In this document: positions 1 through 64,000 of the stretch, piece by piece
How positions within the stretch are numbered: position 1 is the first letter of the stretch
Layout: each line of letters opens with the position of its first letter
NCBI RefSeq assembly: GCF_004122115.1
Contig: NZ_SBKP01000002.1
Span: forward strand, 62,001 to 126,000
DNA from: Sphingobium fluviale
GTDB taxonomy: Bacteria > Pseudomonadota > Alphaproteobacteria > Sphingomonadales > Sphingomonadaceae
Direction of reading: 5' to 3'
Length of the DNA stretch: 64,000 nt
Translations under genes and position numbers: made by a program
Notes under the pieces: generated by a model
What the model saw: the letters and a program-made list of their open reading frames with translations, nothing else
The model's database searches: none
Told to the model about the DNA's origin: nothing

Positions 1-2
1 TC

Positions 3-308
3 GCGCCATGGCTGGTCTCAGCGCCGATGGAGATAACGGATAGCGCGCTGACGATTACGGGTGCGGCAGTGCTGACGGTGTGTTCGCAGATTGCTCTTTC
101 CGCTGCCTATGCCCGCGCCTCAGCAAGCAAGCTCATCCCGTTGGAATATAGCGCTTTCCTGTGGGCAACGCTATTTGGCTGGTTGATATTTTCCGAGGTG
201 CCGACCGTGCCAGTGCTGGCGGGTGTAGCGCTAATCGTGATTGCATGCTTGATTGCGGCGCGCGAAAAGCCGGAGATTGCGCACCCAACTGAAGCGGAAT
301 CGGCCTGA
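3..308 (+). CDS. DMT/EamA-type transporter, C-terminal part (cut by window start)
   Basis: The reading frame is open from the window edge and ends at 308, so the true start lies outside. The visible protein has alternating hydrophobic segments (around ALTITGAAVLTVCSQIAL, SAFLWATLFGWLIF and VPVLAGVALIVIACLI) that fit the last three or four helices of an EamA/DMT (drug/metabolite transporter) inner-membrane permease, followed by a short charged tail. The LEYSAFLWATLFGWLIFSE stretch is typical of the second EamA repeat. The substrate cannot be told. It is followed 82 bases later by ftsK on the same strand. An internal ATG at 27 exists but is inside a membrane-domain repeat and is unlikely to be the real start. 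Confidence 0.75.
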   Translation, partial: APWLVSAPMEITDSALTITGAAVLTVCSQIALSAAYARASASKLIPLEYSAFLWATLFGWLIFSEVPTVPVLAGVALIVIACLIAAREKPEIAHPTEAESA

Positions 309-390
309 CAGCCGAGTCGACTCTTGACGGAGAGTCCTGTGCCGGGGCATTGTCGCGCACGGAACAAATCGAGAAAAGCGGGGACGAACC

Positions 391-2727
391 ATGGCGAGCC
401 GCGCTCCGGCAAAGCGCACTGCGGACTGGCGCATCATGCTGAAACGCAGCATGATGAGGGCGGCGGTGATTGTTGCCTCGATCTTGCTGGGGTTATTGAC
501 GCTTTTTGTAGCGCTCGCTCTCCTAGGCTATCAGGAGAGTGATCCCTCGATGAATACCGCCGCAGGTGGCGCCGTGGGGAATGTTATGGGTCTGCCCGGT
601 GCGCATATGGCCGGTTTTCTGTTGTGGCTTGGCGGGTTGGGAGTGGTTTTGCTGCTGCCACTGATCGCCACCTTCGCGCGCCGGTTGTGGATTGCCGATG
701 CCATGGCAGGCTGGAGTACGCAAATTGGCCGCTGTCTGGGAGGCATCCTGTTGGTCGGCATCGGGCTGGAGCTGATGGCGCCCGGCGCGCCGGTCGGTCT
801 GCCGGCCGGCCGGGGTGGTTTGCTGGCGCAATTGTTCGCCCGCCAGACTATGAACCTCACTGCGCTGATCCCCGGAGGGTGGAGCCGGGCGGCGGAATGG
901 GTGTTACTCATCGCCTGCATAGGGGGCGGGATGGCGCTGTGCGTGCGTTCGTGGAAGCTGGAGCGGCCGCTGTTTGCTCTTGGCGGAATAAAGCTGCCCC
1001 GGCTGGGCTTTTCTCGTGCTGCCTCGCCGCCATGGGACGATGAAGCTGACGAGCCGCAGCGCCCCGCCGCTGGAGGCCCGCGCGCGCAGGTGTCTGCCGA
1101 TCCCAAGCCGCCGATCCGCATCCAGTCGCCAGAGCAGGCAGCGCCGCAACGCGCCGTTTCCGCCGCCAGCGCCGCGCCGCGCCAAGAGGATCTTTTCGGC
1201 AGTGCATCCGCCCGCCCCGCGATATTGCCCTCGCCGGAGCTGCTCGCCGAAGTGCCGCCCAGCACCGGCGGCAAGATCGACAAGGCCGCGCTGGAGCGCA
1301 ACGCGAGGCTGCTGGAATCTGTCCTCGACGATTTCCACGTTAAAGGGCATGTGACCGAGGTGCGTCCCGGCCCGGTTGTCACCATGTATGAGCTGGAGCC
1401 TGCGCCCGGCATCAAGGCGAGCCGTGTGATCCAGCTCGCGGACGATATCGCGCGCAATATGTCCGCGCTGTCGGCCCGCGTGGCTACCATTCCGGGCCGC
1501 ACGGTGATGGGAATCGAGCTGCCCAATGCCAAGCGGGAGGGGGTTTCTTTCCGCGAGCTGATCACCAGCGAGGCGTTTGCGGGTAACGGAGCGCAGCTGC
1601 CCATTATTCTGGGCAAGAACATCAGTGGTGAGCCGGTGGTGGCTGACCTTGCGCCGATGCCGCATCTGCTGATCGCGGGCACGACCGGGTCGGGCAAGTC
1701 CGTCGGCCTGAACGCCATGATCCTATCGCTGCTCTATCGCATGACGCCGGACGAGCTGCGCCTCATCATGATCGATCCGAAGATGCTGGAACTCAGCATC
1801 TATGATGACATTCCGCACCTTCTCTCCCCGGTAGTGACGGAGCCGGCCAAGGCGATCCGCGCGCTCAAATGGGCAGTGGAGCAGATGGAAGACCGCTATC
1901 GCATGATGGCGTCCATCTCCGTGCGCAATCTTGCGAATTATAACGAGAAAGTGCGCGCCGCCCGCGCCAAGGGCAAGCCGCTGGGCCGCAAGGTGCAGAC
2001 CGGCTATGATCCGGAAACGCACCAGCCGATCTATGAGGAAGAGCAGCTCGATTACCAGATCCTTCCCCAGATCGTGGTGGTGGTCGACGAGCTGGCGGAC
2101 CTGATGATGACGGCAGGCAAGGAGGTGGAATTCCTGATCCAGCGCCTCGCGCAGAAGGCGCGCGCGGCGGGCATCCACCTGATCCTCGCGACGCAACGCC
2201 CCTCGGTCGATGTCATCACCGGTGTCATCAAGGCCAACCTGCCGACGCGGATTAGCTTCTTCGTCACCAGCAAGATCGACAGCCGCACGATCCTGGGTGA
2301 GCAGGGGGCAGAGCAGCTGCTCGGCAAGGGCGACATGCTCTATATGGCGGGCGGCAAAGGCCTGATGCGCGTGCACGGGCCGTTCGTTTCGGATGACGAG
2401 GTGCGGCTGGTGGCGGATCACTGGCGCGGGCAGGGCAGGCCGGATTATATATCAGCTGTTACAGAAGAACCGGAAGAGGGCAGCTTCGCGCTCGATGGCG
2501 TGGATCTTGGTGACGACAGCGCCGACGCCCAACTCTATCGCAAGGCATGCCAGCTGGTGTTTGAAAATCAGAAGGCATCCACGAGCTGGCTCCAGCGGCA
2601 GTTGCGCGTCGGCTATAACAGCGCGGCCCGGTTGATCGAGCGGATGGAGGATGAAGGCCTCGTCGGCCCGCCCAACCATGTCGGACGGCGCGAGGTGCTG
2701 CGCGACGAAATGGGCAATCCTATATAG
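391..2727 (+). CDS. ftsK: DNA translocase FtsK
   Basis: Septum-anchored dsDNA pump that clears and sorts chromosome termini during division. The 778-aa protein has an N-terminal block of about four membrane helices (residues ~20-180), a Pro/Ala-rich linker (~200-300), the alpha domain, then the RecA-like motor with Walker A GTTGSGKS and Walker B IVVVVDELADL. The C-terminal gamma winged helix that reads KOPS sites is present (SWLQRQLRVGYNSAARLIERM). The length is at the compact end for the family and agrees with other alphaproteobacterial FtsK proteins. The start ATG at 391 follows a purine-rich stretch (ggggac) at a suitable distance. It is chromosomal and looks intact. Confidence 0.95.
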   Translation: MASRAPAKRTADWRIMLKRSMMRAAVIVASILLGLLTLFVALALLGYQESDPSMNTAAGGAVGNVMGLPGAHMAGFLLWLGGLGVVLLLPLIATFARRLWIADAMAGWSTQIGRCLGGILLVGIGLELMAPGAPVGLPAGRGGLLAQLFARQTMNLTALIPGGWSRAAEWVLLIACIGGGMALCVRSWKLERPLFALGGIKLPRLGFSRAASPPWDDEADEPQRPAAGGPRAQVSADPKPPIRIQSPEQAAPQRAVSAASAAPRQEDLFGSASARPAILPSPELLAEVPPSTGGKIDKAALERNARLLESVLDDFHVKGHVTEVRPGPVVTMYELEPAPGIKASRVIQLADDIARNMSALSARVATIPGRTVMGIELPNAKREGVSFRELITSEAFAGNGAQLPIILGKNISGEPVVADLAPMPHLLIAGTTGSGKSVGLNAMILSLLYRMTPDELRLIMIDPKMLELSIYDDIPHLLSPVVTEPAKAIRALKWAVEQMEDRYRMMASISVRNLANYNEKVRAARAKGKPLGRKVQTGYDPETHQPIYEEEQLDYQILPQIVVVVDELADLMMTAGKEVEFLIQRLAQKARAAGIHLILATQRPSVDVITGVIKANLPTRISFFVTSKIDSRTILGEQGAEQLLGKGDMLYMAGGKGLMRVHGPFVSDDEVRLVADHWRGQGRPDYISAVTEEPEEGSFALDGVDLGDDSADAQLYRKACQLVFENQKASTSWLQRQLRVGYNSAARLIERMEDEGLVGPPNHVGRREVLRDEMGNPI

Positions 2728-2742
2728 CGCGGGTGGGGCGGA

Positions 2743-3108
2743 TTAGATGACGCTCAGCCGGCCCTCCGGGCCAATCGATTGCAAAAACGACACCGGCCCG
2801 CCTGCGGTAATGCGCGGGTCGAGCGCGTCCGCTGCCAGCCCGGCGAGCGCCAGTCCGCTCTGGCAGGCGATGATCGCAACGCCCGCGTCCAGCGCTTCCG
2901 TCACCAACGCCGCCAGCGTCGGCAGGCCGTGCGCCGCATGATCGGCATCGCGCGGGGCGGATAGCGGCGGCGTGAGTAGGCGCACCGCATCGAGTTGCAG
3001 AAAAAGCCGCGCCTCCCCGCCCAGTGCCGCGTGCGCCAGCGCCAGCGTGAGCGCGCCGCGCAGCCGCTCCGCATCGTCGGTGAGGACAACGAAGTTCAGG
3101 CCGGGCAT
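2743..3108 (-). CDS. DsrE-like small protein
   Basis: This 121-aa protein starts [21 protein letters not shown] and has a central LEALDAGVAIIACQSG-like segment. The pattern of an early beta strand, a helix, and a later strand ending in a single Cys (IIACQSGL) fits the DsrE/DsrF-like fold, whose members often carry or relay sulfur. Its start overlaps the end of the ThiF/MoeB gene by 13 bases, so the two are probably translated together. That coupling agrees with a sulfur-transfer role next to an E1-like adenylating enzyme, but the role is inferred. It is the last gene of the coaBC-dut-thiF minus-strand operon and faces ftsK convergently. Confidence 0.7.
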   Translation of the reverse strand: MPGLNFVVLTDDAERLRGALTLALAHAALGGEARLFLQLDAVRLLTPPLSAPRDADHAAHGLPTLAALVTEALDAGVAIIACQSGLALAGLAADALDPRITAGGPVSFLQSIGPEGRLSVI

Positions 3109-3869
3109 GGCTCTGCGGCGGCGGCGCAGGCCGGGCAGCCGGGGTCTGCAGGCAGGGACAGCGTGCGGAAACGCAGCGCCATCAGATCAGCGATCAGCAG
3201 CTTGCCCGCGCTGTCGTCACCAAAGGGCACCAGCGCGCGAATCGTCTCCAGCGCGGCGAGGCTGCCCATCACGCCGGTGAGCGCACCCAGTACACCCTGA
3301 TCGGCGCAACTGGCGTCCGCGCGGGCAGGATCGTTACCGACAAAACACCGATAGCAGGGCTGGCCCGCCTCCCAGCCGCGAAACACACCGAGCTGCCCCT
3401 CGAACTGCCCGACGGCGGAAGAAACCAGCGGGATGCGCAGCCGCGTCGCGGTGTCACTCACAACGAGGCGGGTAGCGAAATTGTCGCACCCATCGAGGAT
3501 CACATCGGAATGGCGCAGCAGCGTCTCGGCGTTTTGGGCATCGAGGCGCTGGACGATGGGGATGAGCTTCACATGCGGGTTCAACCGCGCCACCGCCTGC
3601 ATCGCTGCTTCTGCCTTGGGCGCGCCCACATCGTCGCTGCCGAACAGGGTCTGGCGCTGAAGGTTCGAGAGTGCGACGACATCATCATCGATCACCCGTA
3701 TGGTGCCTACCCCCGCGCCGGCGAGATACTGGATCGCGGGGCAACCGATCCCGCCTGCGCCGATGATCGTGACATGGGCGGACATCAGCCGCATCTGCCC
3801 CACGCCGCCGATCTCCTTGAGCACGATATGCCGCGCGTAGCGATCGAGCAGTGGATCATCGAGGCTCAT
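3096..3869 (-). CDS. HesA/MoeB/ThiF family adenylyltransferase
   Basis: E1-like enzyme that adenylates the C-terminal glycine of a ubiquitin-like sulfur carrier (MoaD or ThiS) for molybdopterin or thiamine synthesis. The 257-aa protein shows the nucleotide loop [17 protein letters not shown] at ~37-53, the aspartate-rich strand [17 protein letters not shown], two CxxC zinc pairs (CYRC and CPAC) and the conserved region [19 protein letters not shown] with the family's active-site Cys. It overlaps dut by 4 bases (ATGA type). Whether the partner is MoaD or ThiS cannot be decided because neither gene is in the window; it lacks a rhodanese C-terminal domain. Confidence 0.88.
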
Positions 3870-4327
3870 GATGCCGCTGCCTTAACGCCGGTGGAGCCGA
3901 AACCGCCTTCACCGCGCGCGGTATCTGACAGTGTTTCGACTTCCGCAAACCGGGCAAGCTGCACCGGCGCCGCCACCAGCTGTGCGATGCGGTCGCCACG
4001 CTGGATCACGAACGGCGCATCGCCCAGATTGATCATGATGATCTTCAGCTCGCCGCGATAATCGCTGTCGATGGTCCCCGGCGTATTGGGCAGTGATATG
4101 CCATGCTTGAGCGCGAGGCCTGAGCGCGGGCGCACCTGAATTTCATAGCCATCAGGGATGGCCAGCGCGAAACCGGTCGCCACCGCATGGCGGCCGCCGG
4201 GAGCCAGTGTGACATCCTCGGCGGACACCACGTCCATCCCCGCCGCACCCTCGGTGGCGTATGCGGGCAGCGGCAGGTTTGCGCCGTGGTGAAGGCGCTT
4301 GATCTCGATCGTGATAGCTTGGGTCAT
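3866..4327 (-). CDS. dut: deoxyuridine 5'-triphosphate nucleotidohydrolase
   Basis: Trimeric dUTPase that hydrolyses dUTP to dUMP and pyrophosphate, keeping uracil out of DNA and feeding dTMP synthesis. The 153-aa protein has all five signature motifs in order: [28 protein letters not shown] with the catalytic Asp, RGDRIAQLV, and the C-terminal arm [10 protein letters not shown] that closes over the substrate. The length is normal for bacterial Dut. It overlaps coaBC upstream and thiF downstream by 4 bases each, so the operon is translationally coupled. The coaBC-dut pairing is widespread in proteobacteria. Confidence 0.97.
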
Positions 4328-5571
4328 GCGTTGTCCTGCAACTGTGTGGCGATGCGGGCGATCAAGCGGGCCGCGACGACATCCTTGGAGGCCTCGTCCC
4401 AGCTTTCGACGCCCTGCGCGCTCACGAGATGTACCCGGTTGGTCGCGCCGCCCATCACGCCTGCGGACACGTCGTTGGCGACTATCATATCGCAGCCCTT
4501 GCGCGCGAGTTTGACCTTGGCATGCTCAATGACATGCTCTGTCTCCGCCGCAAAGCCGACCAGCAGCTTTGGGCGCTGCACCGATATCGCGAGCGTGGCC
4601 AGGATGTCGGGGTTTTCGGTGAGCGGCAGAGGGGCGGGCGCGCCGGAGCCGTCTTTCTTGAGCTTCTGTCCAGCCTCTTGCTCCACGCGCCAGTCCGCCA
4701 CGGCGGCAACCATGATCGCGGCGTCAGCGGGCAAGGCGGATTCAACAGCGGACAGCATCTCGCGTGCGGTCTGCACGTCGATGCGCGTAACCCCGCGCGG
4801 TGTGGGCTGATCGACCGGCCCGGAGACGAGCGTGACCCTCGCCCCCGCATCCGCTGCCGCGCGGGCAATGGCGAAGCCCTGTCGCCCAGAGGACCGGTTG
4901 GCAATATAGCGCACCGGGTCGATCGGTTCGTGCGTCGGCCCGGCGGTAACGAGGATATGCATGCCCGAAAGCGGTCCGTTGGCGGCAGGAAGCAGGCGCT
5001 GCGGCGGCACGGGGATTGCGCTGCCCTCGCCCCTGCTCAACAGCCGCCGGATTTCGCCCGCAATAACCTCCGGCTCCGGCAAGCGGCCCTTGCCCCATTC
5101 GCCGCAGGCCATGTCGCCTTCGTCTGGTTCCATAACGATTATGCCGTCGCTGGTCAGCTGGCGGATGTTGCGTTGGGTAGCGGCATGCTCCCACATGCGC
5201 ACATTCATAGCAGGCACTACAAATACAGGCTTGTCGGTGGCGAGCAGGATCGTGGTTGCCAAGTCGTCCGCCATGCCCGCTGCCATCTTTGCAAGGATAT
5301 CTGCGCTTGCGGGGCAGACGACGACGAGGTCTGCCTGGCGGGAGAGCTGGATATGGCCGATCTCGCGCTCGTCCTTGAGGTCGAACATATCCGAATAAAC
5401 ATGATCCTCGGTAAGTGCGCCGAGCGACAGCGGCGTCACGAACTCCGCGCCTGCCTTGGTCAGTACCGCGCGCACAGATATGCCGTCGCGCTTCAGCAAG
5501 CGCACCAGCTCCAGCGATTTATAGGCGGCGATCCCGCCGGAAACGATGAGGAGAATATGAGGGCCGGTCAT
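4324..5571 (-). CDS. coaBC: bifunctional phosphopantothenoylcysteine decarboxylase / phosphopantothenate-cysteine ligase
   Basis: Two consecutive steps of coenzyme A synthesis in one 415-aa cytoplasmic protein. The N-terminal CoaC half is a flavoprotein with the loop [15 protein letters not shown], the PAMN motif ([15 protein letters not shown]) and the substrate-clamp region with Cys ([13 protein letters not shown]). The CoaB half begins around residue 205 ([20 protein letters not shown]) and contains [12 protein letters not shown] for nucleotide binding and the KLKK lysine motif. It is first in the coaBC-dut-thiF-dsrE operon. The start at 5571 gives an N-terminus ([19 protein letters not shown]) of the usual length. 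Confidence 0.96.
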
Positions 5572-5654
5572 GATACTATCTCTAACCGCACCGCAACCGC
5601 AAGTCGAGCCGGTGCCGCATATTCGATCTGGCGTGGGCGGCGGATTTCGTCTAG

Positions 5655-6311
5655 GTGCAGCGCAGCATGCTGACCCGCCTCTATCAATGGATGCTCGCCA
5701 AGGCCGCGCACCGCCATGCGGACCGCTGGCTGTTCGCCATCTCGTTTATGGAATCGAGCTTCTTTCCGATTCCGCCGCACCCGCTGCTGGGGCTGATGTG
5801 CCTCGCGAAGCCGCAGCGGGCGCTGTGGTTTGGCTTTGTGTGCACGCTCGCCTCGGTACTGGGTGGGCTGTTTGGCTATGCGATCGGATATTTTCTTTAT
5901 GCCAGCGTCGGTGCGTGGTTACTGTCTGTGCTGGGCCTGACGGAGAGCTTCCCGGTGGCCGCCTGCTATCTGCGCGAATATGGTGCGGAGATCATCCTCA
6001 TAAAGGGCGCGACGCCAATACCGTTCAAGCTGATCACGATCACCGCCGGGTTCATCGCGCTGCCCCTGTTCACCTTCATCTGGGCCAGCACATTGTCGCG
6101 CGCGTTTCAGTTCATGGCGGTGGGGTTCCTGTTCTGGAAGTTCGGTGCACCGATCAAGCTGTTCATCGAGAAATATCTGGCGTGGGTTTCGGCCGCGTTC
6201 CTTGTGCTGGTGGCGGCGGGCTTCCTTGCGATCGGGTTGCTTTCCGGTGACAAGCAAGCCAAGCCGGGTGACAAGTGCAGCCATGCGCCTCCGCTGACAG
6301 TTCAACGCTAA
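5655..6311 (+). CDS. YqaA-like membrane protein (VTT/SNARE-associated family)
   Basis: Membrane protein of 218 aa with the YqaA/DedA-type layout. After MLTRLYQWML come several hydrophobic helices (WFGFVCTLASVLGGLFGYAIGYF region, then LITITAGFIALPLFTFIWAS, a further FQFMAVGFLFW helix, and a final LVLVAAGFLAIGLL). The GATPIPFKLITITAG stretch matches the conserved loop of YqaA proteins. The family is thought to act in lipid or solute transport; no substrate can be assigned. The GTG at 5655 opens the frame but the ATG at 5667 is an equally plausible start. The gene is divergent from coaBC and its stop is 8 bases before the preferred lnt start. Confidence 0.8.
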   Translation: MQRSMLTRLYQWMLAKAAHRHADRWLFAISFMESSFFPIPPHPLLGLMCLAKPQRALWFGFVCTLASVLGGLFGYAIGYFLYASVGAWLLSVLGLTESFPVAACYLREYGAEIILIKGATPIPFKLITITAGFIALPLFTFIWASTLSRAFQFMAVGFLFWKFGAPIKLFIEKYLAWVSAAFLVLVAAGFLAIGLLSGDKQAKPGDKCSHAPPLTVQR

Positions 6312-6319
6312 AGCTGCCC

Positions 6320-7867
6320 ATGCGCCTGATCCAGCGCCACCCCCTCATCGCCGCGATGCTGCTGGGCGCGCTGGCGGCGACAGGCTTTGCGCCGCTGGGT
6401 TGGTGGCCAGTGAGCCTGATCGCTTTAGCGGCCCTGATGGCGCTGACTGAGCGGGTGAAGCGCGCGCGCGGAGCCTTCATGCTCGGCTGGAGCTATGGGT
6501 TGGGGCATTTCACGGTCGGCAACAACTGGATTGCTCACGCCTTCGCCTATCAGGATGCGATGCCGCACTGGTTCGGCTATGGCGCAGTGGTCGCGCTGGC
6601 GCTCTATCTCGCGGTCTATCCGGGGCTGGCGGTTCTGGCCCTGCATCTGGCGCGGCGACGGTGGCGAAGCCTACTGGTTACGCCGATGTTCGCCGCGCTG
6701 TGGATCCTCAGCGAATATGGCCGGGCGACCATTTTTACCGGCTTCGCGTGGGATCCTCTGGGCATGATCTGGCTCGATACCGGGGTGGATCAGGCGGCAC
6801 GGTGGATCGGTACTTATGGGCTTTCCGGGCTGGCGATACTTGCGGCGGGCGGCGTGCTGGCGCTGGCCCGCAGACAATGGCATGGCGCGGGACCGGTGCT
6901 GGCGGGCATAGGTGCGTTGGCGATCCTGGGCACGGCGAGCCTACCGGGCGGATCGCGCCCATCGGGCATCGCCGTCACCATCGTCCAGCCCAATATCAAC
7001 CAGAACGAGAAATATGATCCTGCGCTGGAGCTGGTCAACTTCGCCAAGCTCGCGCAGCTCACAGGTGCGCCCCGCCAAAGCCAGCCCCGCCTCATCTTCT
7101 GGCCGGAGGCGGCGATCCCGGCATGGCTGGATGTGGAGCCGGAATGGCGGGATCGCGTGGGGGAGCTGGTTGGCCCTTCGGACATACTCATGCTGGGCGG
7201 CACCAAGCCCTATTTCCGAGAGGATAAGATCAGCGATTATACCGGCCGCACCCTCATTGGCGCGGCGAACAGCGCGTGGGTGATCGGCGCGGGTGGGCGC
7301 ATCCTTGGGCGCTACGACAAGGCACATCTGGTGCCCTATGGCGAATATCTGCCTATGCGCGAGTTGCTGGAGCCGCTGGGCCTGTCGCGTCTTGTGCCGG
7401 GTGACGCGGATTTCTGGCCGGGGCCGGGTCCACGCTCGCTTCCCCTTCCCGCCGCAAACGCGCGCCCTCCGCTCAAAATGGGCGTGCAGATCTGTTACGA
7501 GATGATCTTTTCGGGACAGGTGGTCGATGGCGCTAATCGGCCTGATTTCCTCTATAATCCCAGCAATGACGCGTGGTTCGGGAGTTGGGGTCCACCGCAG
7601 CATCTCGCCCAGGCCCGCATACGCGCAATCGAGGAGGCGATTCCGGTCATCCGCTCCACCCCCACCGGCATTTCGGCCCTGATCGACGGGCGCGGGCGCT
7701 TGATCGCATCCATCCCGCACCAGCAGGCGGGCGCGATCAACGCGCTGCTTCCGCGCGGCCTGCCGCCCACACTCTTCGCCCGTTTCGGCAATATCCTGCC
7801 GATGATCTTCGCAGCGTTGCTAGCGTTAACCGCGATGGTGCTTGCCAGAGGCTTTGCGCGAAGCTAA
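6320..7867 (+). CDS. lnt: apolipoprotein N-acyltransferase
   Basis: Inner-membrane enzyme that adds the third acyl chain to the N-terminal cysteine of lipoproteins. The 515-aa protein has about seven N-terminal membrane helices followed by a periplasmic nitrilase domain. The catalytic triad is visible as Glu in FWPEAAIP, Lys in [14 protein letters not shown] and Cys in [13 protein letters not shown] 45 bases upstream (6275) would extend the protein but would overlap the YqaA-like gene and add residues without family character. The ATG at 6320 gives the usual [16 protein letters not shown] start. It stands just before metK. Confidence 0.94.
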
Positions 7868-7881
7868 AGCCCCAAGCGCAC

Positions 7882-7897
7882 ATAAAGATTTCTTTAT
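7882..7897. promoter_or_regulatory. inverted repeat in metK leader, possible SahR-type operator
   Basis: ATAAAGA, two bases, TCTTTAT form a perfect 7-bp inverted repeat 38 bases before the metK start. It lies in the AT-rich segment most likely to hold the promoter. ArsR-family SahR regulators bind AT-rich palindromes before SAM-cycle genes in proteobacteria, and the layout fits that. The link to SahR is recalled, not tested. I see no fold matching a SAM riboswitch in this short leader. Confidence 0.5.
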
Positions 7898-7934
7898 ACG
7901 CAGACACAGCAACACCTTAGTGACTGGGAAAACC

Positions 7935-9149
7935 ATGCGTTCCAACTATCTCTTCACCTCCGAAAGCGTTTCCGAAGGCCATCCCGACAAGGTGGCGGAC
8001 CAGATTTCCGACTCCATCGTCGACCTTTTCCTCTCCAAGGATCCGGAGGCGCGCATCGCCTGCGAAACACTGACGACCACGCAGCTCGTGGTGCTGGCCG
8101 GAGAAATCCGCTGCAAGGGCGTCTATGAAAACGGCGCATGGGCGCCCGGCGCGCGTGAGGAGATCGAAGCCACTGTACGCAACACCGTGCGCGAGATCGG
8201 TTACGAGCAGGACGGCTTCCACTGGCAGACACTGCGCTTCGAAAACAACCTCCACGGCCAGTCCGCGCACATCGCGCAGGGCGTGGACGCCAGCGGCAAC
8301 AAGGATGAAGGCGCGGGCGATCAGGGCATCATGTTCGGTTTTGCCTGTGACGAAACGCCCGATCTGATGCCCGCGACGCTGGACTATAGCCACAAGATCC
8401 TGGAGCGCATGGCGGCTGACCGCCATTCGGGCGCAGCACCCTTTCTGGAGCCGGACGCCAAGAGCCAGGTGACGCTGCGCTTCGAGAACGGCAAGCCGGT
8501 CGCCGCGACCGCGATCGTCGTCTCCACCCAGCACGCGCCGGGCTATGACACGGGCGACAAGGAGGCAGAGCTGCACGCCTATGTGAAGCGCGTAGTGGCC
8601 GAGCTGCTGCCCGCGGAGCTGCTGTCCGACGCGACCGTCTATCACATCAACCCCACCGGCAGCTTCGAGATCGGCGGACCTGATGGCGACGCCGGGCTGA
8701 CCGGGCGCAAGATCATCGTCGATACCTATGGCGGCGCATCTCCTCATGGCGGCGGCGCGTTTTCGGGCAAAGACCCGACCAAGGTCGACCGCTCGGCCGC
8801 TTATGTGACGCGCTACATCGCCAAGAACATCGTTGCTGCCGGTCTCGCGCGCCGCTGCACCATTCAGGTCGCCTATGCCATCGGCGTTTCCTCGCCATTG
8901 TCGCTTTATGTGGATACGCATGGTACCGGCACCGTGGCGGACGATGTGCTCGAAGCAGCCGTTGCCAAGGTTGCGGGCGCGCGTCTGGGCGGCCTTACCC
9001 CACGCGGCATCCGCGAAGGTCTCGGCCTCAACAAGCCGATCTACAAGCGCACGGCGGCTTATGGCCACTTCGGCCGCACGGCGGATGGCGACTTTTTCCC
9101 GTGGGAACGCACCGACCTTGCCGATGCGCTGAAAGCCGCACTCGCCTAA
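7935..9149 (+). CDS. metK: S-adenosylmethionine synthase
   Basis: Makes S-adenosylmethionine from ATP and methionine. The 404-aa protein contains the ATP-binding [12 protein letters not shown] near the N-terminus, the [16 protein letters not shown] hexapeptide region, and the [20 protein letters not shown]-loop-like segment followed by [11 protein letters not shown]. It is slightly longer than the E. coli enzyme, as is usual in sphingomonads. The start at 7935 gives [11 protein letters not shown], the family's normal N-terminus; an in-frame ATG at 7842 would run back into lnt. The inverted repeat at 7882-7897 may control it. It converges on the DUF1761 gene. Confidence 0.97.
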
Positions 9150-9160
9150 TGCACTTTGCC

Positions 9161-9184
9161 GGGGACGGGTTTCAACCCGTCCTC
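9161..9184. terminator. hairpin between convergent metK and DUF1761 genes
   Basis: GGACGGGTT and AACCCGTCC form a perfect 9-bp stem around a 2-base loop, extendable by two more pairs. It sits between the metK stop and the stop of the opposing gene, so a bidirectional terminator is the simplest reading. There is no run of T on either side, so intrinsic termination would be weak. Confidence 0.5.
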
Positions 9185-9191
9185 CGCTGGA

Positions 9192-9599
9192 TCATTTCCA
9201 GCTTGCGAGGATCGCGCCCGCGACGCCGTGGCCGATCACCAGATGCGCGATGTCGATCAGCGTGCCATGAAATGGTCCAACGCCATAGACCCAGCCATAG
9301 AGCAACGTCGGTACGGCAGACGCAAACGCCACCACCAATGCCCATTTGATCCCGTTGCCAAGGCCACTTACGCTGGCCCATTTGAAGAGCAACGCAAGGC
9401 CAATGGCCGTCATCAACGGCATTATCGGGCTGTAGGGCATGCGCGACATGCCCACCGCATCCATCTGTTCCTTGGTTATTCCAGCCCCTTCCATCCAGAC
9501 TTCAGGGCCAATAAGCACACCATAGATCAGTGCGCCCACCGCATAGACTGCAACGGTCGCCACCAGCACAGCGAGCGCGTTTATTCCCGCAATTCGCAT
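9192..9599 (-). CDS. DUF1761-type membrane protein
   Basis: Small 135-aa membrane protein with about four helices (INALAVLVATVAVYAVGALIYGVLIG; MPLMTAIGLALLFKWA; WALVVAFASAVPTLLYGWVY; LIDIAHLVIGHGVAGAILA). The arrangement, including the motif EQMDAVGMSRMPYS between helices 1 and 2 and the His-containing last helix, fits DUF1761. No function is known. The start at 9599 is chosen because aggaggg lies just upstream; the longer frame to 9671 adds a polar stretch without membrane character. It is the last gene but one before the ICE and is transcribed toward metK. Confidence 0.7.
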   Translation of the reverse strand: MRIAGINALAVLVATVAVYAVGALIYGVLIGPEVWMEGAGITKEQMDAVGMSRMPYSPIMPLMTAIGLALLFKWASVSGLGNGIKWALVVAFASAVPTLLYGWVYGVGPFHGTLIDIAHLVIGHGVAGAILASWK

Positions 9600-9711
9600 A
9601 GCATCCCTCCTGTTTGTTTGCCGCCCCACCGACGGCGGCGCACAGATATCACAGGCGCGCGCCAAATGCACATCTGGCCAAGCGGCGCATCACAGGCTAT
9701 GCGGCCGCCCC

Positions 9712-10419
9712 ATGACCGCGCATAAATCGGGCGACCCGACCACACTCAACCGCCTTTATGGCCGCTCAAAGGGCAAGCCGTTGCGCGCGTTTCAGCATAG
9801 GCTGGTGGAGGATCTTCTGCCCCAGATCGCGGTTCCGCCAGAGGGGCCGGTGACGGCGGAGCGCCTGTTCGGTGAAACTCGCCCGCTGCATTTCGAAATC
9901 GGCTTCGGCGGCGGTGAGCATATGGCCTATCGCGCCGACATGCTGCCCGATCATGGCTTTATCGGCTGCGAGCCGTTTCTGAACGGCGTTGCCTCGGCGC
10001 TCGGCCATGTACATGGCGATGCGGAGAAGCCGGGCATCCCGAATGTCCGCATCCATCATGGCGATGCGCTTGATGTGCTGGCGCGCGTGCCCGACGGGGC
10101 ATTGAGCTTCGTCTATCTGCTTCACCCCGATCCGTGGCCGAAGGCGCGCCACGCCAAGCGGCGGATGATGAACAAGGGGCCGGTGGACCTGATCTCCGCC
10201 AAATTGAAGCAAGGCGGCGAGTTTCGCTTCGGCACCGATCATCCGGTCTATCTGCGCTGGGCGCTGATGGTGATGAACGGGCGAGCGGATTTTGAATGGC
10301 TGTGTGAAAAGCCGCAGGATTTTCTTACCCGACCCGGCGGCTGGCCCGAAACGCGCTATGAGGCGAAGGCCCGACAGCAGGGGCACGAGGTCTGGTACTT
10401 CCGCTGGAAACGAAAATAG
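9712..10419 (+). CDS. trmB: tRNA (guanine-N7-)-methyltransferase
   Basis: Methylates G46 in the variable loop of tRNAs using SAM. The 235-aa protein shows the SAM-binding motif FEIGFGGGEHM, the acidic strand GFIGCEPFLNG and the signature LHPDPWPKARHAKRRMMN. The C-terminal FGTDHPVYLRWAL and TRYEAKARQQGHEVW match the TrmB end. It is intact and is the last core gene before the integrase, 130 bases away, so the ICE boundary lies in the spacer 10420-10548. In related genomes I would expect rimP-nusA next; the ICE appears to separate them. Confidence 0.95.
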   Translation: MTAHKSGDPTTLNRLYGRSKGKPLRAFQHRLVEDLLPQIAVPPEGPVTAERLFGETRPLHFEIGFGGGEHMAYRADMLPDHGFIGCEPFLNGVASALGHVHGDAEKPGIPNVRIHHGDALDVLARVPDGALSFVYLLHPDPWPKARHAKRRMMNKGPVDLISAKLKQGGEFRFGTDHPVYLRWALMVMNGRADFEWLCEKPQDFLTRPGGWPETRYEAKARQQGHEVWYFRWKRK

Positions 10420-10435
10420 GTCAATGGCTTATTTT

Positions 10436-10456
10436 TATGAATCGTTAAAATTCATA
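10436..10456. repeat. AT-rich inverted repeat at the left element boundary
   Basis: TATGAAT, seven bases, ATTCATA form a perfect 7-bp inverted repeat within an AT-rich spacer between trmB and the integrase. The composition differs sharply from the GC-rich flanks. It could be an integrase or excisionase arm site, the integrase operator or part of attL. No copy was found elsewhere in the window by eye. Confidence 0.4.
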
Positions 10457-10548
10457 TAGTTATATACGATATTGCACGCCGCGCTATCCGGCGATTTCCG
10501 CCACGGTGATTGCACGGTGCTTACTTTTGCGGTACACGAGGTATTGCA

Positions 10549-11748
10549 ATGGCAACCGGCAGGATCAGCAAACGAACGCTTGATGCGTTCCAATCGAGCG
10601 GGATGACCGGCTTCCTTTGGGATGAAGATCTCAAGGGGTTCGGGGTGAGGGTCGCAGCGTCCGGGGCTGCGTCCTACGTTATCCAGTTTCGTATGGGTGG
10701 CCGTGAATCGCCGACACGCCGTTATACCATCGGCACCAATGGCTCGCCCTGGACTCCTGCCACAGCCCGCGAAGAGGCCATCCGCCTTCTCATTCTCGTC
10801 GCGCGCGGCATCGACCCGATGGAGGAAGACAAGAAGCGACGCCGGGAAGCGGTGGACCTCGCGTTCTCGAAATATGCAGATACCTTCAGCGCTGCCTGCA
10901 AGGGCAAGGGCTGGAAGACCTTGGTCAACCGCTCCATCCGGCTCCACCTCAAACCAGTCCTAGGCAATAAGCCGTTGCCGACAATCACGCGATCCGATGT
11001 GGTGGCTGTCTTCGATCGCATGCCGGAGGAGCAGACTGCGAATAAGCGCAACGTGTTTGCTGTCCTTCGGCGCCTGTTCAAATGGGCGGTAAGCCGAGGT
11101 GACATACTGCACAGCCCAATGGAGGGCATGGAAACGCCGCCTCCTGTCAAGCCGCGGGACCGCTGGCTCCTCGATGGCGAACTCAAACATATCTGGGAAC
11201 AAGCCCCCAAAACGCATCGATGCTTTGGCCCAATCGTCCGCCTGCTCATCGTGACTGGCCAGCGCCGTGAAGAGGTGGCCGGGCTCTATTGGGACGAATT
11301 GGACCATGAGGCACGGGAGTGGCGCCTGCCGAGCCACCGCACCAAGAATGGCGAGCCAAATACTGTGCCGCTGAATGACTTGGCAATCGCCGAACTGGAT
11401 CTGGTCGCCAAGGCGGATAAGTGGCCCAATCATGGCCGCGTCTTCCCGACTTCAACCGGCGCAGGATTTACAGGCTATGCCAAAGGCAAGGACAAACTTG
11501 ACCGGTTAGTCGGAGAAGCAAACGGTCGCCCGCTCCCGCCGTGGCGATTGCATGACCTTCGACGCACCCTAGCCACCGGTTTTCAGCGTCTTGGCGTTCG
11601 GTTCGAGGTGACCGAGGCTGTCCTGAACCATGTCGGCGGTTCAAAAGCTGGCGTGGCGGGCATCTATCAGCGGCACGACTGGCGAGACGAAAAGAGAGAC
11701 GCCTTGCAGGCCTGGAGTGATCATCTGACGACGATTTTCGCGGGTTGA
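10549..11748 (+). CDS. int: tyrosine-type site-specific integrase
   Basis: Catalyses integration and excision of the element. The 399-aa protein has an N-terminal arm-binding domain (FLWDEDLKGFGVRV, then SYVIQFRMGGR), a core-binding SAM-like domain (~105-185) and the catalytic domain. Catalytic residues are Arg239 (GQRREEV), Lys266 (HRTKNG), His335 and Arg338 (HDLRRT), His361 (NHVGG) and nucleophile Tyr373 (IYQRHDW). All are present, so the enzyme should be active. ATG 10549 is preferred over a frame opening at 10510 because gagg stands 7-10 bases before it. It lies next to trmB and points into the element. Confidence 0.93.
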   Translation: MATGRISKRTLDAFQSSGMTGFLWDEDLKGFGVRVAASGAASYVIQFRMGGRESPTRRYTIGTNGSPWTPATAREEAIRLLILVARGIDPMEEDKKRRREAVDLAFSKYADTFSAACKGKGWKTLVNRSIRLHLKPVLGNKPLPTITRSDVVAVFDRMPEEQTANKRNVFAVLRRLFKWAVSRGDILHSPMEGMETPPPVKPRDRWLLDGELKHIWEQAPKTHRCFGPIVRLLIVTGQRREEVAGLYWDELDHEAREWRLPSHRTKNGEPNTVPLNDLAIAELDLVAKADKWPNHGRVFPTSTGAGFTGYAKGKDKLDRLVGEANGRPLPPWRLHDLRRTLATGFQRLGVRFEVTEAVLNHVGGSKAGVAGIYQRHDWRDEKRDALQAWSDHLTTIFAG

Positions 11749-11765
11749 AAATCATTGACCAGATG

Positions 11766-11800
11766 CCTCGGCTGGGGCCGAGGGTTCAAATCCCTCTCAT
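11766..11800 (+). other. tRNA 3'-end-like fragment, possible attachment-site remnant
   Basis: Just after the integrase stop, CCTCGGC-TGGG-GCCGAGG can form a 7-bp hairpin like a long variable arm. It is followed by GAGGG, the loop TTCAAAT and CCCTC, a perfect tRNA T-arm. The match ends there: the next bases do not give a CCA end, and no acceptor, D or anticodon arm lies upstream. This is what is left when an integrase uses the 3' part of a class II (Leu or Ser type) tRNA gene. An integrase terminator that happens to look like this is the alternative. Confidence 0.5.
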
Positions 11801-11805
11801 CGTAT

Positions 11806-12169
11806 CTGTTTATTACCATGAAAATTTTTAACTTAAGTGATCTTCAAAGGTCGCTTTTTCTGCTTCCGCGTGATTGATTTAGGTTGCAGTAGGCGCAAAG
11901 TAAGCTGAAAATTGCACAGAATTTGGTGGCTTGAGGTTCAATCCTATCATTTTTCGCGTTTTGGGGCGGTCTTTCAGCTTGATAGGTTGAGCTCGTCATC
12001 TCCGACCTTGCCGAGGAGAGTTCGAAGTCGCTTGCGACGGACCACATTCACCCGCCCCGGCGCCTGCCTCATATCGCCTTTCCGCGTCTGTGGATCGATC
12101 TGGCAGTGTAAGTCCGGTAGGCAGATGTTTTCATTATGTTCCAGTCTTATAAGCTGATAAACTGCCGTC
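11806..12169. other. gene-poor stretch between integrase and defence region
   Basis: About 360 bases, more AT-rich than the flanks. Short frames exist on both strands (for example a 74-codon minus frame ending at 11974) but none has a convincing start, ribosome site or recognisable motif. The stretch may be scar DNA from cargo exchange next to the integrase. The promoter of the 12170 gene should lie in its last 60 bases. Confidence 0.5.
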
Positions 12170-13012
12170 ATGAAGCCGACCGAACTCCGCCAGCGCATCG
12201 AACGCTACATCCGAGGGGACTGCCGGGTAGCGGACCTTGATCGGATTTTCCTTGGCCTCCGCGATCGATGCCACGGCCTAGCCTCGATCCGGGAGATTGG
12301 GGACTTCGTCGCACATCGAGATCAGCGCGAGAAGGGCGCGGTGACCGACACGGTCCGCGATATCCACCTGAGCCTCGACTCGTGGCTTCACCAGGGTGAG
12401 GGACGATTTCCCGATTTGGCGAAGGCGAAACGGATCTGCGCCGCCAACCTCCGGACGACAACGGACGCGCAGTTAGACGCTCGGCTCGGCTTGCGACGGG
12501 AAGTCGTGAGGTCCGTGCTCGCGCAGGCGATTAGGAAGATGGAGGCCGACCGGTTCGAGAAGGTGACCAAACGCGAGCAAGCTGTCTTTAACTACCTCGC
12601 CGGCGCATTCATCTGGAACCCGGCCTTCACGGACGAACAGGTCGGCAGCGAACTAGCCGGCCTCCTCACCAAGGCCGGCGCACTCCGGCCCGTGGAGCGC
12701 GCCGCGTTTGATGCCAACTGCAACTTCCTTACCCTTTACGTCACCGCGCTCATGCATGACACTGCGGTCGTCATGGACGACGGCTCCCGGTTCGAACTAT
12801 TCGCAGGATTCGACAATGATCAGCGGCGCATCGAGGTGAAGGCGCGTATCGAACTCGCGGGCTGGGGCAAGCGGGTCACCGCCCCAGTCTGTATATTCTG
12901 GACAAGGCTCATCGGCACCGACCACTGCTCGGACGACCTGGCCGCCGTACCCGGCAAGTGGAGCGGCGCGATAGAAATCGATCCTTCAGGACGACTAGCC
13001 ACGTTCGCGTGA
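12170..13012 (+). CDS. uncharacterised protein upstream of Thoeris genes
   Basis: I do not recognise this 280-aa protein. It is soluble, without signal peptide or membrane helices. The first ~110 residues are charged and probably helical (LRQRIERYIRGDCRVADL, IREIGDFVAHRDQREKG, DIHLSLDSWLHQGEG). A middle helical part follows (LGLRREVVRSVLAQAI), then a beta-rich C-terminus (AVVMDDGSRFELFAGFDNDQRRIEVKARIEL). The HRD near residue 49 and the Arg/His-rich first half could suggest a HEPN-like domain, but the R-x4-6-H spacing is not met. It is on the same strand 155 bases before thsB, so it may be an accessory of that system or separate cargo. Confidence 0.6.
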   Translation: MKPTELRQRIERYIRGDCRVADLDRIFLGLRDRCHGLASIREIGDFVAHRDQREKGAVTDTVRDIHLSLDSWLHQGEGRFPDLAKAKRICAANLRTTTDAQLDARLGLRREVVRSVLAQAIRKMEADRFEKVTKREQAVFNYLAGAFIWNPAFTDEQVGSELAGLLTKAGALRPVERAAFDANCNFLTLYVTALMHDTAVVMDDGSRFELFAGFDNDQRRIEVKARIELAGWGKRVTAPVCIFWTRLIGTDHCSDDLAAVPGKWSGAIEIDPSGRLATFA

Positions 13013-13167
13013 CCGAAAGATGTTCGCAGAAATATTGACAACCACCAGAAGATGATCTTCCTCTTGGCGGATCACATGACCATATCGTGTAAAAATATAA
13101 TTCGTTACACTTGCAATCCACTTTGACGACTCAGATTAAGCGAAGATTAGCTAAGAGGGAGAATTGC

Positions 13168-13665
13168 GTGGCTCGTCGTGTATTTTTCAGCTTCCATTTC
13201 GACAACGATTTCTGGCGGACCCAGCAGATCAGGAACATGGGAGCACTCGAAGGACAGCCCCTTTGCACTCCCAACGCCTGGGAAGAGGTGAAGCGCAAGG
13301 GCAAGACAGCTATCGAAAAATGGATCGCGGACAACATGTACGGCAAGAGCTGCGTCGTCGTGCTGGTCGGCTCACAGACTGCCGCCCGCCCCTGGGTCAA
13401 ACACGAGATCGTTAAAGCATGGAACGACGGCAAGGGCGTCGTTGGCGTCCGGGTGAACAAGCTGCTGGACCGCAACAGCCAGACGTCGGTCGCCGGAGCA
13501 AACCCGTTCGACGAGATCACCTTCGGCGACTCAGGCCGTAAGCTGTCTTCGGTGGTTCAACTGGTCACGCCCACCGGCACAGACAGCAAGTCCACATATG
13601 CCTCGATCGCGAGCGGCATTGAGCAGTGGATCGAGGACGCGATCGCAATCCGCGGCCGCAACTGA
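13168..13665 (+). CDS. thsB: ThsB-like TIR protein (MTH538/DUF1863-type)
   Basis: First TIR protein of the Thoeris-type operon. In Thoeris, ThsB senses infection and makes a cyclic ADP-ribose isomer from NAD that activates ThsA. The 165-aa protein starts MARRVFFSFHFDNDFWR, the typical first strand of ThsB, and has CVVVLVGSQTAARPWVKHE, where Glu80 is in the position of the catalytic glutamate. The GTG at 13168 is chosen because aagaggga stands 7 bases upstream and the protein then begins where ThsB proteins begin; a TTG at 13111 would add 19 unusual residues. thsA starts 17 bases after its stop. Confidence 0.88.
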   Translation: MARRVFFSFHFDNDFWRTQQIRNMGALEGQPLCTPNAWEEVKRKGKTAIEKWIADNMYGKSCVVVLVGSQTAARPWVKHEIVKAWNDGKGVVGVRVNKLLDRNSQTSVAGANPFDEITFGDSGRKLSSVVQLVTPTGTDSKSTYASIASGIEQWIEDAIAIRGRN

Positions 13666-13682
13666 CACAGGGAGGCGGTAAG

Positions 13683-15134
13683 ATGGTCGCGGCGACGACG
13701 AAGCGGTTCCTGAAGGACTATCCAGAGGCTTTGATCGGTGGATTCGGCGCCGTGTTCGTCGGCGCCGGCGTCTCCATGGGAGCTGGCTATCCATCGTGGG
13801 CATCGCTCCTGACCGAAGTCGGCGAGGAACTCGGCGTTCAGTCGGGTGAGCTGCACGATCTGGCAGCGCTTGCCCAATGGAGTATCCAGGAGAACGGCTC
13901 GGCCACACAGGTCCGCAACGTCATCAAGGAAAAGATCGGCGTCGAGCATCCGGTACCGGAGTCGCTGGAGATTATTTCGAGGCTTCCTGTAAAGTTCATC
14001 TGGACCACCAACTACGACCGGTTGGTCGAGCGAGCCTTCGGGTCGGTGAACCGTCCGATCGATACCGTCTCCGGCGCGGCCGACTTGGCTCTGCGCGCGA
14101 CGCCCGGGGCCTCCCGCCTCTTCAAGATGCACGGCTCCATCGAACGGCTCGACGATGTCGTGATCTCCACGGAAGACTATGAGCTTTACCGGTCGAAGCG
14201 CGGGGCGTTTCTCCCGCTCCTGCAAGCTCATCTCTCCAGTATGTCGATGCTCTTTCTCGGCATCAGCTTCACCGATCCGAACATCCGGCATGTGCTGTCG
14301 CTCATCCGCGAGAGCTTCACGTCGGCACCCCCGGAGCACTTCGCGATCGTCCGCCCGCCGCAGCGGGAGGACTATAAGACGGAGGCCGAGTTCGAGGCGC
14401 GCAGCACGCAGCACAAGCTCTGGAGCCGGGATCTCAAACGATATGGCCTCGTCGTGGTGGAGATAGACGATTACGCCGAGGTCCCCGAGCTCCTCCGGCA
14501 AGTCGAGCGCCGCGTCGCCGCCCGTCGGGTGTGGGTCAGCGGCAGCTGGCCCCCAGAGGCGGGAGACGACATCGCGAGGGTTTACGGAGTGGCGCAGGCT
14601 GTCGGTAAACTCATCGGCGATCGCGGACAGGATCTCGTCAGCGGAGCAGGCCTCGTGGTCGGTTCCGCATCCATCGCCGGGTTTCTCGATGCCCTCAGGT
14701 CCAGCGGCGGCTGGGATCTCGAGCGCCGGCTAATCGCACGGCCCTTCCCCCAGCCGATCCCCGGCGCGGCGCCGGACCGCGCCCAGTGGACTGCGCTGCG
14801 CGCTGAGTTGGCTCGGATAGCTGGTGTCGTGGTGTTCATCGGGGGGATGAAGATTGATCCCGGCGCGGACTCCGCGATCGTGGCCGGTGGGGTTCTAGAC
14901 GAATTCAAGGCTGCAAAGGCCGCGGACTGCTTCGTCATCCCGATCGGCTCGACCGGAGGCGCCGCCGCTCAGATATCGGACAGCCTCATTGGTTCGACGA
15001 TAGATGCTACGGGCCGAAGTGCCATGCGCCCGACCGACGAGGAACTGACCGAACTTGCCCGCGCGGACATCTCGGCCGCGGAGATCGTGAAACTCGTATC
15101 CTCGATCCTCACGCGCATCGACAAGCGGGCGTAG
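13683..15134 (+). CDS. thsA: ThsA-like NADase: SIR2 plus SLOG sensor
   Basis: Effector of the Thoeris-type system; on binding the TIR-made signal it would degrade cellular NAD and stop phage growth. The 483-aa protein has an N-terminal SIR2 domain with the NAD loop FVGAGVSMGAGYPSW (25-39), TTNYD with Asn110 and KMHGS with His150. These sit within two residues of the catalytic Asn112 and His152 of Bacillus cereus ThsA. From ~290 a SLOG domain follows (VWVSGSWPPEAGDDIAR, LVSGAGLVVGSASIAGF), the site that binds the signal. ATG 13683 has ggaggcggta before it. It is followed 6 bases later by the second TIR gene. Confidence 0.9.
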   Translation: MVAATTKRFLKDYPEALIGGFGAVFVGAGVSMGAGYPSWASLLTEVGEELGVQSGELHDLAALAQWSIQENGSATQVRNVIKEKIGVEHPVPESLEIISRLPVKFIWTTNYDRLVERAFGSVNRPIDTVSGAADLALRATPGASRLFKMHGSIERLDDVVISTEDYELYRSKRGAFLPLLQAHLSSMSMLFLGISFTDPNIRHVLSLIRESFTSAPPEHFAIVRPPQREDYKTEAEFEARSTQHKLWSRDLKRYGLVVVEIDDYAEVPELLRQVERRVAARRVWVSGSWPPEAGDDIARVYGVAQAVGKLIGDRGQDLVSGAGLVVGSASIAGFLDALRSSGGWDLERRLIARPFPQPIPGAAPDRAQWTALRAELARIAGVVVFIGGMKIDPGADSAIVAGGVLDEFKAAKAADCFVIPIGSTGGAAAQISDSLIGSTIDATGRSAMRPTDEELTELARADISAAEIVKLVSSILTRIDKRA

Positions 15135-15140
15135 TCCGAA

Positions 15141-15695
15141 ATGGCATTGTATGCGTCACGCGATGACTTCAGGCGTTTCGCGCGCGAAATGGGACCGGAG
15201 CGGGCGACGAACCTGCGGAAAGCCGCAGCTTCGCGGTCCCTGTCAGGATCAACCTTTCTCTCGCATTCAAGTAAGGACGACGAGCTGGTAGCCGGCGCTA
15301 TCAGCGTTCTCGAGAACCATGGTGCGAAAGTATACGTGGACGAAATCGATCCCGAGATGCCGCCCTACACGAGCGCCAAGACCGCCGCGCTGCTCAAGAC
15401 ACGCATCCGCGACACGAGCCGGTTCGTTCTTCTGGCTAGTACCAACAGTAAGGACAGCCGCTGGGTGCCGTGGGAACTGGGCATCGCCGATGGTGTCAAG
15501 CTTCCAGCGCACATCGCGCTCTTCCCCGCGTCGGATTCCCATTATGAGCAATCGTGGGCGTCTTGGGAGTATCTTGGCCTTTACGACCGCATCGTGTGGG
15601 GAAAGTTGAACGGTTACGACGGGGATGTCTGGATGGTGCTCGACGAAAAGTCGAACACGGCGACCGAGCTCGGGAAATGGCTACGGGGATACTGA
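15141..15695 (+). CDS. second TIR-domain protein of the Thoeris operon
   Basis: A 184-aa TIR protein of a different subfamily from the first. A ~35-residue N-terminal extension is followed by STFLSHSSKDDELVAGA (the first TIR strand and box), VYVDEIDP, and SRWVPWELGIADG with Glu112 in the catalytic position. It ends with the C-terminal WEYLGLYDRIVWGKL segment. It begins 6 bases after the thsA stop, so it is in the same operon. Thoeris loci often have several TIR genes that recognise different phages and share one ThsA. That this protein makes the same signal is inferred. Confidence 0.82.
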   Translation: MALYASRDDFRRFAREMGPERATNLRKAAASRSLSGSTFLSHSSKDDELVAGAISVLENHGAKVYVDEIDPEMPPYTSAKTAALLKTRIRDTSRFVLLASTNSKDSRWVPWELGIADGVKLPAHIALFPASDSHYEQSWASWEYLGLYDRIVWGKLNGYDGDVWMVLDEKSNTATELGKWLRGY

Positions 15696-15768
15696 GATCC
15701 ACCCACGCCATTCAGGAAGCTACGATCGCGTATCAAGGATTGCCGATGGGCTGATGGGTCGTCGATTA

Positions 15769-16692
15769 TCATGGCAGAGCGTATCCGGTGACGTTCAGAC
15801 GGTCAGAGTAGCGGTTGAATGCGTTCAAAGTACTCATGCTGATCTGTATCGAGCGACCGTAGATGCTCGTGCGTAGGAAGGCCATCTCACCGGGAAAAGC
15901 CGCCTCGTCTATGTCGATCCACCAGGCTTTGGGCATGCCATCGCTACCGTCAGCCCATCGATAGCCGCGAGCCTTCAGGATGTCCTTTTTGTCAAACGGT
16001 GAGTTGATTGCCCAGCATCGCCACGTAGTTGATCGTGCCGACATCAGTAGCGACTTGAGCGCACTGTCTCCGCTTCCGAGCGGCAGGGCGCGCGAGAGAA
16101 GCTCTATGCCGGCGTGGCAGTCGTGCACCGCCCGGTGTCCGTCATAGTAGAAGCCACGCGCTAAACCGAGGAGGCTAAGTTTAGTGCTTTCAAACCCGTG
16201 CATCGCCCAAGGGATTTCGGCCATCGAACAGGCCCAAGGATTGTCCGCCAACTGAGGGCAGAATCGCTCGACAAAACGCCGGTCGAATGCGGCATTGTGG
16301 GCGATGATGAGGCTGTCGGTAGCGAATGCTGCGATCATCCGAGGATCAATCGCGTGCCCGTAGACCATCGCATCGGTGATGCCGGTTAGTCGTTGAACCT
16401 CCGCCGGGATTGACTTCATCGGCTGACGCAGCCCCGTCAGCGGCGATCCGATACCCACGACACGATCGGCGCCGTCATACCAGAACGGCACCATCGCGAG
16501 TTCGATGATCTCGTCTTGGTTCGGATCAAGTCCAGTGGTCTCAACGTCGAGAAAGATTGCCCGTTTTAAGTGCGGCATTGGCACGAAGCTACTAGGCGGA
16601 TCTGGCGGATCTGGCAGCCGCCGAAGGACACGATAATTGCCGCTTGCCTCGAGGTGCGCGGCGAGCGCTTCAAGCGAGGAGTCGGACACCAC
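15769..16692 (-). CDS. DEDDh 3'-5' exonuclease (DNA polymerase III epsilon-like)
   Basis: Third gene of the SIR2-HerA operon. The ~307-aa protein has the exonuclease motifs FLDVETTGLDP with Asp49 and Glu51, a middle motif LIIAHNAAFDRRF with Asp, and HRAVHDCHAG with the DEDDh His and final Asp, so the active site is complete. The C-terminal part (KKDILKARGYRWADGSDG, KAWWIDIDE) is a domain seen in stand-alone epsilon-like nucleases. The HerA stop codon ends 2 bases before a GTG at 16692, which I take as start; a GTG one codon later is possible, and a longer frame to 16791 overlaps herA. The operon context suggests that it degrades nucleic acid during defence. Confidence 0.85.
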   Translation of the reverse strand: MVSDSSLEALAAHLEASGNYRVLRRLPDPPDPPSSFVPMPHLKRAIFLDVETTGLDPNQDEIIELAMVPFWYDGADRVVGIGSPLTGLRQPMKSIPAEVQRLTGITDAMVYGHAIDPRMIAAFATDSLIIAHNAAFDRRFVERFCPQLADNPWACSMAEIPWAMHGFESTKLSLLGLARGFYYDGHRAVHDCHAGIELLSRALPLGSGDSALKSLLMSARSTTWRCWAINSPFDKKDILKARGYRWADGSDGMPKAWWIDIDEAAFPGEMAFLRTSIYGRSIQISMSTLNAFNRYSDRLNVTGYALP

Positions 16693-16693
16693 G

Positions 16694-18697
16694 CTAGTTT
16701 GCCGCAACCTCGTCGCCGACGGTCGGTCCCAGTTGTAAGGCGGAAGGACGCCCCTCCTCGTGGAACCAGAGATCGACAATCTTGGCGTCATCGCTCGCTG
16801 GAAGCGGTGCGGCGCTCCTGACCTTGAAAGTGGTCGGGAGGTTCACCGAATTTCCGAACACAAGCGCATGCTGCTTTGGCAACGACGGCAAGCGACGCAG
16901 AACGCTATCGGAAATAAACGGGGTCATTTGGCGAATTTGCGAGAGGTCATCAGGATTTTGAATCCTGTGGACCACGAAGTTGGAGCATTGAGACAGCACT
17001 GTCTTCGACAACTCGCTCGGACGTTGTGAAGCTACCAAAAGGAAGAGGCCGTACTTCCGGCCTTCTTTCGATATCCGCTCGAAAATTTTGCCGGCGTCCA
17101 TGGCATATTTTGATGGGACCGAGGCGACGTAGCGATGCGCCTCCTCGAGCAGCAGGTGAACCGGGAATCGGTTGCGTGGATCGGCTCGCCTTAGCTGGCG
17201 AAAAATCATCCGGGCAGTCACGGCACTGACGAGTTCGACGACTTCATCCTCAACGGCGTTCATGTCGATTAGGATGATCTGAGCAGTCTTGGTGTGGACC
17301 GTGCCTGAGGCCTGCAAACCCAAAAGGCCCGCGATAAACGCAGAGGGTTCTCCACCCGCGCAAGCTTCGTGTCGCAGAAAGGCATAGTCCGACCTCTCCT
17401 CTAGCGCCTTGAACCGCGTCACCATTTGGGAGCAGTAGTCTCGGATCTGGCGGTTGCCGTGCGCCTCCTGGTATAGGATCGCCAAATCGATCGCGTCACC
17501 TAGAACCGCGAAATCGAACGGCGAGCCATCATAATCAGGAAACTTCAGATCCGGATCAATAAAGCCGTTACTACCGTCGGTACCGGCGAGATAAACGTAG
17601 GCACTCTGTAGGCCTGGCATATTGCCATAGCTTACAGTGATCCACGCGCCGATCTTTGCGGCGTTGATTTCCTGCGTCCTAAATCGCTGCAGAATGCCAC
17701 GGATTCTTGTTTCCTTTGCACCAGGTTGGGTCTCATCGCTTAGTATCTGAGCGATGCACGTGGCCAAGATGTGATTGCGATAGACGTTTAGCTGAGCGCC
17801 CTGCGATTGGCCAAACAAGGTCGAGAGCCCGAGTGCCATCCGGAGGATTGGTAACTGAGTTCGCTCGCTCGCCTGGAGGAGCAGCTCCCATTCTGACAAA
17901 TCCAGAAACCAGTGCGGAAGGCGAAATCGGTTCGGAGACGCCGATCCATCGAGGATCACCCGCTCGACGCCGATCTTGCCTCCCTTGGCGATCTCGTCAA
18001 ACGCGGAATGATATTCGCCGTTGACGTCGAGCACCACAAACGTCGCGCCGCGCGCATGGTGCTCATCCACCTTTTCGAAAAGCGCTTGGAGGACGGAAGC
18101 GATTGTGCAGGATTTGCCGCTTCCCGTGTTGCCGAGGACCGCAACATGGCCGCCAAAAAAATCGTCTATGCGCACCTTTACTTGGTAGTCTTCGAAGATC
18201 ACCGACTGCCCGATTCCGAGGTTGCGCATCCGGGTCGCTTCTGGAGGGGCGCAAGGATTGTTAAGGTAGCCCACTGAAGGAACGCAATCGCCGTCGGTAT
18301 CGAAGATGCGGTCGAGCTCGGAGTCGAGCGCGTAGAGGGCGTCCGCGAAGAGCGACGGAAAGACCGAGACGCCAAACCGGAACTTGCCTTTGGTTTGCAT
18401 AGGCAACATGCCTACTGGCACGACGTCGAGATATTTCGCGGATTGCGCACGATCGAGCGCGTCACCGTCGTCCTTAGTCGCACTGCTGTCGCGCTCGCGC
18501 AAGCCGACCACTTCCGCGACAACGTAGTCTGATTGAGCGGGGATCATTAGGAATGACCCGAGCCGTGCGACGTAGTGAATGTCATCGAACCCGACGACCG
18601 TAAAATTATCCGTGCCGCGAAGCATCTCGATGACAAACTTGTCCGCTGCGACCGAGATCAGCTTGCCAATCGCGCGCTTGCGATCGTCACTGCTCAC
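16694..18697 (-). CDS. herA: HerA-like DNA-translocating ATPase of a SIR2-HerA defence system
   Basis: Hexameric FtsK/HerA-class ATPase. The 667-aa protein has an N-terminal HAS-barrel-like part (residues ~8-65, GKLISVAADKFVIEML), Walker A LGNTGSGKS (188-196), the insert with VVLDVNGEYHSAF, a Walker B region FPVHLLLEEAHRY near 500 and a sensor/arginine segment (LFLLVASQRPSEL). Its GTG start at 18697 overlaps the SIR2 gene by 11 bases and has aaaggagga before it. In characterised SIR2-HerA systems the two proteins assemble into a large complex in which HerA controls NAD hydrolysis by SIR2. It is followed by the exonuclease gene. Confidence 0.9.
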   Translation of the reverse strand: MSSDDRKRAIGKLISVAADKFVIEMLRGTDNFTVVGFDDIHYVARLGSFLMIPAQSDYVVAEVVGLRERDSSATKDDGDALDRAQSAKYLDVVPVGMLPMQTKGKFRFGVSVFPSLFADALYALDSELDRIFDTDGDCVPSVGYLNNPCAPPEATRMRNLGIGQSVIFEDYQVKVRIDDFFGGHVAVLGNTGSGKSCTIASVLQALFEKVDEHHARGATFVVLDVNGEYHSAFDEIAKGGKIGVERVILDGSASPNRFRLPHWFLDLSEWELLLQASERTQLPILRMALGLSTLFGQSQGAQLNVYRNHILATCIAQILSDETQPGAKETRIRGILQRFRTQEINAAKIGAWITVSYGNMPGLQSAYVYLAGTDGSNGFIDPDLKFPDYDGSPFDFAVLGDAIDLAILYQEAHGNRQIRDYCSQMVTRFKALEERSDYAFLRHEACAGGEPSAFIAGLLGLQASGTVHTKTAQIILIDMNAVEDEVVELVSAVTARMIFRQLRRADPRNRFPVHLLLEEAHRYVASVPSKYAMDAGKIFERISKEGRKYGLFLLVASQRPSELSKTVLSQCSNFVVHRIQNPDDLSQIRQMTPFISDSVLRRLPSLPKQHALVFGNSVNLPTTFKVRSAAPLPASDDAKIVDLWFHEEGRPSALQLGPTVGDEVAAN

Positions 18698-19985
18698 CGT
18701 TTCCTCCTTTGCCGCTCATCGTTTCAAGGACACGCTGCACGGCGTCGTCGATCCGTTCGGTCGGACGCTGTGGCAGGAAGTGTTCGACGATGCTGTCGAA
18801 ATAGTGCGCCCGCTTACCGTCCGGGGCGTCACCCCCGATGATCCAGATCCTTGGATCTGCCAGGTCTCGGAGTTTTCCGATCTCACCGTTCGACGCCGGA
18901 TCAGCGAAGACGATAAGCCGGAACGTGGGGATAGTGAGGGCCTGATAGATGATGTGATTGAGGTGCTCGTCACCGAACGCGAAGCCGGCGGTGATGAGAA
19001 CGCTCTGCTCACGCACGATCCGCGACTGAAACTCGCGAAACAGATCGGCGTAGGGCGAACCAAGGCTCGAATTCTGCTTAGCCGGCGTCGGGTAGATCAT
19101 CATCCGCGCCGGGCTATCTTGGGGCCAAAGCTCGCGAACGGGGAAGAGTCCGTGATCGTCCTCGGTCCAGCTCAAGGAGCCGTGCAGCTTGCACAGATAG
19201 ACGAAGCCATCGACAGCTGACCATTTCCGGCTGGCGATATCAAGTTGCTCGGCAAGCGCGTAGCGAAACGTAGCTGGGTTGAACCGGCGTTCGACAACAC
19301 CGGAGAAGCCGTTCGCGTAGGGCAGGCCGAGCCGGTCCATCGCGCGTTCGCTGAACAAATCGTAGTTGGTAGTGAAAACCCAAGGGCGCGGGAGCGACCG
19401 GTCGCGCAACACTAATTTGCGATAAAATGATTCGTAGAGCGTGAGGACAGCAGTGTCTCCATGGGCAAACAGACCATCTGTACACCGTTCCCAGAGGAAG
19501 CTCTTCACCTTATTGATGATCAGCTCGACTTTTTCGCTGCTGGCAGCATGTTCAGTCTTCGTGCTTCGCGTGAACACGAAGCGTAGGCTGAATAGCAATT
19601 CCATCAAGCGTTCGAGATTGCGCGAATATTCTGTTCCATCAAGCTCGGCACCGAGCTTCTTGAGGAAATCAACATCGGCCTGATCGAGTGACCAAGCCGG
19701 CGACGGAATTAACTCAAGGTCATCGTCATACTCTGGCGGCTTGGGATATCCGCAGAATTCTTTTGCGAGTGGGGCCATGGTCGGTATTCCGCGCTCAAGC
19801 CCCTCCGACCATAATGACGAACACCCGGCGCCCAGCAAGACTGCGACGTTGCGCGCGTTCATCGCTTCGCTAACTGCCTTACGGACCTGCTCCGGCCCCG
19901 TGCTCCAGTCGAGCGTTGCGCTCGCCGCTTCACCTCCGCGCAAGAATTTGAAAGTAGGTTTTGCGCCGGCCTCGCTATCCGCCAT
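18687..19985 (-). CDS. SIR2-family NADase of a SIR2-HerA defence system
   Basis: The 432-aa protein has the NAD-binding loop VAVLLGAGCSSLWSEG (48-62), TTNYD at 205-209 and CKLHGSLSW with the catalytic-type His268. A later FGDEHLNHIIYQAL segment is also typical of SIR2 defence proteins. It is first in the operon SIR2-herA-exonuclease. Its stop overlaps herA, so expression is coupled. ATG 19985 is chosen because aagggg lies ~7 bases before it; an in-frame ATG at 19991 lies too close to the same site. It is clearly different from the SIR2 domain of the ThsA-like protein and lacks SLOG. Confidence 0.87.
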   Translation of the reverse strand: MADSEAGAKPTFKFLRGGEAASATLDWSTGPEQVRKAVSEAMNARNVAVLLGAGCSSLWSEGLERGIPTMAPLAKEFCGYPKPPEYDDDLELIPSPAWSLDQADVDFLKKLGAELDGTEYSRNLERLMELLFSLRFVFTRSTKTEHAASSEKVELIINKVKSFLWERCTDGLFAHGDTAVLTLYESFYRKLVLRDRSLPRPWVFTTNYDLFSERAMDRLGLPYANGFSGVVERRFNPATFRYALAEQLDIASRKWSAVDGFVYLCKLHGSLSWTEDDHGLFPVRELWPQDSPARMMIYPTPAKQNSSLGSPYADLFREFQSRIVREQSVLITAGFAFGDEHLNHIIYQALTIPTFRLIVFADPASNGEIGKLRDLADPRIWIIGGDAPDGKRAHYFDSIVEHFLPQRPTERIDDAVQRVLETMSGKGGNGEQ

Positions 19986-20104
19986 AAACATTCCCCTTAG
20001 AGTCTGGCGCTTAAATATATCGAACCGCCGCACCCAAATGTCGCTATCGTAAGAACTGACGGTCCGCACCTAAAGGCCAAAACGTGACCGCAAACGTCTC
20101 AGAT

Positions 20105-20178
20105 GGTGCCGGCCTGAAGGCCGACACCGATGTGCTGGAATGTCCCCTAGCCCAATCTACGTCTCCGTAAGGAGACGT
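20105..20178. repeat. two strong inverted repeats upstream of the SIR2-HerA operon
   Basis: GGTGCCGGCC-TGAA-GGCCGACACC (20105-20128) pairs over 10 positions with one mismatch. ACGTCTCC-GTAA-GGAGACGT (20159-20178) is a perfect 8-bp repeat. Both lie in the ~240-base spacer between the GIY-YIG gene stop and the SIR2 start, about 120-200 bases upstream of SIR2 translation. Neither has a T-run on the appropriate side. They may be operators of the SIR2 promoter or a terminator zone. Confidence 0.45.
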
Positions 20179-20222
20179 TCCGGACTGTCCGCAATCATTG
20201 CCGCAAACCACAAGTCCTCGCG

Positions 20223-21416
20223 TCACACTGCCGGAATGAACCGGGCATTGGTGGTATCATATCTGTATTCCGTGATGCTCCCGTCGCTGATCCTGGTGAC
20301 CAGCTCATTGATCGCGCTGAGCGGCGCTAGAAACCATTCGCGAGGCTGAACGGTCTTGCCGAAGCGGTCGCCGGCAGAGAGATCGAGCCTTGCTGGCGCA
20401 AGCGCGCGATGGATCAGGTTCTCCAGCTTGGCCCGATTGATGTTGTAGAGCCGGTACTCGGCCACAACCTCGACGTCAGCGAGGAGGAAGGTCGGGTCGT
20501 TCCTTGCATTTGCAATCCGGCTCGCCACAGGCTGGCCGGTCACACCGATCTTGTGGATCAGTTCGCGATGTTCATCGACATAGGGATGGGCCGACTTGCT
20601 GCGCAACACATAGATGGTCCCGCTGGCGAGATCATCGGGTTCAGCGGTATCGCCAAACAACGGCCCCGCGCTTTGTTCGGTGATCCGGCGCGCGGTTTCG
20701 TCGCGATATAGCGCCTTCTGGAAGGAACGTGACAGGACGCTGGCTTCCGTGGCGTTATCGTAGATTACCCGGACCCGGCGGTCCTTGCGCTCGTACTGCG
20801 TTACAAACTCGTCAGTCGAAGCGGCGACATAGGCCAGCTGACCGCCGACAATGAAGAAATTTCCGGGCTGGATCTCCGCCAGCGTCACCTCGGTCTGGTC
20901 GAGCACCTTGGCTTGGCGATTTCCCGATTCGAGATCGGCCTGAATCCGTTGGAACAGCGGCTTGAACGTGTCGAAATCTTCGCACCGTTCGCGGTTAGCG
21001 ATTTCTTCGGCTGCCCGCTTCTCGGCCCGCGGGGTGACGTGGCGAAGCTGGAAGATGTCGTCGTCGGCACCGGGTTCGATGCCCAGTTCGGCGAGAAGGG
21101 CCGTATCATCGAGGCCTACTGGTGCCGTGGCGACGAGAGGGGAGCTGTTGAGAATGTCACCCGTATCCAACGCCGCCAGCAGTTCGCGAGCTTCGGGTTG
21201 AGCGCGCAGGCGATCCAGACGCACGGCATAGAGCCGCTCGAAAATATCACGATCTTCGCCGTGCTGCGGCAGGCGGCCGTGTTCGGTCACGAAACGCTGA
21301 ATATCCTCGAACCCGGCAATGATCCGCTCCTGCAGCGGGGTCAGCGACCGCGCAGGCTCCGTTGCCGTCTCGACGCCTAGTTCCGCCAGAAGTTCAAGGT
21401 CGCTCAATTCAGCCAT
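20223..21416 (-). CDS. GIY-YIG nuclease protein of a restriction-like cassette
   Basis: The 397-aa protein carries a C-terminal GIY-YIG domain of the T5orf172/MUG113 type (GTIYVLRSKSAHP, then IHKIGVTGQPVASRIANA, ending in AKLENLIHRALAPARL with the metal-binding Glu, and PREWFLAPLSAINE). The N-terminal ~280 residues are not recognised but contain a repeated motif, DLELLAELGVE near residue 6 and DTALLAELGIE near 112. Its ATG at 21416 overlaps the helicase stop by 8 bases, so the nuclease is coupled to the helicase. The likely role is DNA cleavage after translocation by the helicase. Confidence 0.85.
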   Translation of the reverse strand: MAELSDLELLAELGVETATEPARSLTPLQERIIAGFEDIQRFVTEHGRLPQHGEDRDIFERLYAVRLDRLRAQPEARELLAALDTGDILNSSPLVATAPVGLDDTALLAELGIEPGADDDIFQLRHVTPRAEKRAAEEIANRERCEDFDTFKPLFQRIQADLESGNRQAKVLDQTEVTLAEIQPGNFFIVGGQLAYVAASTDEFVTQYERKDRRVRVIYDNATEASVLSRSFQKALYRDETARRITEQSAGPLFGDTAEPDDLASGTIYVLRSKSAHPYVDEHRELIHKIGVTGQPVASRIANARNDPTFLLADVEVVAEYRLYNINRAKLENLIHRALAPARLDLSAGDRFGKTVQPREWFLAPLSAINELVTRISDGSITEYRYDTTNARFIPAV

Positions 21417-23472
21417 CAGCGGCTGCCTTCGTCGCATGGCGCTGGAGGAAGGCGACGCCTTCCGCCATCTTGCGCTCCCAGGCATCCTGCGAGGTCAGCG
21501 AGGGCAGCCGGCCCCGCTCGCGCTTGAACTCGAGCGCACGCTCGGTCAGCGCGCGGGCATCCTCGTAGGTCAGCTTGTCCTTCTTGGCGTTGATCACTGC
21601 CTGGACCTGCAACAGCGTCTTTTCATCCATCGCCTTGGCAAGCACGGCGTAGGTCGCGCTGAAAGGATTGACCCGGTCGATGAGATCAATGTCGAGGTCG
21701 GTGACGCTAAGCGCGAATTTGCGCACGCCGTCGATGAATGCGGTATTGGCCTTGAGATCACCATCGACGCTGGCGCCGCCAATCGCAGCCTTCGCCTGCT
21801 GAGTCAGCGTCATGGCGGCGATTGCGTGCTGGCGCACCGCCTCCTGGTCCTCTGCACTAAGTTCGGGGTACTTCTCCCGGATGATCTTGCCCATCTTCAG
21901 CTGGGTCAGCTCCTCCGGCACGACTTCCGGGTCGAACATGCCGCGCTCCAGCGCAGCCTTGTCCTGCACGAAGCTGGCGATCACCTCGTTCAGGTCTTCA
22001 CGACAGATGCGGGTTGCCTCAATGCTGGTGGGCAGCTTCAGACCCTTGATCTCGAAATGCATCTGGCCCTGGGCATTGACGCCGACGTTGAGCTCGCCCT
22101 CCTTGTAGCCGTCCTCGCCATAGTCGAAGCCCGGCTTGGGGCCGGCGTCCTTGGGCGTGAAATCAAAGCGCGGTGCCAGCACCTGTTCCATCAGCAGGCT
22201 GGCCGCAATTGCCTTCAGGTAGTCGTTGATCGCATCGACCACGAGCGGGTCATCCGCCGCCGGCTCCGCAATCAGGTTGGTGAAGCGGGCGCGGGTCTTT
22301 CCCGGGGCATCGCGGGTGGCGCGGCCGATGATCTGAATGATCTCGGTCAGGCTCGAGCGATATCCGACGGTCAGGGCATGTTCGCACCAGATCCAGTCGA
22401 AGCCTTCCTTCGCCATGCCCAGTGCGATGATCACGTCGACGAAATCGCGGTTTTCGCGCGCCTTGGGAGACTTGAGCGCCGAAACCACCCGGTCTCGCTT
22501 GGCGGCATCGTCGTCGACCAGATCGGCCACCTTGATAGCATGACCAGCCGTCGTGCGGATCAGGTGGAAGCCTGTCTCGGGATCGACACCCTGCCAATCT
22601 CCGAGGTGGTTCATGATGTCCTCGGCCTCGCGGTGCTTGTCTTTGAGGCTTTCCTTCGAATTGACCGACGGGATGTGGACGATGGTTTTCACCGTCGGGT
22701 CCAGCAGCGCCGAAATCTTCTCTGTGTAGGGACCGGTGTAGAAGCTGTAGCCGATGTCGAGCACCTTGAGGTGTTCGTACCCGTTGAGCTGCTCGTAATA
22801 GGTGTAGGTGACGGTCTCGAACCGGGTCTCGTCCTCCGGAGCCAGCACGGGAATCGCATCGCCCCGGAAATAGCTGCCAGTCATCGCGACGATGTGCGCC
22901 TTGTCGCGCCCGATCAGCTGCGCAAGCTGGGCGCCGAGCCGGTTGCCGGCATCGGCGGAGACGTGGTGGAACTCGTCGATGGCCACCAGGCGGTTGTCGA
23001 ACGCCTCGACCCCCAATTCATCGAACGCAAAGCGGAATGTCGCGTGGGTGCAGACCAGCACCTTGGCATCGCTGGTGAGGAATTCGCCGACCGCCTTCAC
23101 CTTGGACTTGGCGACCTTGGGATCGTCGGCGCCCGGTGTGTTGCACAGGTTCCACTGCGGAGCGACCACCCAGTCGGTATAGAAACCGTACTTGCTCAGC
23201 GGCTCGCTGCCGAAGCTTGCTCCGATCGAGCGTTCGGGCACGCAGATGATCGCTTGGCAGACGCCCTGATTGGCCAGTTTGTCGAGCGCAACGAACATCA
23301 GCGCGCGGCTCTTGCCCGAGGCCGGCGGCGACTTGATCAGGAGGTATTGCTCGCCGCGCTTTTCATAGGCGCGCGCCTGCATGGGCCGCATGCCCAGCTC
23401 GTCCGATTTCGCCGATGCGCCGGTGTGGGCTGTCTTGAAGGAGACGGCGGGAATGATCTTTTCATCAGCCAT
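21409..23472 (-). CDS. DEAD/DEAH-type helicase of a restriction-like cassette
   Basis: SF2 helicase/translocase of 687 aa resembling the motor parts of type I and III restriction enzymes. Walker A is SPPASGKS (48-55), the Walker B box is DEFH (166-169), motif III is MTGSYF, and motif VI lies in IIQIIGRATRDAPGKTRARF. The C-terminal ~250 residues are helical and unassigned. It starts 7 bases after the fic stop and overlaps the GIY-YIG gene, so the three form one transcription unit. It probably supplies ATP-driven DNA translocation for the separate nuclease. Confidence 0.88.
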   Translation of the reverse strand: MADEKIIPAVSFKTAHTGASAKSDELGMRPMQARAYEKRGEQYLLIKSPPASGKSRALMFVALDKLANQGVCQAIICVPERSIGASFGSEPLSKYGFYTDWVVAPQWNLCNTPGADDPKVAKSKVKAVGEFLTSDAKVLVCTHATFRFAFDELGVEAFDNRLVAIDEFHHVSADAGNRLGAQLAQLIGRDKAHIVAMTGSYFRGDAIPVLAPEDETRFETVTYTYYEQLNGYEHLKVLDIGYSFYTGPYTEKISALLDPTVKTIVHIPSVNSKESLKDKHREAEDIMNHLGDWQGVDPETGFHLIRTTAGHAIKVADLVDDDAAKRDRVVSALKSPKARENRDFVDVIIALGMAKEGFDWIWCEHALTVGYRSSLTEIIQIIGRATRDAPGKTRARFTNLIAEPAADDPLVVDAINDYLKAIAASLLMEQVLAPRFDFTPKDAGPKPGFDYGEDGYKEGELNVGVNAQGQMHFEIKGLKLPTSIEATRICREDLNEVIASFVQDKAALERGMFDPEVVPEELTQLKMGKIIREKYPELSAEDQEAVRQHAIAAMTLTQQAKAAIGGASVDGDLKANTAFIDGVRKFALSVTDLDIDLIDRVNPFSATYAVLAKAMDEKTLLQVQAVINAKKDKLTYEDARALTERALEFKRERGRLPSLTSQDAWERKMAEGVAFLQRHATKAAADG

Positions 23473-23479
23473 GCGGCAA

Positions 23480-24616
23480 TTACTTTCGGAACAGTTCGAG
23501 ATAGTCGTGGAACAGGAAGAGTCGGTTTCGCCTCTGACCTGTCACCTCCAGAAGCACGCCATGTTCCACCATATCACTGATTAGCGAGGCGGCCGTATTG
23601 GTCGTAGTGGACAGCATCACGGTGACGGCCTTCACGTCGACGACTGGGCGAGCATAGAGATTGCGCATCAGCTGTTGGGCATTTTCCTGACGACGATGGC
23701 TGAAACGGGGCAATACTTCGCGTTCGATCCTCTCCTTGAGCGCCAGAATCGCCCGGAACACGCCGGCTGACGCGCGAGCGGTTTCCTCTACGCCGTGCAG
23801 AAAGAAGATCAGCCAATCGCGCAGGTGGTTACCCTGGCGCACGGCCATCATATGGTCGACATAGGCCGTTTTGTTCCGCTCGAAGTAGTCCGACAGATAC
23901 AGCGCGGGCTTCACCAACAACCGTTCCGAGGCAAGGTAGAGCGAGATCATCAGCCGGCCCAATCGCCCGTTGCCATCAAGGAACGGGTGGATCGTCTCGA
24001 ACTGGTAGTGCGCGATCGCGATCTTGATCAGCGGCGGCACCATGATCTCGGCATTGTGCAGGAACTTTTCGAGGTCGCTCATCAGCTCCGGCACGTGGTC
24101 GTGGTGCGGCGGAACGAAGGCTGCATTCTTCAGGCTCACCCCTATCCAGTTCTGGCTGATGCGGAATTCACCCGGCCTCTTGGTCTCGCCGCGCACTCCG
24201 TCGAGCAGAATGGCGTGGGTATCGCGCAGCAGGCGATTCGACAGGGGAAGGCGTTCCAGGCTTTCGATCGCGAAGGTGATGGCGCGAATGTAGTTCTGCA
24301 CCTCACTCCAGTCATCGCGCACTTCAGGCAGCAGATCCTCTGCATCCTTGAACGCATCTTCGATGTTGGTCTGGGTGCCTTCGATACGGCTTGATTGCGT
24401 GGCTTCCTTGGCCACGTACATGCGTATGAAGAATTCTATGTCGGGAATCAGCTGGGCAAAGGCATTAAGCTCGCCAAGCGCCCGGTCTGCCTGGCCAAGC
24501 AGCTGTAGCACCTGCGGATCGGATATCGTCCAGCCATGGTTGATCGCTTCTGGCAGGAAGCTGCGATATTCCAGCTGGGGTTCGTGCCGCCCCGCCTGAT
24601 AGGCTGAAAGATCCAT
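23480..24616 (-). CDS. Fic-family protein (putative AMP transferase)
   Basis: The 378-aa protein has the complete Fic motif HPFLDGNGRLGR (210-221) with catalytic His210, so nucleotide transfer from ATP to a protein hydroxyl is possible. An inhibitory-helix motif of the form S-x3-E-G (SSRIEG, 75-80) lies N-terminal to the Fic core, which makes it a self-inhibited class II Fic. The C-terminal ~80 residues look like a winged helix (VKAVTVMLSTTTNTAASLISDM). ATG 24616 gives the usual start; a TTG 21 bases upstream is possible. The gene sits between the methyltransferase half and the helicase-nuclease half of the cassette, so it may regulate or guard the nuclease. Confidence 0.87.
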   Translation of the reverse strand: MDLSAYQAGRHEPQLEYRSFLPEAINHGWTISDPQVLQLLGQADRALGELNAFAQLIPDIEFFIRMYVAKEATQSSRIEGTQTNIEDAFKDAEDLLPEVRDDWSEVQNYIRAITFAIESLERLPLSNRLLRDTHAILLDGVRGETKRPGEFRISQNWIGVSLKNAAFVPPHHDHVPELMSDLEKFLHNAEIMVPPLIKIAIAHYQFETIHPFLDGNGRLGRLMISLYLASERLLVKPALYLSDYFERNKTAYVDHMMAVRQGNHLRDWLIFFLHGVEETARASAGVFRAILALKERIEREVLPRFSHRRQENAQQLMRNLYARPVVDVKAVTVMLSTTTNTAASLISDMVEHGVLLEVTGQRRNRLFLFHDYLELFRK

Positions 24617-24656
24617 ATTTGAGAAAGCGCCCCTCAATTTGCCATTGGAATTTCCA

Positions 24657-24743
24657 TATGTCAGATTCGCGCTGACACAAAATCCTTATTTCAGATTTTG
24701 GCGCATTTTCTGACTTACGAAAATCACTATGTCAAATTCACGC
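24657..24743. repeat. three imperfect direct repeats upstream of the fic gene
   Basis: TATGTCAGATTCGCGC (24657-24672) and TATGTCAAATTCACGC (24728-24743) share 14 of 16 bases. TATTTCAGATTTTGGCGC (24687-24704) is a looser copy. They lie in the 138-base spacer between the fic start and the stop of the preceding gene, 41 to 127 bases upstream of the fic ATG. The uneven spacing excludes a CRISPR array. Operator copies for a cassette regulator are the simplest explanation. Confidence 0.5.
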
Positions 24744-24775
24744 CTTGAGATGGGCGCCAGGAAGAAGGATGCGGA

Positions 24776-25531
24776 TCAGGCCTCAGTCCGGTCTTTCTCG
24801 ATGGCTTTTTCAAGCCATTTCGGCAGATCGTTGATCTGCGATGCAAACGTGTTTTCCCGGACGTCCTGCCAGAACGCGACGATGGCATCGGAGAACCGAT
24901 CAAGATCATCGTCGGCTACGGTGAGGTCGGTATAGTCAGGCGGAAAACGCAGCAGCGGCTCGGGGAAATCATCGCGCTTCAGGAACTGCGGAGCATCCTT
25001 GCGCAGCTTTTCAAAGGATATGCCCTCGCCATGCTTGTAGACGTTCACGACGAGGTGGCATTGATGCAGCGGCTGGAAATAGGGGCGTGAACGGACAGGC
25101 CAGTCCCAGCATTCCAGAAAGTCGAAAAGCTGGTCGATGGTTGCCTTCCAAAGTGCTGCCCGCGTGTGACTGCCATGGATAAGCCGACCCAGTTCGCGCG
25201 TGATCCAATCGCGCAGCTGCTTTTCCCATTCGTGGTACATGCCCGCGATCACGCTCAATCGCGTCGCCTTCTGCAGGTCTTCGAGTTGCAGGTAGAATGA
25301 GGCGCTTTCGTCCCATGCCTGCTGATATGCATCCGCAGGATCATCCCGGTCAGGATTGAAGTAAGGTGCCCGACTGGCCAACCAGTCCTCTGCGTACCGG
25401 TCTGCATCCTCTTTCATGGTGCCGAACTGTGACAGCAGGCGTGTTCTGGCCTCCGACACATAGAACTGATGGCTAGCGATCAAGCCGTCGCGAAACGGCC
25501 CCCACATCTGGAACAGGACCCGGTCGACCAT
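24776..25531 (-). CDS. uncharacterised protein of the restriction-like cassette
   Basis: I do not recognise this 251-aa soluble protein. It is rich in aromatic and acidic residues and probably mostly helical (LIASHQFYVSEARTRLLSQF, YHEWEKQLRDWITRELGRLI, DQLFDFLECWDWPVRSRPYFQ), with an acidic end (DLTVADDDLDRFSDAIVAFWQ). The WEKQLRDW and HQCHLVVNVYKHGEG segments look conserved. It starts 6 bases after the methyltransferase stop and is surely co-transcribed with it. It could be a specificity or stability partner of the methyltransferase, or the sensor for the Fic/helicase part; nothing in the sequence decides. Confidence 0.6.
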   Translation of the reverse strand: MVDRVLFQMWGPFRDGLIASHQFYVSEARTRLLSQFGTMKEDADRYAEDWLASRAPYFNPDRDDPADAYQQAWDESASFYLQLEDLQKATRLSVIAGMYHEWEKQLRDWITRELGRLIHGSHTRAALWKATIDQLFDFLECWDWPVRSRPYFQPLHQCHLVVNVYKHGEGISFEKLRKDAPQFLKRDDFPEPLLRFPPDYTDLTVADDDLDRFSDAIVAFWQDVRENTFASQINDLPKWLEKAIEKDRTEA

Positions 25532-25537
25532 TAATCG

Positions 25538-28264
25538 TCACGCCGCCTTCGCGTTGGTCATCCGGGTGTAGAGCTCGAACAGCTTTTCCAGCCGCTCGGT
25601 GTCGTTGCGGAAGCGTCGGCCGATGTAGATGCGCTCCAGCACCTCGTCGTTGCGCTCATGCGCGTGGCGAAGGTTCTCCGGCATCTTTTCAGGATCGTAC
25701 AGGTCCGCGATGGTTGCCGGGAAATGGGCCTCGCGCGCAAGCAGGATGTCCTCGGCGCAGCGGGTGAGATCGGCTTTGTTCTGCTCGGTCATCTTCGGAA
25801 CGGGGAAAGTGTTCCAGCCCATGGTGTTTGAATAGCGGAAATCGGTTTTCATTTTACCGCAGACGGTCGCGATCCACACCAAATGGAGACGCGATGCGAT
25901 AAGAGACATATTCCAAAGCGGCCCGTCGTAGACCGCTAACGCAAGGTTCGAAACGCGCACATCAGGTTCGAGGAGGCCGCATGGCAGATAAGGACGGCGT
26001 TCGGACGACACGCTCGGCACCACGATAGTCTGATGATGGCCGATGATGGTGCGCTCAAACTTGTAGGGTGTATCGAGGCCGGCGCGCCCGCGCTCGCTGC
26101 CGTTCAGGCGATACTCTCGGATATTCGCCAGTCGCGCCGCGATCGGCGGAATGGAATAGGCTAGCTCGGCATCCTCGTCGGAAATCCAGAGGCAATAGCG
26201 CTGCAAGCCATTGATGAATTCATTGGAGCCCAGGATCGGCTTGATCAGCTTGGTCGCCTCCGGATAGGCCTGAACCAGCTCCTGTTTCTCCTGCGCGGAA
26301 AGCAGCAGGTTTCCGCGATCCCTCGGGATGTTGCCACCGAACATCGTTGCCACGTTGGAGACCGGATCGGATGAACGCTCAACGATGACGGTGTCAGCGG
26401 CTGACAGGTAGGGGTTGATGTTCGCAACCTCCTTGCGCGTCTCGTCCGTGAAAATGAATTTCTTGGATTCTCCCTTTCCGGTCACGCCGACGATTACGCA
26501 GGTGACCTGGGCGTTCCGCGCCGCGTTGTTGCCCCACATGAAGTTGTCATGGGCAAAGTAGATGCACTGCCCATTGCGGAAAATGCGAGGCCAGATGAGC
26601 GGCACCTGCACACCTTGGCAAATCGAGTTGGTCGAAACGAACGCGAAGCGCCCACCGTGCTTGATATAATCCGAAGCCTTCCAGAACCATCCGGCAATGT
26701 AGTCGACGGCCCGCACGTCCTGTCGGCCAGTTTTGAAGGTTTTAAGATCGTCCTTCTGCTCGCTGGTCTGAAATTTGTCACCGATGTACGGCGGGTTACC
26801 GCAGATGTAGGTCTCCCCGCCCTCATTCGAAAAATCGATCTCCGACTGTGCCAGAGGGGTGCCGAACAAATCATCGGCTTGTGCACGAACACCCGTTCCG
26901 GCCGGCGGACACAGGCTCAACCAGTCGAGCCGAAGTGCGTTTCCGCGGAAAATCCAGTTCTGGCTATCGAGAGGGAGGAACTCCGCCAACGCCTCCTTCT
27001 GGCCGCGGTAGATGACATCGCACTGGTACTCGGCGATGATCAGCGCCAACCGGGCAATCTCGGCCGGAAAATCGCGCAGCTCAATGCCACGGAAGTTGGT
27101 GAGCGGGATGTCGCTGCGCCGGTCGGGCTCGCCCCGCAGTGCGTTGATCTCGGCTTCGATCTCCCGCATCTGCTTGTAGGCGATGACAAGGAAATTGCCC
27201 GATCCGCAGGCCGGATCGAACACTCGGATCTTGGCCATCCGGTTGCGCAGGTTGAGGAGTTTGCGCGGGTTGTCGCCCGCTTCCGCCAGCTTCTCGCGCA
27301 GATCGTCGAGGAACAGCGGGTTCAGCACCTTCAGGATGTTCGGCACGCTGGTGTAATGCATGCCGAGCGCGCCGCGCTCCTCGTCGTCAGCCACCGCCTG
27401 GATCATGCTACCGAAGATGTCGGGGTTGATCTTTTTCCAGTTGAGGTTGCCGATGTGCACCAGATACGACCGGGCGATCCGGCTGAACCGTGGCGTCTCG
27501 GTGCTGCCGGAAAAAAGCTGGCCGTTCACATAGGGAAAGCCATTGGCATAGCGCGGGATGTTGGCGGCTGCGCGATCGGCGAGCTTAGTGTCCATCGCCC
27601 GGAAGATTTCGCTGATCACATGATGCGTGTCGGACGAATCCCTCGCGCTGATTTGTTCGACCGTCCTCGTGAACAGGCCCTCGCCGTGGAAAATGTCGGT
27701 ATCCTCGGCAAAGAAGCAGAAGATCAGCCGGGCCATGAAATGGTTCATGTCGGGCCGCCGCTCAGCGGTTGCCCACTCCGGATTGTCCTTCAGCAGCTCG
27801 ACATAGAGCTTGTTGAGCCTGCTTGTGGCCCGGATATCGAACGTGCTTTCCCGGATCTGCTTGACGGTGGTGATGCCGGCAAGGGGAAGGAACACGCCGA
27901 AGTGGTCGGGGAAATCCGCGTAGGCGCAGGAGACGATCTCGCCGCTGGCGAGATCCTCGGCCTGGAATTGGTCGCCATCGGTCGCAAGAATGAACTTGGC
28001 CTTGGCCGCCGCCGTTTTCGGACTGTCGCGCAACGCCTTGAGGGTGCCGTCGACACATCCCGCGTCGCAGGTCGCGATATGGATGTTGCTGCGCTGGAGC
28101 ACGCCGCCCGACACGTCAGATGCATTGGAGGCACCCTGACGCAGCTTCTTGATCGTGGTCGCCTTGTTGCCGAAGGCTTCAAGGAAGGCGAACGGAAATT
28201 CCGCGCGGTCAAAAGGCTGCGCGGCTAATTCGGAAATAGCTTGTTCGATCTCTACTGCATTCAT
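25538..28264 (-). CDS. MmeI-like adenine-specific DNA methyltransferase
   Basis: The 908-aa protein has the layout of type IIG MmeI-family enzymes: an N-terminal domain (~1-130), a helical linker (~170-330, with MNHFMARLIFCFFAEDT and HYTSVPNILKVLNPLF), the N6-adenine methyltransferase core with SAM motif DPACGSGNF (350-358) and catalytic NPPY (490-493), then a target-recognition domain and a C-terminal helical part. In MmeI the N-terminus is a PD-(D/E)xK nuclease. Here no D...ExK is visible (FILATDGDQFQAEDL occupies that place), so it probably only methylates, and cleavage is left to the GIY-YIG protein. It is first in the minus-strand cassette. Confidence 0.86.
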   Translation of the reverse strand: MNAVEIEQAISELAAQPFDRAEFPFAFLEAFGNKATTIKKLRQGASNASDVSGGVLQRSNIHIATCDAGCVDGTLKALRDSPKTAAAKAKFILATDGDQFQAEDLASGEIVSCAYADFPDHFGVFLPLAGITTVKQIRESTFDIRATSRLNKLYVELLKDNPEWATAERRPDMNHFMARLIFCFFAEDTDIFHGEGLFTRTVEQISARDSSDTHHVISEIFRAMDTKLADRAAANIPRYANGFPYVNGQLFSGSTETPRFSRIARSYLVHIGNLNWKKINPDIFGSMIQAVADDEERGALGMHYTSVPNILKVLNPLFLDDLREKLAEAGDNPRKLLNLRNRMAKIRVFDPACGSGNFLVIAYKQMREIEAEINALRGEPDRRSDIPLTNFRGIELRDFPAEIARLALIIAEYQCDVIYRGQKEALAEFLPLDSQNWIFRGNALRLDWLSLCPPAGTGVRAQADDLFGTPLAQSEIDFSNEGGETYICGNPPYIGDKFQTSEQKDDLKTFKTGRQDVRAVDYIAGWFWKASDYIKHGGRFAFVSTNSICQGVQVPLIWPRIFRNGQCIYFAHDNFMWGNNAARNAQVTCVIVGVTGKGESKKFIFTDETRKEVANINPYLSAADTVIVERSSDPVSNVATMFGGNIPRDRGNLLLSAQEKQELVQAYPEATKLIKPILGSNEFINGLQRYCLWISDEDAELAYSIPPIAARLANIREYRLNGSERGRAGLDTPYKFERTIIGHHQTIVVPSVSSERRPYLPCGLLEPDVRVSNLALAVYDGPLWNMSLIASRLHLVWIATVCGKMKTDFRYSNTMGWNTFPVPKMTEQNKADLTRCAEDILLAREAHFPATIADLYDPEKMPENLRHAHERNDEVLERIYIGRRFRNDTERLEKLFELYTRMTNAKAA

Positions 28265-28359
28265 TCTGTGACACTACGCCGGAGCCTGGTGATGTCGCAA
28301 GTTTCGAGATGGGGAATGTCTTCCCCTGCGGCCGAGCCAAGGTCTCTGCCGGCCCCTTC

Positions 28360-28376
28360 TGCGGGGACACCCCGCA
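28360..28376. repeat. hairpin in the spacer upstream of DUF932
   Basis: TGCGGGG-ACA-CCCCGCA is a perfect 7-bp inverted repeat 36 bases before the two-stem leader. It is in the divergent promoter region between the methyltransferase (minus) and the DUF932 gene (plus). A second weaker pairing, CCCGT with ACGGG, follows at 28381-28402. It could be an operator or the first stem of the leader RNA. Confidence 0.4.
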
Positions 28377-28411
28377 ACGCCCCGTTCAGAGTGAGAGACG
28401 GGCCAGAAATT

Positions 28412-28461
28412 CCGTGACGGAGCAGGGCTGAGAGAGAGGCTTTCGGCGCCCGTCATGGAGG
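28412..28461 (+). promoter_or_regulatory. two-stem leader structure before DUF932 (copy A)
   Basis: Outer stem: CCGTGACGG (28412-28420) pairs with CCGTCATGG (28450-28458), 9 pairs including one G-U. Inner hairpin: GCTGAGAG (28427-28434), loop AGAGG, CTTTCGGC (28440-28447), 8 pairs including two G-U. The ribosome site GGAGG (28457-28461) overlaps the last two bases of the outer stem and lies 7 bases before the ATG at 28469. The same fold with an identical loop occurs before parB at 29734. A cis-acting translational control element is likely. Confidence 0.6.
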
Positions 28462-28468
28462 TTTTCCC

Positions 28469-29662
28469 ATGAATATGCAGGTTCTCGACGCCCGCCGTGA
28501 CGCAAGCGGCGGCTACAAGGTTGATGTATCGCGCGGAGAGCGCGTGGGGCGCGTATCGTCGGAGTGGTTCTCGCGGCCCGACGATGAACGCTATCTCTCG
28601 CTGGGTGATCTGGCCCGCTCGGTGAGCGGCCGGTCCGAGCGCAGCCGGACCCGTGTTGTGGAAACGGCCCTCATCCATGTCGAGGCGAACCGCAACGATC
28701 CCGAACGTCTGTCGCTGGTCCTCCCCGGCGCCGACGCGCCCGTCGCCCCGACGCATTGGAGCTTCGGCCAATTGGCGAGTCAGGTTGGCGCACCTGCCGC
28801 CTATTTGCGCCAGCTTCCCGCGCCGCTCGCGGCGATCAACTTGCAATACGGGCTGACTTCGCATCGAGCCGAGCAGATCAAGACGCTGGAGACCGACAAC
28901 GGCCGAGTGGAACTGCGCGCGGTGACGGGGCCTGATTATGGTCGGATCTACGACCATGAACTCGTCGAAGCCGTCCAGAAGATCGCCGGTAACGGCACGG
29001 GCGATACCCGCTGGAAGGTCCCTGGCGTGCTCGACTGGTCTACCGGCATCTACAATCCGCGTGTCGACATCACCCGCGACACGACCACCCTCTATGCCTC
29101 GGACCGCGACGTGTTCCTGTTCCTGGTTGACGATCTCAACCCGATCGAGGCCGGACGACTGCCCGACGGCTCGCCGGATCTTTATTTCCGGGGGTTCTAC
29201 TGCTGGAACTCCGAGGTCGGTGCCAAGACGCTGGGCATGGCGAGTTTCTACCTGCGCGCGGTTTGCCAGAACCGGAACCTCTGGGGCGTCGAGGATTTCG
29301 AGGAAATTACCATCAGGCACAGCAAACATGCCGCCAACCGGTTCGCCCATGAGGCAGCCCCGGCCCTCGAAGGCTTTGCCAACTCTTCTCCGCAGCCCTT
29401 CGTGAACGGCATCAAGGCCGCCCGCGAGCGCATCGTTGCCCGCAACGACGAGGATCGCAGTGATTTCCTGCGTAAGCGCGGATTTTCCAAGGCCGAGACG
29501 GGCAAGATCATCGAAACCGTGCTCGCCGAGGAAGGTCGCCCACCCGAATCGATCTTCGATTTCGTACAGGGCATCACCGCGCTGGCTCGCAACAAGTCCC
29601 ACCAGGATGCCCGCCTGGACATGGAGGGCAAGGCAAAGAAACTGCTCGATCGGGTCCACTGA
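28469..29662 (+). CDS. DUF932 protein (phage/plasmid-like TIGR03299-type)
   Basis: A 397-aa soluble protein of the DUF932 family, common on plasmids, phages and ICEs and of unknown biochemical function. Recognisable parts are WSFGQLASQVGAPAAYLRQLP (a helical motif ~90-110), AVTGPDYGRIYDHELVEAV, DRDVFLFLVDD and FYLRAVCQNRNLWGVE followed by ITIRHSKHA in the last third. It opens the maintenance region of the ICE and is followed by parB on the same strand, 130 bases later. Both genes are preceded by the same two-stem leader, so they are probably co-regulated. Confidence 0.78.
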   Translation: MNMQVLDARRDASGGYKVDVSRGERVGRVSSEWFSRPDDERYLSLGDLARSVSGRSERSRTRVVETALIHVEANRNDPERLSLVLPGADAPVAPTHWSFGQLASQVGAPAAYLRQLPAPLAAINLQYGLTSHRAEQIKTLETDNGRVELRAVTGPDYGRIYDHELVEAVQKIAGNGTGDTRWKVPGVLDWSTGIYNPRVDITRDTTTLYASDRDVFLFLVDDLNPIEAGRLPDGSPDLYFRGFYCWNSEVGAKTLGMASFYLRAVCQNRNLWGVEDFEEITIRHSKHAANRFAHEAAPALEGFANSSPQPFVNGIKAARERIVARNDEDRSDFLRKRGFSKAETGKIIETVLAEEGRPPESIFDFVQGITALARNKSHQDARLDMEGKAKKLLDRVH

Positions 29663-29733
29663 TTCCGGCGGACAGGTGCCGGTTTCCCTGCGTTGCGCTG
29701 CCCCTTCGAAAGGAAGAGGGCGGCGCTTCGCTT

Positions 29734-29784
29734 CGTGACGGGTTGAGGCGTCGAGAGAGAGGCTCTCGGCAGCCCGTCGCGGAG
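29734..29784 (+). promoter_or_regulatory. two-stem leader structure before parB (copy B)
   Basis: Outer stem: CGTGACGGG (29734-29742) pairs with CCCGTCGCG (29773-29781), 9 pairs including one G-U. Inner hairpin: GTCGAGAG (29750-29757), loop AGAGG, CTCTCGGC (29763-29770), 8 pairs including one G-U. The ribosome site GGAG (29781-29784) starts on the last stem base, 8 bases before the ATG at 29793. Compared with copy A, five stem pairs differ by single changes that keep pairing, and the loop is identical. Confidence 0.6.
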
Positions 29785-29792
29785 TAAACACC

Positions 29793-31940
29793 ATGCCAAC
29801 AGCTGCCCAGAAGATCACCCTGTCGTCTTCGCGCGATATCCCTTTCAACAAGCTTGTGCTGAGCCAGTCGAATGTCCGGCGCGTGAAGGCCGGCGTGTCG
29901 GTTGAGGAACTGGCCGAATCCATTGCCCGGCGCGGCCTCATCCAGTCGCTGCATGTCCGACCCGTGCTGGATACCGACGGCGTCGAAACCGGCATGTTCG
30001 AGGTGCCGGCGGGCGGGCGCCGCTATCGGGCGCTTGAACTTCTCGCCAAGCAGAAGCGCCTCGCCCGCACCACGCCGGTGCCCTGCGTCGTCGGCGACGC
30101 CGCCAGCGACGTCCTCATCGATGAAGTCTCGCTGGTCGAGAACATCGAACGCGCACCACTCCATCCTCTCGACCAATTCCGCGCCTTCCAGACCTTACGG
30201 GACAAGGGCATGACCGAGGAAGCCATCGCCGCAGCCTTCTTCGTTGGGGTCAACGTGGTGAAGCAGCGGCTGCGTCTCGCCAGCACAGCCCCCTCCCTGC
30301 TCGAAATCTACGCCGAGGATGGCATGACGCTCGAACAGCTCATGGCCTTCACGGTGTCCGAAGATCACGCCCGGCAGGTACAGATCTGGGAAGCAATCCG
30401 TGACAGCTGGCAGAAGGAGCCCTGGCAAATCCGCCGCATGCTCACCGAGACCACTGTCCGCGCCTCGGACAAGCGCGTGCTGTTCGTCGGCATCGATGCC
30501 TATGAAGCCGCGGGCGGCATCGTCCTGCGCGATCTCTTCCAGTCCGACGATGGTGGCTGGCTCCAGGATGTGGGTCTGCTCGACCGGCTCGTCGCCGAGA
30601 AGCTGCACGCCGAGGCCGACAGGATCGGCGCCGAAGGCTGGAAGTGGGTCGATGCGAGCCTCAGCGTTCCCTACGGCGTGACCCACGGCATGCGCGAGAT
30701 CGTCGGCATACCAATCGATATGACCGAAGAGGAGCAGGCAACCCGCGCCGGATTGCAGGCGGAACTCGATAGTCTGACCGAGCAGTACGAGGATGCGGAT
30801 GAGCTCCCCGACGAAATCGACCAGCGGCTCGGCGAAATCGAGGCCGCGCTCGAGGCGCTCGACAACCGGCCCATGCGCTACGATCCCGCCGACGTTGCAA
30901 TCGCAGGCGTATTCGTCACCATCGATTCCGATGGCGCGCTGATCGCCGATCGCGGTTATGTCCGCCCCGAGGATGAGGCACCCGTCGAAGCCGTCTCCGA
31001 TGTCGAAGGCGTGGTCGATGGCACACAAGGCGATACCTCGCGCGCCCTTGCCGTCAGGCCGGTAGTGGTCAATTTCGGGGGCCAGCCGGCCCCGATCGAC
31101 GAGGAAGAGGACGACGGCATCAAGCCGCTGCCCGAACGCCTGGTCATCGAACTGACCGCTCACCGCACGCTCGCCTTGCGTGACGCCGTGGCCCAGAACC
31201 CGCACATCGCGATGACCGCGTTGCTGCACAAGCTGGTTTCGGACGCCTTCCACCACCGTTCCGCCAATGGCGCGCTGGAAGCCCAGGTCCGGCACATTTT
31301 CTTCCCCGCGCAGGCCGACGACCTCGGTAGCAGCCAGTCGGTCAAGTCGGTCGATGAGCGCAACGAGCTCTGGAAGAACCGCATCCCCGCTGACAATACC
31401 AGCTTGTGGGACTGGCTGGCAGGTCTCGGCGACGTCGACCGCATGGCGCTCCTCGCCCACTGCGTCAGCTACGGCGTCAACGCCCTCTACGAGCGGCCCA
31501 ATCCGTACAGCAGTTCAGGCGTCAGCGAACACGGCCTGCAACTGCGCCTCGACCAGGCGGACCGCCTCGCGCGCGAAACCGGGCTCGATATGGTGCAAGT
31601 CGGATGGCGACCGACCGTCGGCAACTATCTCGGCCGCGTGACCAAGGCCCGCATCCTCGAAGCCGTGCGCGAGGGCGCCGGCGATCGGGCTGCTCAACTC
31701 ATCGATCACATGAAGAAGGGCGACATGGCGAAGGAGGCCGAGCGCCTGCTTGCCGATTCGGGTTGGCTCCCCGAGCCGCTGCGCCTCGCCGAGCCCGACG
31801 AGACGGCCGCCGCCAGTGTTGCGCCTGCCGACCAGGGCGAGGGCGATGCCGCGCTCCCGGCCTTCCTCAACGACGACAATGATGATGAGGAGCCGGCCGA
31901 AGGCGACGACGAAGACGCGCTTTCGATCGCTGCCGAATGA
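29793..31940 (+). CDS. parB: ParB-like nuclease-domain protein
   Basis: A 715-aa protein with an N-terminal ParB/Srx domain: IPFNKLVLSQSNVRRV (10-30), ELAESIARRGLIQSLHVRP, PAGGRRYRALELLAKQ and LIDEVSLVENIERAPLHPLDQF. A helix-turn-helix follows (GMTEEAIAAAFFVGVNVVKQRLRLA). The rest is long and acidic, with a low-complexity Glu/Asp end (DDNDDEEPAEGDDEDAL). It is much longer than partition ParB proteins and there is no parA gene next to it, so it is the ICE-type ParB. It may act on DNA or CTP rather than partition a plasmid. A strong terminator follows at 31945. Confidence 0.85.
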   Translation: MPTAAQKITLSSSRDIPFNKLVLSQSNVRRVKAGVSVEELAESIARRGLIQSLHVRPVLDTDGVETGMFEVPAGGRRYRALELLAKQKRLARTTPVPCVVGDAASDVLIDEVSLVENIERAPLHPLDQFRAFQTLRDKGMTEEAIAAAFFVGVNVVKQRLRLASTAPSLLEIYAEDGMTLEQLMAFTVSEDHARQVQIWEAIRDSWQKEPWQIRRMLTETTVRASDKRVLFVGIDAYEAAGGIVLRDLFQSDDGGWLQDVGLLDRLVAEKLHAEADRIGAEGWKWVDASLSVPYGVTHGMREIVGIPIDMTEEEQATRAGLQAELDSLTEQYEDADELPDEIDQRLGEIEAALEALDNRPMRYDPADVAIAGVFVTIDSDGALIADRGYVRPEDEAPVEAVSDVEGVVDGTQGDTSRALAVRPVVVNFGGQPAPIDEEEDDGIKPLPERLVIELTAHRTLALRDAVAQNPHIAMTALLHKLVSDAFHHRSANGALEAQVRHIFFPAQADDLGSSQSVKSVDERNELWKNRIPADNTSLWDWLAGLGDVDRMALLAHCVSYGVNALYERPNPYSSSGVSEHGLQLRLDQADRLARETGLDMVQVGWRPTVGNYLGRVTKARILEAVREGAGDRAAQLIDHMKKGDMAKEAERLLADSGWLPEPLRLAEPDETAAASVAPADQGEGDAALPAFLNDDNDDEEPAEGDDEDALSIAAE

Positions 31941-31944
31941 ACCT

Positions 31945-31986
31945 TGCGCACGGAGGGCGGCATTGCCCGCTCTCCGTGCGCATTTT
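31945..31986 (+). terminator. intrinsic terminator after parB
   Basis: TGCGCACGGAG (31945-31955) pairs perfectly with CTCCGTGCGCA (31972-31982), 11 bp, with partial pairing further in. TTTT follows immediately. It starts 4 bases after the parB stop, so it is a good candidate for a rho-independent terminator. Confidence 0.75.
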
Positions 31987-32009
31987 CACATCCCCAACTG
32001 CACCGAGCT

Positions 32010-32040
32010 TAGCCCGCGCAGCACATCTGCGCCGGGCCTA
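32010..32040 (+). repeat. leader hairpin before the 32062 gene
   Basis: TAGCCCGCGCAG (32010-32021) pairs with CTGCGCCGGGCCTA (32027-32040) over 12 positions with two unpaired C on the 3' side, around a CACAT loop. It lies ~20 bases before the start codon at 32062. It may influence translation of the next gene. Confidence 0.4.
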
Positions 32041-32061
32041 GCCCCGTGCCCGGAGACTCCC

Positions 32062-32478
32062 ATGGCCGACTATTTCACCCATTTCTCGTGCCTGCTCGAT
32101 GTCGGCACGCCCGATAATGCCGCCGCGGCGCTCGCGCTCTACAACAGCTTGTCTGCGGAAGGCGCTTCAGAAGAGCCGCCGTCCGAGGGCTTTCTCCTCT
32201 CGATTCAGCCCGAACACGGCGGCACTGCGCTGTGGATGCGCGATGATGGCACCGGCGACCCCGAGCGGGTCATCGCGTTCGTGCGATGCTGCGCCGAACA
32301 GTTCCATCTGACCGGGCGCTGGGGCTTCCAGTACGCCAACACTTGCTCCAGGCCGCGCCTCAACGGGTTCGGCGGCGGCGCGCACGTCCTCGATCTGGCG
32401 ACCGGCAAGACCGTCGCCTGGACCTACACGGACGGGTGGCTAGCCTCAGTCCTCGATGGGAGTGACGGCGATGTCTGA
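32062..32478 (+). CDS. uncharacterised ICE protein
   Basis: A 138-aa soluble protein starting MADYFTHFSCLLDVGTPDN. The middle has GGTALWMRDDGTGDPERVIAFV and a Trp/Phe-rich region FHLTGRWGFQYANTCSRPR, ending with GGGAHVLDLATGKTVAWTYTDGW. I do not know a function; proteins of this look occur next to parB and the next gene in sphingomonad and Rhizobiales ICEs. ATG 32062 is chosen because ggagac lies 7 bases upstream. Its end overlaps the next gene start by 8 bases, so the two are translated together. Confidence 0.65.
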   Translation: MADYFTHFSCLLDVGTPDNAAAALALYNSLSAEGASEEPPSEGFLLSIQPEHGGTALWMRDDGTGDPERVIAFVRCCAEQFHLTGRWGFQYANTCSRPRLNGFGGGAHVLDLATGKTVAWTYTDGWLASVLDGSDGDV

Positions 32479-33115
32479 GATCATCGAGACCACCGTCTAT
32501 CAGCTCGCTGAACTGGACGAGCCCGCGAAAGAGGCCGCGCGCGCGTGGTATCGCGAAGGCGGCTTCGACTATGATTGGTACGACGGCGTCTACGCGGATT
32601 TCGAGGAAATCTGCGCGATCCTCGGCATAGCGCTCCGGACCCGACCGGTGCGCCTCATGGGCGGCGGCTCGCGGGCCGCCCCCTGCATCTATTTCAGCGG
32701 GTTCTGGAGCCAGGGCGATGGCGCCTGTTTCGAAGGGCACTATGCCTATGCCCGTCAGGCCTCGGCAAATATCCGCGACTATGCGCCGAAGGACGCGGTG
32801 CTCCACCAGATTGCCGATGCCTTGCAGGCCGCCCAGCGATCGAACTTCTATCAGCTGCGGGCAGAGGTCCGCCATCACGGCCGCTACTATCACGAATACT
32901 GCATGGAGATCGCCGTCGGGCGTGACAGCGCGACCTATCAGGCGGTGACGGGCGGCGCGGAAGATATCGTGATCGAGGCGCTGCGCGATCTTGCCCGCTG
33001 GCTCTACCGTCAGCTCGAAGCTGAGTATGAGCACCTCTCGTCAGACGAAAGCGTCGACGCGGTGATTTGCGCCAACGCTTACACGTTTACCGGCGCAGGC
33101 CAGCGGTTCGGCTGA
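32471..33115 (+). CDS. uncharacterised ICE protein, sometimes labelled antitoxin of a stability system
   Basis: A 214-aa soluble protein: MSEIIETTVYQLAELDEPAKEAARAW with a helical start, DYDWYDGVYADFEEICAILGI, then APCIYFSGFWSQGDGACFEG and YYHEYCMEIAVGRDSA, and a helical end (IVIEALRDLARWLYRQLEAEYEHLSSDE). Similar proteins are often annotated as an antitoxin of a stability system, but no toxin partner is visible and I would not rely on that label. ATG 32471 is preferred to a GTG/ATG a few codons upstream because it overlaps the preceding stop in the usual way. Confidence 0.65.
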   Translation: MSEIIETTVYQLAELDEPAKEAARAWYREGGFDYDWYDGVYADFEEICAILGIALRTRPVRLMGGGSRAAPCIYFSGFWSQGDGACFEGHYAYARQASANIRDYAPKDAVLHQIADALQAAQRSNFYQLRAEVRHHGRYYHEYCMEIAVGRDSATYQAVTGGAEDIVIEALRDLARWLYRQLEAEYEHLSSDESVDAVICANAYTFTGAGQRFG

Positions 33116-33155
33116 CCGTGACCGGCGCCCATGTGATTGGACGCCGGCCGGGCCT

Positions 33156-33431
33156 TTAGCCGTTCAGCTTGTCCTTGATTGCCTTTGCCGCCGCGAAGGT
33201 CAGCTTCTTCGAGGCCGCGATCTGGATGGTCGCACCGGTCGAGGGATTGCGGCCTTCGCGTGCGGGCGTGTCCTTGATCTTGAACTTGCCGAAGCCGTTG
33301 ATCGCGATCTCCTCGCCCTTGGCTGCAGCATCCGCAATCGCGGCAAACACGTCGTCGACCAGCTTGCGGGCATCGGCCTTGGTCAGGCCATTCGCAGCGG
33401 CTAGAGCGTCGGCAAGATCAGAATTGTTCAT
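33156..33431 (-). CDS. HU-family nucleoid protein
   Basis: A 91-aa DNA-binding protein of the HU/IHF family. The helical dimerisation part (MNNSDLADALAAANGLTKADARKLVDD) is followed by the conserved INGFGKFKIKDTPAREGRNPSTGATIQI beta-arm, with the arm-tip Pro in RNPSTG, and the final helix FAAAKAIKDKLNG. It is an ICE copy, transcribed opposite to its neighbours. HU proteins assist recombination, replication and DNA bending, so it may support integration, RepA or oriT activity. The longer frame to 33479 has no motif, so ATG 33431 is used. Confidence 0.92.
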   Translation of the reverse strand: MNNSDLADALAAANGLTKADARKLVDDVFAAIADAAAKGEEIAINGFGKFKIKDTPAREGRNPSTGATIQIAASKKLTFAAAKAIKDKLNG

Positions 33432-33525
33432 GATGAAAGCGTCTTTCGTGAATTGATGAGGCGGCCCGATTAGCCGCACGGCCGGGCCAAATCCATTCCT
33501 ACATGCCCATGGCGGCAGGAAGAGG

Positions 33526-33598
33526 GAGAGGGACGCCGGAAGGGGGTGACCCCGCGCGGCTTAGAGAGTGCTCCGCGAGGCTGCCCCGTCCCGCTCTC
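33526..33598 (+). promoter_or_regulatory. foldable leader before the strawberry-notch gene
   Basis: GAGAGGGACG (33526-33535) can pair with CGTCC plus CTCTC (33587-33598) across a 2-base bulge. Inside it are GGGG-TGA-CCCC (33543-33553) and CGCGG...CCGCG (33555-33577) with AGAGAG in the loop. The layout recalls copies A and B of the two-stem leader, but the sequence does not align convincingly, so it is listed as a possible relative only. Confidence 0.35.
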
Positions 33599-33615
33599 AT
33601 CTGAGGTCTTCTGCC

Positions 33616-36600
33616 ATGAACATCCTGACCGCCGTTGCCGGTAATCCGGCGGCGACACGCCCGCACGGCCGCTCTACCGCCGTCCTTGTTGCCGCCGAGC
33701 AGTTGCTGCCCTATTTTGAGCAAGGGCAAAAAATCGACGCGGTTTGCCTGCGTCGCGCCATGGAGGAAGCCTTCGGTGCGTCCGACGCATCGGGCGCCTG
33801 GACCTGGAAACTCGCCTACGAGGCCTGCGAAGTCGCGACGGTGCTGTTCCTGCGCAAGTATGGCACAGCCTTGTTCCGCAAGGCCGCAACGCCTGAAGCC
33901 CGGCTCTCGGCACTTACCAAAATCGTCGCCCTTCTCCCTACGCACACCCGGCGATCGGAGGAAAGCCAAGCGCTCCAGCAGTTCTCGACGCCGATCCCGC
34001 TCGGACTTGCAGCACTGACCGCAGCCGCCATCACCTCTGCTGATTACATCCTCGAACCATCGGCAGGCACCGGGCTCCTCGCGATCCTCGCCCAGATGGC
34101 CGGTGGATCATTGATCCTCAACGAACTGGCGGACACGCGCGCCGAGCTTCTGGCCAGCCTATTTCCGGCAACGCGCATCACGCGCTTCGATGCCGCGCAG
34201 ATCGACGACCACCTCGATGCCGGCGCAATCCCCTCGGTCGTGCTGATGAACCCGCCGTTTTCGGCCATGGCCCATGTCACCGGCCGCGTTCAGGAAGCAG
34301 GCTTTCGCCACATCGCGTCGGCTCTTGCCCGCCTCGCTCCCGGCGGCAGGCTGGTCGCCATCACCGGCGCCAACGTCGGGCCGGACATTCCCGACTGGAA
34401 GGGTGCCTTTGCCGGTTTACAGGCCCGCGCCCGCGTCGTGTTCACCTGCGCAATCGCAGGCTCGGTCTATGCTCGGCACGGCACGACCTTCCCGACCCGT
34501 CTGACCGTCATCGACAAGTTGCCGGCAGCCGACCCCCAAGTATTTCCGGCATCGCAGGGGATCGCACCCGATGTCGCCACGCTCCTCGAGTGGATTACAA
34601 CCAGCGTTCCGCCGCGGCCTTCCGTCACGCTGCCGGGGGAAACAGCATCTGCGGTCGCCACCATGCCCAGATCGGTGCGCGGCTATCTCGGTCGGTCCGC
34701 GCAGAAATCTCCACGCGGCAATGTCGCCGCCGATCCGAAGAGCGCCGAGCTAGTTTACGAGACCATCGACTGGGTGTCGCCCGAAGATACGCGAATGAGC
34801 GATGGCCTCTATGAAGGCTACGCGCTTCAATCGATCTGCATCCCCGGCTCGCAGCCCCACCCGACCAAGTTGGTGCAGTCCGCCGCGATGGCATCGGTCG
34901 CGCCCCCCAAACCGAGCTACCGTCCGCGCTTGCCGGTCAACATCCATACATTGCTTTCCGACGCGCAGCTAGAAACCGTGATCTATGCTGGCGAAGCACA
35001 TGGCGATTACCTTGCGGGCTCATGGACCGTCGATGAGACCTTTGACCTCGTGCAGGCAGCGCCAGAAGGTGCGCCGGCCACGGTCCGGTTTCGTCGGGGC
35101 TTAATGCTCGGCGATGGGACCGGCGCGGGCAAAGGGCGTCAATCGGCCGGGATCATTCTCGACAACTGGCTTCAGGGCCGCCGAAAAGCAGTATGGATCA
35201 GCAAGTCCGACAAGTTGATCGAGGATGCACAGCGCGATTGGTCGGCGCTGGGCATGGAACGCCTCCTCGTTACTCCTCTGTCCCGCTTCGCGCAGGGCAA
35301 GCCGATCGGCTTGTCGGAAGGCATCCTGTTTGCAACCTATGCCACGCTGCGCTCCGACGAACGCGGAGACAAGGTTTCGCGGGTCCGGCAAATCGTGGAT
35401 TGGCTAGGCGCCGATTTCGACGGCGTGATCATATTCGACGAGAGCCATGCCATGCAAAATGCCGGTGGCGGCAAAGGAGAACGCGGCGACGTCGCTCCTT
35501 CCCAGCAAGGGCGTGCAGGCCTGCGCCTTCAGCATGCGCTGCCCAATGCCCGTGTCGTCTATGTCTCGGCAACCGGTGCCACCAGCGTCCACAACCTGGC
35601 CTATGCCCAGCGCCTCGGCCTCTGGGGCGGCGAGGACTTCCCCTTCGCCACCCGCGCGGAATTCGTCGAAGCGATCGAGGACGGCGGCGTCGCGGCCATG
35701 GAGGTCCTGGCCCGCGATCTGCGGTCGCTTGGCCTCTACACCGCGCGTTCTCTGTCCTACGAGGGCGTCGAATACGAGATGGTCGAGCATCAGCTGACCG
35801 ACGATCAGCGCTGCATTTATGATGCCTATGCCAGTGCGTTCGCCATCATCCACAACCACCTGGATGCGGCGATGGAGGCGGCAAATATCACCGGAAGCGA
35901 CGGGACGCTCAACCGGCAGGCCAAGTCCGCCGCGCGCAGCGCCTTCGAGTCGGTCAAGCAGCGCTTCTTCGGCCACCTCCTGACGTCGATGAAGACGCCG
36001 ACCCTGATCCGCTCGATCGAGCGGGATCTGGAGGCCGGGCATTGCGCGGTGGTTCAGATCGTGTCGACCGGCGAGGCGCTGATGGAGCGTCGCCTTGCCG
36101 AAATCCCGACCGAGGAATGGGGTGACGTGCGCGTCGACATCACGCCGCGCGAATATGTTCTGTCCTATTTGCAGCACTCCTTCCCGGTGCAGCTCTACGA
36201 GCCCTATACCGACAGCGAGGGTAACCTGGCGTCACGTCCCGTCGTTCGGGATGGCCAACCGGTCGAATGCTGTGAGGCGGTGGCGCGCCGCGACGATCTC
36301 ATCGAACGCCTTGCGTCCTTGTCACCCGTTCCCGGCGCGCTCGACCAGATCGTTCAGCGGTTCGGCACGGAGATGGTCGCAGAAGTCACCGGCCGGTCGC
36401 GCCGGATTGTGCGCAAGGGTGAGCGCTTCGCGGTCGAAAACCGGGCGGCCAGCGCCAATCTGGCGGAGACGGCAGCCTTCATGGACGACCTCAAACGCAT
36501 CCTCGTCTTCTCCGACGCCGGGGGAACAGGGCGCAGTTATCATGCCGATCTGTCCGCTCGGAACCAGCGCCTGCGCGTTCACTATCTCCTCGAGCCGGGC

Positions 36601-37932
36601 TGGAAGGCCGATGCTGCAATCCAGGGTCTGGGGCGCACCAATCGAACCAACCAGGCGCAGCCACCGCTTTTCCGTCCGATCGCGACGGACGTGAAAGCCG
36701 AGAAGCGGTTCCTCAGCACGATCGCGCGCAGGCTCGACACGCTCGGTGCCATCACGCGCGGTCAACGTCAGACGGGCGGCCAGGGCCTGTTTCGGCCCGA
36801 AGACAATCTCGAAAGCCCCTATGCCCGTGCCGCGCTTCGCCAGCTCTATCTGCTCGTGGTTCGCGGCAAGATCGACGGGTGTTCACTCGAACGGTTCGAG
36901 AGCGCCACGGGTCTCAAGCTGACGGACACCAACGGGATCAAGGACGAATTGCCGCCGATCACAACCTTCCTCAACAGGCTTCTGGCCCTGACCATCGAGT
37001 TGCAGGGTATCCTTTTCACGGCATTCGAGCAGTTGCTCGACACCAAGGTTGCCGGCGCCATCGCCAGCGGCACCTATGATCTGGGCCTCGAAACCCTGAC
37101 CGCAGAGAGCTTCGTCGTCACGGATCGGGTAAGCATCTACACCCATCCGGCAACCGGCGCGCAAACGCGCCTGCTGACCATCACCCAGCGCGAGCGCAAT
37201 CGGCCCATGTCGCTTGGCGATGCGCTGACCTGGCTCGAAAATGACCATGGCCGATTGCTGGTCAACGGCAAGTCCGGTCGCGCGGCCGTGCAGGTTCCGG
37301 CGCCATCGTTGATGCTCGACGATGGTGAAATCGAGCGCCGCGTTCGCCTGATCCGCCCTATGGAATACCATCACGCCTCGCTCGCCGCGATGGCCGACAG
37401 CCACTGGGAGGAGGTCGACCGCGATGCTTTCGCCCAAGTCTGGCAGCGAGAACTGGCCGAGGTGCCAACCTATACGGACAGCACGATCCACATCGTAGCC
37501 GGCCTGCTCCTCCCGGTGTGGAAACGACTGCCCGACGAATCGACGCGGGTCTATCGGCTTCAGACCGATGAGGGCGAACGTATCATTGGCCGTCGCGTTT
37601 CATCGGCATGGGCGGCAAATGCAAGCACCGTCGGCGAACTCGACCTGACTGCCGATGCTGCCTACGCAGCCCTTCTTGATGGGCAGACGATCATCGATCT
37701 CGCCGAAGGTCTGCAATTGCGGCGGACCAGGGTCATGGGTGCGAACCGCCTCGAGTTGACCGGTTTTACCGAGGCGATGCGCGAGCGCCTGCGCGCATAC
37801 GGCCTGTTCACGGAGATCATCTCCTGGAAGCTCCGTTTCTTCGTCCCCATCGGCACCACCGGCGTCGCCATTCTCGCCCGCTTGCTCGATACCTATCCGG
37901 CCTCGCGCGTGTCCGAGCGGGAGGCAGCCTGA
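33616..37932 (+). CDS. methyltransferase / strawberry-notch helicase fusion
   Basis: A 1438-aa protein typical of proteobacterial ICEs. Residues ~110-330 form a SAM-dependent methyltransferase (ILEPSAGTGLLAIL near 145; catalytic-type NPPFS near 212). From ~480 a strawberry-notch type SF2 ATPase follows: the Walker A-like GDGTGAGKGRQ near 500, DESH box (IIFDESHAMQNA, ~608), SATGAT, and a helicase C-terminal part GGTGRSYHAD (~969) with QGLGRTNRTNQ (~1003). It may modify and unwind the incoming element to protect or process it. The role is inferred. ATG 33616 is used; an upstream frame to 33568 has no supporting site. It overlaps the Toprim gene (ATGA). Confidence 0.88.
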   Translation: MNILTAVAGNPAATRPHGRSTAVLVAAEQLLPYFEQGQKIDAVCLRRAMEEAFGASDASGAWTWKLAYEACEVATVLFLRKYGTALFRKAATPEARLSALTKIVALLPTHTRRSEESQALQQFSTPIPLGLAALTAAAITSADYILEPSAGTGLLAILAQMAGGSLILNELADTRAELLASLFPATRITRFDAAQIDDHLDAGAIPSVVLMNPPFSAMAHVTGRVQEAGFRHIASALARLAPGGRLVAITGANVGPDIPDWKGAFAGLQARARVVFTCAIAGSVYARHGTTFPTRLTVIDKLPAADPQVFPASQGIAPDVATLLEWITTSVPPRPSVTLPGETASAVATMPRSVRGYLGRSAQKSPRGNVAADPKSAELVYETIDWVSPEDTRMSDGLYEGYALQSICIPGSQPHPTKLVQSAAMASVAPPKPSYRPRLPVNIHTLLSDAQLETVIYAGEAHGDYLAGSWTVDETFDLVQAAPEGAPATVRFRRGLMLGDGTGAGKGRQSAGIILDNWLQGRRKAVWISKSDKLIEDAQRDWSALGMERLLVTPLSRFAQGKPIGLSEGILFATYATLRSDERGDKVSRVRQIVDWLGADFDGVIIFDESHAMQNAGGGKGERGDVAPSQQGRAGLRLQHALPNARVVYVSATGATSVHNLAYAQRLGLWGGEDFPFATRAEFVEAIEDGGVAAMEVLARDLRSLGLYTARSLSYEGVEYEMVEHQLTDDQRCIYDAYASAFAIIHNHLDAAMEAANITGSDGTLNRQAKSAARSAFESVKQRFFGHLLTSMKTPTLIRSIERDLEAGHCAVVQIVSTGEALMERRLAEIPTEEWGDVRVDITPREYVLSYLQHSFPVQLYEPYTDSEGNLASRPVVRDGQPVECCEAVARRDDLIERLASLSPVPGALDQIVQRFGTEMVAEVTGRSRRIVRKGERFAVENRAASANLAETAAFMDDLKRILVFSDAGGTGRSYHADLSARNQRLRVHYLLEPGWKADAAIQGLGRTNRTNQAQPPLFRPIATDVKAEKRFLSTIARRLDTLGAITRGQRQTGGQGLFRPEDNLESPYARAALRQLYLLVVRGKIDGCSLERFESATGLKLTDTNGIKDELPPITTFLNRLLALTIELQGILFTAFEQLLDTKVAGAIASGTYDLGLETLTAESFVVTDRVSIYTHPATGAQTRLLTITQRERNRPMSLGDALTWLENDHGRLLVNGKSGRAAVQVPAPSLMLDDGEIERRVRLIRPMEYHHASLAAMADSHWEEVDRDAFAQVWQRELAEVPTYTDSTIHIVAGLLLPVWKRLPDESTRVYRLQTDEGERIIGRRVSSAWAANASTVGELDLTADAAYAALLDGQTIIDLAEGLQLRRTRVMGANRLELTGFTEAMRERLRAYGLFTEIISWKLRFFVPIGTTGVAILARLLDTYPASRVSEREAA

Positions 37933-38966
37933 TGGCGCGGATGGATGCAGGCGACCTTGCTCATTGTCTCGGCCGCCAGGCCGAGGCGGTGTGCCGCCGT
38001 TACCTCAATACCGGCCGTAAGCACGGCAACTACTGGCTGGTTGGCGATGCGAACAACACACCGGGACGCTCCCTTTTCGTCCGGCTCCATGACTCTGCCA
38101 AAGGCCCTGCGGGGAAGTGGCAGGATGCCGCGACCGGCGAGCACGGTGATTTGCTCGACCTGATTCGGCTGGCGCGGGACCTCACCGAATTTGTCGATGT
38201 TGTCCAGGAAGCACGCGCCTTTCTTAGCGTGCCACATCCTGAACCCGCGCCGTTGCGGCACAAGTTGCCGCGTGTCTCATCAGGTTCGGTTGAGGCTGCA
38301 AAGCGGCTCTTTGCCATATCGCAGCCGATCGGCAGTTCAGTAGCCGGCACCTACTTGCGACGTCGCGGCATTGCATATCTCCCGGGACCAGCAAGCCTGC
38401 GTTTCCATCCCCGATGTTACTATCGGCCAGAGACCGATGAGATGACCCAGACCTGGCCAGCGATGATCGCCGCCGTCACAGATCTCGATGGCCAGATCAC
38501 CGGGGTTCATCGAACCTGGCTTGCACCCGATGGAAAGGACAAGGCGCCCATCGACACGCCGCGCAAGGCAATGGGAGAGCTGCTTGGCCACGCGGTTCGC
38601 TTTGGCGTACCCGGCGACGTCATGGCCGCCGGTGAAGGCATCGAAAGCGTGCTATCGGTTCGCGAAGCCGCACGTGACATGGCCATGGCGGCAGCCCTCT
38701 CAGCACCGCACCTTGCTGCCATCGCGTTCCCTGATGCATTGCGCCGCCTCTACATCATCCGCGACAATGACCCGGCCGGAGACTGGGCGCGTGATAGCCT
38801 GGTCGAACGAGCCAATGCGGTTGGGATCGAGACGATCGTGCTGTCGCCGGCACTCGGGGATTTCAACGAGGATCTGTGCACGCACGGCCTCGACACGCTG
38901 CGGGCACGCATCCGGGACCAATTCGCCCCGCAGGATGTTGCGCGTTTCCTGAGTTCCGCTGCTTGA
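37932..38966 (+). CDS. Toprim-domain protein (primase-like)
   Basis: A 344-aa protein with a C-terminal Toprim domain: the Glu motif AAGEGIESVLSV (Glu near 234) and the DxD motif IIRDNDPAG (~277). The N-terminal half is like the DUF7146-type core of mobile-element primases (YWLVGDANNTPGRSLFVRL, KWQDAATGEHGDLLDLIRL). No zinc-finger cysteines are visible, so it is not a complete DnaG primase. The start overlaps the strawberry-notch stop by one base (ATGA), so they work as a pair. Together they could prime and process single-stranded DNA after transfer. Confidence 0.82.
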   Translation: MARMDAGDLAHCLGRQAEAVCRRYLNTGRKHGNYWLVGDANNTPGRSLFVRLHDSAKGPAGKWQDAATGEHGDLLDLIRLARDLTEFVDVVQEARAFLSVPHPEPAPLRHKLPRVSSGSVEAAKRLFAISQPIGSSVAGTYLRRRGIAYLPGPASLRFHPRCYYRPETDEMTQTWPAMIAAVTDLDGQITGVHRTWLAPDGKDKAPIDTPRKAMGELLGHAVRFGVPGDVMAAGEGIESVLSVREAARDMAMAAALSAPHLAAIAFPDALRRLYIIRDNDPAGDWARDSLVERANAVGIETIVLSPALGDFNEDLCTHGLDTLRARIRDQFAPQDVARFLSSAA

Positions 38967-39272
38967 CCCACGGCACGGCAGGCTTGTGCGGTCCGATGCA
39001 GGCGTAGCCATCCGGGATAGGTCTTACCATCGACAGAGGTCGCGCCCGGCCTTCGAGAGGGCGATAGACCCACAAGCGTTCTGGTCCGGCAATGGCGGCG
39101 GCCAGCTATTTTCCGGCGGCGCGGGGGCCGCGCCTTTCCATCGCGAAACAAAATAGCAGGCCTTTGCCATCCTCCGCGTTCGCTCCGGCCCTTACGGGTG
39201 CAGAACCAGCCCGTTCGTGGGCTTCATCGCCATGAAGGCCGCGAGGGCGCGGTCCAATCGATGGAGCATCAG
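38967..39272. other. gene-free leader with hairpin upstream of the SLOG gene
   Basis: About 300 bases with no supportable gene. GGCGCGG-GGG-CCGCGCC followed by TTT (39118-39137) is a 7-bp hairpin that could be the terminator of the Toprim transcript. The promoter of the next gene would lie in the remaining ~135 bases, and ggag stands 7 bases before ATG 39273. Confidence 0.5.
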
Positions 39273-40199
39273 ATGGACGAGCACGACTACTTTGAACCGC
39301 ATCACAACTCTTCCCCAACCGACCATGTTTTGCAGGAACTCCAGCTCTACGGCTACCGCCCCTTCGAGGATGAACCCGATCCCCGCCCGCTGCCCGAAGG
39401 CAATCGTGTGGCCGGTGCCGTCGCCGACATCTTCGACGCCCTGATTTCCAGCCTAGAAGACACACGCCTCGAGCCCGACCTCGACGACCTTCTATGGTCG
39501 ACCGTCAACCTCTTTCACCGCGCCTGCCAACGGATCGAACGCGAACTCGACGACAATGAGGTGGGCCAACGCCGTCTCCAGAGCGAGCAGGACGGCAGCG
39601 AGGTGAAGTCGGTCGAACTGGAACGCCTGACCGCTCAGGGACAGAGTCTCCTCGAACGGCGCGATGCCTTCGAATTGATGCGCGACCAGGCCGCCGAACA
39701 TTTCGAGCGGCAAACCCGATCAAGCTGGAAACCGCACTCGGGCTCCATGGTCAACCATCGTCACCTGACCTCCGCCATGATCGACAGCCGGGATTTCCTC
39801 AATGCCAAGCGGCGCGCCGAAAGCGAAGTCCTTCTCCCCGCCGGGCCAAAGATCGCATTTTCCGGAGGCGAGAGTACGGACCATCATCTGATCTGGGCCA
39901 AGCTCGACCAGATCCGGACCAAGCATCCCGACATGGTGCTGATGCACGGCGGCACTCCCAAAGGCGCCGAGAAGATTGCTTCGCGCTGGGCTGATACCCG
40001 CAAGGTGCCGCAGGTTGCGTTCAAGCCGGACTGGACCAGGCATGCGAAGGCCGCACCGTTCAAGCGCAACGATCAAATGCTCGCCGTCATGCCGATCGGT
40101 GTCATCATCTTTCCTGGCACGGGCATTCAGGACAATCTCGCTGACAAGGCCCGCAAGCTCGGAATTCCGGTCTACCGGTTCGGCTCGGGCGGCGCGTAA
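39273..40199 (+). CDS. DUF2493-type SLOG-domain protein
   Basis: A 308-aa protein. The first ~190 residues are helical, with a coiled coil (FHRACQRIERELDDNEVGQRRL, then LERLTAQGQSLLERRD). The C-terminal ~115 residues are a Rossmann-like SLOG domain of the DUF2493/YspA kind: KIAFSGGESTDHHLIWAKLDQI, MVLMHGGTPKGAEKIASRWA, MPIGVIIFPGTGIQDNLADKARKLGIPVYRF. Such domains bind nucleotides or nucleotide-derived signals; a role as sensor or processor of NAD derivatives is possible but not shown. ATG 39273 is used; ATG 39261 is 4 codons earlier and possible. Confidence 0.8.
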   Translation: MDEHDYFEPHHNSSPTDHVLQELQLYGYRPFEDEPDPRPLPEGNRVAGAVADIFDALISSLEDTRLEPDLDDLLWSTVNLFHRACQRIERELDDNEVGQRRLQSEQDGSEVKSVELERLTAQGQSLLERRDAFELMRDQAAEHFERQTRSSWKPHSGSMVNHRHLTSAMIDSRDFLNAKRRAESEVLLPAGPKIAFSGGESTDHHLIWAKLDQIRTKHPDMVLMHGGTPKGAEKIASRWADTRKVPQVAFKPDWTRHAKAAPFKRNDQMLAVMPIGVIIFPGTGIQDNLADKARKLGIPVYRFGSGGA

Positions 40200-40214
40200 G
40201 CGCCGCCGACGATA

Positions 40215-40832
40215 CTACCCCTTTCGAGGTTTTGGCTGGTGCAAGCGTCGCTTCACATTAGGTTTCAGCGCATAGCCGACGTCCTTGTCGACGATCGCAA
40301 GGTCGAACCAATCAGGATCGAAATGCCCACCGCACCACTGCTTGGTTTCGCGATGCTCCGGGTCACCGGGGTCGGCCATGATTTCAAGAAACCGTTCATA
40401 GCCGGGAATGCCGCCAACATCTTCCGGCGGGCGAGCACGCGCGCCGTCCACGCATCGGGCTTTTTTCGGTGCAGCATCGAGGGAAAGCCACTGTTCCAAT
40501 TCGACAGTGTGCGACCAACTGTCGCCAAAATCATAGAGGTATTTGAAGCTGGCTCCTGCTCGCGTAAAGTCCCGCAAATGAACGTCGGCCTGCTCAAAAA
40601 CCTGCGGGTCGTCTTCGCAGGACCCTTCGTAGGCAGCGGCAGCATCGCCGAAACGCAGGCCACCGATCTGGAACTCGTGCAGATGGTAATTCCACCAGTT
40701 GAACGCGGCCTGGATCGTCAGGTGGAGTTGTTCGAGGTTCCAGTGAATCGGGACGATCATACGCCTCCAGACCGGAGGCTCAATGTCGTCGATCGAAACA
40801 CGAATCTGAATGGCATTGAAGGGTTTGAACAT
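40215..40832 (-). CDS. pRiA4b ORF-3-like protein
   Basis: A 205-aa protein of the plasmid pRiA4b ORF-3 family, common on mobile elements and of unknown function. The family start is visible (FNAIQIRVSIDDIEPPVWRR, then LEQLHLTIQAAFNWWNYHLHEF), followed by FKYLYDFGDSWSHTVEL and a CxxH-like end (TKQWCGGHFDPDWFDL). ATG 40832 places the start a few residues before the domain; the frame is open to 40985, and a start there would add 51 residues with weak character. It is transcribed against its neighbours. The ~300-base spacer 40833-41136 holds its promoter and nothing else I can support. Confidence 0.8.
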   Translation of the reverse strand: MFKPFNAIQIRVSIDDIEPPVWRRMIVPIHWNLEQLHLTIQAAFNWWNYHLHEFQIGGLRFGDAAAAYEGSCEDDPQVFEQADVHLRDFTRAGASFKYLYDFGDSWSHTVELEQWLSLDAAPKKARCVDGARARPPEDVGGIPGYERFLEIMADPGDPEHRETKQWCGGHFDPDWFDLAIVDKDVGYALKPNVKRRLHQPKPRKG

Positions 40833-41136
40833 ACTGGCAACAAGCCTTCGCAGGTGGGCGACGTCAAGCCTTGTCACAGATGCGAGGTGCGCAATTTCCA
40901 CTTGCACTTTGAGTCTCAGCCAATGCGCCCAATTCGGCAACTGCGCAGCCCCCACTTCAAATGCGCTGATCCTTGGCCCTGCCAAGAGCCTGACGCCATC
41001 AACCCGTAAAGGGTCGGACTACGCAAAGCGTGCCGCCGCACTGACTGCGCCAGCGCGGTGATTGCAGCCCTTGCCCGGTCACTTCGGGCGCCTGTCAGCG
41101 GGGGATGAGCCTCCGCTTCGAACAGGAGCAGGTCCG

Positions 41137-41301
41137 ATGTCCCTCAACGACGCGCAAGCTTTCGCCTTCAGCCTCGCCGCCACCCTGATGGTCGCCATCG
41201 TCATTTTCCGCGCCGGTGACGGCAGCCTGTCGGTCGTACCGGCCACCGAATTCGATCACGATGCCGAAGTCATCGCAGAAATCGATCCCTTCGCGGTCTG
41301 A
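41137..41301 (+). CDS. small single-helix membrane protein
   Basis: A 54-aa protein: MSLNDAQAFAFSLAATLMVAIVIFRAGDG, one membrane helix, followed by an acidic tail (EFDHDAEVIAEIDPF). The start has aggagcaggt 7 bases upstream, which supports it. No family is known to me. Small one-helix proteins in conjugative elements can be exclusion or regulatory peptides; here the function is open. Confidence 0.55.
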   Translation: MSLNDAQAFAFSLAATLMVAIVIFRAGDGSLSVVPATEFDHDAEVIAEIDPFAV

Positions 41302-41442
41302 CCGCATCCAACCGCTCACGCGGAGCGGGAACTGTAACGGTTTCCGCTCCCTATCGGGACTGACTTCCGCTATAGTGCAAAACGCGCCGCGGTGGTGGTG
41401 GAGGCGCGACCGTTAGACCAATTCTCACGGGAGACCACCGCC

Positions 41443-41883
41443 ATGATTATTCTTGGCATTTTGCTGTCCATAGCGGCGATCGGCTTCTTCTGCTGGTTGC
41501 TATTCACGCTTGCGGTGTTCGCGCTGCCCCTTTTTGTCGGCATGAGCGCTGGCGCATGGGCCTACCAATCGGGCGCCGGCCTGCTTGGTGCGATACTCGC
41601 CGGCTTGTTTGCGGCAGGCCTGACGCTCGGTGTAGGGCAGATTGGGCTGATGTTGGCGCGAACGACCTGGGCAAGGCTGCTGATCGCATTCGTCTTCGTC
41701 GCACCTGCCATCCTGGCCGGCTATCACGCCACCCATGGCATCGTGAAGCACACCATGCCCTCCGAAACCTGGCAGCAGCTGTTCTCGGTGATCGGCGCGA
41801 TCGCCGTGGGTTGCGCGGCATTCGTTCGGGTAGCAAGCATGGCAGGCACCAGGCCGTCGTCGGGGCATTTGACGAGCGCCTGA
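41443..41883 (+). CDS. uncharacterised membrane protein
   Basis: A 146-aa protein with about four hydrophobic helices: MIILGILLSIAAIGFFCWLL plus TLAVFALPLFVGMSAGAWAY, LLGAILAGLFAAGLTLGVGQ, LLIAFVFVAPAILAGYHATH, and FSVIGAIAVGCAAFVRVA. Charged loops are short. Similar proteins are found in ICE maintenance regions without known role. ATG 41443 follows gggagaccaccgcc, so it has an acceptable ribosome site. No neighbour overlaps; it may be monocistronic. Confidence 0.65.
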   Translation: MIILGILLSIAAIGFFCWLLFTLAVFALPLFVGMSAGAWAYQSGAGLLGAILAGLFAAGLTLGVGQIGLMLARTTWARLLIAFVFVAPAILAGYHATHGIVKHTMPSETWQQLFSVIGAIAVGCAAFVRVASMAGTRPSSGHLTSA

Positions 41884-42459
41884 AGCGCCCCAGCAACTCA
41901 CTGGGCGACCGACGAGGCAAAGTTATTGCCGTCCTGCTGGACGAGAGCGGCATATTCGGCTGCACAGTCGCATCAAGCTGGACCCTGTATGGTCTGCGGC
42001 ACTGTCCGAACACTCGAAGGGTTGCCCGATTGAGGCGGCATGCGACGAAACGTGGCCCGGGCCGCTGCCTGTGAAGCGTGCTGCGTTCTATTGCCCACAT
42101 ACATGTCTGGCGCGGGAGCAATCATCGCGTTGTTCCGCCGTGCCGGTCTGAAGCTGAAGGGGTCTCGCTAGGCATGTCCCGTATCTGATCGCTCGCGCCC
42201 GCTCCAAACGGCCTCTGTCATGGGCTGATCTGGCCGAAGATCGGCTGCGCCTCGACCGCCTATGCCGCAACAGCGTTCCGCCAACTTTCTTCCCCTGCCG
42301 GCCCAGGCCGTCATTCCTCGCGAGACAAGAAAGCTGGCTTCACGCCGTCCTGCGCTTCGCTGCGGCAGCGAGCTGTGCGGCGTCAGTCGTCTCCGGCCTC
42401 TCGATCGCCATCGAGGCCGCAATGGTGCGGGTTCGAAGACGAACGAACGGAGATTTCTC
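41884..42459. other. gene-poor spacer before DUF736
   Basis: About 575 bases without a supportable gene. A 22-codon frame (42104-42172, MSGAGAIIALFRRAGLKLK) is the only plus-strand one with a little character and has no clear ribosome site. A GGCCTC...GAGGCC hairpin with a 2-base bulge lies ~50-75 bases before the DUF736 start. The stretch may be remnant DNA. Confidence 0.4.
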
Positions 42460-42786
42460 ATGGCTACCATCGGCACCTTCAAGAAGACCGGCTCGAACGA
42501 GTTCACCGGCGACATCATCACCCTCAGCGTCCAGGCCAAGGGCGTGCGCATTATCCCCGACCTGCGCGCCACCGGCGAAAACGCCCCCAGCCACCGGGTC
42601 GTGGTCGGCCGCGCGGAAATCGGCGCAGCCTGGTCCAAGCGCTCGGGTGAGGGCCGCGACTATCTGGGCCTCAAGCTCGATGATCCGAGCTTCAACGCCC
42701 CGATCTACGCCAACCTCTTCGACGACGAAGACGGCGAAGGTTACTCGCTCATCTGGTCTCGCCCCAACGGTCGCCGGGGCGACTGA
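42460..42786 (+). CDS. DUF736 family protein (copy 1)
   Basis: A 108-aa cytoplasmic protein: MATIGTFKKTGSNEFTGDI, LSVQAKGVRI, EIGAAWSKRSGEGRDYLGLKLDDPSFNAPIYANLF. These are the DUF736 hallmarks (IGTF start, GAAW, LGLKLDDPSF, ANLF). The family is a constant companion of alphaproteobacterial ICEs and plasmids; function unknown. It has an immediately following, very clear terminator, so it is expressed from its own short transcript. A diverged second copy lies at 47193. Confidence 0.85.
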   Translation: MATIGTFKKTGSNEFTGDIITLSVQAKGVRIIPDLRATGENAPSHRVVVGRAEIGAAWSKRSGEGRDYLGLKLDDPSFNAPIYANLFDDEDGEGYSLIWSRPNGRRGD

Positions 42787-42797
42787 GGTCCCCGTCA

Positions 42798-42826
42798 GGC
42801 CCCGACCAGAACGGTCGGGGCCTTTT
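42798..42826 (+). terminator. intrinsic terminator after DUF736
   Basis: GGCCCCGACC and GGTCGGGGCC form a perfect 10-bp stem around AGAAC, followed directly by TTTT. It starts 11 bases after the DUF736 stop. Confidence 0.85.
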
Positions 42827-42923
42827 GGCATTCGGGCGGCCGAATCAGGTCCGCCAACCGCTCAAATAGTTCGCGGTTCAAGAGGTCGATCGACGCAGGA
42901 TAGAGGTGGTATTTGCAGCAAGG

Positions 42924-42940
42924 ACGACTAATATAGTCGT
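42924..42940. promoter_or_regulatory. palindromic operator candidate upstream of the XRE regulator
   Basis: ACGACTA-ATA-TAGTCGT is a perfect 7-bp inverted repeat, 42 bases before the start of the helix-turn-helix gene at 42983. Size and position fit an autoregulatory operator of a small XRE-type regulator. Confidence 0.6.
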
Positions 42941-42982
42941 AGTTCTGGCGCGTTCATCCGCGGCGGTGGGAGGCGATCATGC

Positions 42983-43237
42983 ATGATCACCGCTCGCCAA
43001 TCGCGGGCCGCACGCGCGTTGCTGGGATGGACACAGGAGACGCTCGCTGACAAGGCCCAGGTCTCTCTGACCGCGCTCAAACGCCTCGAATCCGAAAGCG
43101 GGCTCGAGGTGTATGAAACCACGCGCGATCAGGTTCGCAGGGCGCTTGAATCCGCTGGTGTCGTTCTCCTGTCCACGGAGAAGGGCGAAGGTGTTCTGCG
43201 GCTCCATCATCCAGGGGATCGAACAGCCCGGCCTTGA
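42983..43237 (+). CDS. XRE-type helix-turn-helix regulator
   Basis: An 84-aa DNA-binding protein. Residues ~6-60 are a five-helix XRE domain (RQSRAARALLGWTQETLADKAQVSLTALKRLES), with the recognition helix around VSLTALKRLE. Then comes RDQVRRALESAGVVLLSTEKGEGVLR, the short strand end common in ICE regulators of this type. The inverted repeat at 42924-42940 is likely its binding site. It may control the DUF2285/AlpA-like/repA genes that follow. Confidence 0.85.
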   Translation: MITARQSRAARALLGWTQETLADKAQVSLTALKRLESESGLEVYETTRDQVRRALESAGVVLLSTEKGEGVLRLHHPGDRTARP

Positions 43238-43348
43238 GGCTGGCTGTCGTCTCTTTCCGCTACCGGAAAAAATCTGCGAGCCGCTGTCCTGGATCAATGC
43301 TAGGGCCGATGGAAAGTCGCAAAAACACCCAGAACAACGTGGTGGCCG

Positions 43349-43624
43349 GTGATGGACGAGTCTGCACCGCAGTTCCTTGATGAACCGCCGCAAGGCCAAC
43401 AGCTCACCTCCTACGATCGTGAGCACATGGTGCTGTACCTGCGGCTTCTGGATGCCCATCGGGACGGGGCCGACTGGCATGAGGTCACGCGCATTCTCTT
43501 CGGCCTCGATGCAGCAATTGATCCGGTGCGGTCCCGCAGGGTCCACGATGCTCATCTGGCGCGCGCGCAATGGATGTCCGAGCACGGCTATCGCGAACTC
43601 CTGCGCAAGGGGCAGCCGGATTAG
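43349..43624 (+). CDS. DUF2285 family protein (short copy)
   Basis: A 91-aa protein matching the short DUF2285 type: LTSYDREHMVLYLRLLDAHRDGADWHEVTRILFGLD, then RVHDAHLARAQWMSEHGYRELL. The pattern is a helix, a DGADW loop, and a helix ending in a GYR-LL motif, which suggests a helix-turn-helix that reads DNA. These proteins are regularly encoded before the DUF6499/DUF2285 protein, the AlpA-like regulator and RepA in ICEs. Function is otherwise unknown. Confidence 0.75.
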   Translation: MMDESAPQFLDEPPQGQQLTSYDREHMVLYLRLLDAHRDGADWHEVTRILFGLDAAIDPVRSRRVHDAHLARAQWMSEHGYRELLRKGQPD

Positions 43625-43734
43625 CAGGTGATGCCGCTCCGGCATCACCTGTTGCCGACATGGGGACTTCCGACCGCCAGCGCAGAAAGGAATCATCGTC
43701 TTCCCGTATTCGATTGAGGCCGGGGAGAATCGTG

Positions 43735-44491
43735 ATGATGCCGGATGCATCGCAATGGCGTTCGTCTGAACGCTATGAGCCCGTTGAACGCATGAGTGCC
43801 TCGGGTCTCGCATGGGAATGGCTTCGACGAAACGAAGCGTATAACCGCGATTTCGACGCCCTGTCGGCACACGATGCCGACATAGCCATGCTGACGGACG
43901 CGATCCGCCAGCGCTGGAGGTTGCGATTTCGCGGTCGACCCCGCACTGGATCACGCTGCCGCCACCGCTTTCTGGATGCCTCAGGACGACACCAGCATCG
44001 TCGTTCTGGCAGAAGCTCCCCCTGAGCTGGACTTCGGATCTGGCGGTGACCATTTGCCTGCCGTGATCCCCGGAAGTGATGGCGAGGCCATGGTCCGGCT
44101 TGCCAACGGCAAGCACATTCAGATTCAACTTCTGGCCTCTGCGTCCAATCCAGTGGTGGCCGTCATTCCCTTGAACCTCGACGGGTTCGGCAGGCTCGAA
44201 GCCGCACATCGCCTTCTGGCGGCTCTTCACGGTCGCGCGATCCCGCCCGACACCAGACTGACCCGTCAGCAGCGAACGCGGGCGCGCAGGATGCTTCAGG
44301 CATTCGATGGTTCGCGCCACGGTGCCACCCAGCAAGACATTGCTAGGGCCTTGTTTCGACTTGGCCCGGTCAGCCGCGACGAATGGCAAGCCTCCTCCAC
44401 GCGCCATGCTGTCATGGCGCTGCTGCGCGATGCCCGCGCAATGATCGCGGGCGGATACCGGAACCTCTTGAGGCACAAGCGCCGGTCCTGA
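43735..44491 (+). pseudogene. DUF6499-DUF2285 regulator gene with a frameshift
   Basis: The N-terminal half starts at ATG 43735 (PDASQWRSSERYEPVERMSASGLAWEWLRRNEAYNRDF), typical of DUF6499. It runs out of frame after RQRW near 43918. The rest continues in the +1 frame as FAVDPALDHAAATAFWMPQDD, and then a C-terminal DUF2285 (RRMLQAFDGSRHGATQQDIARALF, MALLRDARAMIAGGYRNLL) to 44491. One extra base at about 43918-43920 explains it; taking out one A after TGG restores RWG followed by the expected sequence. It is either a real pseudogene, a sequencing error or, less likely, programmed frameshifting. Confidence 0.8.
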
Positions 44492-44629
44492 ACCGTCTCC
44501 CGAATGCTGATGTGGGAATTTGGCAGGGACCAAAATCCCGCTGCAACTCGCCGATTTCGCTTCGCCATTGTGGCCTTCGCCCGCCGTCGATCTCCGACGG
44601 CACCAACGAAGCCCACGAAAGGCCGACTT

Positions 44630-44911
44630 ATGCGACCCGATCTCGCCGTTCTGCCGCCACGCTATCTGCGCACCAAGGAAGCGGCCGCGTTTCTCAGCCT
44701 TTCGCCGCGAACACTCGAAAAGCACCGGACCTACGGGACTGGCCCCGCTTACAAGAAGCTCGGTGGCCGGGTAGTCTACTCGGTCGACGATTTGCAGCAT
44801 TGGGCTGAGCGCGGCGCCGTCACGTCGACCTCCGACCCGCGAGGCACCGTGCTGCCGGCGAAGTGGCATCCGGACGATGTCGTTGCCACGACCGGCCGCC
44901 TCGCGCGCTGA
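44630..44911 (+). CDS. AlpA/excisionase-like helix-turn-helix protein
   Basis: A 93-aa protein with a MerR-like winged helix: YLRTKEAAAFLSLSPRTLEKHRTYGTGPAYKKLGGRVVYSVDDLQHWAE, the layout of AlpA-like and excisionase proteins. The C-terminal TSDPRGTVLPAKWHPD tail is unstructured. It is encoded 17 bases before repA on the same strand, as in many ICEs, so it may regulate repA or promote excision with the integrase. ATG 44630 is used; the frame is open further upstream without a domain. Confidence 0.82.
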   Translation: MRPDLAVLPPRYLRTKEAAAFLSLSPRTLEKHRTYGTGPAYKKLGGRVVYSVDDLQHWAERGAVTSTSDPRGTVLPAKWHPDDVVATTGRLAR

Positions 44912-44928
44912 TCGCAGCCAATCTGCAC

Positions 44929-46014
44929 ATGGCGCCCCGCCTCCAATCCCCTCCGGAGCACGGACAGCTCGATCTGTTCCGCACCATCCCTGGCGACATC
45001 GCGCCCCGGGACGCGCAGGATCTCATGGCCTATCCATTCTTCTCCCTGTCCAAGACCCACCGCGTCACCCCGATCGACTTTGCCGCCGGCAATGTCTCGA
45101 TCCGGGTCGAGGCCGTGCCGGATCATGGCATGGCGACCATCTGGGACGCGGACATCCTGATCTGGGCTGCGAGCCAGATTATCGAGGCCCGCGACGCGGG
45201 ATTCCGAACGTCCCGGCTGATCGTCGCAACGCCCTACGAAGTGCTGCGGTTCATCGGGCGCGGCACGTCCATGCGCGACTACCAGCGCCTGAAAGCCGCG
45301 CTGGACCGGCTTCAATCGACCACCGTCGCCACGTCCATTCGCCAGCATGCCGAAGGACGGCGCCACCGCTTTTCCTGGATTAACGAATGGAAGGAGCGCC
45401 GGGACAGCAACGGGCGTCCCGACGGCATCGAACTGATCCTGCCCGACTGGTTCTATCAGGCCGTACTCGACGAGGCCCTCGTGCTGACGATCGACCGAGC
45501 CTATTTCGATCTCACCGGCGGGCTTGATCGCTGGCTATATCGCCTGGTCCGTAAGCACGGCGGTAAACAGCGCCATGGCTGGCGCTTCGACTTTCGCCAT
45601 CTGCACCAGAAATCCGGCAGCCTGTCGCCCTTCAAGCGGTTTGCGTTCGAGCTTCGCGACATCGTCCGGCGCCAGCCGCTCCCGGGCTACGTCCTGTTCC
45701 TCGAAGTCGAGGCCCGAGGCAGGACCCTGCTCGCCTTCAAACCAGCGATGCCCGGTGGAAAGCCTGTGGACGGCGTCGTGCCATCGGGAACCGCAAGGCC
45801 CGTGCCATCAGGAACTTCAGGCTCGTGCCAACGGGAACCCGATGAGGGGTTAAGTCTCGACAGCGCAAGCCGAATTCGCGCCCGTAACTTAGACTCTAAC
45901 CAAGAATCTAACTTTGAAGAGCGCGCGCGCGATGTGCGCAGCCTCATCGATACGGTCCGCAACAGCCTCACCGTCAATGCGCGGCAGCGGCGATCTCCCG
46001 CTGGCGCGCCGTGA
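44929..46014 (+). CDS. repA: replication initiator protein RepA (RPA family)
   Basis: A 361-aa initiator with the family's core: DLFRTIPGDIAPRDAQDLMAYPFFSLSKT, VEAVPDHGMATIWDADILIWAAS, PYEVLRFIGRGTSMRDYQRLKAAL, then WFYQAVLDEALVLTIDRAYF and LDRWLYRLVRKHGGKQ. The order matches plasmid RPA-type RepA proteins with two winged helices. The C-terminal ~70 residues are variable and are encoded by the iteron-like repeats at 45777-45839. Its presence suggests that the excised circle can replicate. No parA gene follows, unlike many related elements. Confidence 0.87.
   Translation: MAPRLQSPPEHGQLDLFRTIPGDIAPRDAQDLMAYPFFSLSKTHRVTPIDFAAGNVSIRVEAVPDHGMATIWDADILIWAASQIIEARDAGFRTSRLIVATPYEVLRFIGRGTSMRDYQRLKAALDRLQSTTVATSIRQHAEGRRHRFSWINEWKERRDSNGRPDGIELILPDWFYQAVLDEALVLTIDRAYFDLTGGLDRWLYRLVRKHGGKQRHGWRFDFRHLHQKSGSLSPFKRFAFELRDIVRRQPLPGYVLFLEVEARGRTLLAFKPAMPGGKPVDGVVPSGTARPVPSGTSGSCQREPDEGLSLDSASRIRARNLDSNQESNFEERARDVRSLIDTVRNSLTVNARQRRSPAGAP
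45777..45839 (+). repeat. three iteron-like direct repeats inside the repA 3' end
   Basis: CGTGCCATCGGGAACC (45777), CGTGCCATCAGGAACT (45801) and CGTGCCAACGGGAACC (45824) are 16-base direct repeats differing by one or two bases, spaced 24 and 23 bases apart. That is close to two helical turns and is typical of initiator binding sites. They encode the less conserved repA C-terminus (VPSGT repeated). A replication origin inside the gene is possible. Confidence 0.55.
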
Positions 46015-46048
46015 ACCGATCACTTCCCAACTTTCCTGGAGAACCATC

Positions 46049-46570
46049 ATGACCTGCGCCGCAAGCTCCGGCCAGCAGCACGGCATTGCACCGCTCGCCC
46101 GCTCTGCTGACGTCCTGACCCATGTCGAACTAACGCACATCGAACAGCGAATCGAGAACTGGATCAGGTTCGGCCGTCATGTCCGCGAGCAGATCCTTGA
46201 TCGACGACGGCGCGTGCTTTCCTATCGACCGGGCAGTGTTTTCGGCTTCATTCGCTGGGCCGCCAACGACTTCGGCACCATCGCCTCGCGGATCGACATC
46301 GTTCGTACCGTGGCGCCCGGTGAGGCCTATCAGACGCTGCCCTTCATTCGCCCCGGCGGCGAAATCCTGCTGACCGTCGATGGCTGGACCAAGGTCTGCC
46401 AGGTGCTTCAGCTGGTCGATGACGTGGAAGCCGTCGGCCTCGATGCCTGCGATGTAGCCCCCGATCACTGGCGTCATGTCGCGAACCGGATGAGCGTCGG
46501 TCAGGCACCGCGAGCCTACACGCCAGAGCGCCATCTGGCATGGCTCAAGCGCCAGGAGATCGAAGGATGA
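46049..46570 (+). CDS. DUF2840 family protein
   Basis: A 173-aa soluble protein typical of DUF2840: DVLTHVELTHIEQRIENWIRFG, RRRRVLSYRPGSVFGFIRWAANDFGT, IVRTVAPGEAYQTLPFIRPGGEILL, and a C-terminal GDACD..HWRHVANRMSVG-like segment. The family is encoded just before the TraF peptidase in many proteobacterial ICEs and has no known function; possible roles are in transfer DNA processing or regulation. Its stop overlaps traF (ATGA), so the two are coupled. ATG 46049 follows ggagaaccatc. Confidence 0.8.
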   Translation: MTCAASSGQQHGIAPLARSADVLTHVELTHIEQRIENWIRFGRHVREQILDRRRRVLSYRPGSVFGFIRWAANDFGTIASRIDIVRTVAPGEAYQTLPFIRPGGEILLTVDGWTKVCQVLQLVDDVEAVGLDACDVAPDHWRHVANRMSVGQAPRAYTPERHLAWLKRQEIEG

Positions 46571-47085
46571 CCCGCTTCGGTTACGTCATGACGACGTATT
46601 TCTCCATGCTGGGAATTGGCATCGCGTCGTTCCTCCCTGTGCCGCTCCGGCTCGTCTGGAATGCGTCGGCCAGTGTCCCAGTAGGTCTCTACGATCTCGA
46701 ACCCCCGCATGATCTTCGCGTTGGCGATCTGGTCGCCGTGGCACCGTCGCGGCCGCTGGCGGATTTCATGGCGGCGCGCGGCTATCTCGGTCGGGGCGTG
46801 CCGCTGATGAAGCATGTTGCGGCATTGCCGGGACAGACCGTCTGTCGGCTGACGAACACGATCACCATTGATGGCGTGGTCTTTGGCGAGGCGCTCGATC
46901 ACGACCGCAAAGGACGCGGATTGCCGGTTTGGCAGGGCTGTCGCCACATTTCCGCAGGCACTGTCTTCCTGATGAATTCCGCCGTGCGGGACAGTCTCGA
47001 CGGCCGCTATTTCGGCCCGGTCCCGGCGCGCTCGATCATCGGACGAGCGACGCCAATCTACACGGATGAAACGGCCCGCGGCTAA
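46567..47085 (+). CDS. traF: conjugative transfer signal peptidase TraF (S26 family)
   Basis: A 172-aa membrane-bound serine peptidase of the S26/TraF family. One N-terminal helix (MLGIGIASFLPVPLRLVW) precedes the catalytic Ser36 in ASASVPVGLY. The general base is Lys82 in PLMKHVAALPGQ, and DSLDGRYFGPVPARSIIGRA is the C-terminal box. In RP4-type systems TraF cuts and cyclises the TrbC pilin, and trbC is present at 54710, so the same job is expected here. Its start overlaps DUF2840. Confidence 0.9.
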   Translation: MTRFGYVMTTYFSMLGIGIASFLPVPLRLVWNASASVPVGLYDLEPPHDLRVGDLVAVAPSRPLADFMAARGYLGRGVPLMKHVAALPGQTVCRLTNTITIDGVVFGEALDHDRKGRGLPVWQGCRHISAGTVFLMNSAVRDSLDGRYFGPVPARSIIGRATPIYTDETARG

Positions 47086-47111
47086 TTCGTCTGGCGCGCA
47101 AACGGCCACCA

Positions 47112-47148
47112 AACGGCGCGCTGACCGCCATCGCCAGGCCGCGCCGTT
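47112..47148 (+). repeat. long-loop inverted repeat before DUF736 copy 2
   Basis: AACGGCGCG (47112-47120) and CGCGCCGTT (47140-47148) are perfect 9-base inverted repeats around a 19-base loop with CTG/CAG that could extend the stem. It lies 45 bases before the next start. It may be the terminator of traF or a leader element. Confidence 0.45.
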
Positions 47149-47192
47149 GCTCACCAATCGGCATTTCAACCTGCAACCCAAGGAGATTCTCC

Positions 47193-47540
47193 ATGCCACA
47201 GATCGGCACGTTCACTGAAACGACGGACGGCTTTGTCGGACGCATCCATACCTTCGCCCATTGCCGCGAAATCGACATCGTGCATGCCGAACCATCCGAT
47301 GCTGACAATGCGCCGGATTATCGCGTTCACCTCCGCCACGCCGACGGCATGGAAGTCGGACCTGAGATCGGTGCGGGCTGGAAACGCACAGGTGAACGCG
47401 CTGGCAACTTCATCGCGCTGATCATCGACGATCCCGCTCTCCCGCAGCCCGTTCGCGCCAATCTGTTCCGCGACGGCGCCGATGGCGTGTCCTGGTCGCT
47501 GCAATGGAATCGTCTTTCCAAGCGCGATGCACGGGATTGA
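47193..47540 (+). CDS. DUF736 family protein (copy 2)
   Basis: A 115-aa protein: MPQIGTFTETTDGFVGRIHT, IDIVHAEPSDADNAPDYRVHL, GPEIGAGWKRTGERAGNFIALIIDDPALPQPVRANLFR. It follows the DUF736 pattern (IGTF, GAGW, ALIIDDP, ANLF) but is clearly diverged from copy 1 at 42460. The pair with traF upstream and the lytic transglycosylase downstream is common in related ICEs. A strong ribosome site, aaggagattctcc, precedes it. Its stop overlaps nothing; the next gene starts 5 bases later. Confidence 0.83.
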   Translation: MPQIGTFTETTDGFVGRIHTFAHCREIDIVHAEPSDADNAPDYRVHLRHADGMEVGPEIGAGWKRTGERAGNFIALIIDDPALPQPVRANLFRDGADGVSWSLQWNRLSKRDARD

Positions 47541-47544
47541 TGCC

Positions 47545-48249
47545 ATGCGCCGCTCCGCACTCCTTTCTCTTTCCGGCCTGATTGGCTTCTGCCTCTTACC
47601 GACCGCCACGCTCGCGCAATCGGCTGCGGCCGAGCGCGGAATGCCCGGCGTTCCATTCGGCGAATTCATTGTCGAGGGCGCGTCGCGCTTTGCGATTCCT
47701 CCCGCCTGGCTGCACGCCATCATGCATGCGGAAAGTCGCGGCAAGCCTCGCGCCGTTTCGCCCAAGGGCGCGATGGGCCTCATGCAGATCATGCCTGCGA
47801 CGTGGGATTATCTGCGCGCCCGACACCGATTGGGGGCGGATGCTTTCGACCCGCATGACAACATCATCGCGGGCGCTGGCTATATCCGCGAACTGTTCGA
47901 TCGCTACGGATCGCCAGGCTGGATCGCTGCCTATAATGCCGGTCCCGGGCGCTATGAAGCTGCGCTCAGGGGCAGACCATTGCCCGCTGAAACGCGTGCC
48001 TATATCGCGGTGGTTTCACCTGCGATTGGCCAGGCTGATGCGGTAAATACGACCGCGATTGCCATGGTCGATCGCTTTGCCTGGACACGTTCACCGATCT
48101 TCGTTGCACGCGCGGCAGCATCCAGCATGCCATCCACCGGGACCGCCGATCAGCAATTCGCCAAGCCTGCACAGGCCAGCGAACCTGCGGCTCAACCGCA
48201 ACCGCATGGGCTGTTTGTAGCGCGGGCGGCGGGGGATGGTCTTCGATGA
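47545..48249 (+). CDS. conjugal-transfer lytic transglycosylase
   Basis: A 234-aa exported muramidase. A signal peptide (MRRSALLSLSGLIGFCLLPTATLAQ) is followed by an SLT domain with catalytic Glu63 in MHAESRGKP, AVSPKGAMGLMQIMPATW, and NIIAGAGYIRELFDRYG with IAAYNAGPG. The enzyme opens peptidoglycan locally for assembly of the conjugation channel, the VirB1/TrbN role. The tail after ~190 is low-complexity (PAQASEPAAQPQPHG). It ends just before the candidate oriT. Confidence 0.88.
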   Translation: MRRSALLSLSGLIGFCLLPTATLAQSAAAERGMPGVPFGEFIVEGASRFAIPPAWLHAIMHAESRGKPRAVSPKGAMGLMQIMPATWDYLRARHRLGADAFDPHDNIIAGAGYIRELFDRYGSPGWIAAYNAGPGRYEAALRGRPLPAETRAYIAVVSPAIGQADAVNTTAIAMVDRFAWTRSPIFVARAAASSMPSTGTADQQFAKPAQASEPAAQPQPHGLFVARAAGDGLR

Positions 48250-48312
48250 TCGATGCATCCGCCCATCGCATCGCCTCGCACGATAGCGGAGGATCGGGGG
48301 AGACTGTCACCA

Positions 48313-48359
48313 CGACCGAAGGAGGGCAGGATAAAAGGGCGCACGTTGTGCCCCGGTCG
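48313..48359 (-). other. oriT: candidate origin of transfer (oriT) with RP4-like nic site
   Basis: On the minus strand the spacer reads TATCCTGCCC (48333 down to 48324), matching the nic core of RP4 oriT (TATCCTG, cut, CCC). The expected cut is between 48327 and 48326. Directly 5' of it on the same strand is an inverted repeat, GGGGCAC-AAC-GTG(C)GCCC (48337-48354), as in IncP oriT. Outer repeats CGACCG (48313) and CGGTCG (48354) enclose the site. The region sits in the 231-base spacer before the relaxase gene, its usual place. Confidence 0.78.
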
Positions 48360-48480
48360 GTTGGTTGCTTTTCCGAGGTTTTTGCGGGCTTCGCACACAT
48401 TGCGCCGGGTATCGGCAAGGTGCTGAACCCATCGAACAGTCTGATTTTTCACCATCATTTGCACATTGTCCGGTGCGCCG

Positions 48481-50220
48481 ATGGCCGATGACCGCGAGTT
48501 TCGCATCCGTCCCGGCCGCGTTCGTTCATCGGGTTCGCAGCGCGCACGGCCGTTCATCGCCCAGGCATTGGGAGCAGCCCAGCGAGCTGGCGGCGGCATC
48601 TCGCTGACCGGACGCATCAAGTCAGGCCACACCTCGCGCTTCGGCCGCGGACAACGCGCCAGCATCCAGGCTAACCGGCTCATCACCGCACGCACGCGCG
48701 GCGCCGTCGTCAAGGCACGCATCGTTCGGCTCAATGCGCGTAGCGCGCCGCTCGCGACCCATCTCGACTACCTGCGCCGCGAAGGCGTCACCCGCGACGG
48801 CGCGAAGGCCCGCCTGTTCGGCGCGGAGCCAGGCCACGTCAATGCTGCCGAGTTTGCAGAGCGCTGCAAGGACGATCGCCATCACTTCCGCTTCATCGTC
48901 TCACCTGACGACGCACTGGAGATGCCGGATCTGAAAAGCTTCACCCGGGAACTGGTCGGTCAGATGGAAAGGGATCTCGGCTCCCGGCTCGATTGGGCCG
49001 CCGTCGACCATTGGAACACCGAGCATCCTCATGTTCACCTGATCGTTCGCGGCGTGCGTGACGATGGGCAGGATCTCGTCATTGCCCGGGACTACATCAA
49101 GGAAGGCTTGCGGGATCGGGCACGCGACCTCATCACGCAGGAACTGGGACTGCGGACCGATCTCGATATACGCCGGTCCCTCGATCAGCAGATCGGCGCC
49201 GAACGTTGGACCCAGCTAGATCGGCAACTGGTGCGCGATGGCCGCAGGAGCGGTGTCATCGATGTGGCTCGGCTGCCCGGTGGTGAACCTGATCCGTTCC
49301 AGACGCTCAAGGTCGGGCGGCTCCGCAAGCTGGAAACTCTCGGCCTCGCGACGCAGATCGGCCCCGGCCAATGGAACATCGACGACAAGGCCGAAGCGAC
49401 CTTGCGCGAAATCGGCGAACGCGGCGACATCATCAAGCGCATGCACCGGGCACTGACCGATCGGGGGATCGAGCGCGCGTCGGCGAGTTACGTGCTGGCA
49501 GCCGAACATCTTGACCAGCCGGTCGTCGGTCGCCTGGTGGCGCGCGGTCTCGACGATGAGCTGAGGGGCAGTGCCTTTGCCGTGGTCGACGGCCTTGATG
49601 GTCGTACCCATCACATCAGGCTTTCCGACCTTGATGCGGCGGGCGACAGTGCGCCGGGCTCGATAGTCGAACTGCGCAGCTTTGACGATGGCCGGAGCAT
49701 TCGGCGCGTGGCGCTGGCCGTCCGATCTGACATCGACATCGAACATCAGATCACGGCCTCCGGCGCGACCTGGTTGGACCGGCAAGCCATCGCTCGCGCG
49801 CCGGCTGCGATGTCCGATAGCGGGTTTGGCGGCGAAGTGCGCGAGGCGCTTGATCGCCGGGCCGAACACCTCATGAAGCAGGGCCTTGCCGTCCAGCACG
49901 GCACTCAGGTCCGCTTTGCCAGCAATCTCATCGAGACGTTGCGGCGCCAGGAGATCGCGGCGGTAGGCGAAAAGCTCTCCGCCGAGACCGGCAAGCCCTT
50001 CAATCAGAAAGGAGACGGCGAATATGTCGCCGGCTCTTACCGGCAGCGTCTGGCGCTTGCTTCAGGCCGTTTCGCGATGCTCGACGATGGTCTCGGCTTC
50101 CAACTCGTGCCCTGGACGCCCGCTCTCGAAAAGCACCTTGGTCGCCACGTCTCGGGCGTGGCCCGCACCGACGGCGGCATCGACTGGAGCTTTGCCCGCA
50201 AACGCGGCCTCGGCCTCTGA
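48481..50220 (+). CDS. relaxase (MobP/VirD2-like, DUF3363-type)
   Basis: A 579-aa relaxase that would nick oriT and pilot the strand. The N-terminal domain has a HLDYLRREGV segment with the likely active Tyr97, then HHFRFIVSPDDA and the metal-binding triad in HWNTEHPHVHLIVRG (His177, His182, His184/186). The C-terminal half matches the DUF3363 extension (PVVGRLVARGLDDELRGSAFAVVDGLDG, and later LASGRFAMLDDGLGFQLVPW). The ATG at 48481 is used; a GTG 15 bases upstream is possible. It is followed by traG 24 bases later. Confidence 0.9.
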   Translation: MADDREFRIRPGRVRSSGSQRARPFIAQALGAAQRAGGGISLTGRIKSGHTSRFGRGQRASIQANRLITARTRGAVVKARIVRLNARSAPLATHLDYLRREGVTRDGAKARLFGAEPGHVNAAEFAERCKDDRHHFRFIVSPDDALEMPDLKSFTRELVGQMERDLGSRLDWAAVDHWNTEHPHVHLIVRGVRDDGQDLVIARDYIKEGLRDRARDLITQELGLRTDLDIRRSLDQQIGAERWTQLDRQLVRDGRRSGVIDVARLPGGEPDPFQTLKVGRLRKLETLGLATQIGPGQWNIDDKAEATLREIGERGDIIKRMHRALTDRGIERASASYVLAAEHLDQPVVGRLVARGLDDELRGSAFAVVDGLDGRTHHIRLSDLDAAGDSAPGSIVELRSFDDGRSIRRVALAVRSDIDIEHQITASGATWLDRQAIARAPAAMSDSGFGGEVREALDRRAEHLMKQGLAVQHGTQVRFASNLIETLRRQEIAAVGEKLSAETGKPFNQKGDGEYVAGSYRQRLALASGRFAMLDDGLGFQLVPWTPALEKHLGRHVSGVARTDGGIDWSFARKRGLGL

Positions 50221-50244
50221 CCGACCCTCTCGAAAGGACTTTCC

Positions 50245-52236
50245 ATGGCCGCCACTAAAATTCTCTGGGGTCAGATCATTGCCGTCTTGGTGATCGTGCT
50301 CACGACCACATGGGCCGCGACCGAATGGGTAGCCTGGCGCCTCGCATTCCAGCCGGAACTGGGCAGCCCGTGGTTTCACCTCTTCGGCTTCCCGTTCTAT
50401 CCGCCTCCCTCGTTCTTCTGGTGGTGGTATGGCTTCGATGCCTATGCCCCGGCCATCTTCATCGAAGGCGCCTATATCGCAGCGTCTGGCGGCATCATCT
50501 CGGTCGCCGTTGCGATCGCCATGTCGGTCTGGCGCGCACGCGAAGCGAAGAAGGTCGAGACTTACGGTTCGGCGCGCTGGGCGGAGCCGAATGAGGTTCG
50601 CACAGCCGGTCTGCTCGGTCCGGACGGTGTCGTGCTCGGGCGTTTCCACCATGACTATCTGCGGCACGATGGACCGGAGCATGTGCTGTGCTTCGCCCCG
50701 ACCCGGTCAGGCAAGGGCGTCGGCCTGGTCGTGCCGTCGCTGCTCGCATGGCCGGGCTCCGCCATCGTTCACGACATCAAGGGCGAGAACTGGCAACTCA
50801 CCGCGGGTTTCCGGGCGCGTTTCGGGCGGGTGCTGCTGTTCGATCCGACCAATGCGAAATCGGCCGCCTACAACCCGCTGCTTGAAGTCCGGCGCGGCGA
50901 GTGGGAAGTACGCGACGTTCAGAACATTGCCGACATCTTGGTCGATCCCGAAGGCAGCCTCGAGAAGCGCAATCACTGGGAAAAGACCAGCCATGCCCTG
51001 CTGGTAGGCGCGATCCTCCACGTGCTTTACGCCGAAGCCGACAAGACGCTTGCCGGCGTCGCCGCTTTCCTTTCCGATCCCAGGAGGCCCATTGAATCGA
51101 CCCTCGCCGCGATGATGACGACGGCGCATCTGGGGAAGGACGGCCCGCATCCGGTCATCGCCAGCGCAGCCCGCGAGCTGCTCAACAAATCGGACAATGA
51201 GCGCTCTGGCGTGCTGTCCACGGCCATGTCCTTCCTTGGCCTTTATCGTGATCCGGTGGTCGCGGCGGTGACCCGGCGCTGCGACTGGCGCATCACCGAT
51301 ATTGTCGGCGGGCAGCATCCGACGACGCTCTACCTCGTCATCCCGCCATCCGACATCAACCGTACCAAACCGCTCATCCGGCTCTTGCTCAATCAGATCG
51401 GGCGCCGTCTCACCGAGGATTTGCAGGCGAAGCGTGGGCGGCACCGGCTGCTCTTGATGCTGGACGAGTTTCCTGCCCTGGGCCGGCTCGACTTCTTCGA
51501 AAGCGCGCTTGCCTTCATGGCGGGCTACGGGCTGAAGAGTTTCCTGATCGCGCAGTCCCTGAACCAGATCGAAAAGGCTTACGGCCCCAACAATTCGATC
51601 CTCGACAACTGCCACGTCCGTGTGAGTTTCGCGACCAACGACGAGCGCACCGCCAAGCGTGTCTCGGATGCGCTCGGCACTGCCACCGAAATGAAGGCTA
51701 TGCGCAACTATGCCGGACACCGGCTCTCGCCCTGGCTTGGGCACTTGATGGTGTCTCGCTCGGAAACGGCGCGACCGTTGCTGACGCCGGGCGAGATCAT
51801 GCAACTGCCACCCGCCGATGAAATCGTGATGGTCGCCGGCATTCCGCCGATCAGAGCCAAAAAGGCGCGCTATTATGAGGACGCGCGCTTCAAGGAGCGG
51901 ATCTTGCCGCCGCCTGCATTGGCCGCTCCGAAGAAGGTGCAGGCAGACGACTGGACGGGCTTGGCCCTGCCGCCACAGATTGCGTCCGTCCCGGCTTCGC
52001 CGCTCGCGAATGGCGACGATGACGATACGACAGATTCCGAGCGTCGCCAGCAGCCCGAGCTTAGCCTTACCCAACCCATCGAGAACCGGCAGCCCGTCCA
52101 GAACGAGTTTGATCTCGATGGCGATCGCACCGACGAGGAAGACGATCTGGCCGCGCGAAATCAACGGTTGACCGGGATCATGCAAGGCGTGGCCCGGCAA
52201 GCATCGCTCGACTTCGACGACGGTATGGAGATCTGA
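50245..52236 (+). CDS. traG: type IV coupling protein TraG/VirD4
   Basis: A 663-aa inner-membrane ATPase that hands the relaxosome to the secretion channel. Two N-terminal membrane helices (ILWGQIIAVLVIVLTTTWAA and AAS..IISVAVAIAMSVW) are followed by the motor with Walker A APTRSGKG (151-158) and Walker B LLLMLDEFPALG. The all-alpha domain and an acidic C-terminal tail follow. Conserved FDPTNAKSAAYNPL and GLKSFLIAQSLNQIEKAYG segments confirm VirD4/TraG. It precedes the CopG-type gene by 5 bases. Confidence 0.95.
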   Translation: MAATKILWGQIIAVLVIVLTTTWAATEWVAWRLAFQPELGSPWFHLFGFPFYPPPSFFWWWYGFDAYAPAIFIEGAYIAASGGIISVAVAIAMSVWRAREAKKVETYGSARWAEPNEVRTAGLLGPDGVVLGRFHHDYLRHDGPEHVLCFAPTRSGKGVGLVVPSLLAWPGSAIVHDIKGENWQLTAGFRARFGRVLLFDPTNAKSAAYNPLLEVRRGEWEVRDVQNIADILVDPEGSLEKRNHWEKTSHALLVGAILHVLYAEADKTLAGVAAFLSDPRRPIESTLAAMMTTAHLGKDGPHPVIASAARELLNKSDNERSGVLSTAMSFLGLYRDPVVAAVTRRCDWRITDIVGGQHPTTLYLVIPPSDINRTKPLIRLLLNQIGRRLTEDLQAKRGRHRLLLMLDEFPALGRLDFFESALAFMAGYGLKSFLIAQSLNQIEKAYGPNNSILDNCHVRVSFATNDERTAKRVSDALGTATEMKAMRNYAGHRLSPWLGHLMVSRSETARPLLTPGEIMQLPPADEIVMVAGIPPIRAKKARYYEDARFKERILPPPALAAPKKVQADDWTGLALPPQIASVPASPLANGDDDDTTDSERRQQPELSLTQPIENRQPVQNEFDLDGDRTDEEDDLAARNQRLTGIMQGVARQASLDFDDGMEI

Positions 52237-52241
52237 TCACG

Positions 52242-52682
52242 ATGGCCATCCGCAAGAAGAAAGCCCAGATTTCCGTCTATCTCGACCCCGAAGTCATGAC
52301 GATGCTGGCCGACTATGCTGCTCGCCGCAATCAGTCGCAGTCACTGGTGGCCGAGGCGGCGATTGCTTCTTTCCTTTCGCCCGATGCTGCCGATCGCCGC
52401 GAGGCGGCACTGGCAAAGCGTCTCGACCAAATCGATCGGCGAATGATGCGGATGGACCGAGATGTAGGGATAGCGGTGGAGACCCTGGCAGTCTTCATCC
52501 GCTTCTGGTTGGCGACCACGCCGACCTTGCCCGAACCGGCGGCACAGGCCGCCCGGGCCAAAGCTGGCGAACGCTATGACGCATTTATCACCGCGCTCGG
52601 TCGTCGGCTCGCGAAAGGCCCCAAGTTGCGGCAGGAAATCCCGGAAGACGTGTCTTCCAGCGCTGGTGGTACAGAACGGTGA
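52242..52682 (+). CDS. CopG-type ribbon-helix-helix transfer protein
   Basis: A 146-aa protein with an N-terminal RHH fold (KKAQISVYLDPEVMTMLADYAARRNQSQSLVAEAAIASFL) and a helical, possibly coiled-coil, rest (ALAKRLDQIDRRMMRMDRDVG). Its position between traG and trbB is constant in related ICEs. It may bind oriT as a relaxosome accessory, the TraJ/TraK kind of role, or repress the transfer genes. The 5-base gap from traG indicates a common transcript. It converges with vapC. Confidence 0.8.
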   Translation: MAIRKKKAQISVYLDPEVMTMLADYAARRNQSQSLVAEAAIASFLSPDAADRREAALAKRLDQIDRRMMRMDRDVGIAVETLAVFIRFWLATTPTLPEPAAQAARAKAGERYDAFITALGRRLAKGPKLRQEIPEDVSSSAGGTER

Positions 52683-52691
52683 ACGAAGTTC

Positions 52692-53081
52692 TTACCTGGC
52701 CAGTTCGACTGCTATCCCAAGATCGATCTCCGTCCATGCCGCGTCCGTTGTCAGGGCAATGGCCTTGAGTTCACCGGCCAGCGCAAGACAAGCCCGATCC
52801 CCCAAGGACAGACCCTTCGATCTGGTGACGTCGCGCAATGCCCCGGCACGCAGAGCCTGCGGTGTGTCGAAATCGCGGACGTCGAGGTCGAGATCGGACA
52901 GGCTTTCTTCAATGGAATCGGCGGGCACGCCGCGCTCGGTCAGTTTTGCCACGACCTCGGAGAGATTAACCGTGCTGATGCAGGCGTCGGCAAAGTGCGC
53001 CTCGACCGTCTCCGCCCCACGCTCACCCATCATCGCCGCCAGCAATGCCGAGGCATCGAGCACATAACGAACATCACTCAT
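52692..53081 (-). CDS. vapC: VapC-type PIN-domain toxin
   Basis: A 129-aa PIN ribonuclease. The four acidic sites are visible: YVLDASALLAAM (first Asp), STVNLSEVVAKL (Glu), LSLGDRACLALA (Asp) and LTTDAAWTEID (last Asp), so it should be active. Substrates of such VapC enzymes are tRNAs or rRNA; the target here is unknown. It overlaps the antitoxin by 8 bases. The module is inserted, in opposite direction, between the CopG gene and trbB, where it would add stability to the element. Confidence 0.88.
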   Translation of the reverse strand: MSDVRYVLDASALLAAMMGERGAETVEAHFADACISTVNLSEVVAKLTERGVPADSIEESLSDLDLDVRDFDTPQALRAGALRDVTRSKGLSLGDRACLALAGELKAIALTTDAAWTEIDLGIAVELAR

Positions 53082-53322
53082 GCCCGGATGCTTGCCTGCG
53101 CTCAGCGATCAATTCGTCAGAGAGGCTGATTTCGGCCGGAATATGCGCGCGCAGGCGCGCCTGCACCCGGCTCAGCGCATTGTGCACGGGCCGCACATGC
53201 AACTCGCCATCGACGATGCGCAACAAGACCGGGTCGCCATCGGCGAGGCCGAGGGCACGCCGAATGTCGGCCGGAACCTGCAACCGACCTCCGCTCACCA
53301 ATTTGCCTCGTTGCGCATTCAT
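53074..53322 (-). CDS. vapB: VapB-type antitoxin (AbrB/MazE fold)
   Basis: An 82-aa antitoxin with an N-terminal swapped-hairpin AbrB domain (MNAQRGKLVSGGRLQVPADIRRALGLADGDPVLLRIVDGELHVRP) and a C-terminal helical part for toxin binding (AEISLSDELIAERRQAS). ATG 53322 lies directly at the edge of a 24-bp palindrome, so the protein probably represses its own operon. A longer frame to 53412 has no domain. The pair vapB-vapC is overlapping in the normal order. Confidence 0.86.
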   Translation of the reverse strand: MNAQRGKLVSGGRLQVPADIRRALGLADGDPVLLRIVDGELHVRPVHNALSRVQARLRAHIPAEISLSDELIAERRQASGHE

Positions 53323-53345
53323 GTAGCATGTCCTGACATTGTACA
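53322..53345. promoter_or_regulatory. VapBC operator palindrome
   Basis: TGTAGCATGTC, CT, GACATTGTACA is a 24-base near-palindrome (9 of 11 arm positions pair) that begins at the vapB start codon. It is in the promoter/leader position expected for autoregulation by the VapBC complex. Confidence 0.6.
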
Positions 53346-53473
53346 GATGATGCCTATCTATACATTTCTTGCAGAGTTGGCAATTGAACTTGCGCGGGGG
53401 ACATCGTGCCATTCAATCCTCTACCCTTCACAGGCTTCGAACGAACGGGAGCGAGCCTTGATGCCGGTTACAA

Positions 53474-53498
53474 CGGTCACGAAGGGGCTTTGTGACCG
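53474..53498. repeat. 11-bp hairpin between vapB and trbB
   Basis: CGGTCACGAAG (53474-53484) pairs with CTTTGTGACCG (53488-53498) over 11 positions, with one G-U, around a GGG loop. There is no T-run. It could be an operator of the trb promoter or a terminator protecting it. The surrounding 380-base spacer 53346-53726 has no supportable gene. Confidence 0.5.
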
Positions 53499-53689
53499 TC
53501 ATAACGTCCATTTTGGCGGCGGGCAGGCGAAATGGTGCGGACGGCATATGCTTCCGTTTTGACCAACGAGGCGAACCCTGCCTGACGCCGGAACTCCGCC
53601 GTTTCCCTGTATTTGCACGCCACGCTTCTACTACGACCGAAACCTGTTGAACCGGGCAAATTTCTGGCTCTCTTAATCATCCCCAAGCC

Positions 53690-53722
53690 GGGGAGCGCCT
53701 GTTCTCCCCGCTGAAACGGGGA
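53690..53722 (+). promoter_or_regulatory. alternative hairpins in the trbB leader
   Basis: CTCCCC (53704-53709) can pair back with GGGGAG (53690-53695), or TCCCCG (53705-53710) can pair forward with CGGGGA (53717-53722). The two folds exclude each other. The forward fold covers the only purine-rich stretch (ggggac) before the trbB start at 53727, so it would block the ribosome while the other fold would free it. This resembles a simple translational switch. Confidence 0.4.
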
Positions 53723-53726
53723 CCCA

Positions 53727-54713
53727 ATGGCGGCTTCACACCATAATTTGCAAAGGTCGGCACGCGGCGCGCGCATGCTGCGCACGGCGCTCGGTCCCGC
53801 CATCGCCCGCCTGCTCGAAGACCCCTCAGTCGTCGAAGTCATGCTCAATCCCGACGGACGGCTCTGGGTCGACCGCCTGTCGGAAGGACTCTCCGATACC
53901 CGCGAGCATCTGTCTCCCGCCGACGGCGAACGCATCGTTCGCCTGGTCGCGCACCATGTCGGCGTCGAAGTTCATGCCAACGCGCCGCGCGTATCCGCTG
54001 AGCTTCCCGAAACGGGGGAGCGGTTCGAGGGCCTGCTCCCACCTGTCGTCGCCGCGCCCACCTTCGCCATCCGCAAGCCTGCCGTCGCGGTCTTTACGCT
54101 CGCTGACTATGTGGCGGCCGGGATCATGGCGAGCGATCAGGCCGAGGCCTTGCGCTCAGGCGTTGCCACCCGCTGGAACATCCTGGTCGCGGGCGGCACC
54201 TCGACCGGCAAGACCACGCTCACCAACGCGCTCCTGGCCGAAGTCGCGAAGACCGACGATCGCGTCGTCATCATCGAAGATACGCGCGAGCTGCAATGCA
54301 CCGCGCCGAACCTCGTCGCCATGCGCACCAAGGACGGTGTCGCATCACTGTCCGAGTTGGTGCGTTCGTCGCTCCGTCTTCGTCCCGACCGCATTCCGGT
54401 CGGCGAGGTGCGCGGGAGCGAAGCCCTCGATCTCCTCAAAGCCTGGGGCACCGGACATCCCGGCGGAATTGGAACCATTCACGCCGGTAGCGCGATCGGC
54501 GCGCTGCGGCGGATGGAGCAACTCATCCAGGAAGCCGTCGTCACCGTGCCTCGCGCCCTCATCGCCGAGACCATCGACCTTGTCGCCGTTCTGGCTGGTC
54601 GCGGCGCCTCGCGCCGTCTCGTCGAACTCGCCCGCATCGAGGGCCTTGGCCCGAACGGCGACTACCGCGTCACCCCCATCATCCCTCAGCCCCAAGAAGG
54701 AGCTTGCCCATGA
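53727..54713 (+). CDS. trbB: conjugation ATPase TrbB (VirB11-like)
   Basis: A 328-aa cytoplasmic hexameric ATPase driving pilus assembly and substrate transfer. Walker A is GGTSTGKT (156-163), the Asp box is [12 protein letters not shown], the Walker B region [16 protein letters not shown], and His box [13 protein letters not shown]. It is the first gene of a tightly packed trbBCDE-JKL-FGI operon; its stop overlaps trbC (ATGA). The leader has alternative hairpins that may limit its translation. Confidence 0.95.
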
Positions 54714-55042
54714 ATGCGCCTGTCCGCCGCCCGTATCGCCGCCTGACGACGGCTTTGTCCGCGCTCGTCCTCACCACCATGATGGCGCCTGCGGCCCACG
54801 CCTCGGGCTCCTCCATGCCGTGGGAGGCGCCGCTGCAATCGATCCTTCAGTCGATCGAAGGGCCGGTCGCCAAGATCATCGCGGTGATCATCATCATTAC
54901 CACCGGCCTGACGCTGGCGTTCGGCGACACCTCGGGCGGTTTCCGCCGGCTGATCCAGATCGTCTTCGGCCTTTCGATCGCGTTCGCCGCATCGAGCTTC
55001 TTCCTGTCGTTTTTCTCGTTCGGCGGCGGGGCACTGGTCTGA
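54710..55042 (+). CDS. trbC: conjugal pilin TrbC (VirB2-like)
   Basis: A 110-aa pilin precursor. A long signal peptide (LTTALSALVLTTMMAPAAHAS) is followed by two hydrophobic helices (GPVAKIIAVIIIITTGLTLAFG and LIQIVFGLSIAFAASSFFLSFF). It would be processed and cyclised by TraF encoded at 46567. It overlaps trbB upstream and trbD downstream by 4 and 1 bases. The length is usual for TrbC. Confidence 0.9.
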   Translation: MNAPVRRPYRRLTTALSALVLTTMMAPAAHASGSSMPWEAPLQSILQSIEGPVAKIIAVIIIITTGLTLAFGDTSGGFRRLIQIVFGLSIAFAASSFFLSFFSFGGGALV

Positions 55043-55323
55043 TGATCGGCGGTGTGGATCAGGGCGGCGAGATCGCGGGCTATACGGTCCCGGTTCACAG
55101 GGCGCTCACAGAGCCAATCCTGCTCGGCGGCGCACCGCGCGGTCTCGCCATCCTGAACGGCACGCTCGCCGGCGCTGTCGGCCTCGGCCTGCGTCTCTGG
55201 CTCATCGGCATCGGGATCTGGGCCATCGGCCATGTCGTCGCGGTCTGGGCCGCCAAACGCGATCCGCTCTTCGTCGATGTGGTGCGTCGCCATCTGCGCA
55301 TCCCCGGCCATCTTTCCGTCTGA
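55042..55323 (+). CDS. trbD: conjugal transfer protein TrbD (VirB3-like)
   Basis: A 93-aa inner-membrane protein: MIGGVDQGGEIAGYTVPVHRALTEPILLGGAPR, two adjacent hydrophobic stretches (LAILNGTLAGAVGLGLRLWLIGIGIWAIG) and a short basic end (RRHLRIPGHLSV). VHRALTEPILLGGAPR is the TrbD signature. It begins on the last base of trbC and precedes trbE by 10 bases. It works with the TrbE ATPase in pilus assembly. Confidence 0.92.
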   Translation: MIGGVDQGGEIAGYTVPVHRALTEPILLGGAPRGLAILNGTLAGAVGLGLRLWLIGIGIWAIGHVVAVWAAKRDPLFVDVVRRHLRIPGHLSV

Positions 55324-55333
55324 GGGGGCACAG

Positions 55334-57772
55334 ATGTTCAACCTGGCCGAATACCGCAACCGCAACAGCCGGCTCGCCGACTTCCTGCCCTGGGCGGCTC
55401 TGGTCGGCCAAGGCATCGTGCTCAACAAGGACGGCAGCTTCCAAAGGACTGCGCAGTTCCGCGGGCCGGATCTCGACTCCGCAGTGCCTGCCGAACTGGT
55501 CGCTGTGGCAGGACGGCTGAATAACGCCTTCCGCCGCCTCGGATCGGGCTGGGCGATCTTCGTAGAAGCCGATCGCCACGCCGCCGCCCACTATCCTGAC
55601 TGCCGGTTTCCCGACGCTGCCTCGGCACTGGTCGATGCCGAGCGCAAGGCTGATTTCGAGGAAGCCGGCGCGCACTTTGAGTCCGCCTACTTCATGACGA
55701 TCTGCTATCTGCCGCCGGCGGAAGACGCGTCCCGCGCAGAGACCTGGCTCTACGAAGGCCGGGAGAATTCCGGCATCGAACCCTTCGAAGTCCTGAGCAG
55801 CTTTGCAGACCGCACCGATCGCATCCTGCGGCTGATCGAAACCTTCATGCCCGAATGCCGATGGCTCGATGACGCCCAAACGCTGACCTACCTCCACGGC
55901 TGCGTCTCGACCAAGCGGCATCGGGTCCGCGTTCCCGAAACACCGATGTACCTCGATGCCCTACTCGCCGATCAGCCACTGACCGGCGGCCTCGAACCCC
56001 GCCTTGGACCATCGCATCTGCGGGTTCTTACCATCACCGGCTTTCCGACTGCCACCACGCCGGGCCTGCTCGACGAGCTGAACCGGCTGGCCTTTCCCTA
56101 TCGCTGGTCGACCCGTGCGATCCTCCTCGACAAGACCGATGCCACCAAGTTGCTCACGAAAATCCGGCGCCAATGGTTTGCCAAGCGCAAGAATGTCGCC
56201 GCGATCCTCAAAGAGGTGATGACCAACGAGGCATCGGTCCTCGTCGATACCGACGCTGCAAACAAGGCGGCAGATGCCGATCTCGCGCTTCAGGAACTCG
56301 GCGCCGACTATGCCGGCATGGCCTATGTCACGGCCACGGTCACCGTGTGGGACGCCGATCCGCGCACCGCAGACGAGAAGCTGCGCCTCGTCGAGAAGGT
56401 CATCCAGGGCCGGGACTTCACCGCCAGCCCGGAGACCATCAACGCGGTCGATGCCTGGCTCGGTTCCCTGCCGGGGCATGTATACGCCAATGTCCGGCAG
56501 CCGCCCATCAGCACTTTGAACCTCGCCCACATGATACCCTTGTCAGCGGTGTGGGCGGGGCCGGAACGGGACGAGCATTTTGCAGCGCCCCCACTGCTCT
56601 TCGGCAAGACCGAAGGCTCGACCCCGTTCCGGTTTTCCCTTCACGTCGGCGATGTCGGGCACACGCTCGTCGTCGGCCCGACCGGCGCGGGCAAGTCCGT
56701 TCTCCTGGCCCTCATGGCGCTCCAGTTCCGGCGCTACCCCGGTGCCCAGGTCTTTGCCTTCGATTTCGGAGGTTCGATCCGGGCGGCGGCGCTCGCCATG
56801 GGCGGGGACTGGCACGATCTCGGCGGAGGGCTCACCGATGCCGCACAGACATCCGTCAACCTGCAACCGCTCGCGCGCACGGCTGATCTGGCCGAAAGGG
56901 GGTGGGCTGCTGACTGGATCGGCGCGATCCTGACGCGCGAAGGCGTCGCAATGACGCCCGACGTGAAGGAGCACGTCTGGACGGCGCTGACCTCGCTGGC
57001 CTCGGCGCCCGTCGATGAGCGGACTATCACCGGACTTGCCGTGCTGCTCCAGTCCAATGACCTGAAGCAAGCCCTTCGGCCCTATTGCGTGGGCGGCGCC
57101 TATGGCCGTCTGCTCGATGCCGAGGCTGAATATCTCGGCAGCGCCACGGTGCAGGCCTTCGAGACCGAGGGGCTCATCGGCACCGGGGCGGCATCCGCGG
57201 TCCTGGCCTATCTCTTCCACCGGATCGAAGACCGGCTCGACGGATCGCCAACACTCATCATCATCGACGAAGGCTGGCTCGCGCTCGACGACGAAGGATT
57301 TGCCAGCCAGCTTCGCGAATGGCTGAAAACACTGCGCAAGAAGAACGCCAGCGTCATCTTCGCTACACAGTCGCTGTCCGACATCGACGGCTCGCCCATC
57401 GCGCCAGCCATCATCGAAAGCTGCCAGACGCGGTTATTGCTGCCCAACGAGCGCGCGATCGAGCCGCAGATAACCGCGATCTACCGCCGCTTCGGGCTCA
57501 ATGATCGCCAGATCGAGATCATCGCGCGGGCCGCTCCCAAGCGCGATTATTACTGCCAGTCGCGGCGCGGCAATCGGCTGTTCGAGCTGGGGCTGTCCGA
57601 TGTCGCCATCGCCCTTTGCGCGGCCTCATCGAAGACCGATCAGGCTGCAATCGCTGAAATCCTCAGCCAGCACGGGCGCGAAGCCTTCCTCGTTCAATGG
57701 CTTCGTCATCGTGGTCTGGGCTGGGCTGCTGACCTCGTCCCCAACCTCACCAATCAGGAAACACGCCCATGA
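55334..57772 (+). CDS. trbE: conjugal transfer ATPase TrbE (VirB4-like)
   Basis: An 812-aa ATPase of the conjugation channel. The N-terminal CagE/VirB4 domain (FNLAEYRNRNSRLADFLPW) leads to the ATPase domain with Walker A GPTGAGKSVLL (near residue 455), FAFDFGGSIRAAALAMGG, Walker B LIIIDEGWLALDD and IFATQSLSDIDGS. The length agrees with TrbE. ATG 55334 is 10 bases after trbD; an upstream frame (from 55232) is inside trbD. The trbE stop overlaps trbJ (ATGA). Confidence 0.95.
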   Translation: MFNLAEYRNRNSRLADFLPWAALVGQGIVLNKDGSFQRTAQFRGPDLDSAVPAELVAVAGRLNNAFRRLGSGWAIFVEADRHAAAHYPDCRFPDAASALVDAERKADFEEAGAHFESAYFMTICYLPPAEDASRAETWLYEGRENSGIEPFEVLSSFADRTDRILRLIETFMPECRWLDDAQTLTYLHGCVSTKRHRVRVPETPMYLDALLADQPLTGGLEPRLGPSHLRVLTITGFPTATTPGLLDELNRLAFPYRWSTRAILLDKTDATKLLTKIRRQWFAKRKNVAAILKEVMTNEASVLVDTDAANKAADADLALQELGADYAGMAYVTATVTVWDADPRTADEKLRLVEKVIQGRDFTASPETINAVDAWLGSLPGHVYANVRQPPISTLNLAHMIPLSAVWAGPERDEHFAAPPLLFGKTEGSTPFRFSLHVGDVGHTLVVGPTGAGKSVLLALMALQFRRYPGAQVFAFDFGGSIRAAALAMGGDWHDLGGGLTDAAQTSVNLQPLARTADLAERGWAADWIGAILTREGVAMTPDVKEHVWTALTSLASAPVDERTITGLAVLLQSNDLKQALRPYCVGGAYGRLLDAEAEYLGSATVQAFETEGLIGTGAASAVLAYLFHRIEDRLDGSPTLIIIDEGWLALDDEGFASQLREWLKTLRKKNASVIFATQSLSDIDGSPIAPAIIESCQTRLLLPNERAIEPQITAIYRRFGLNDRQIEIIARAAPKRDYYCQSRRGNRLFELGLSDVAIALCAASSKTDQAAIAEILSQHGREAFLVQWLRHRGLGWAADLVPNLTNQETRP

Positions 57773-58536
57773 AACCGCGCCGTTCCCGCAGCGTGCGGCT
57801 CGCCGCCGCATTGCTCGCCGCCCCCGTCGTTCTCACCCCGATGCTCGCCACGCCGGCCTACGCTCAGTTCGGCGGCATTGTATTCGATCCGTCGAACTAT
57901 GCGCAGAACGTGCTGACCGCGGCGCGCTCGCTCCAGCAGATCACCAACCAGATCACCTCTCTGCAAAATCAGGCGCAGTCGCTGATCAACCAGGCCCGCA
58001 ATCTGGCGAGCCTGCCATATTCGGCGCTCCAGCAGCTCCAGCAATCGGTGCAGCGCACCCAGTCGCTCCTCAATCAAGCGCAGAACATCGCCTATGACGT
58101 GCAGACGATCGATCGCGCTTTCCAGCTCAAATACGGCAGCACCGCCATGTCGGCGAGCGATACCCAGCTGATCGCGGATGCGCGCTCGCGCTGGCAGAAT
58201 ACGGTCGGCGGTTTGCAGGATGCCATGCGCGTGCAGGCCGGTGTCGTGGGCAATATCGACACCAACCGCACCCAGATGTCGGCCCTGATCGGCCAGAGCC
58301 AGGGCGCGACCGGAGCCTTGCAGGCGGCGCAGGCCGGCAATCAGCTTCTCGCGCTCCAGGCTCAGCAACTGGCCGACCTTACTGCGCTGATCGCGGCCAA
58401 CGGCCGGGCGCAGGCGCTTCAGTCAGCCGAACAGGCGGCTGCGGCCGCGCAGGGTCAGGAGCAGCGCCGCAGGTTCCTGACGCCGGGCAGCGGCTACCAG
58501 CCCGGCACCGCCAAAATGTTCCAATCGGGCAACTGA
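57769..58536 (+). CDS. trbJ: conjugal transfer protein TrbJ (VirB5-like)
   Basis: A 255-aa exported protein with a signal peptide (LAAALLAAPVVLTPMLATPAYAQ) and long Gln-rich helices (LQQITNQITSLQNQAQSLINQARNL, SALQQLQQSVQRTQSLLNQAQN). The C-terminal LLALQAQQLADLTALIAANGRAQALQ is characteristic of TrbJ. It is thought to sit at the pilus tip or in the periplasm. It overlaps trbE and is followed 9 bases later by the trbK-like gene. Confidence 0.92.
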   Translation: MKPRRSRSVRLAAALLAAPVVLTPMLATPAYAQFGGIVFDPSNYAQNVLTAARSLQQITNQITSLQNQAQSLINQARNLASLPYSALQQLQQSVQRTQSLLNQAQNIAYDVQTIDRAFQLKYGSTAMSASDTQLIADARSRWQNTVGGLQDAMRVQAGVVGNIDTNRTQMSALIGQSQGATGALQAAQAGNQLLALQAQQLADLTALIAANGRAQALQSAEQAAAAAQGQEQRRRFLTPGSGYQPGTAKMFQSGN

Positions 58537-58545
58537 GGCCAGACG

Positions 58546-58842
58546 ATGGACGGCAAGACCCTCGCACGCATCGGTGCAGTCGTCTTCGTGGCCCTCGCGG
58601 TCACGGCGACTGCGATCGATATGAACCGCAGCGATGCAGGTCCGGAAACGACCACAAAGAAGCCGCCGTCCATCGTCCGGCACGACCCGCTGGATGACCA
58701 ACTTGCCCGCTGTTCGCAGGCAGGCGAAGTAGGAGCTAGCGATCCCCAATGCCTCAAGGCATGGGCTGACAATAGGCGCCGCTTCCTCGGAACTGCGCCT
58801 GCGCCGGACCCGTTCTCAACCGACCGGCCGGAGGTCCGCTGA
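58546..58842 (+). CDS. trbK: putative entry-exclusion protein (TrbK-alt type)
   Basis: A 98-aa protein with one N-terminal membrane anchor (ARIGAVVFVALAVTATAIDM) and a small periplasmic part with two Cys (LARCSQAGEVGASDPQCLKAWADNRRRFLG), the pattern of TrbK-alt proteins. TrbK proteins block transfer into cells that already carry the element. There is no lipobox, unlike RP4 TrbK. It lies between trbJ and trbL with 9- and 2-base spacers. Confidence 0.75.
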   Translation: MDGKTLARIGAVVFVALAVTATAIDMNRSDAGPETTTKKPPSIVRHDPLDDQLARCSQAGEVGASDPQCLKAWADNRRRFLGTAPAPDPFSTDRPEVR

Positions 58843-58844
58843 TC

Positions 58845-60185
58845 ATGGGCGACACCGGCGTCATCGACCATTTCCTCGAGGTCTTCACCCGCTACATCGA
58901 TGGTGGTTTCGGGCTTCTGCATGGCGAAGTCGCATTCATTGCGACGACGTTGGTGGTCATCGACGTAACCCTTGCCGCGCTGATCTGGTCGTGGGGTGCC
59001 GACGACGACATCATGGCGCGTCTCGTCAAGAAGACCCTGTTCGTGGGCATGTTCGCCTACATCATCGGCAACTGGAACAACCTTGCCCGCATCGTCTTCG
59101 AAAGCTTCGCCGGCCTCGGCCTGAAAGCGAGCGGAACAGGGTTCAGCACCGCAGATCTCCTGCGCCCCGGCAAGGTCGCGCAGACGGGCCTCGATGCCGG
59201 GCGGCCGCTGCTCGATTCCATCTCAGACCTGATGGGCTACTGGTCGTTCTTCGAGAACTTCATCCAGATCGCCTGCATGCTGTTCGCCTGGGCGCTCGTG
59301 CTGCTCGCCTTCTTCGTCCTCGCCATCCAGCTCTTCGTCACCCTGATCGAGTTCAAGCTGACGACGCTGGCCGGGTTCGTGCTCATCCCCTTCGGCCTGT
59401 TCGGCAAAAGCGCCTTCATGGCCGAACGGGTGCTCGGCAACGTCATCTCGTCGGGGATCAAAGTCCTCGTTCTCGCCGTGATCATCGGTATCGGCTCGAC
59501 GCTCTTTTCCGAATTCACCGCCGGCTTCGGCGGGACAACACCCACCATTGATGATGCCATGGCGATCGTCCTTGCGGCGCTATCGCTGCTCGGCCTTGGC
59601 ATCTTCGGGCCGGGCATCGCCAATGGCATCGTATCGGGCGGCCCGCAGCTTGGCGCAGGCGCCGCCATCGGATCAGGCCTTGCCGCTGGCGGCATGGCCG
59701 TCGCCGGGGCCGCCGCCGCGGGTGCTGTCGCATCGGGCGGAGCCGCCCTTGCCGGCGGTGCGGCCGCTGCCGCGCGTGGCGGCGCTACGCTCGCGGGCGG
59801 TGCGTCGACCGCGTACAGCCTCGGTGCAGCCGGACAATCTGGCGTTGGAGGTGTGGCGTCTGGCCTGGGCAATGTCGCCAGTACCGGCGCGCAGGCTGCC
59901 GCTTCGCCCTTCAAACGCGCAGCATCGAAGGCCACCGAAAGCCTGAAATCGAGTTACCAGTCCGGCGCCAATGCTGCTGCCGAGATCGCGGGCGCCACAG
60001 CTGATGCAGAACCGGCGGCTGCCGCTGCTGCAACCACCGTAGCTGCCGAGGGCCAGCCCGACTGGGCCAAGCGCATGAAGCGCAATCAGCAGCTTTCCCA
60101 GGGCGTTCAGGTCGCCGCGCACGCCGTCAAATCGGGCGACAGCCACGGCGGCGGTGCTTCCATCAACCTCTCAGAAAGCGACTGA
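58845..60185 (+). CDS. trbL: conjugal transfer protein TrbL (VirB6-like)
   Basis: A 446-aa inner-membrane channel protein. About six helices occupy residues ~20-270 (EVAFIATTLVVIDVTLAALIWSW, FIQIACMLFAWALVLLAFFVLAIQLF, LAGFVLIPFGLFG, LVLAVIIGIGSTLF, AIVLAALSLLGLGIFG), followed by a long Ala/Gly-rich tail (residues ~275-420) and a charged end. This matches P-type TrbL. It forms part of the inner-membrane pore. It is followed by trbF 3 bases later. Confidence 0.93.
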   Translation: MGDTGVIDHFLEVFTRYIDGGFGLLHGEVAFIATTLVVIDVTLAALIWSWGADDDIMARLVKKTLFVGMFAYIIGNWNNLARIVFESFAGLGLKASGTGFSTADLLRPGKVAQTGLDAGRPLLDSISDLMGYWSFFENFIQIACMLFAWALVLLAFFVLAIQLFVTLIEFKLTTLAGFVLIPFGLFGKSAFMAERVLGNVISSGIKVLVLAVIIGIGSTLFSEFTAGFGGTTPTIDDAMAIVLAALSLLGLGIFGPGIANGIVSGGPQLGAGAAIGSGLAAGGMAVAGAAAAGAVASGGAALAGGAAAAARGGATLAGGASTAYSLGAAGQSGVGGVASGLGNVASTGAQAAASPFKRAASKATESLKSSYQSGANAAAEIAGATADAEPAAAAAATTVAAEGQPDWAKRMKRNQQLSQGVQVAAHAVKSGDSHGGGASINLSESD

Positions 60186-60188
60186 ACC

Positions 60189-60878
60189 ATGAGCATCTTC
60201 AAGAGACCATCGACCCACTACGGCAAATCGCCCGTGCCCGAGACGCCCTACCAGCGCGCAGCGCAGATCTGGGACGACCGCATTGGTTCAGCCCGCATCC
60301 AGGCCCGCAATTGGCGGCTCATGGCTTTCGGCTCCCTGACCTTGTCGGCAGGCCTGTCCGCCGCGCTCGTCTGGCAGACAGCCAGTGGTTCGATCGTTCC
60401 CTGGGTAGTGCAGGTCGATCATCTGGGGCAGGCCCAAGCCGTCGCCCCCGCGACTGCCGACTATCAGCCAACCGATCCACAGATTGCGTTCTATCTCGCG
60501 CGCTTCATCGAGCAGGTCCGCAGCATCCCGGCAGACCCCATCATCGTGCGTCAGAACTGGCTGCGCGCCTATGATTTTACGACGCAGGCCGGGGCTCTGG
60601 CGCTGGGGGACTATGCCCGTGCCAACGATCCCTTCGCCAAAGTCGGCAAGACGCAGGTCGCGATCGACGTTTCCAGCGTCATCCGGGCCTCGCCCAGCTC
60701 GTTCCGCGTCGCCTGGGTCCAGCGAACCTATCAGGACGGCGCGCTCGCGGCGACCGAGCGCTGGACCGCCATTCTGACCATCGCCGTGCAGCCGCCCCGC
60801 GATCCCGAGAAACTCCGGGCCAATCCGCTCGGCATCTACGTCAACGCCATCAATTGGTCGAAGGAGCTTGGACAATGA
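60189..60878 (+). CDS. trbF: conjugal transfer protein TrbF (VirB8-like)
   Basis: A 229-aa bitopic inner-membrane protein. A cytoplasmic N-terminus (TPYQRAAQIWDDRIGSARIQARNWRLMAF) and one helix (SLTLSAGLSAALVWQTAS) precede a periplasmic VirB8-like domain (AFYLARFIEQVRSIPADP, WVQRTYQDGALAATERWTAI). It links channel components in the inner membrane. Its stop overlaps trbG by 4 bases. Confidence 0.94.
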   Translation: MSIFKRPSTHYGKSPVPETPYQRAAQIWDDRIGSARIQARNWRLMAFGSLTLSAGLSAALVWQTASGSIVPWVVQVDHLGQAQAVAPATADYQPTDPQIAFYLARFIEQVRSIPADPIIVRQNWLRAYDFTTQAGALALGDYARANDPFAKVGKTQVAIDVSSVIRASPSSFRVAWVQRTYQDGALAATERWTAILTIAVQPPRDPEKLRANPLGIYVNAINWSKELGQ

Positions 60879-61933
60879 CATCCACCTTGCGCCGAGCCGC
60901 GAGCCCGAGGTTCCCGGCTATCCTGTTCGCAGCCATCCCCGCCGTGCGCAGATGTGCGCTGCCTCTGCTGCTGGCCACGTCCACGCTGGGCGGCTGCGCC
61001 ACGGTGCAGAAGCCACCAGCCATCAATTTCGACGATGCGCCCGCAGCCATGCAAACGGTTGAACCACCGGCGCCCGTCAGCGTAGTCGAAATTCCGCAGG
61101 TGCTACCGCTACCGGGACAGCTGAAACCGGTTGGCAAGGACGGACCGTCAACGCCCGACCTGCCTGATCCAGCATCCCGTGTGAACGCCGCCAATGCCGC
61201 CGCGCGCATGCAGCCGGTGAGGAACGGCTTCATCAATGCCATTCAGGTTTATCCGTTCGTCGATGGAGCGCTCTATCAGGTCTACACCGCACCGGGGCAG
61301 ATCACCGACATAAGCCTGCAACCGGGCGAACAGCTCGTGGGTGCCGGCCCCGTTGCTGCTGGCGACACCGTTCGCTGGATCATCGGCGACACCGAAAGCG
61401 GTGTCGGCGCATCGCGGCAGGTCCACATCCTCGTCAAGCCGACGCGCGCATTGTTGATGACGAACCTCGTCATCAACACCAACTTGCGCACCTACCACAT
61501 CGAGCTGCGCTCCACTGAGAAGACCTATATGGCATCGGTCTCGTGGCAGTATCCGCAAGACCAGCTCATCGCGCTTCGTCGCCAGAATGCCGAGGCCAGA
61601 GCCGCGGAGCCCGTCGCATCGGGCATCGATCTCACCCGCGTCAATTTCCGTTACGCGATTGCGGGTGATCGTGCGCCGTGGAAGCCACTGCGGGCATTTG
61701 ATGACGGTCGCCAGGTCTTCATCGAATTCCCGCGCGGTGTAGCCCAGGGCGAGATGCCGCCAATCTTCGTAGTCGGCCCCGAAGGCAGTACGGCCGAACT
61801 GGTGAACTATCGGGTCCGGGCCAGCTACATGATCGTCGATCGCCTGTTTGCCGCTGCGGAACTGCGCTTCGGGTCCGGCAAGCGTCAGCAGCGGGTGCGG
61901 ATTTCGCGCACCGACGGGAGGCCGGCATCGTGA
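60875..61933 (+). CDS. trbG: conjugal transfer protein TrbG (VirB9-like)
   Basis: A 352-aa periplasmic/outer-membrane protein. The N-terminus carries a hydrophobic stretch ending in LGGCA, a likely lipobox. The VirB9 domain follows: VDGALYQVYTAPGQITDISLQPGEQL, VGASRQVHILVKPT, TYHIELRSTEKTYMASVSWQYP and the C-terminal ELRFGSGKRQQRVRI. With TrbI it builds the outer-membrane core. ATG 60875 overlaps trbF; its own stop overlaps the GTG of trbI. Confidence 0.93.
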   Translation: MTSTLRRAASPRFPAILFAAIPAVRRCALPLLLATSTLGGCATVQKPPAINFDDAPAAMQTVEPPAPVSVVEIPQVLPLPGQLKPVGKDGPSTPDLPDPASRVNAANAAARMQPVRNGFINAIQVYPFVDGALYQVYTAPGQITDISLQPGEQLVGAGPVAAGDTVRWIIGDTESGVGASRQVHILVKPTRALLMTNLVINTNLRTYHIELRSTEKTYMASVSWQYPQDQLIALRRQNAEARAAEPVASGIDLTRVNFRYAIAGDRAPWKPLRAFDDGRQVFIEFPRGVAQGEMPPIFVVGPEGSTAELVNYRVRASYMIVDRLFAAAELRFGSGKRQQRVRISRTDGRPAS

Positions 61934-63198
61934 GCGAGCGACAGGAACCCGGAAGAGAGGAAAATGCGGTGCCGCAAGGGGCTGCCCCGGCGGAAGCGGA
62001 CGACGGCGATGGAGCGCTGCCGCTCGTCGGTGAGCCGGTCGCCCGCATGCGCCTGCGGCCAGAGCCGCCCCGCGTAACCCGACTGTCGCGCAAGGTCCTG
62101 GCCGGGGTCGGCATCATGACCGGCCTGGGTATTGGCGGCGCGCTGATCTACGCACTCCAGGCCCAGCATGGCGGCAAGGCGACCGAAGAACTCTATACGA
62201 CGGATGGGCGCAGTACGCCCGATGGCTTGGCCAGCCTTCCCAAGGACTACCGCGCTGTCCCGCGTCTTGGTCCGCCGCTGCCGGGTGACCTTGGACGCCC
62301 GATCCTCAATGCCCAAAACGTCGGCCAGACCGGTCCAGTGCCGGGTATGGCGCAGCCTGTTACCGCGCCAGTTGGCCCCGATCCGGAAGTTCAGCGCCGC
62401 CTTCAGGAATTGGAGGCCGCGCGGACGGCTCGCCTGTTTTCTGCTTCCCAGGCTGCTACTGGCAATGGGTCGTCTTCATCTCCGCCGGTAACAGCGCCTG
62501 GTGTGACGGATCTGGCTGGGCTGGGTCTCGCGCCGCAGCCGGCCACACCCACGGGGCAGGACCGGCAACTGACTTTCCTTGGGCAAACGCCTGACAAACG
62601 CACGGTTGCGCCAGACCGGATCGCAGCGCCAGCCTCCGCGAACGTCCTTCAGGCCGGCGCGGTTATTCCTGCCGCGCTGATTACAGGCATCCGCTCCGAT
62701 GTGCCAGGCCAGATCACGGCGCAGGTTACGCAGAACGTCTATGACAGCCCCACCGGTCGCATCCTCTTGGTGCCCCAGGGAGCCCGGATCATCGGCCAGT
62801 ATGACAGCGGCGTCGGCTTCGGCCAGCGCAGGGTCTTGCTGGTCTGGAATCGCCTCATCATGCCTGATGGCCGCTCCATTGTCCTTGAACGACAACCCGG
62901 CGCCAATGCCGAAGGCTATGCGGGCCTCGAAGATGGCGTCGATTTCCACTGGGGCGAGATGTTCAAGGCTGCGGCGCTCTCGACGCTGCTTTCGGTGGGC
63001 GCCGAGGCAGGAACCAGCCAGAATGAGAACAGCCTGGTGCAGGCACTGCGTTCAGGCGCCTCGAACAGCATCAACCAGACCGGTCAGCAAATCGTGAGCC
63101 GCCAGTTGGGCATCGCGCCAACACTGACCATCAGGCCGGGATTTCCAGTGCGGGTCATGGTCACGCACGACCTGGTTCTCGAACCTTACGGAGGCTGA
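61930..63198 (+). CDS. trbI: conjugal transfer protein TrbI (VirB10-like)
   Basis: A 422-aa energy-sensing core component that spans both membranes. After a cytoplasmic start (with GTG) comes one helix (VLAGVGIMTGLGIGGALIYAL), a Pro/Ala-rich periplasmic linker, and the VirB10 C-terminal domain: AGAVIPAALITGIRSDVPGQ, VTQNVYDSPTGRILLVPQGARIIGQYDSGV, QRRVLLVWNRLIMPDGRS and the final PGFPVRVMVTHDLVLEPYG. It overlaps trbG by 4 bases. The DUF2274 gene begins 1 base after its stop. Confidence 0.95.
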   Translation: MSERQEPGREENAVPQGAAPAEADDGDGALPLVGEPVARMRLRPEPPRVTRLSRKVLAGVGIMTGLGIGGALIYALQAQHGGKATEELYTTDGRSTPDGLASLPKDYRAVPRLGPPLPGDLGRPILNAQNVGQTGPVPGMAQPVTAPVGPDPEVQRRLQELEAARTARLFSASQAATGNGSSSSPPVTAPGVTDLAGLGLAPQPATPTGQDRQLTFLGQTPDKRTVAPDRIAAPASANVLQAGAVIPAALITGIRSDVPGQITAQVTQNVYDSPTGRILLVPQGARIIGQYDSGVGFGQRRVLLVWNRLIMPDGRSIVLERQPGANAEGYAGLEDGVDFHWGEMFKAAALSTLLSVGAEAGTSQNENSLVQALRSGASNSINQTGQQIVSRQLGIAPTLTIRPGFPVRVMVTHDLVLEPYGG

Positions 63199-63199
63199 C

Positions 63200-63436
63200 A
63201 TGGCCAAGCTGAAACTCGGCCCGATCGCGGACGACAAGCCGGTCAAGATCACACTGGAACTGCCGGCAAATCTGCACCGCGATCTCGTCGCCTACGCTGC
63301 GATCCTCGGCCGTGAGGGCGGCCAGGTAGCGACTGATCCGCTGCGTCTGATCGTCCCCATGCTCGAGCGCTTCGTCGCCTCGGATCGGGGCTTTGCCAAG
63401 GCACGCCGCGATGTGCTTCGCGCCGTCGGAGACTGA
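63200..63436 (+). CDS. DUF2274 family protein
   Basis: A 78-aa protein: MAKLKLGPIADDKPVKITLELPANLHRDLVAYAAILGREGG, a ribbon-helix-helix-like beginning, then VPMLERFVASDRGFAKARRD. The pattern fits DUF2274, always found just after trbI in P-type ICE operons and of unknown function. The resemblance to RHH proteins suggests DNA binding, perhaps feedback on the trb operon. Confidence 0.85.
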   Translation: MAKLKLGPIADDKPVKITLELPANLHRDLVAYAAILGREGGQVATDPLRLIVPMLERFVASDRGFAKARRDVLRAVGD

Positions 63437-63462
63437 CCGGTCGTTGCCTTGCTGACCCCGCG

Positions 63463-64000
63463 TCATGTCTTGGAAGCGAGATCCTTGTCTGGTTCGCTTG
63501 TCGCGTCGGGATCAAGAAAGCTGAAGGCCGACTGCTTGGTTGCATCGGTCATCGACCGCGCAAGTTCCATCAAGCCCAAGAGCGCGGGATTGTCGTTGCT
63601 CGGCGACCAGACGGCGCAGAACGGCAGAATTTCATCTTCGATCGGGCGGAAGACGACCCCTGGAAAATGCGCAGCTGTGGTTGCCTCGCTGGTTACAGTG
63701 AGTCCGCGGCCCAAGGCGACGAGCCGCATGAGATTGTCGCGCCCGACGGCGTGATGGTGGATTTCCGGGTGGCGACCAAGATCGGCAAGCCGCTGCACCA
63801 GATAATCATGGATCTCTTGGCCAGGTGCGGCTTCGCTGACGATGAAAGCTTCGTGGGCGAGACCGCTGAATTGGACTTGAGGCTCGCTAGCGCGCGGATG
63901 ATCCGATGGCAGAACCACGAAGATGCGCTCAGACCAGAGCTGCTGGCTCGCAAATCCGGGCCATTCGTCGGCGCCGGTTATGAAGGCAATATCCAACTGA
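63463..64000 (-). CDS. LysR-type transcriptional regulator, C-terminal part (cut by window end)
   Basis: The frame runs off the window at 64000, so the helix-turn-helix part is missing. The visible ~178 residues are the effector-binding domain of a LysR-type regulator: DIAFITGADEWPGF, SERIFVVLPSDHPRA, EAFIVSEAAPGQEIHDYLVQRLADLG, NLMRLVALGRGLTVTSEATTAA, and a C-terminal ILPFCAVWSPSNDNPALLGLMELA. It faces the trb operon and is common right of DUF2274 in ICEs. The ligand and target genes cannot be told. Confidence 0.85.
   Translation of the reverse strand, partial: QLDIAFITGADEWPGFASQQLWSERIFVVLPSDHPRASEPQVQFSGLAHEAFIVSEAAPGQEIHDYLVQRLADLGRHPEIHHHAVGRDNLMRLVALGRGLTVTSEATTAAHFPGVVFRPIEDEILPFCAVWSPSNDNPALLGLMELARSMTDATKQSAFSFLDPDATSEPDKDLASKT

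Follow-up and report, generated by a model that had tools for sequence, protein, structure and literature searches.

Members of a conserved RNA leader family precede unrelated mobile-element genes in Alphaproteobacteria and may sequester their Shine-Dalgarno sequences

Two structured leaders in a mobile-element locus

We analyzed a 64-kb stretch of DNA, referred to as the window, in which a DUF932-like gene and a ParB-like gene are followed by two uncharacterised frames, a strawberry-notch-type ATPase, toprim and YAcAr. The window also holds a replication initiator, a relaxase and T4SS genes (to 63 kb), with an integrase at 10.5 kb. The 397-aa product of the first gene matched Pfam DUF932 weakly (18.6 bits; cut-off, 23), and its plasmid relatives are annotated as DUF932. 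From the integrase up to the DUF932 gene (positions 13626-28264), the cargo encodes SIR2/STALD, HerA-type, DEAD-box helicase, Fic and MmeI-type restriction-modification proteins and looks like a defence island.

The first-pass annotation of this DNA had claimed that the regions before these two genes fold in the same way, into a 9-bp outer stem and an 8-bp inner hairpin with the loop AGAGG, and that the ribosome site begins within the 3′ end of the outer stem. Both the coordinates and the anatomy proved correct (Table 1), and GGAG is found at that place in both leaders. The five stem differences between the two copies are, as it had stated, all single-sided and keep the pairing. On the sense strand, the fold energies were -28.2 kcal/mol for the DUF932 leader (z, -4.57) and -30.8 kcal/mol for the parB leader (z, -5.20), and 0 of 200 shuffled sequences were equally stable. 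The antisense strand folded more weakly (-14.6 kcal/mol, z of -1.21, and -19.6 kcal/mol, z of -2.49, respectively).

Table 1. Positions in the window of the two leaders, their parts and the genes that follow them
Feature	Position	Strand	Evidence
DUF932 leader, tandem AGAGK motif (AGAGTGAGAG), 24 nt 5′ of hairpin	28388..28397	+	motif count
DUF932 leader, pre-hairpin stretch; part pairs with SD and spacer (extension helix)	28398..28411	+	fold, permutation test
DUF932 leader, two-stem hairpin ending in SD	28412..28461	+	fold, covariance model, covariation
DUF932 leader, outer-stem arms	28412-28420 / 28450-28458	+	fold
DUF932 leader, inner-stem arms	28427-28434 / 28440-28447	+	fold
DUF932 leader, AGAGG loop	28435-28439	+	fold
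DUF932 leader, SD (GGAGG)	28457-28461	+	
DUF932-like gene, 397 aa	28469..29662	+	weak Pfam DUF932 match; plasmid relatives annotated DUF932
parB leader, tandem AGAGK motif, one mismatch (AAAGGAAGAG)	29709..29718	+	motif count
parB leader, pre-hairpin stretch; 3′ end pairs with SD	29719..29733	+	fold, permutation test
parB leader, two-stem hairpin ending in SD	29734..29784	+	fold, covariance model, covariation
parB leader, outer-stem arms	29734-29742 / 29773-29781	+	fold
parB leader, inner-stem arms	29750-29757 / 29763-29770	+	fold
parB leader, AGAGG loop	29758-29762	+	fold
parB leader, SD (GGAG)	29781-29784	+	
ParB-like gene, 715 aa, ParB_N domain	29793..31940	+	domain match

Overall, the earlier account was correct, and the case is stronger than it stated. 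Three features go beyond it: a third copy in the same genome, a motif of the form AGAGKNAGAG upstream of the hairpin and an extension helix over the Shine-Dalgarno sequence (SD). The third copy (G000:C8:6605-6656), detected by covariance-model search, lies 5′ of an ArdC gene with a metallopeptidase domain. The genome contains five ArdC-type loci, one of which carries the element. Two of these loci lie on opposite strands within about 2 kb of each other (G000:C8:6605-8274), with the element at the first only.

Distribution of the family and the genes behind it

Homologous leaders exist in other genomes. We trained a covariance model (R1) on 19 leaders, 18 of them distinct, taken from the window and from its genus; at an E of ≤0.001 it found the element in 26 of the 385 class genomes sampled. 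A second model (R2), built from 80 matches, had matches at an E of ≤0.01 in 36 of 398 genomes sampled across the phylum. Of these 36, 34 fall within the class of the window, and in every one of them the best E was under 0.001. The two out-of-class matches (E of about 0.01) are probably due to chance; L261 lies inside a 271-codon open frame, and L262 is no more than an inverted repeat that lacks the remaining features of the element.

Scanning named genomes with a DNA pattern yielded at least 120 stretches. Among the matches listed, R1 confirmed 79 of the 80 contigs with names. Listed contigs with a genus or order in the title belong to Alphaproteobacteria, and several carry no more precise a title than "Proteobacteria" or "uncultured bacterium." Among the matches listed, a single title, that of a Bryobacteraceae MAG contig, clearly pointed elsewhere, and this contig was not confirmed by R1. 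Two of eight contigs from viral collections that carried the pattern were confirmed by the model, and six were not. Using the leaders alone as BLAST queries (E up to 1), we retrieved 108 and 132 plasmid records, chance matches included.

The first-pass annotation knew of no described element with this look, and the comparison with Rfam 15 agrees with it: no family reached its gathering score anywhere in the window, and at an E of up to 10 the region 28200-29900 gave four weak matches, all below the gathering scores and none over the hairpins. We read the leaders as members of a conserved RNA family carried on plasmids and on ICEs/genomic islands of Alphaproteobacteria. A weak copy (33.5 bits) was also seen on the Dinoroseobacter shibae plasmid pDSHI04 (L240, ~4981-5230), where it precedes an unannotated 64-codon ParB-like remnant behind repC.

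We collected 207 copies, 75 from the genome samples and 132 from the pattern scan (among the matches listed); 200 of them are distinct over the hairpin plus 45 nt. About 92 stand before ParB-like genes, 53 before ArdC-like genes and 42 before DUF932-like genes, a few of the last being broken. Of the rest, 13 precede an unnamed family of about 185 aa and 3 one of about 125 aa, which leaves 4 before other or short frames. The start codon follows GGAG by 7 to 9 nt in 199 of the 207 copies. The same distance was found in 43 of 49 further matches, and in 43 of the 49 the encoded protein resembles one of these families. The genes behind the element thus fall into at least four families without detected mutual similarity, apart from one chained cluster that was split by motif. 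That the shared leader is not a simple duplication of coding DNA, as had been argued from two genes, therefore holds for at least four unrelated families, which rules out a leader duplicated along with one gene. Searched against Pfam at an E of up to 10 and against NCBIfam at an E of up to 0.01, a representative of the ~185-aa family had no match. Members of 182 to 185 aa were seen at L095, L096, L103, L113, L119, L139, L154 and other loci.

On annotated plasmids, the carrier genes occur in two kinds of run. In one, ArdC and ParB each have an element and are separated by DUF2958, and hypothetical genes and a strawberry-notch gene follow; one of the hypothetical genes, of about 182 aa, has an element of its own. 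In the other, DUF932 and ParB, each with an element, are followed by strawberry-notch and toprim genes.

Selection on the RNA fold, the AGAGK motif and predicted SD occlusion

We examined covariation in three alignments of model matches, A4, A5 and A7, with 71, 117 and 39 distinct rows, respectively; the pattern behind A5 had already set part of both stems, and weak sources were omitted from A7. Paired cells made up 97.0, 97.6 and 97.1% of A4, A5 and A7, compared to 90.1, 92.6 and 87.7% when partners were shuffled. Homologous leaders that keep the sequence and break the pairing, which would have spoken against the fold, were looked for and not seen, with about 97% of cells paired. The first-pass annotation had called its single-sided changes suggestive and had named double compensatory changes in both stems as the support to look for. 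Such two-sided changes are present at 11 of 17 pairs in each of the three alignments. Double-change cells numbered 82, 108 and 56, which none of 500 shuffles reached and which is far above slid controls; these figures overstate independence, since the structure guided the alignments, the rows are related, and A5 and A7 were selected in the ways just given. Direct reading leads to the same picture. Inner stems of the forms GAGAG/CUCUC, GGAGA/UCUCC, GGAGG/CCUCC, GGGAG/CUCCC and CGAG/CUCG all carry the same loop, and in a few copies the outer stem is rebuilt with other letters: CGAAGGG/CCCUUCG, CGACAGG/CCUGUCG and GCGGCGAA/UUCGCCGC (L242, L252, L268).

Counted on the sense strand of 70 distinct elements, G-U wobbles far outnumbered A-C mismatches (177 versus 22, the cells not being independent). 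This bias argues that a sense-strand RNA folds, rather than that a DNA palindrome is kept, and points to the sense-strand RNA as the folding species. Helices that covary beyond shuffled controls and a fixed 5′-leader place in more than one gene family, both found here, are what is expected of a conserved cis-acting structured RNA.

The motif AGAG[G/T]NAGAG was present without mismatch 22 to 25 nt 5′ of the hairpin in 144 of 199 distinct copies and with at most one mismatch in 190, while shuffled upstream sequence leads one to expect 0.015 exact occurrences. Since this stretch lies outside both R1 and R2, it supports the family independently. Conservation drops sharply 5′ of it. The hairpin loop reads AGAGG in 158 and AGAGT in 13 of the 199 distinct copies; the upstream motif thus repeats the loop motif, and many leaders contain three copies of AGAGK. 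Pairing of an upstream GAGAG with the CUCUC arm was considered and dropped by inspection, since the arm varies (UCUCC, CCUCC) and the upstream motif is constant. In many ParB leaders, including that of the window (29692-29730), the AGAGK motif lies in the loop of an extra G+C-rich hairpin of the GCGCUGCCC/GGGCGGCGC type. This hairpin was not taken into the model, being strong in many ParB leaders and weak or absent elsewhere, as judged by eye. A scan of linear DNA for E. coli-type consensus sites found no promoter-like site near the leaders (28200-29900); transcription of the AGAGK motif is for this reason only likely, and a role of the motif alone at the DNA level is conceivable.

For the approximately 14 nt between the tandem motif and the hairpin, pairing to the SD and spacer is predicted. 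When this pairing was computed for 198 leaders around an artificial hairpin core, cognate partners gave a mean energy of -27.45 kcal/mol, compared to -26.50 kcal/mol (standard deviation, 0.13) for permuted partners and -26.58 kcal/mol (0.13) when permutation was confined to a gene family; in neither case did any of the 60 permutations attain the cognate mean. The proportion of leaders with four or more extension pairs did not differ (0.859 cognate versus 0.853 permuted), so that the support covers pairing strength only. GGAG is predicted to be less open in the leaders (mean, 0.16) than in 28 other genes (mean, 0.35; Mann-Whitney p, 0.0002), with values of 0.075 and 0.005 in the DUF932 and parB leaders of the window. 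The start codon was no more hidden in the leaders than in the 28 control genes (0.48 versus 0.49). The upstream AGAGK stretch is predicted to be no more than half open (0.51).

Possible functions and relation to known systems

The most fitting interpretation of a common leader that is predicted to hide the SD and that repeats a short motif is a translational regulon under a trans-acting factor. According to our model, the mRNA would form a hairpin of an outer stem, an asymmetric internal loop, an inner stem and an AGAGK pentaloop, which the ~14 nt on its 5′ side would lengthen by pairing with the SD and spacer. The extended hairpin would hide the SD and keep translation low by default. Three AGAGK copies, two of them upstream of the hairpin and one in its loop, may form a composite recognition site, read by a factor (an RNA-binding protein or a small RNA) that would shift the balance and so set the translation of ArdC, DUF932, ParB and other carrier genes jointly. 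These genes plausibly serve the establishment of incoming DNA. The ArdC of R388 is reported to be required in the recipient and not in the donor (PMC7213743), and proteins of invading elements repeatedly contain ParB-like, ArdC and strawberry-notch domains (PMC5512222). To this reading, a cis-acting RNA family in which the SD of mobile-element genes is sequestered and the AGAGK motif is read in trans, we assign a probability of roughly 0.6. What the computation shows is the structure, its selection as RNA, the conserved motifs and spacing, the predicted occlusion and the spread over unrelated genes; control of the downstream genes, low default translation and a factor, with its identity, the direction in which it acts and any timing during transfer, are what we infer from these.

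A more specific version, which we put forward tentatively and consider rather doubtful, is an establishment regulon, in which one factor, reading the three AGAGK sites, would hold the ArdC, DUF932, ParB and other mRNAs untranslated in the resident cell and release them jointly in a recipient that lacks it. Such release would amount to zygotic induction at the level of translation.

Among the other readings, a constitutive mRNA element, which would protect the message, offer an RNase processing site or set the strength of the SD with no switch and no factor, is the least improbable, if still unlikely. It fits a strong stem that ends at the SD with fixed spacing, and it needs no factor, none being known; however, it leaves unexplained why the loop stays invariant on a varying stem and why its motif recurs in tandem at a constant distance upstream, and the predicted extended stem covers the SD, lowering translation rather than protecting it. 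More improbable again is an element that acts as DNA; it would be the operator of a DNA-binding regulator or, on the incoming strand, a single-stranded promoter like Frpo/ssi. Hairpins do precede the ArdC-type genes here, leading-region genes of other plasmids use Frpo (PMC11541004), and the AGAGK motif, taken by itself, might be a site in DNA. Folding of the template strand, however, predicts the reverse of the wobble bias given above, no -35/-10-like site of the E. coli-type consensus was found near the leaders, and GGAG with a fixed start-codon distance at the hairpin end is most simply explained if the hairpin is transcribed.

Two further readings have very little probability in our view. 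At nut or put sites, RNA polymerase is modified, and antitermination or attenuation of this sort would account for a small loop motif with a linear motif 5′ of it and for the long gene runs behind the element in some plasmids. Against it, the fixed 7 to 9 nt to the start codon and the SD pairing point to translation, the element recurs within gene runs, before ParB, and 28200-29900 contains no terminator-like site. An RNA thermometer or a small-ligand riboswitch, about equally improbable, would suit an occluded SD and an outer stem with G-U and A-U pairs close to its base. Yet the stem is very stable at 37°C, a thermometer needs neither an invariant loop nor a tandem linear motif, and the carrier genes suggest no common metabolite for a riboswitch.

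Structured leaders over an SD are well known as a kind. Leaders targeted by CsrA/RsmA, controlled by a protein or by small RNAs, combine a short motif in a loop and in linear RNA near an occluded SD and are common to several mRNAs; the core motif of CsrA is GGA. The present element resembles them in its repeated loop and linear motif near the SD, but its motif is AGAG[G/T].

The nearest functional parallel that we have seen, by analogy, may be EGeRS1 of the pLS20 family of Bacillus plasmids, although it is much longer. Its description reports structured repeats directly 5′ of the RBS of several establishment genes, including ardC, and proposes an action in RNA or single-stranded DNA (PMC8708921). 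The same text gives EGeRS1 as about 500 to 600 bp with many inverted repeats and a conserved branch of ~325 nt, on Gram-positive plasmids, and as blocking readthrough from upstream promoters (PMC8708921), which sets it apart from an element of about 75 nt with one hairpin and a tandem motif. Frpo/ssi sequences are likewise hairpins repeated before early genes of conjugative elements but contain -35/-10 elements within folded DNA (PMC11541004). In the element described here, no -35/-10 elements were found at 28200-29900 (linear DNA, E. coli-type consensus), the strand that folds is the sense strand, as RNA, rather than the template, and the hairpin carries the SD. STAXI, a structured element near genes for single-stranded-DNA-binding and antirestriction proteins, consists of tandem pseudoknots (PMC2864571), and no Rfam family reached threshold in the window. 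Neither in the literature searched nor in Rfam 15, which represents one published survey of 224 RNAs only in part, did we find a description of this family, of the composite AGAGK site or of its spread over unrelated mobile-element genes.

To our knowledge, the timing of anti-restriction and partition-like genes in alphaproteobacterial mobile elements has been little studied. A leader of about 75 nt that is common to unrelated genes and present in 26 of the 385 class genomes sampled marks a candidate regulon accessible to direct tests. Such a leader could also serve, through what precedes a gene, as a simple guide to establishment genes without an assigned function, such as DUF932 and the ~185-aa family.

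For DUF932, we compared 30 loci from the genus sample, which are fewer than all the matches there. All 10 loci with an identity of at least 83% to that of the window carry the element. No element match at an E of up to 0.01 was obtained at the other 20 (69 to 75% identity), nor at a DUF932 paralogue (G000:C11:171090). Across these 30 loci, then, the leader follows a mobile-element lineage and not the gene, and the 20 more distant loci rule it out as a property of DUF932 itself. A joint alignment of the leaders of the 20 element-free loci gave no consensus fold. About 100 nt 5′ of the DUF932 start codon, these loci (L014-L033) show a purine tract of the GGGAAGGGGG type, often a hairpin of variable sequence, and then an SD; the sister DUF932 lineage perhaps has another leader class of like architecture.
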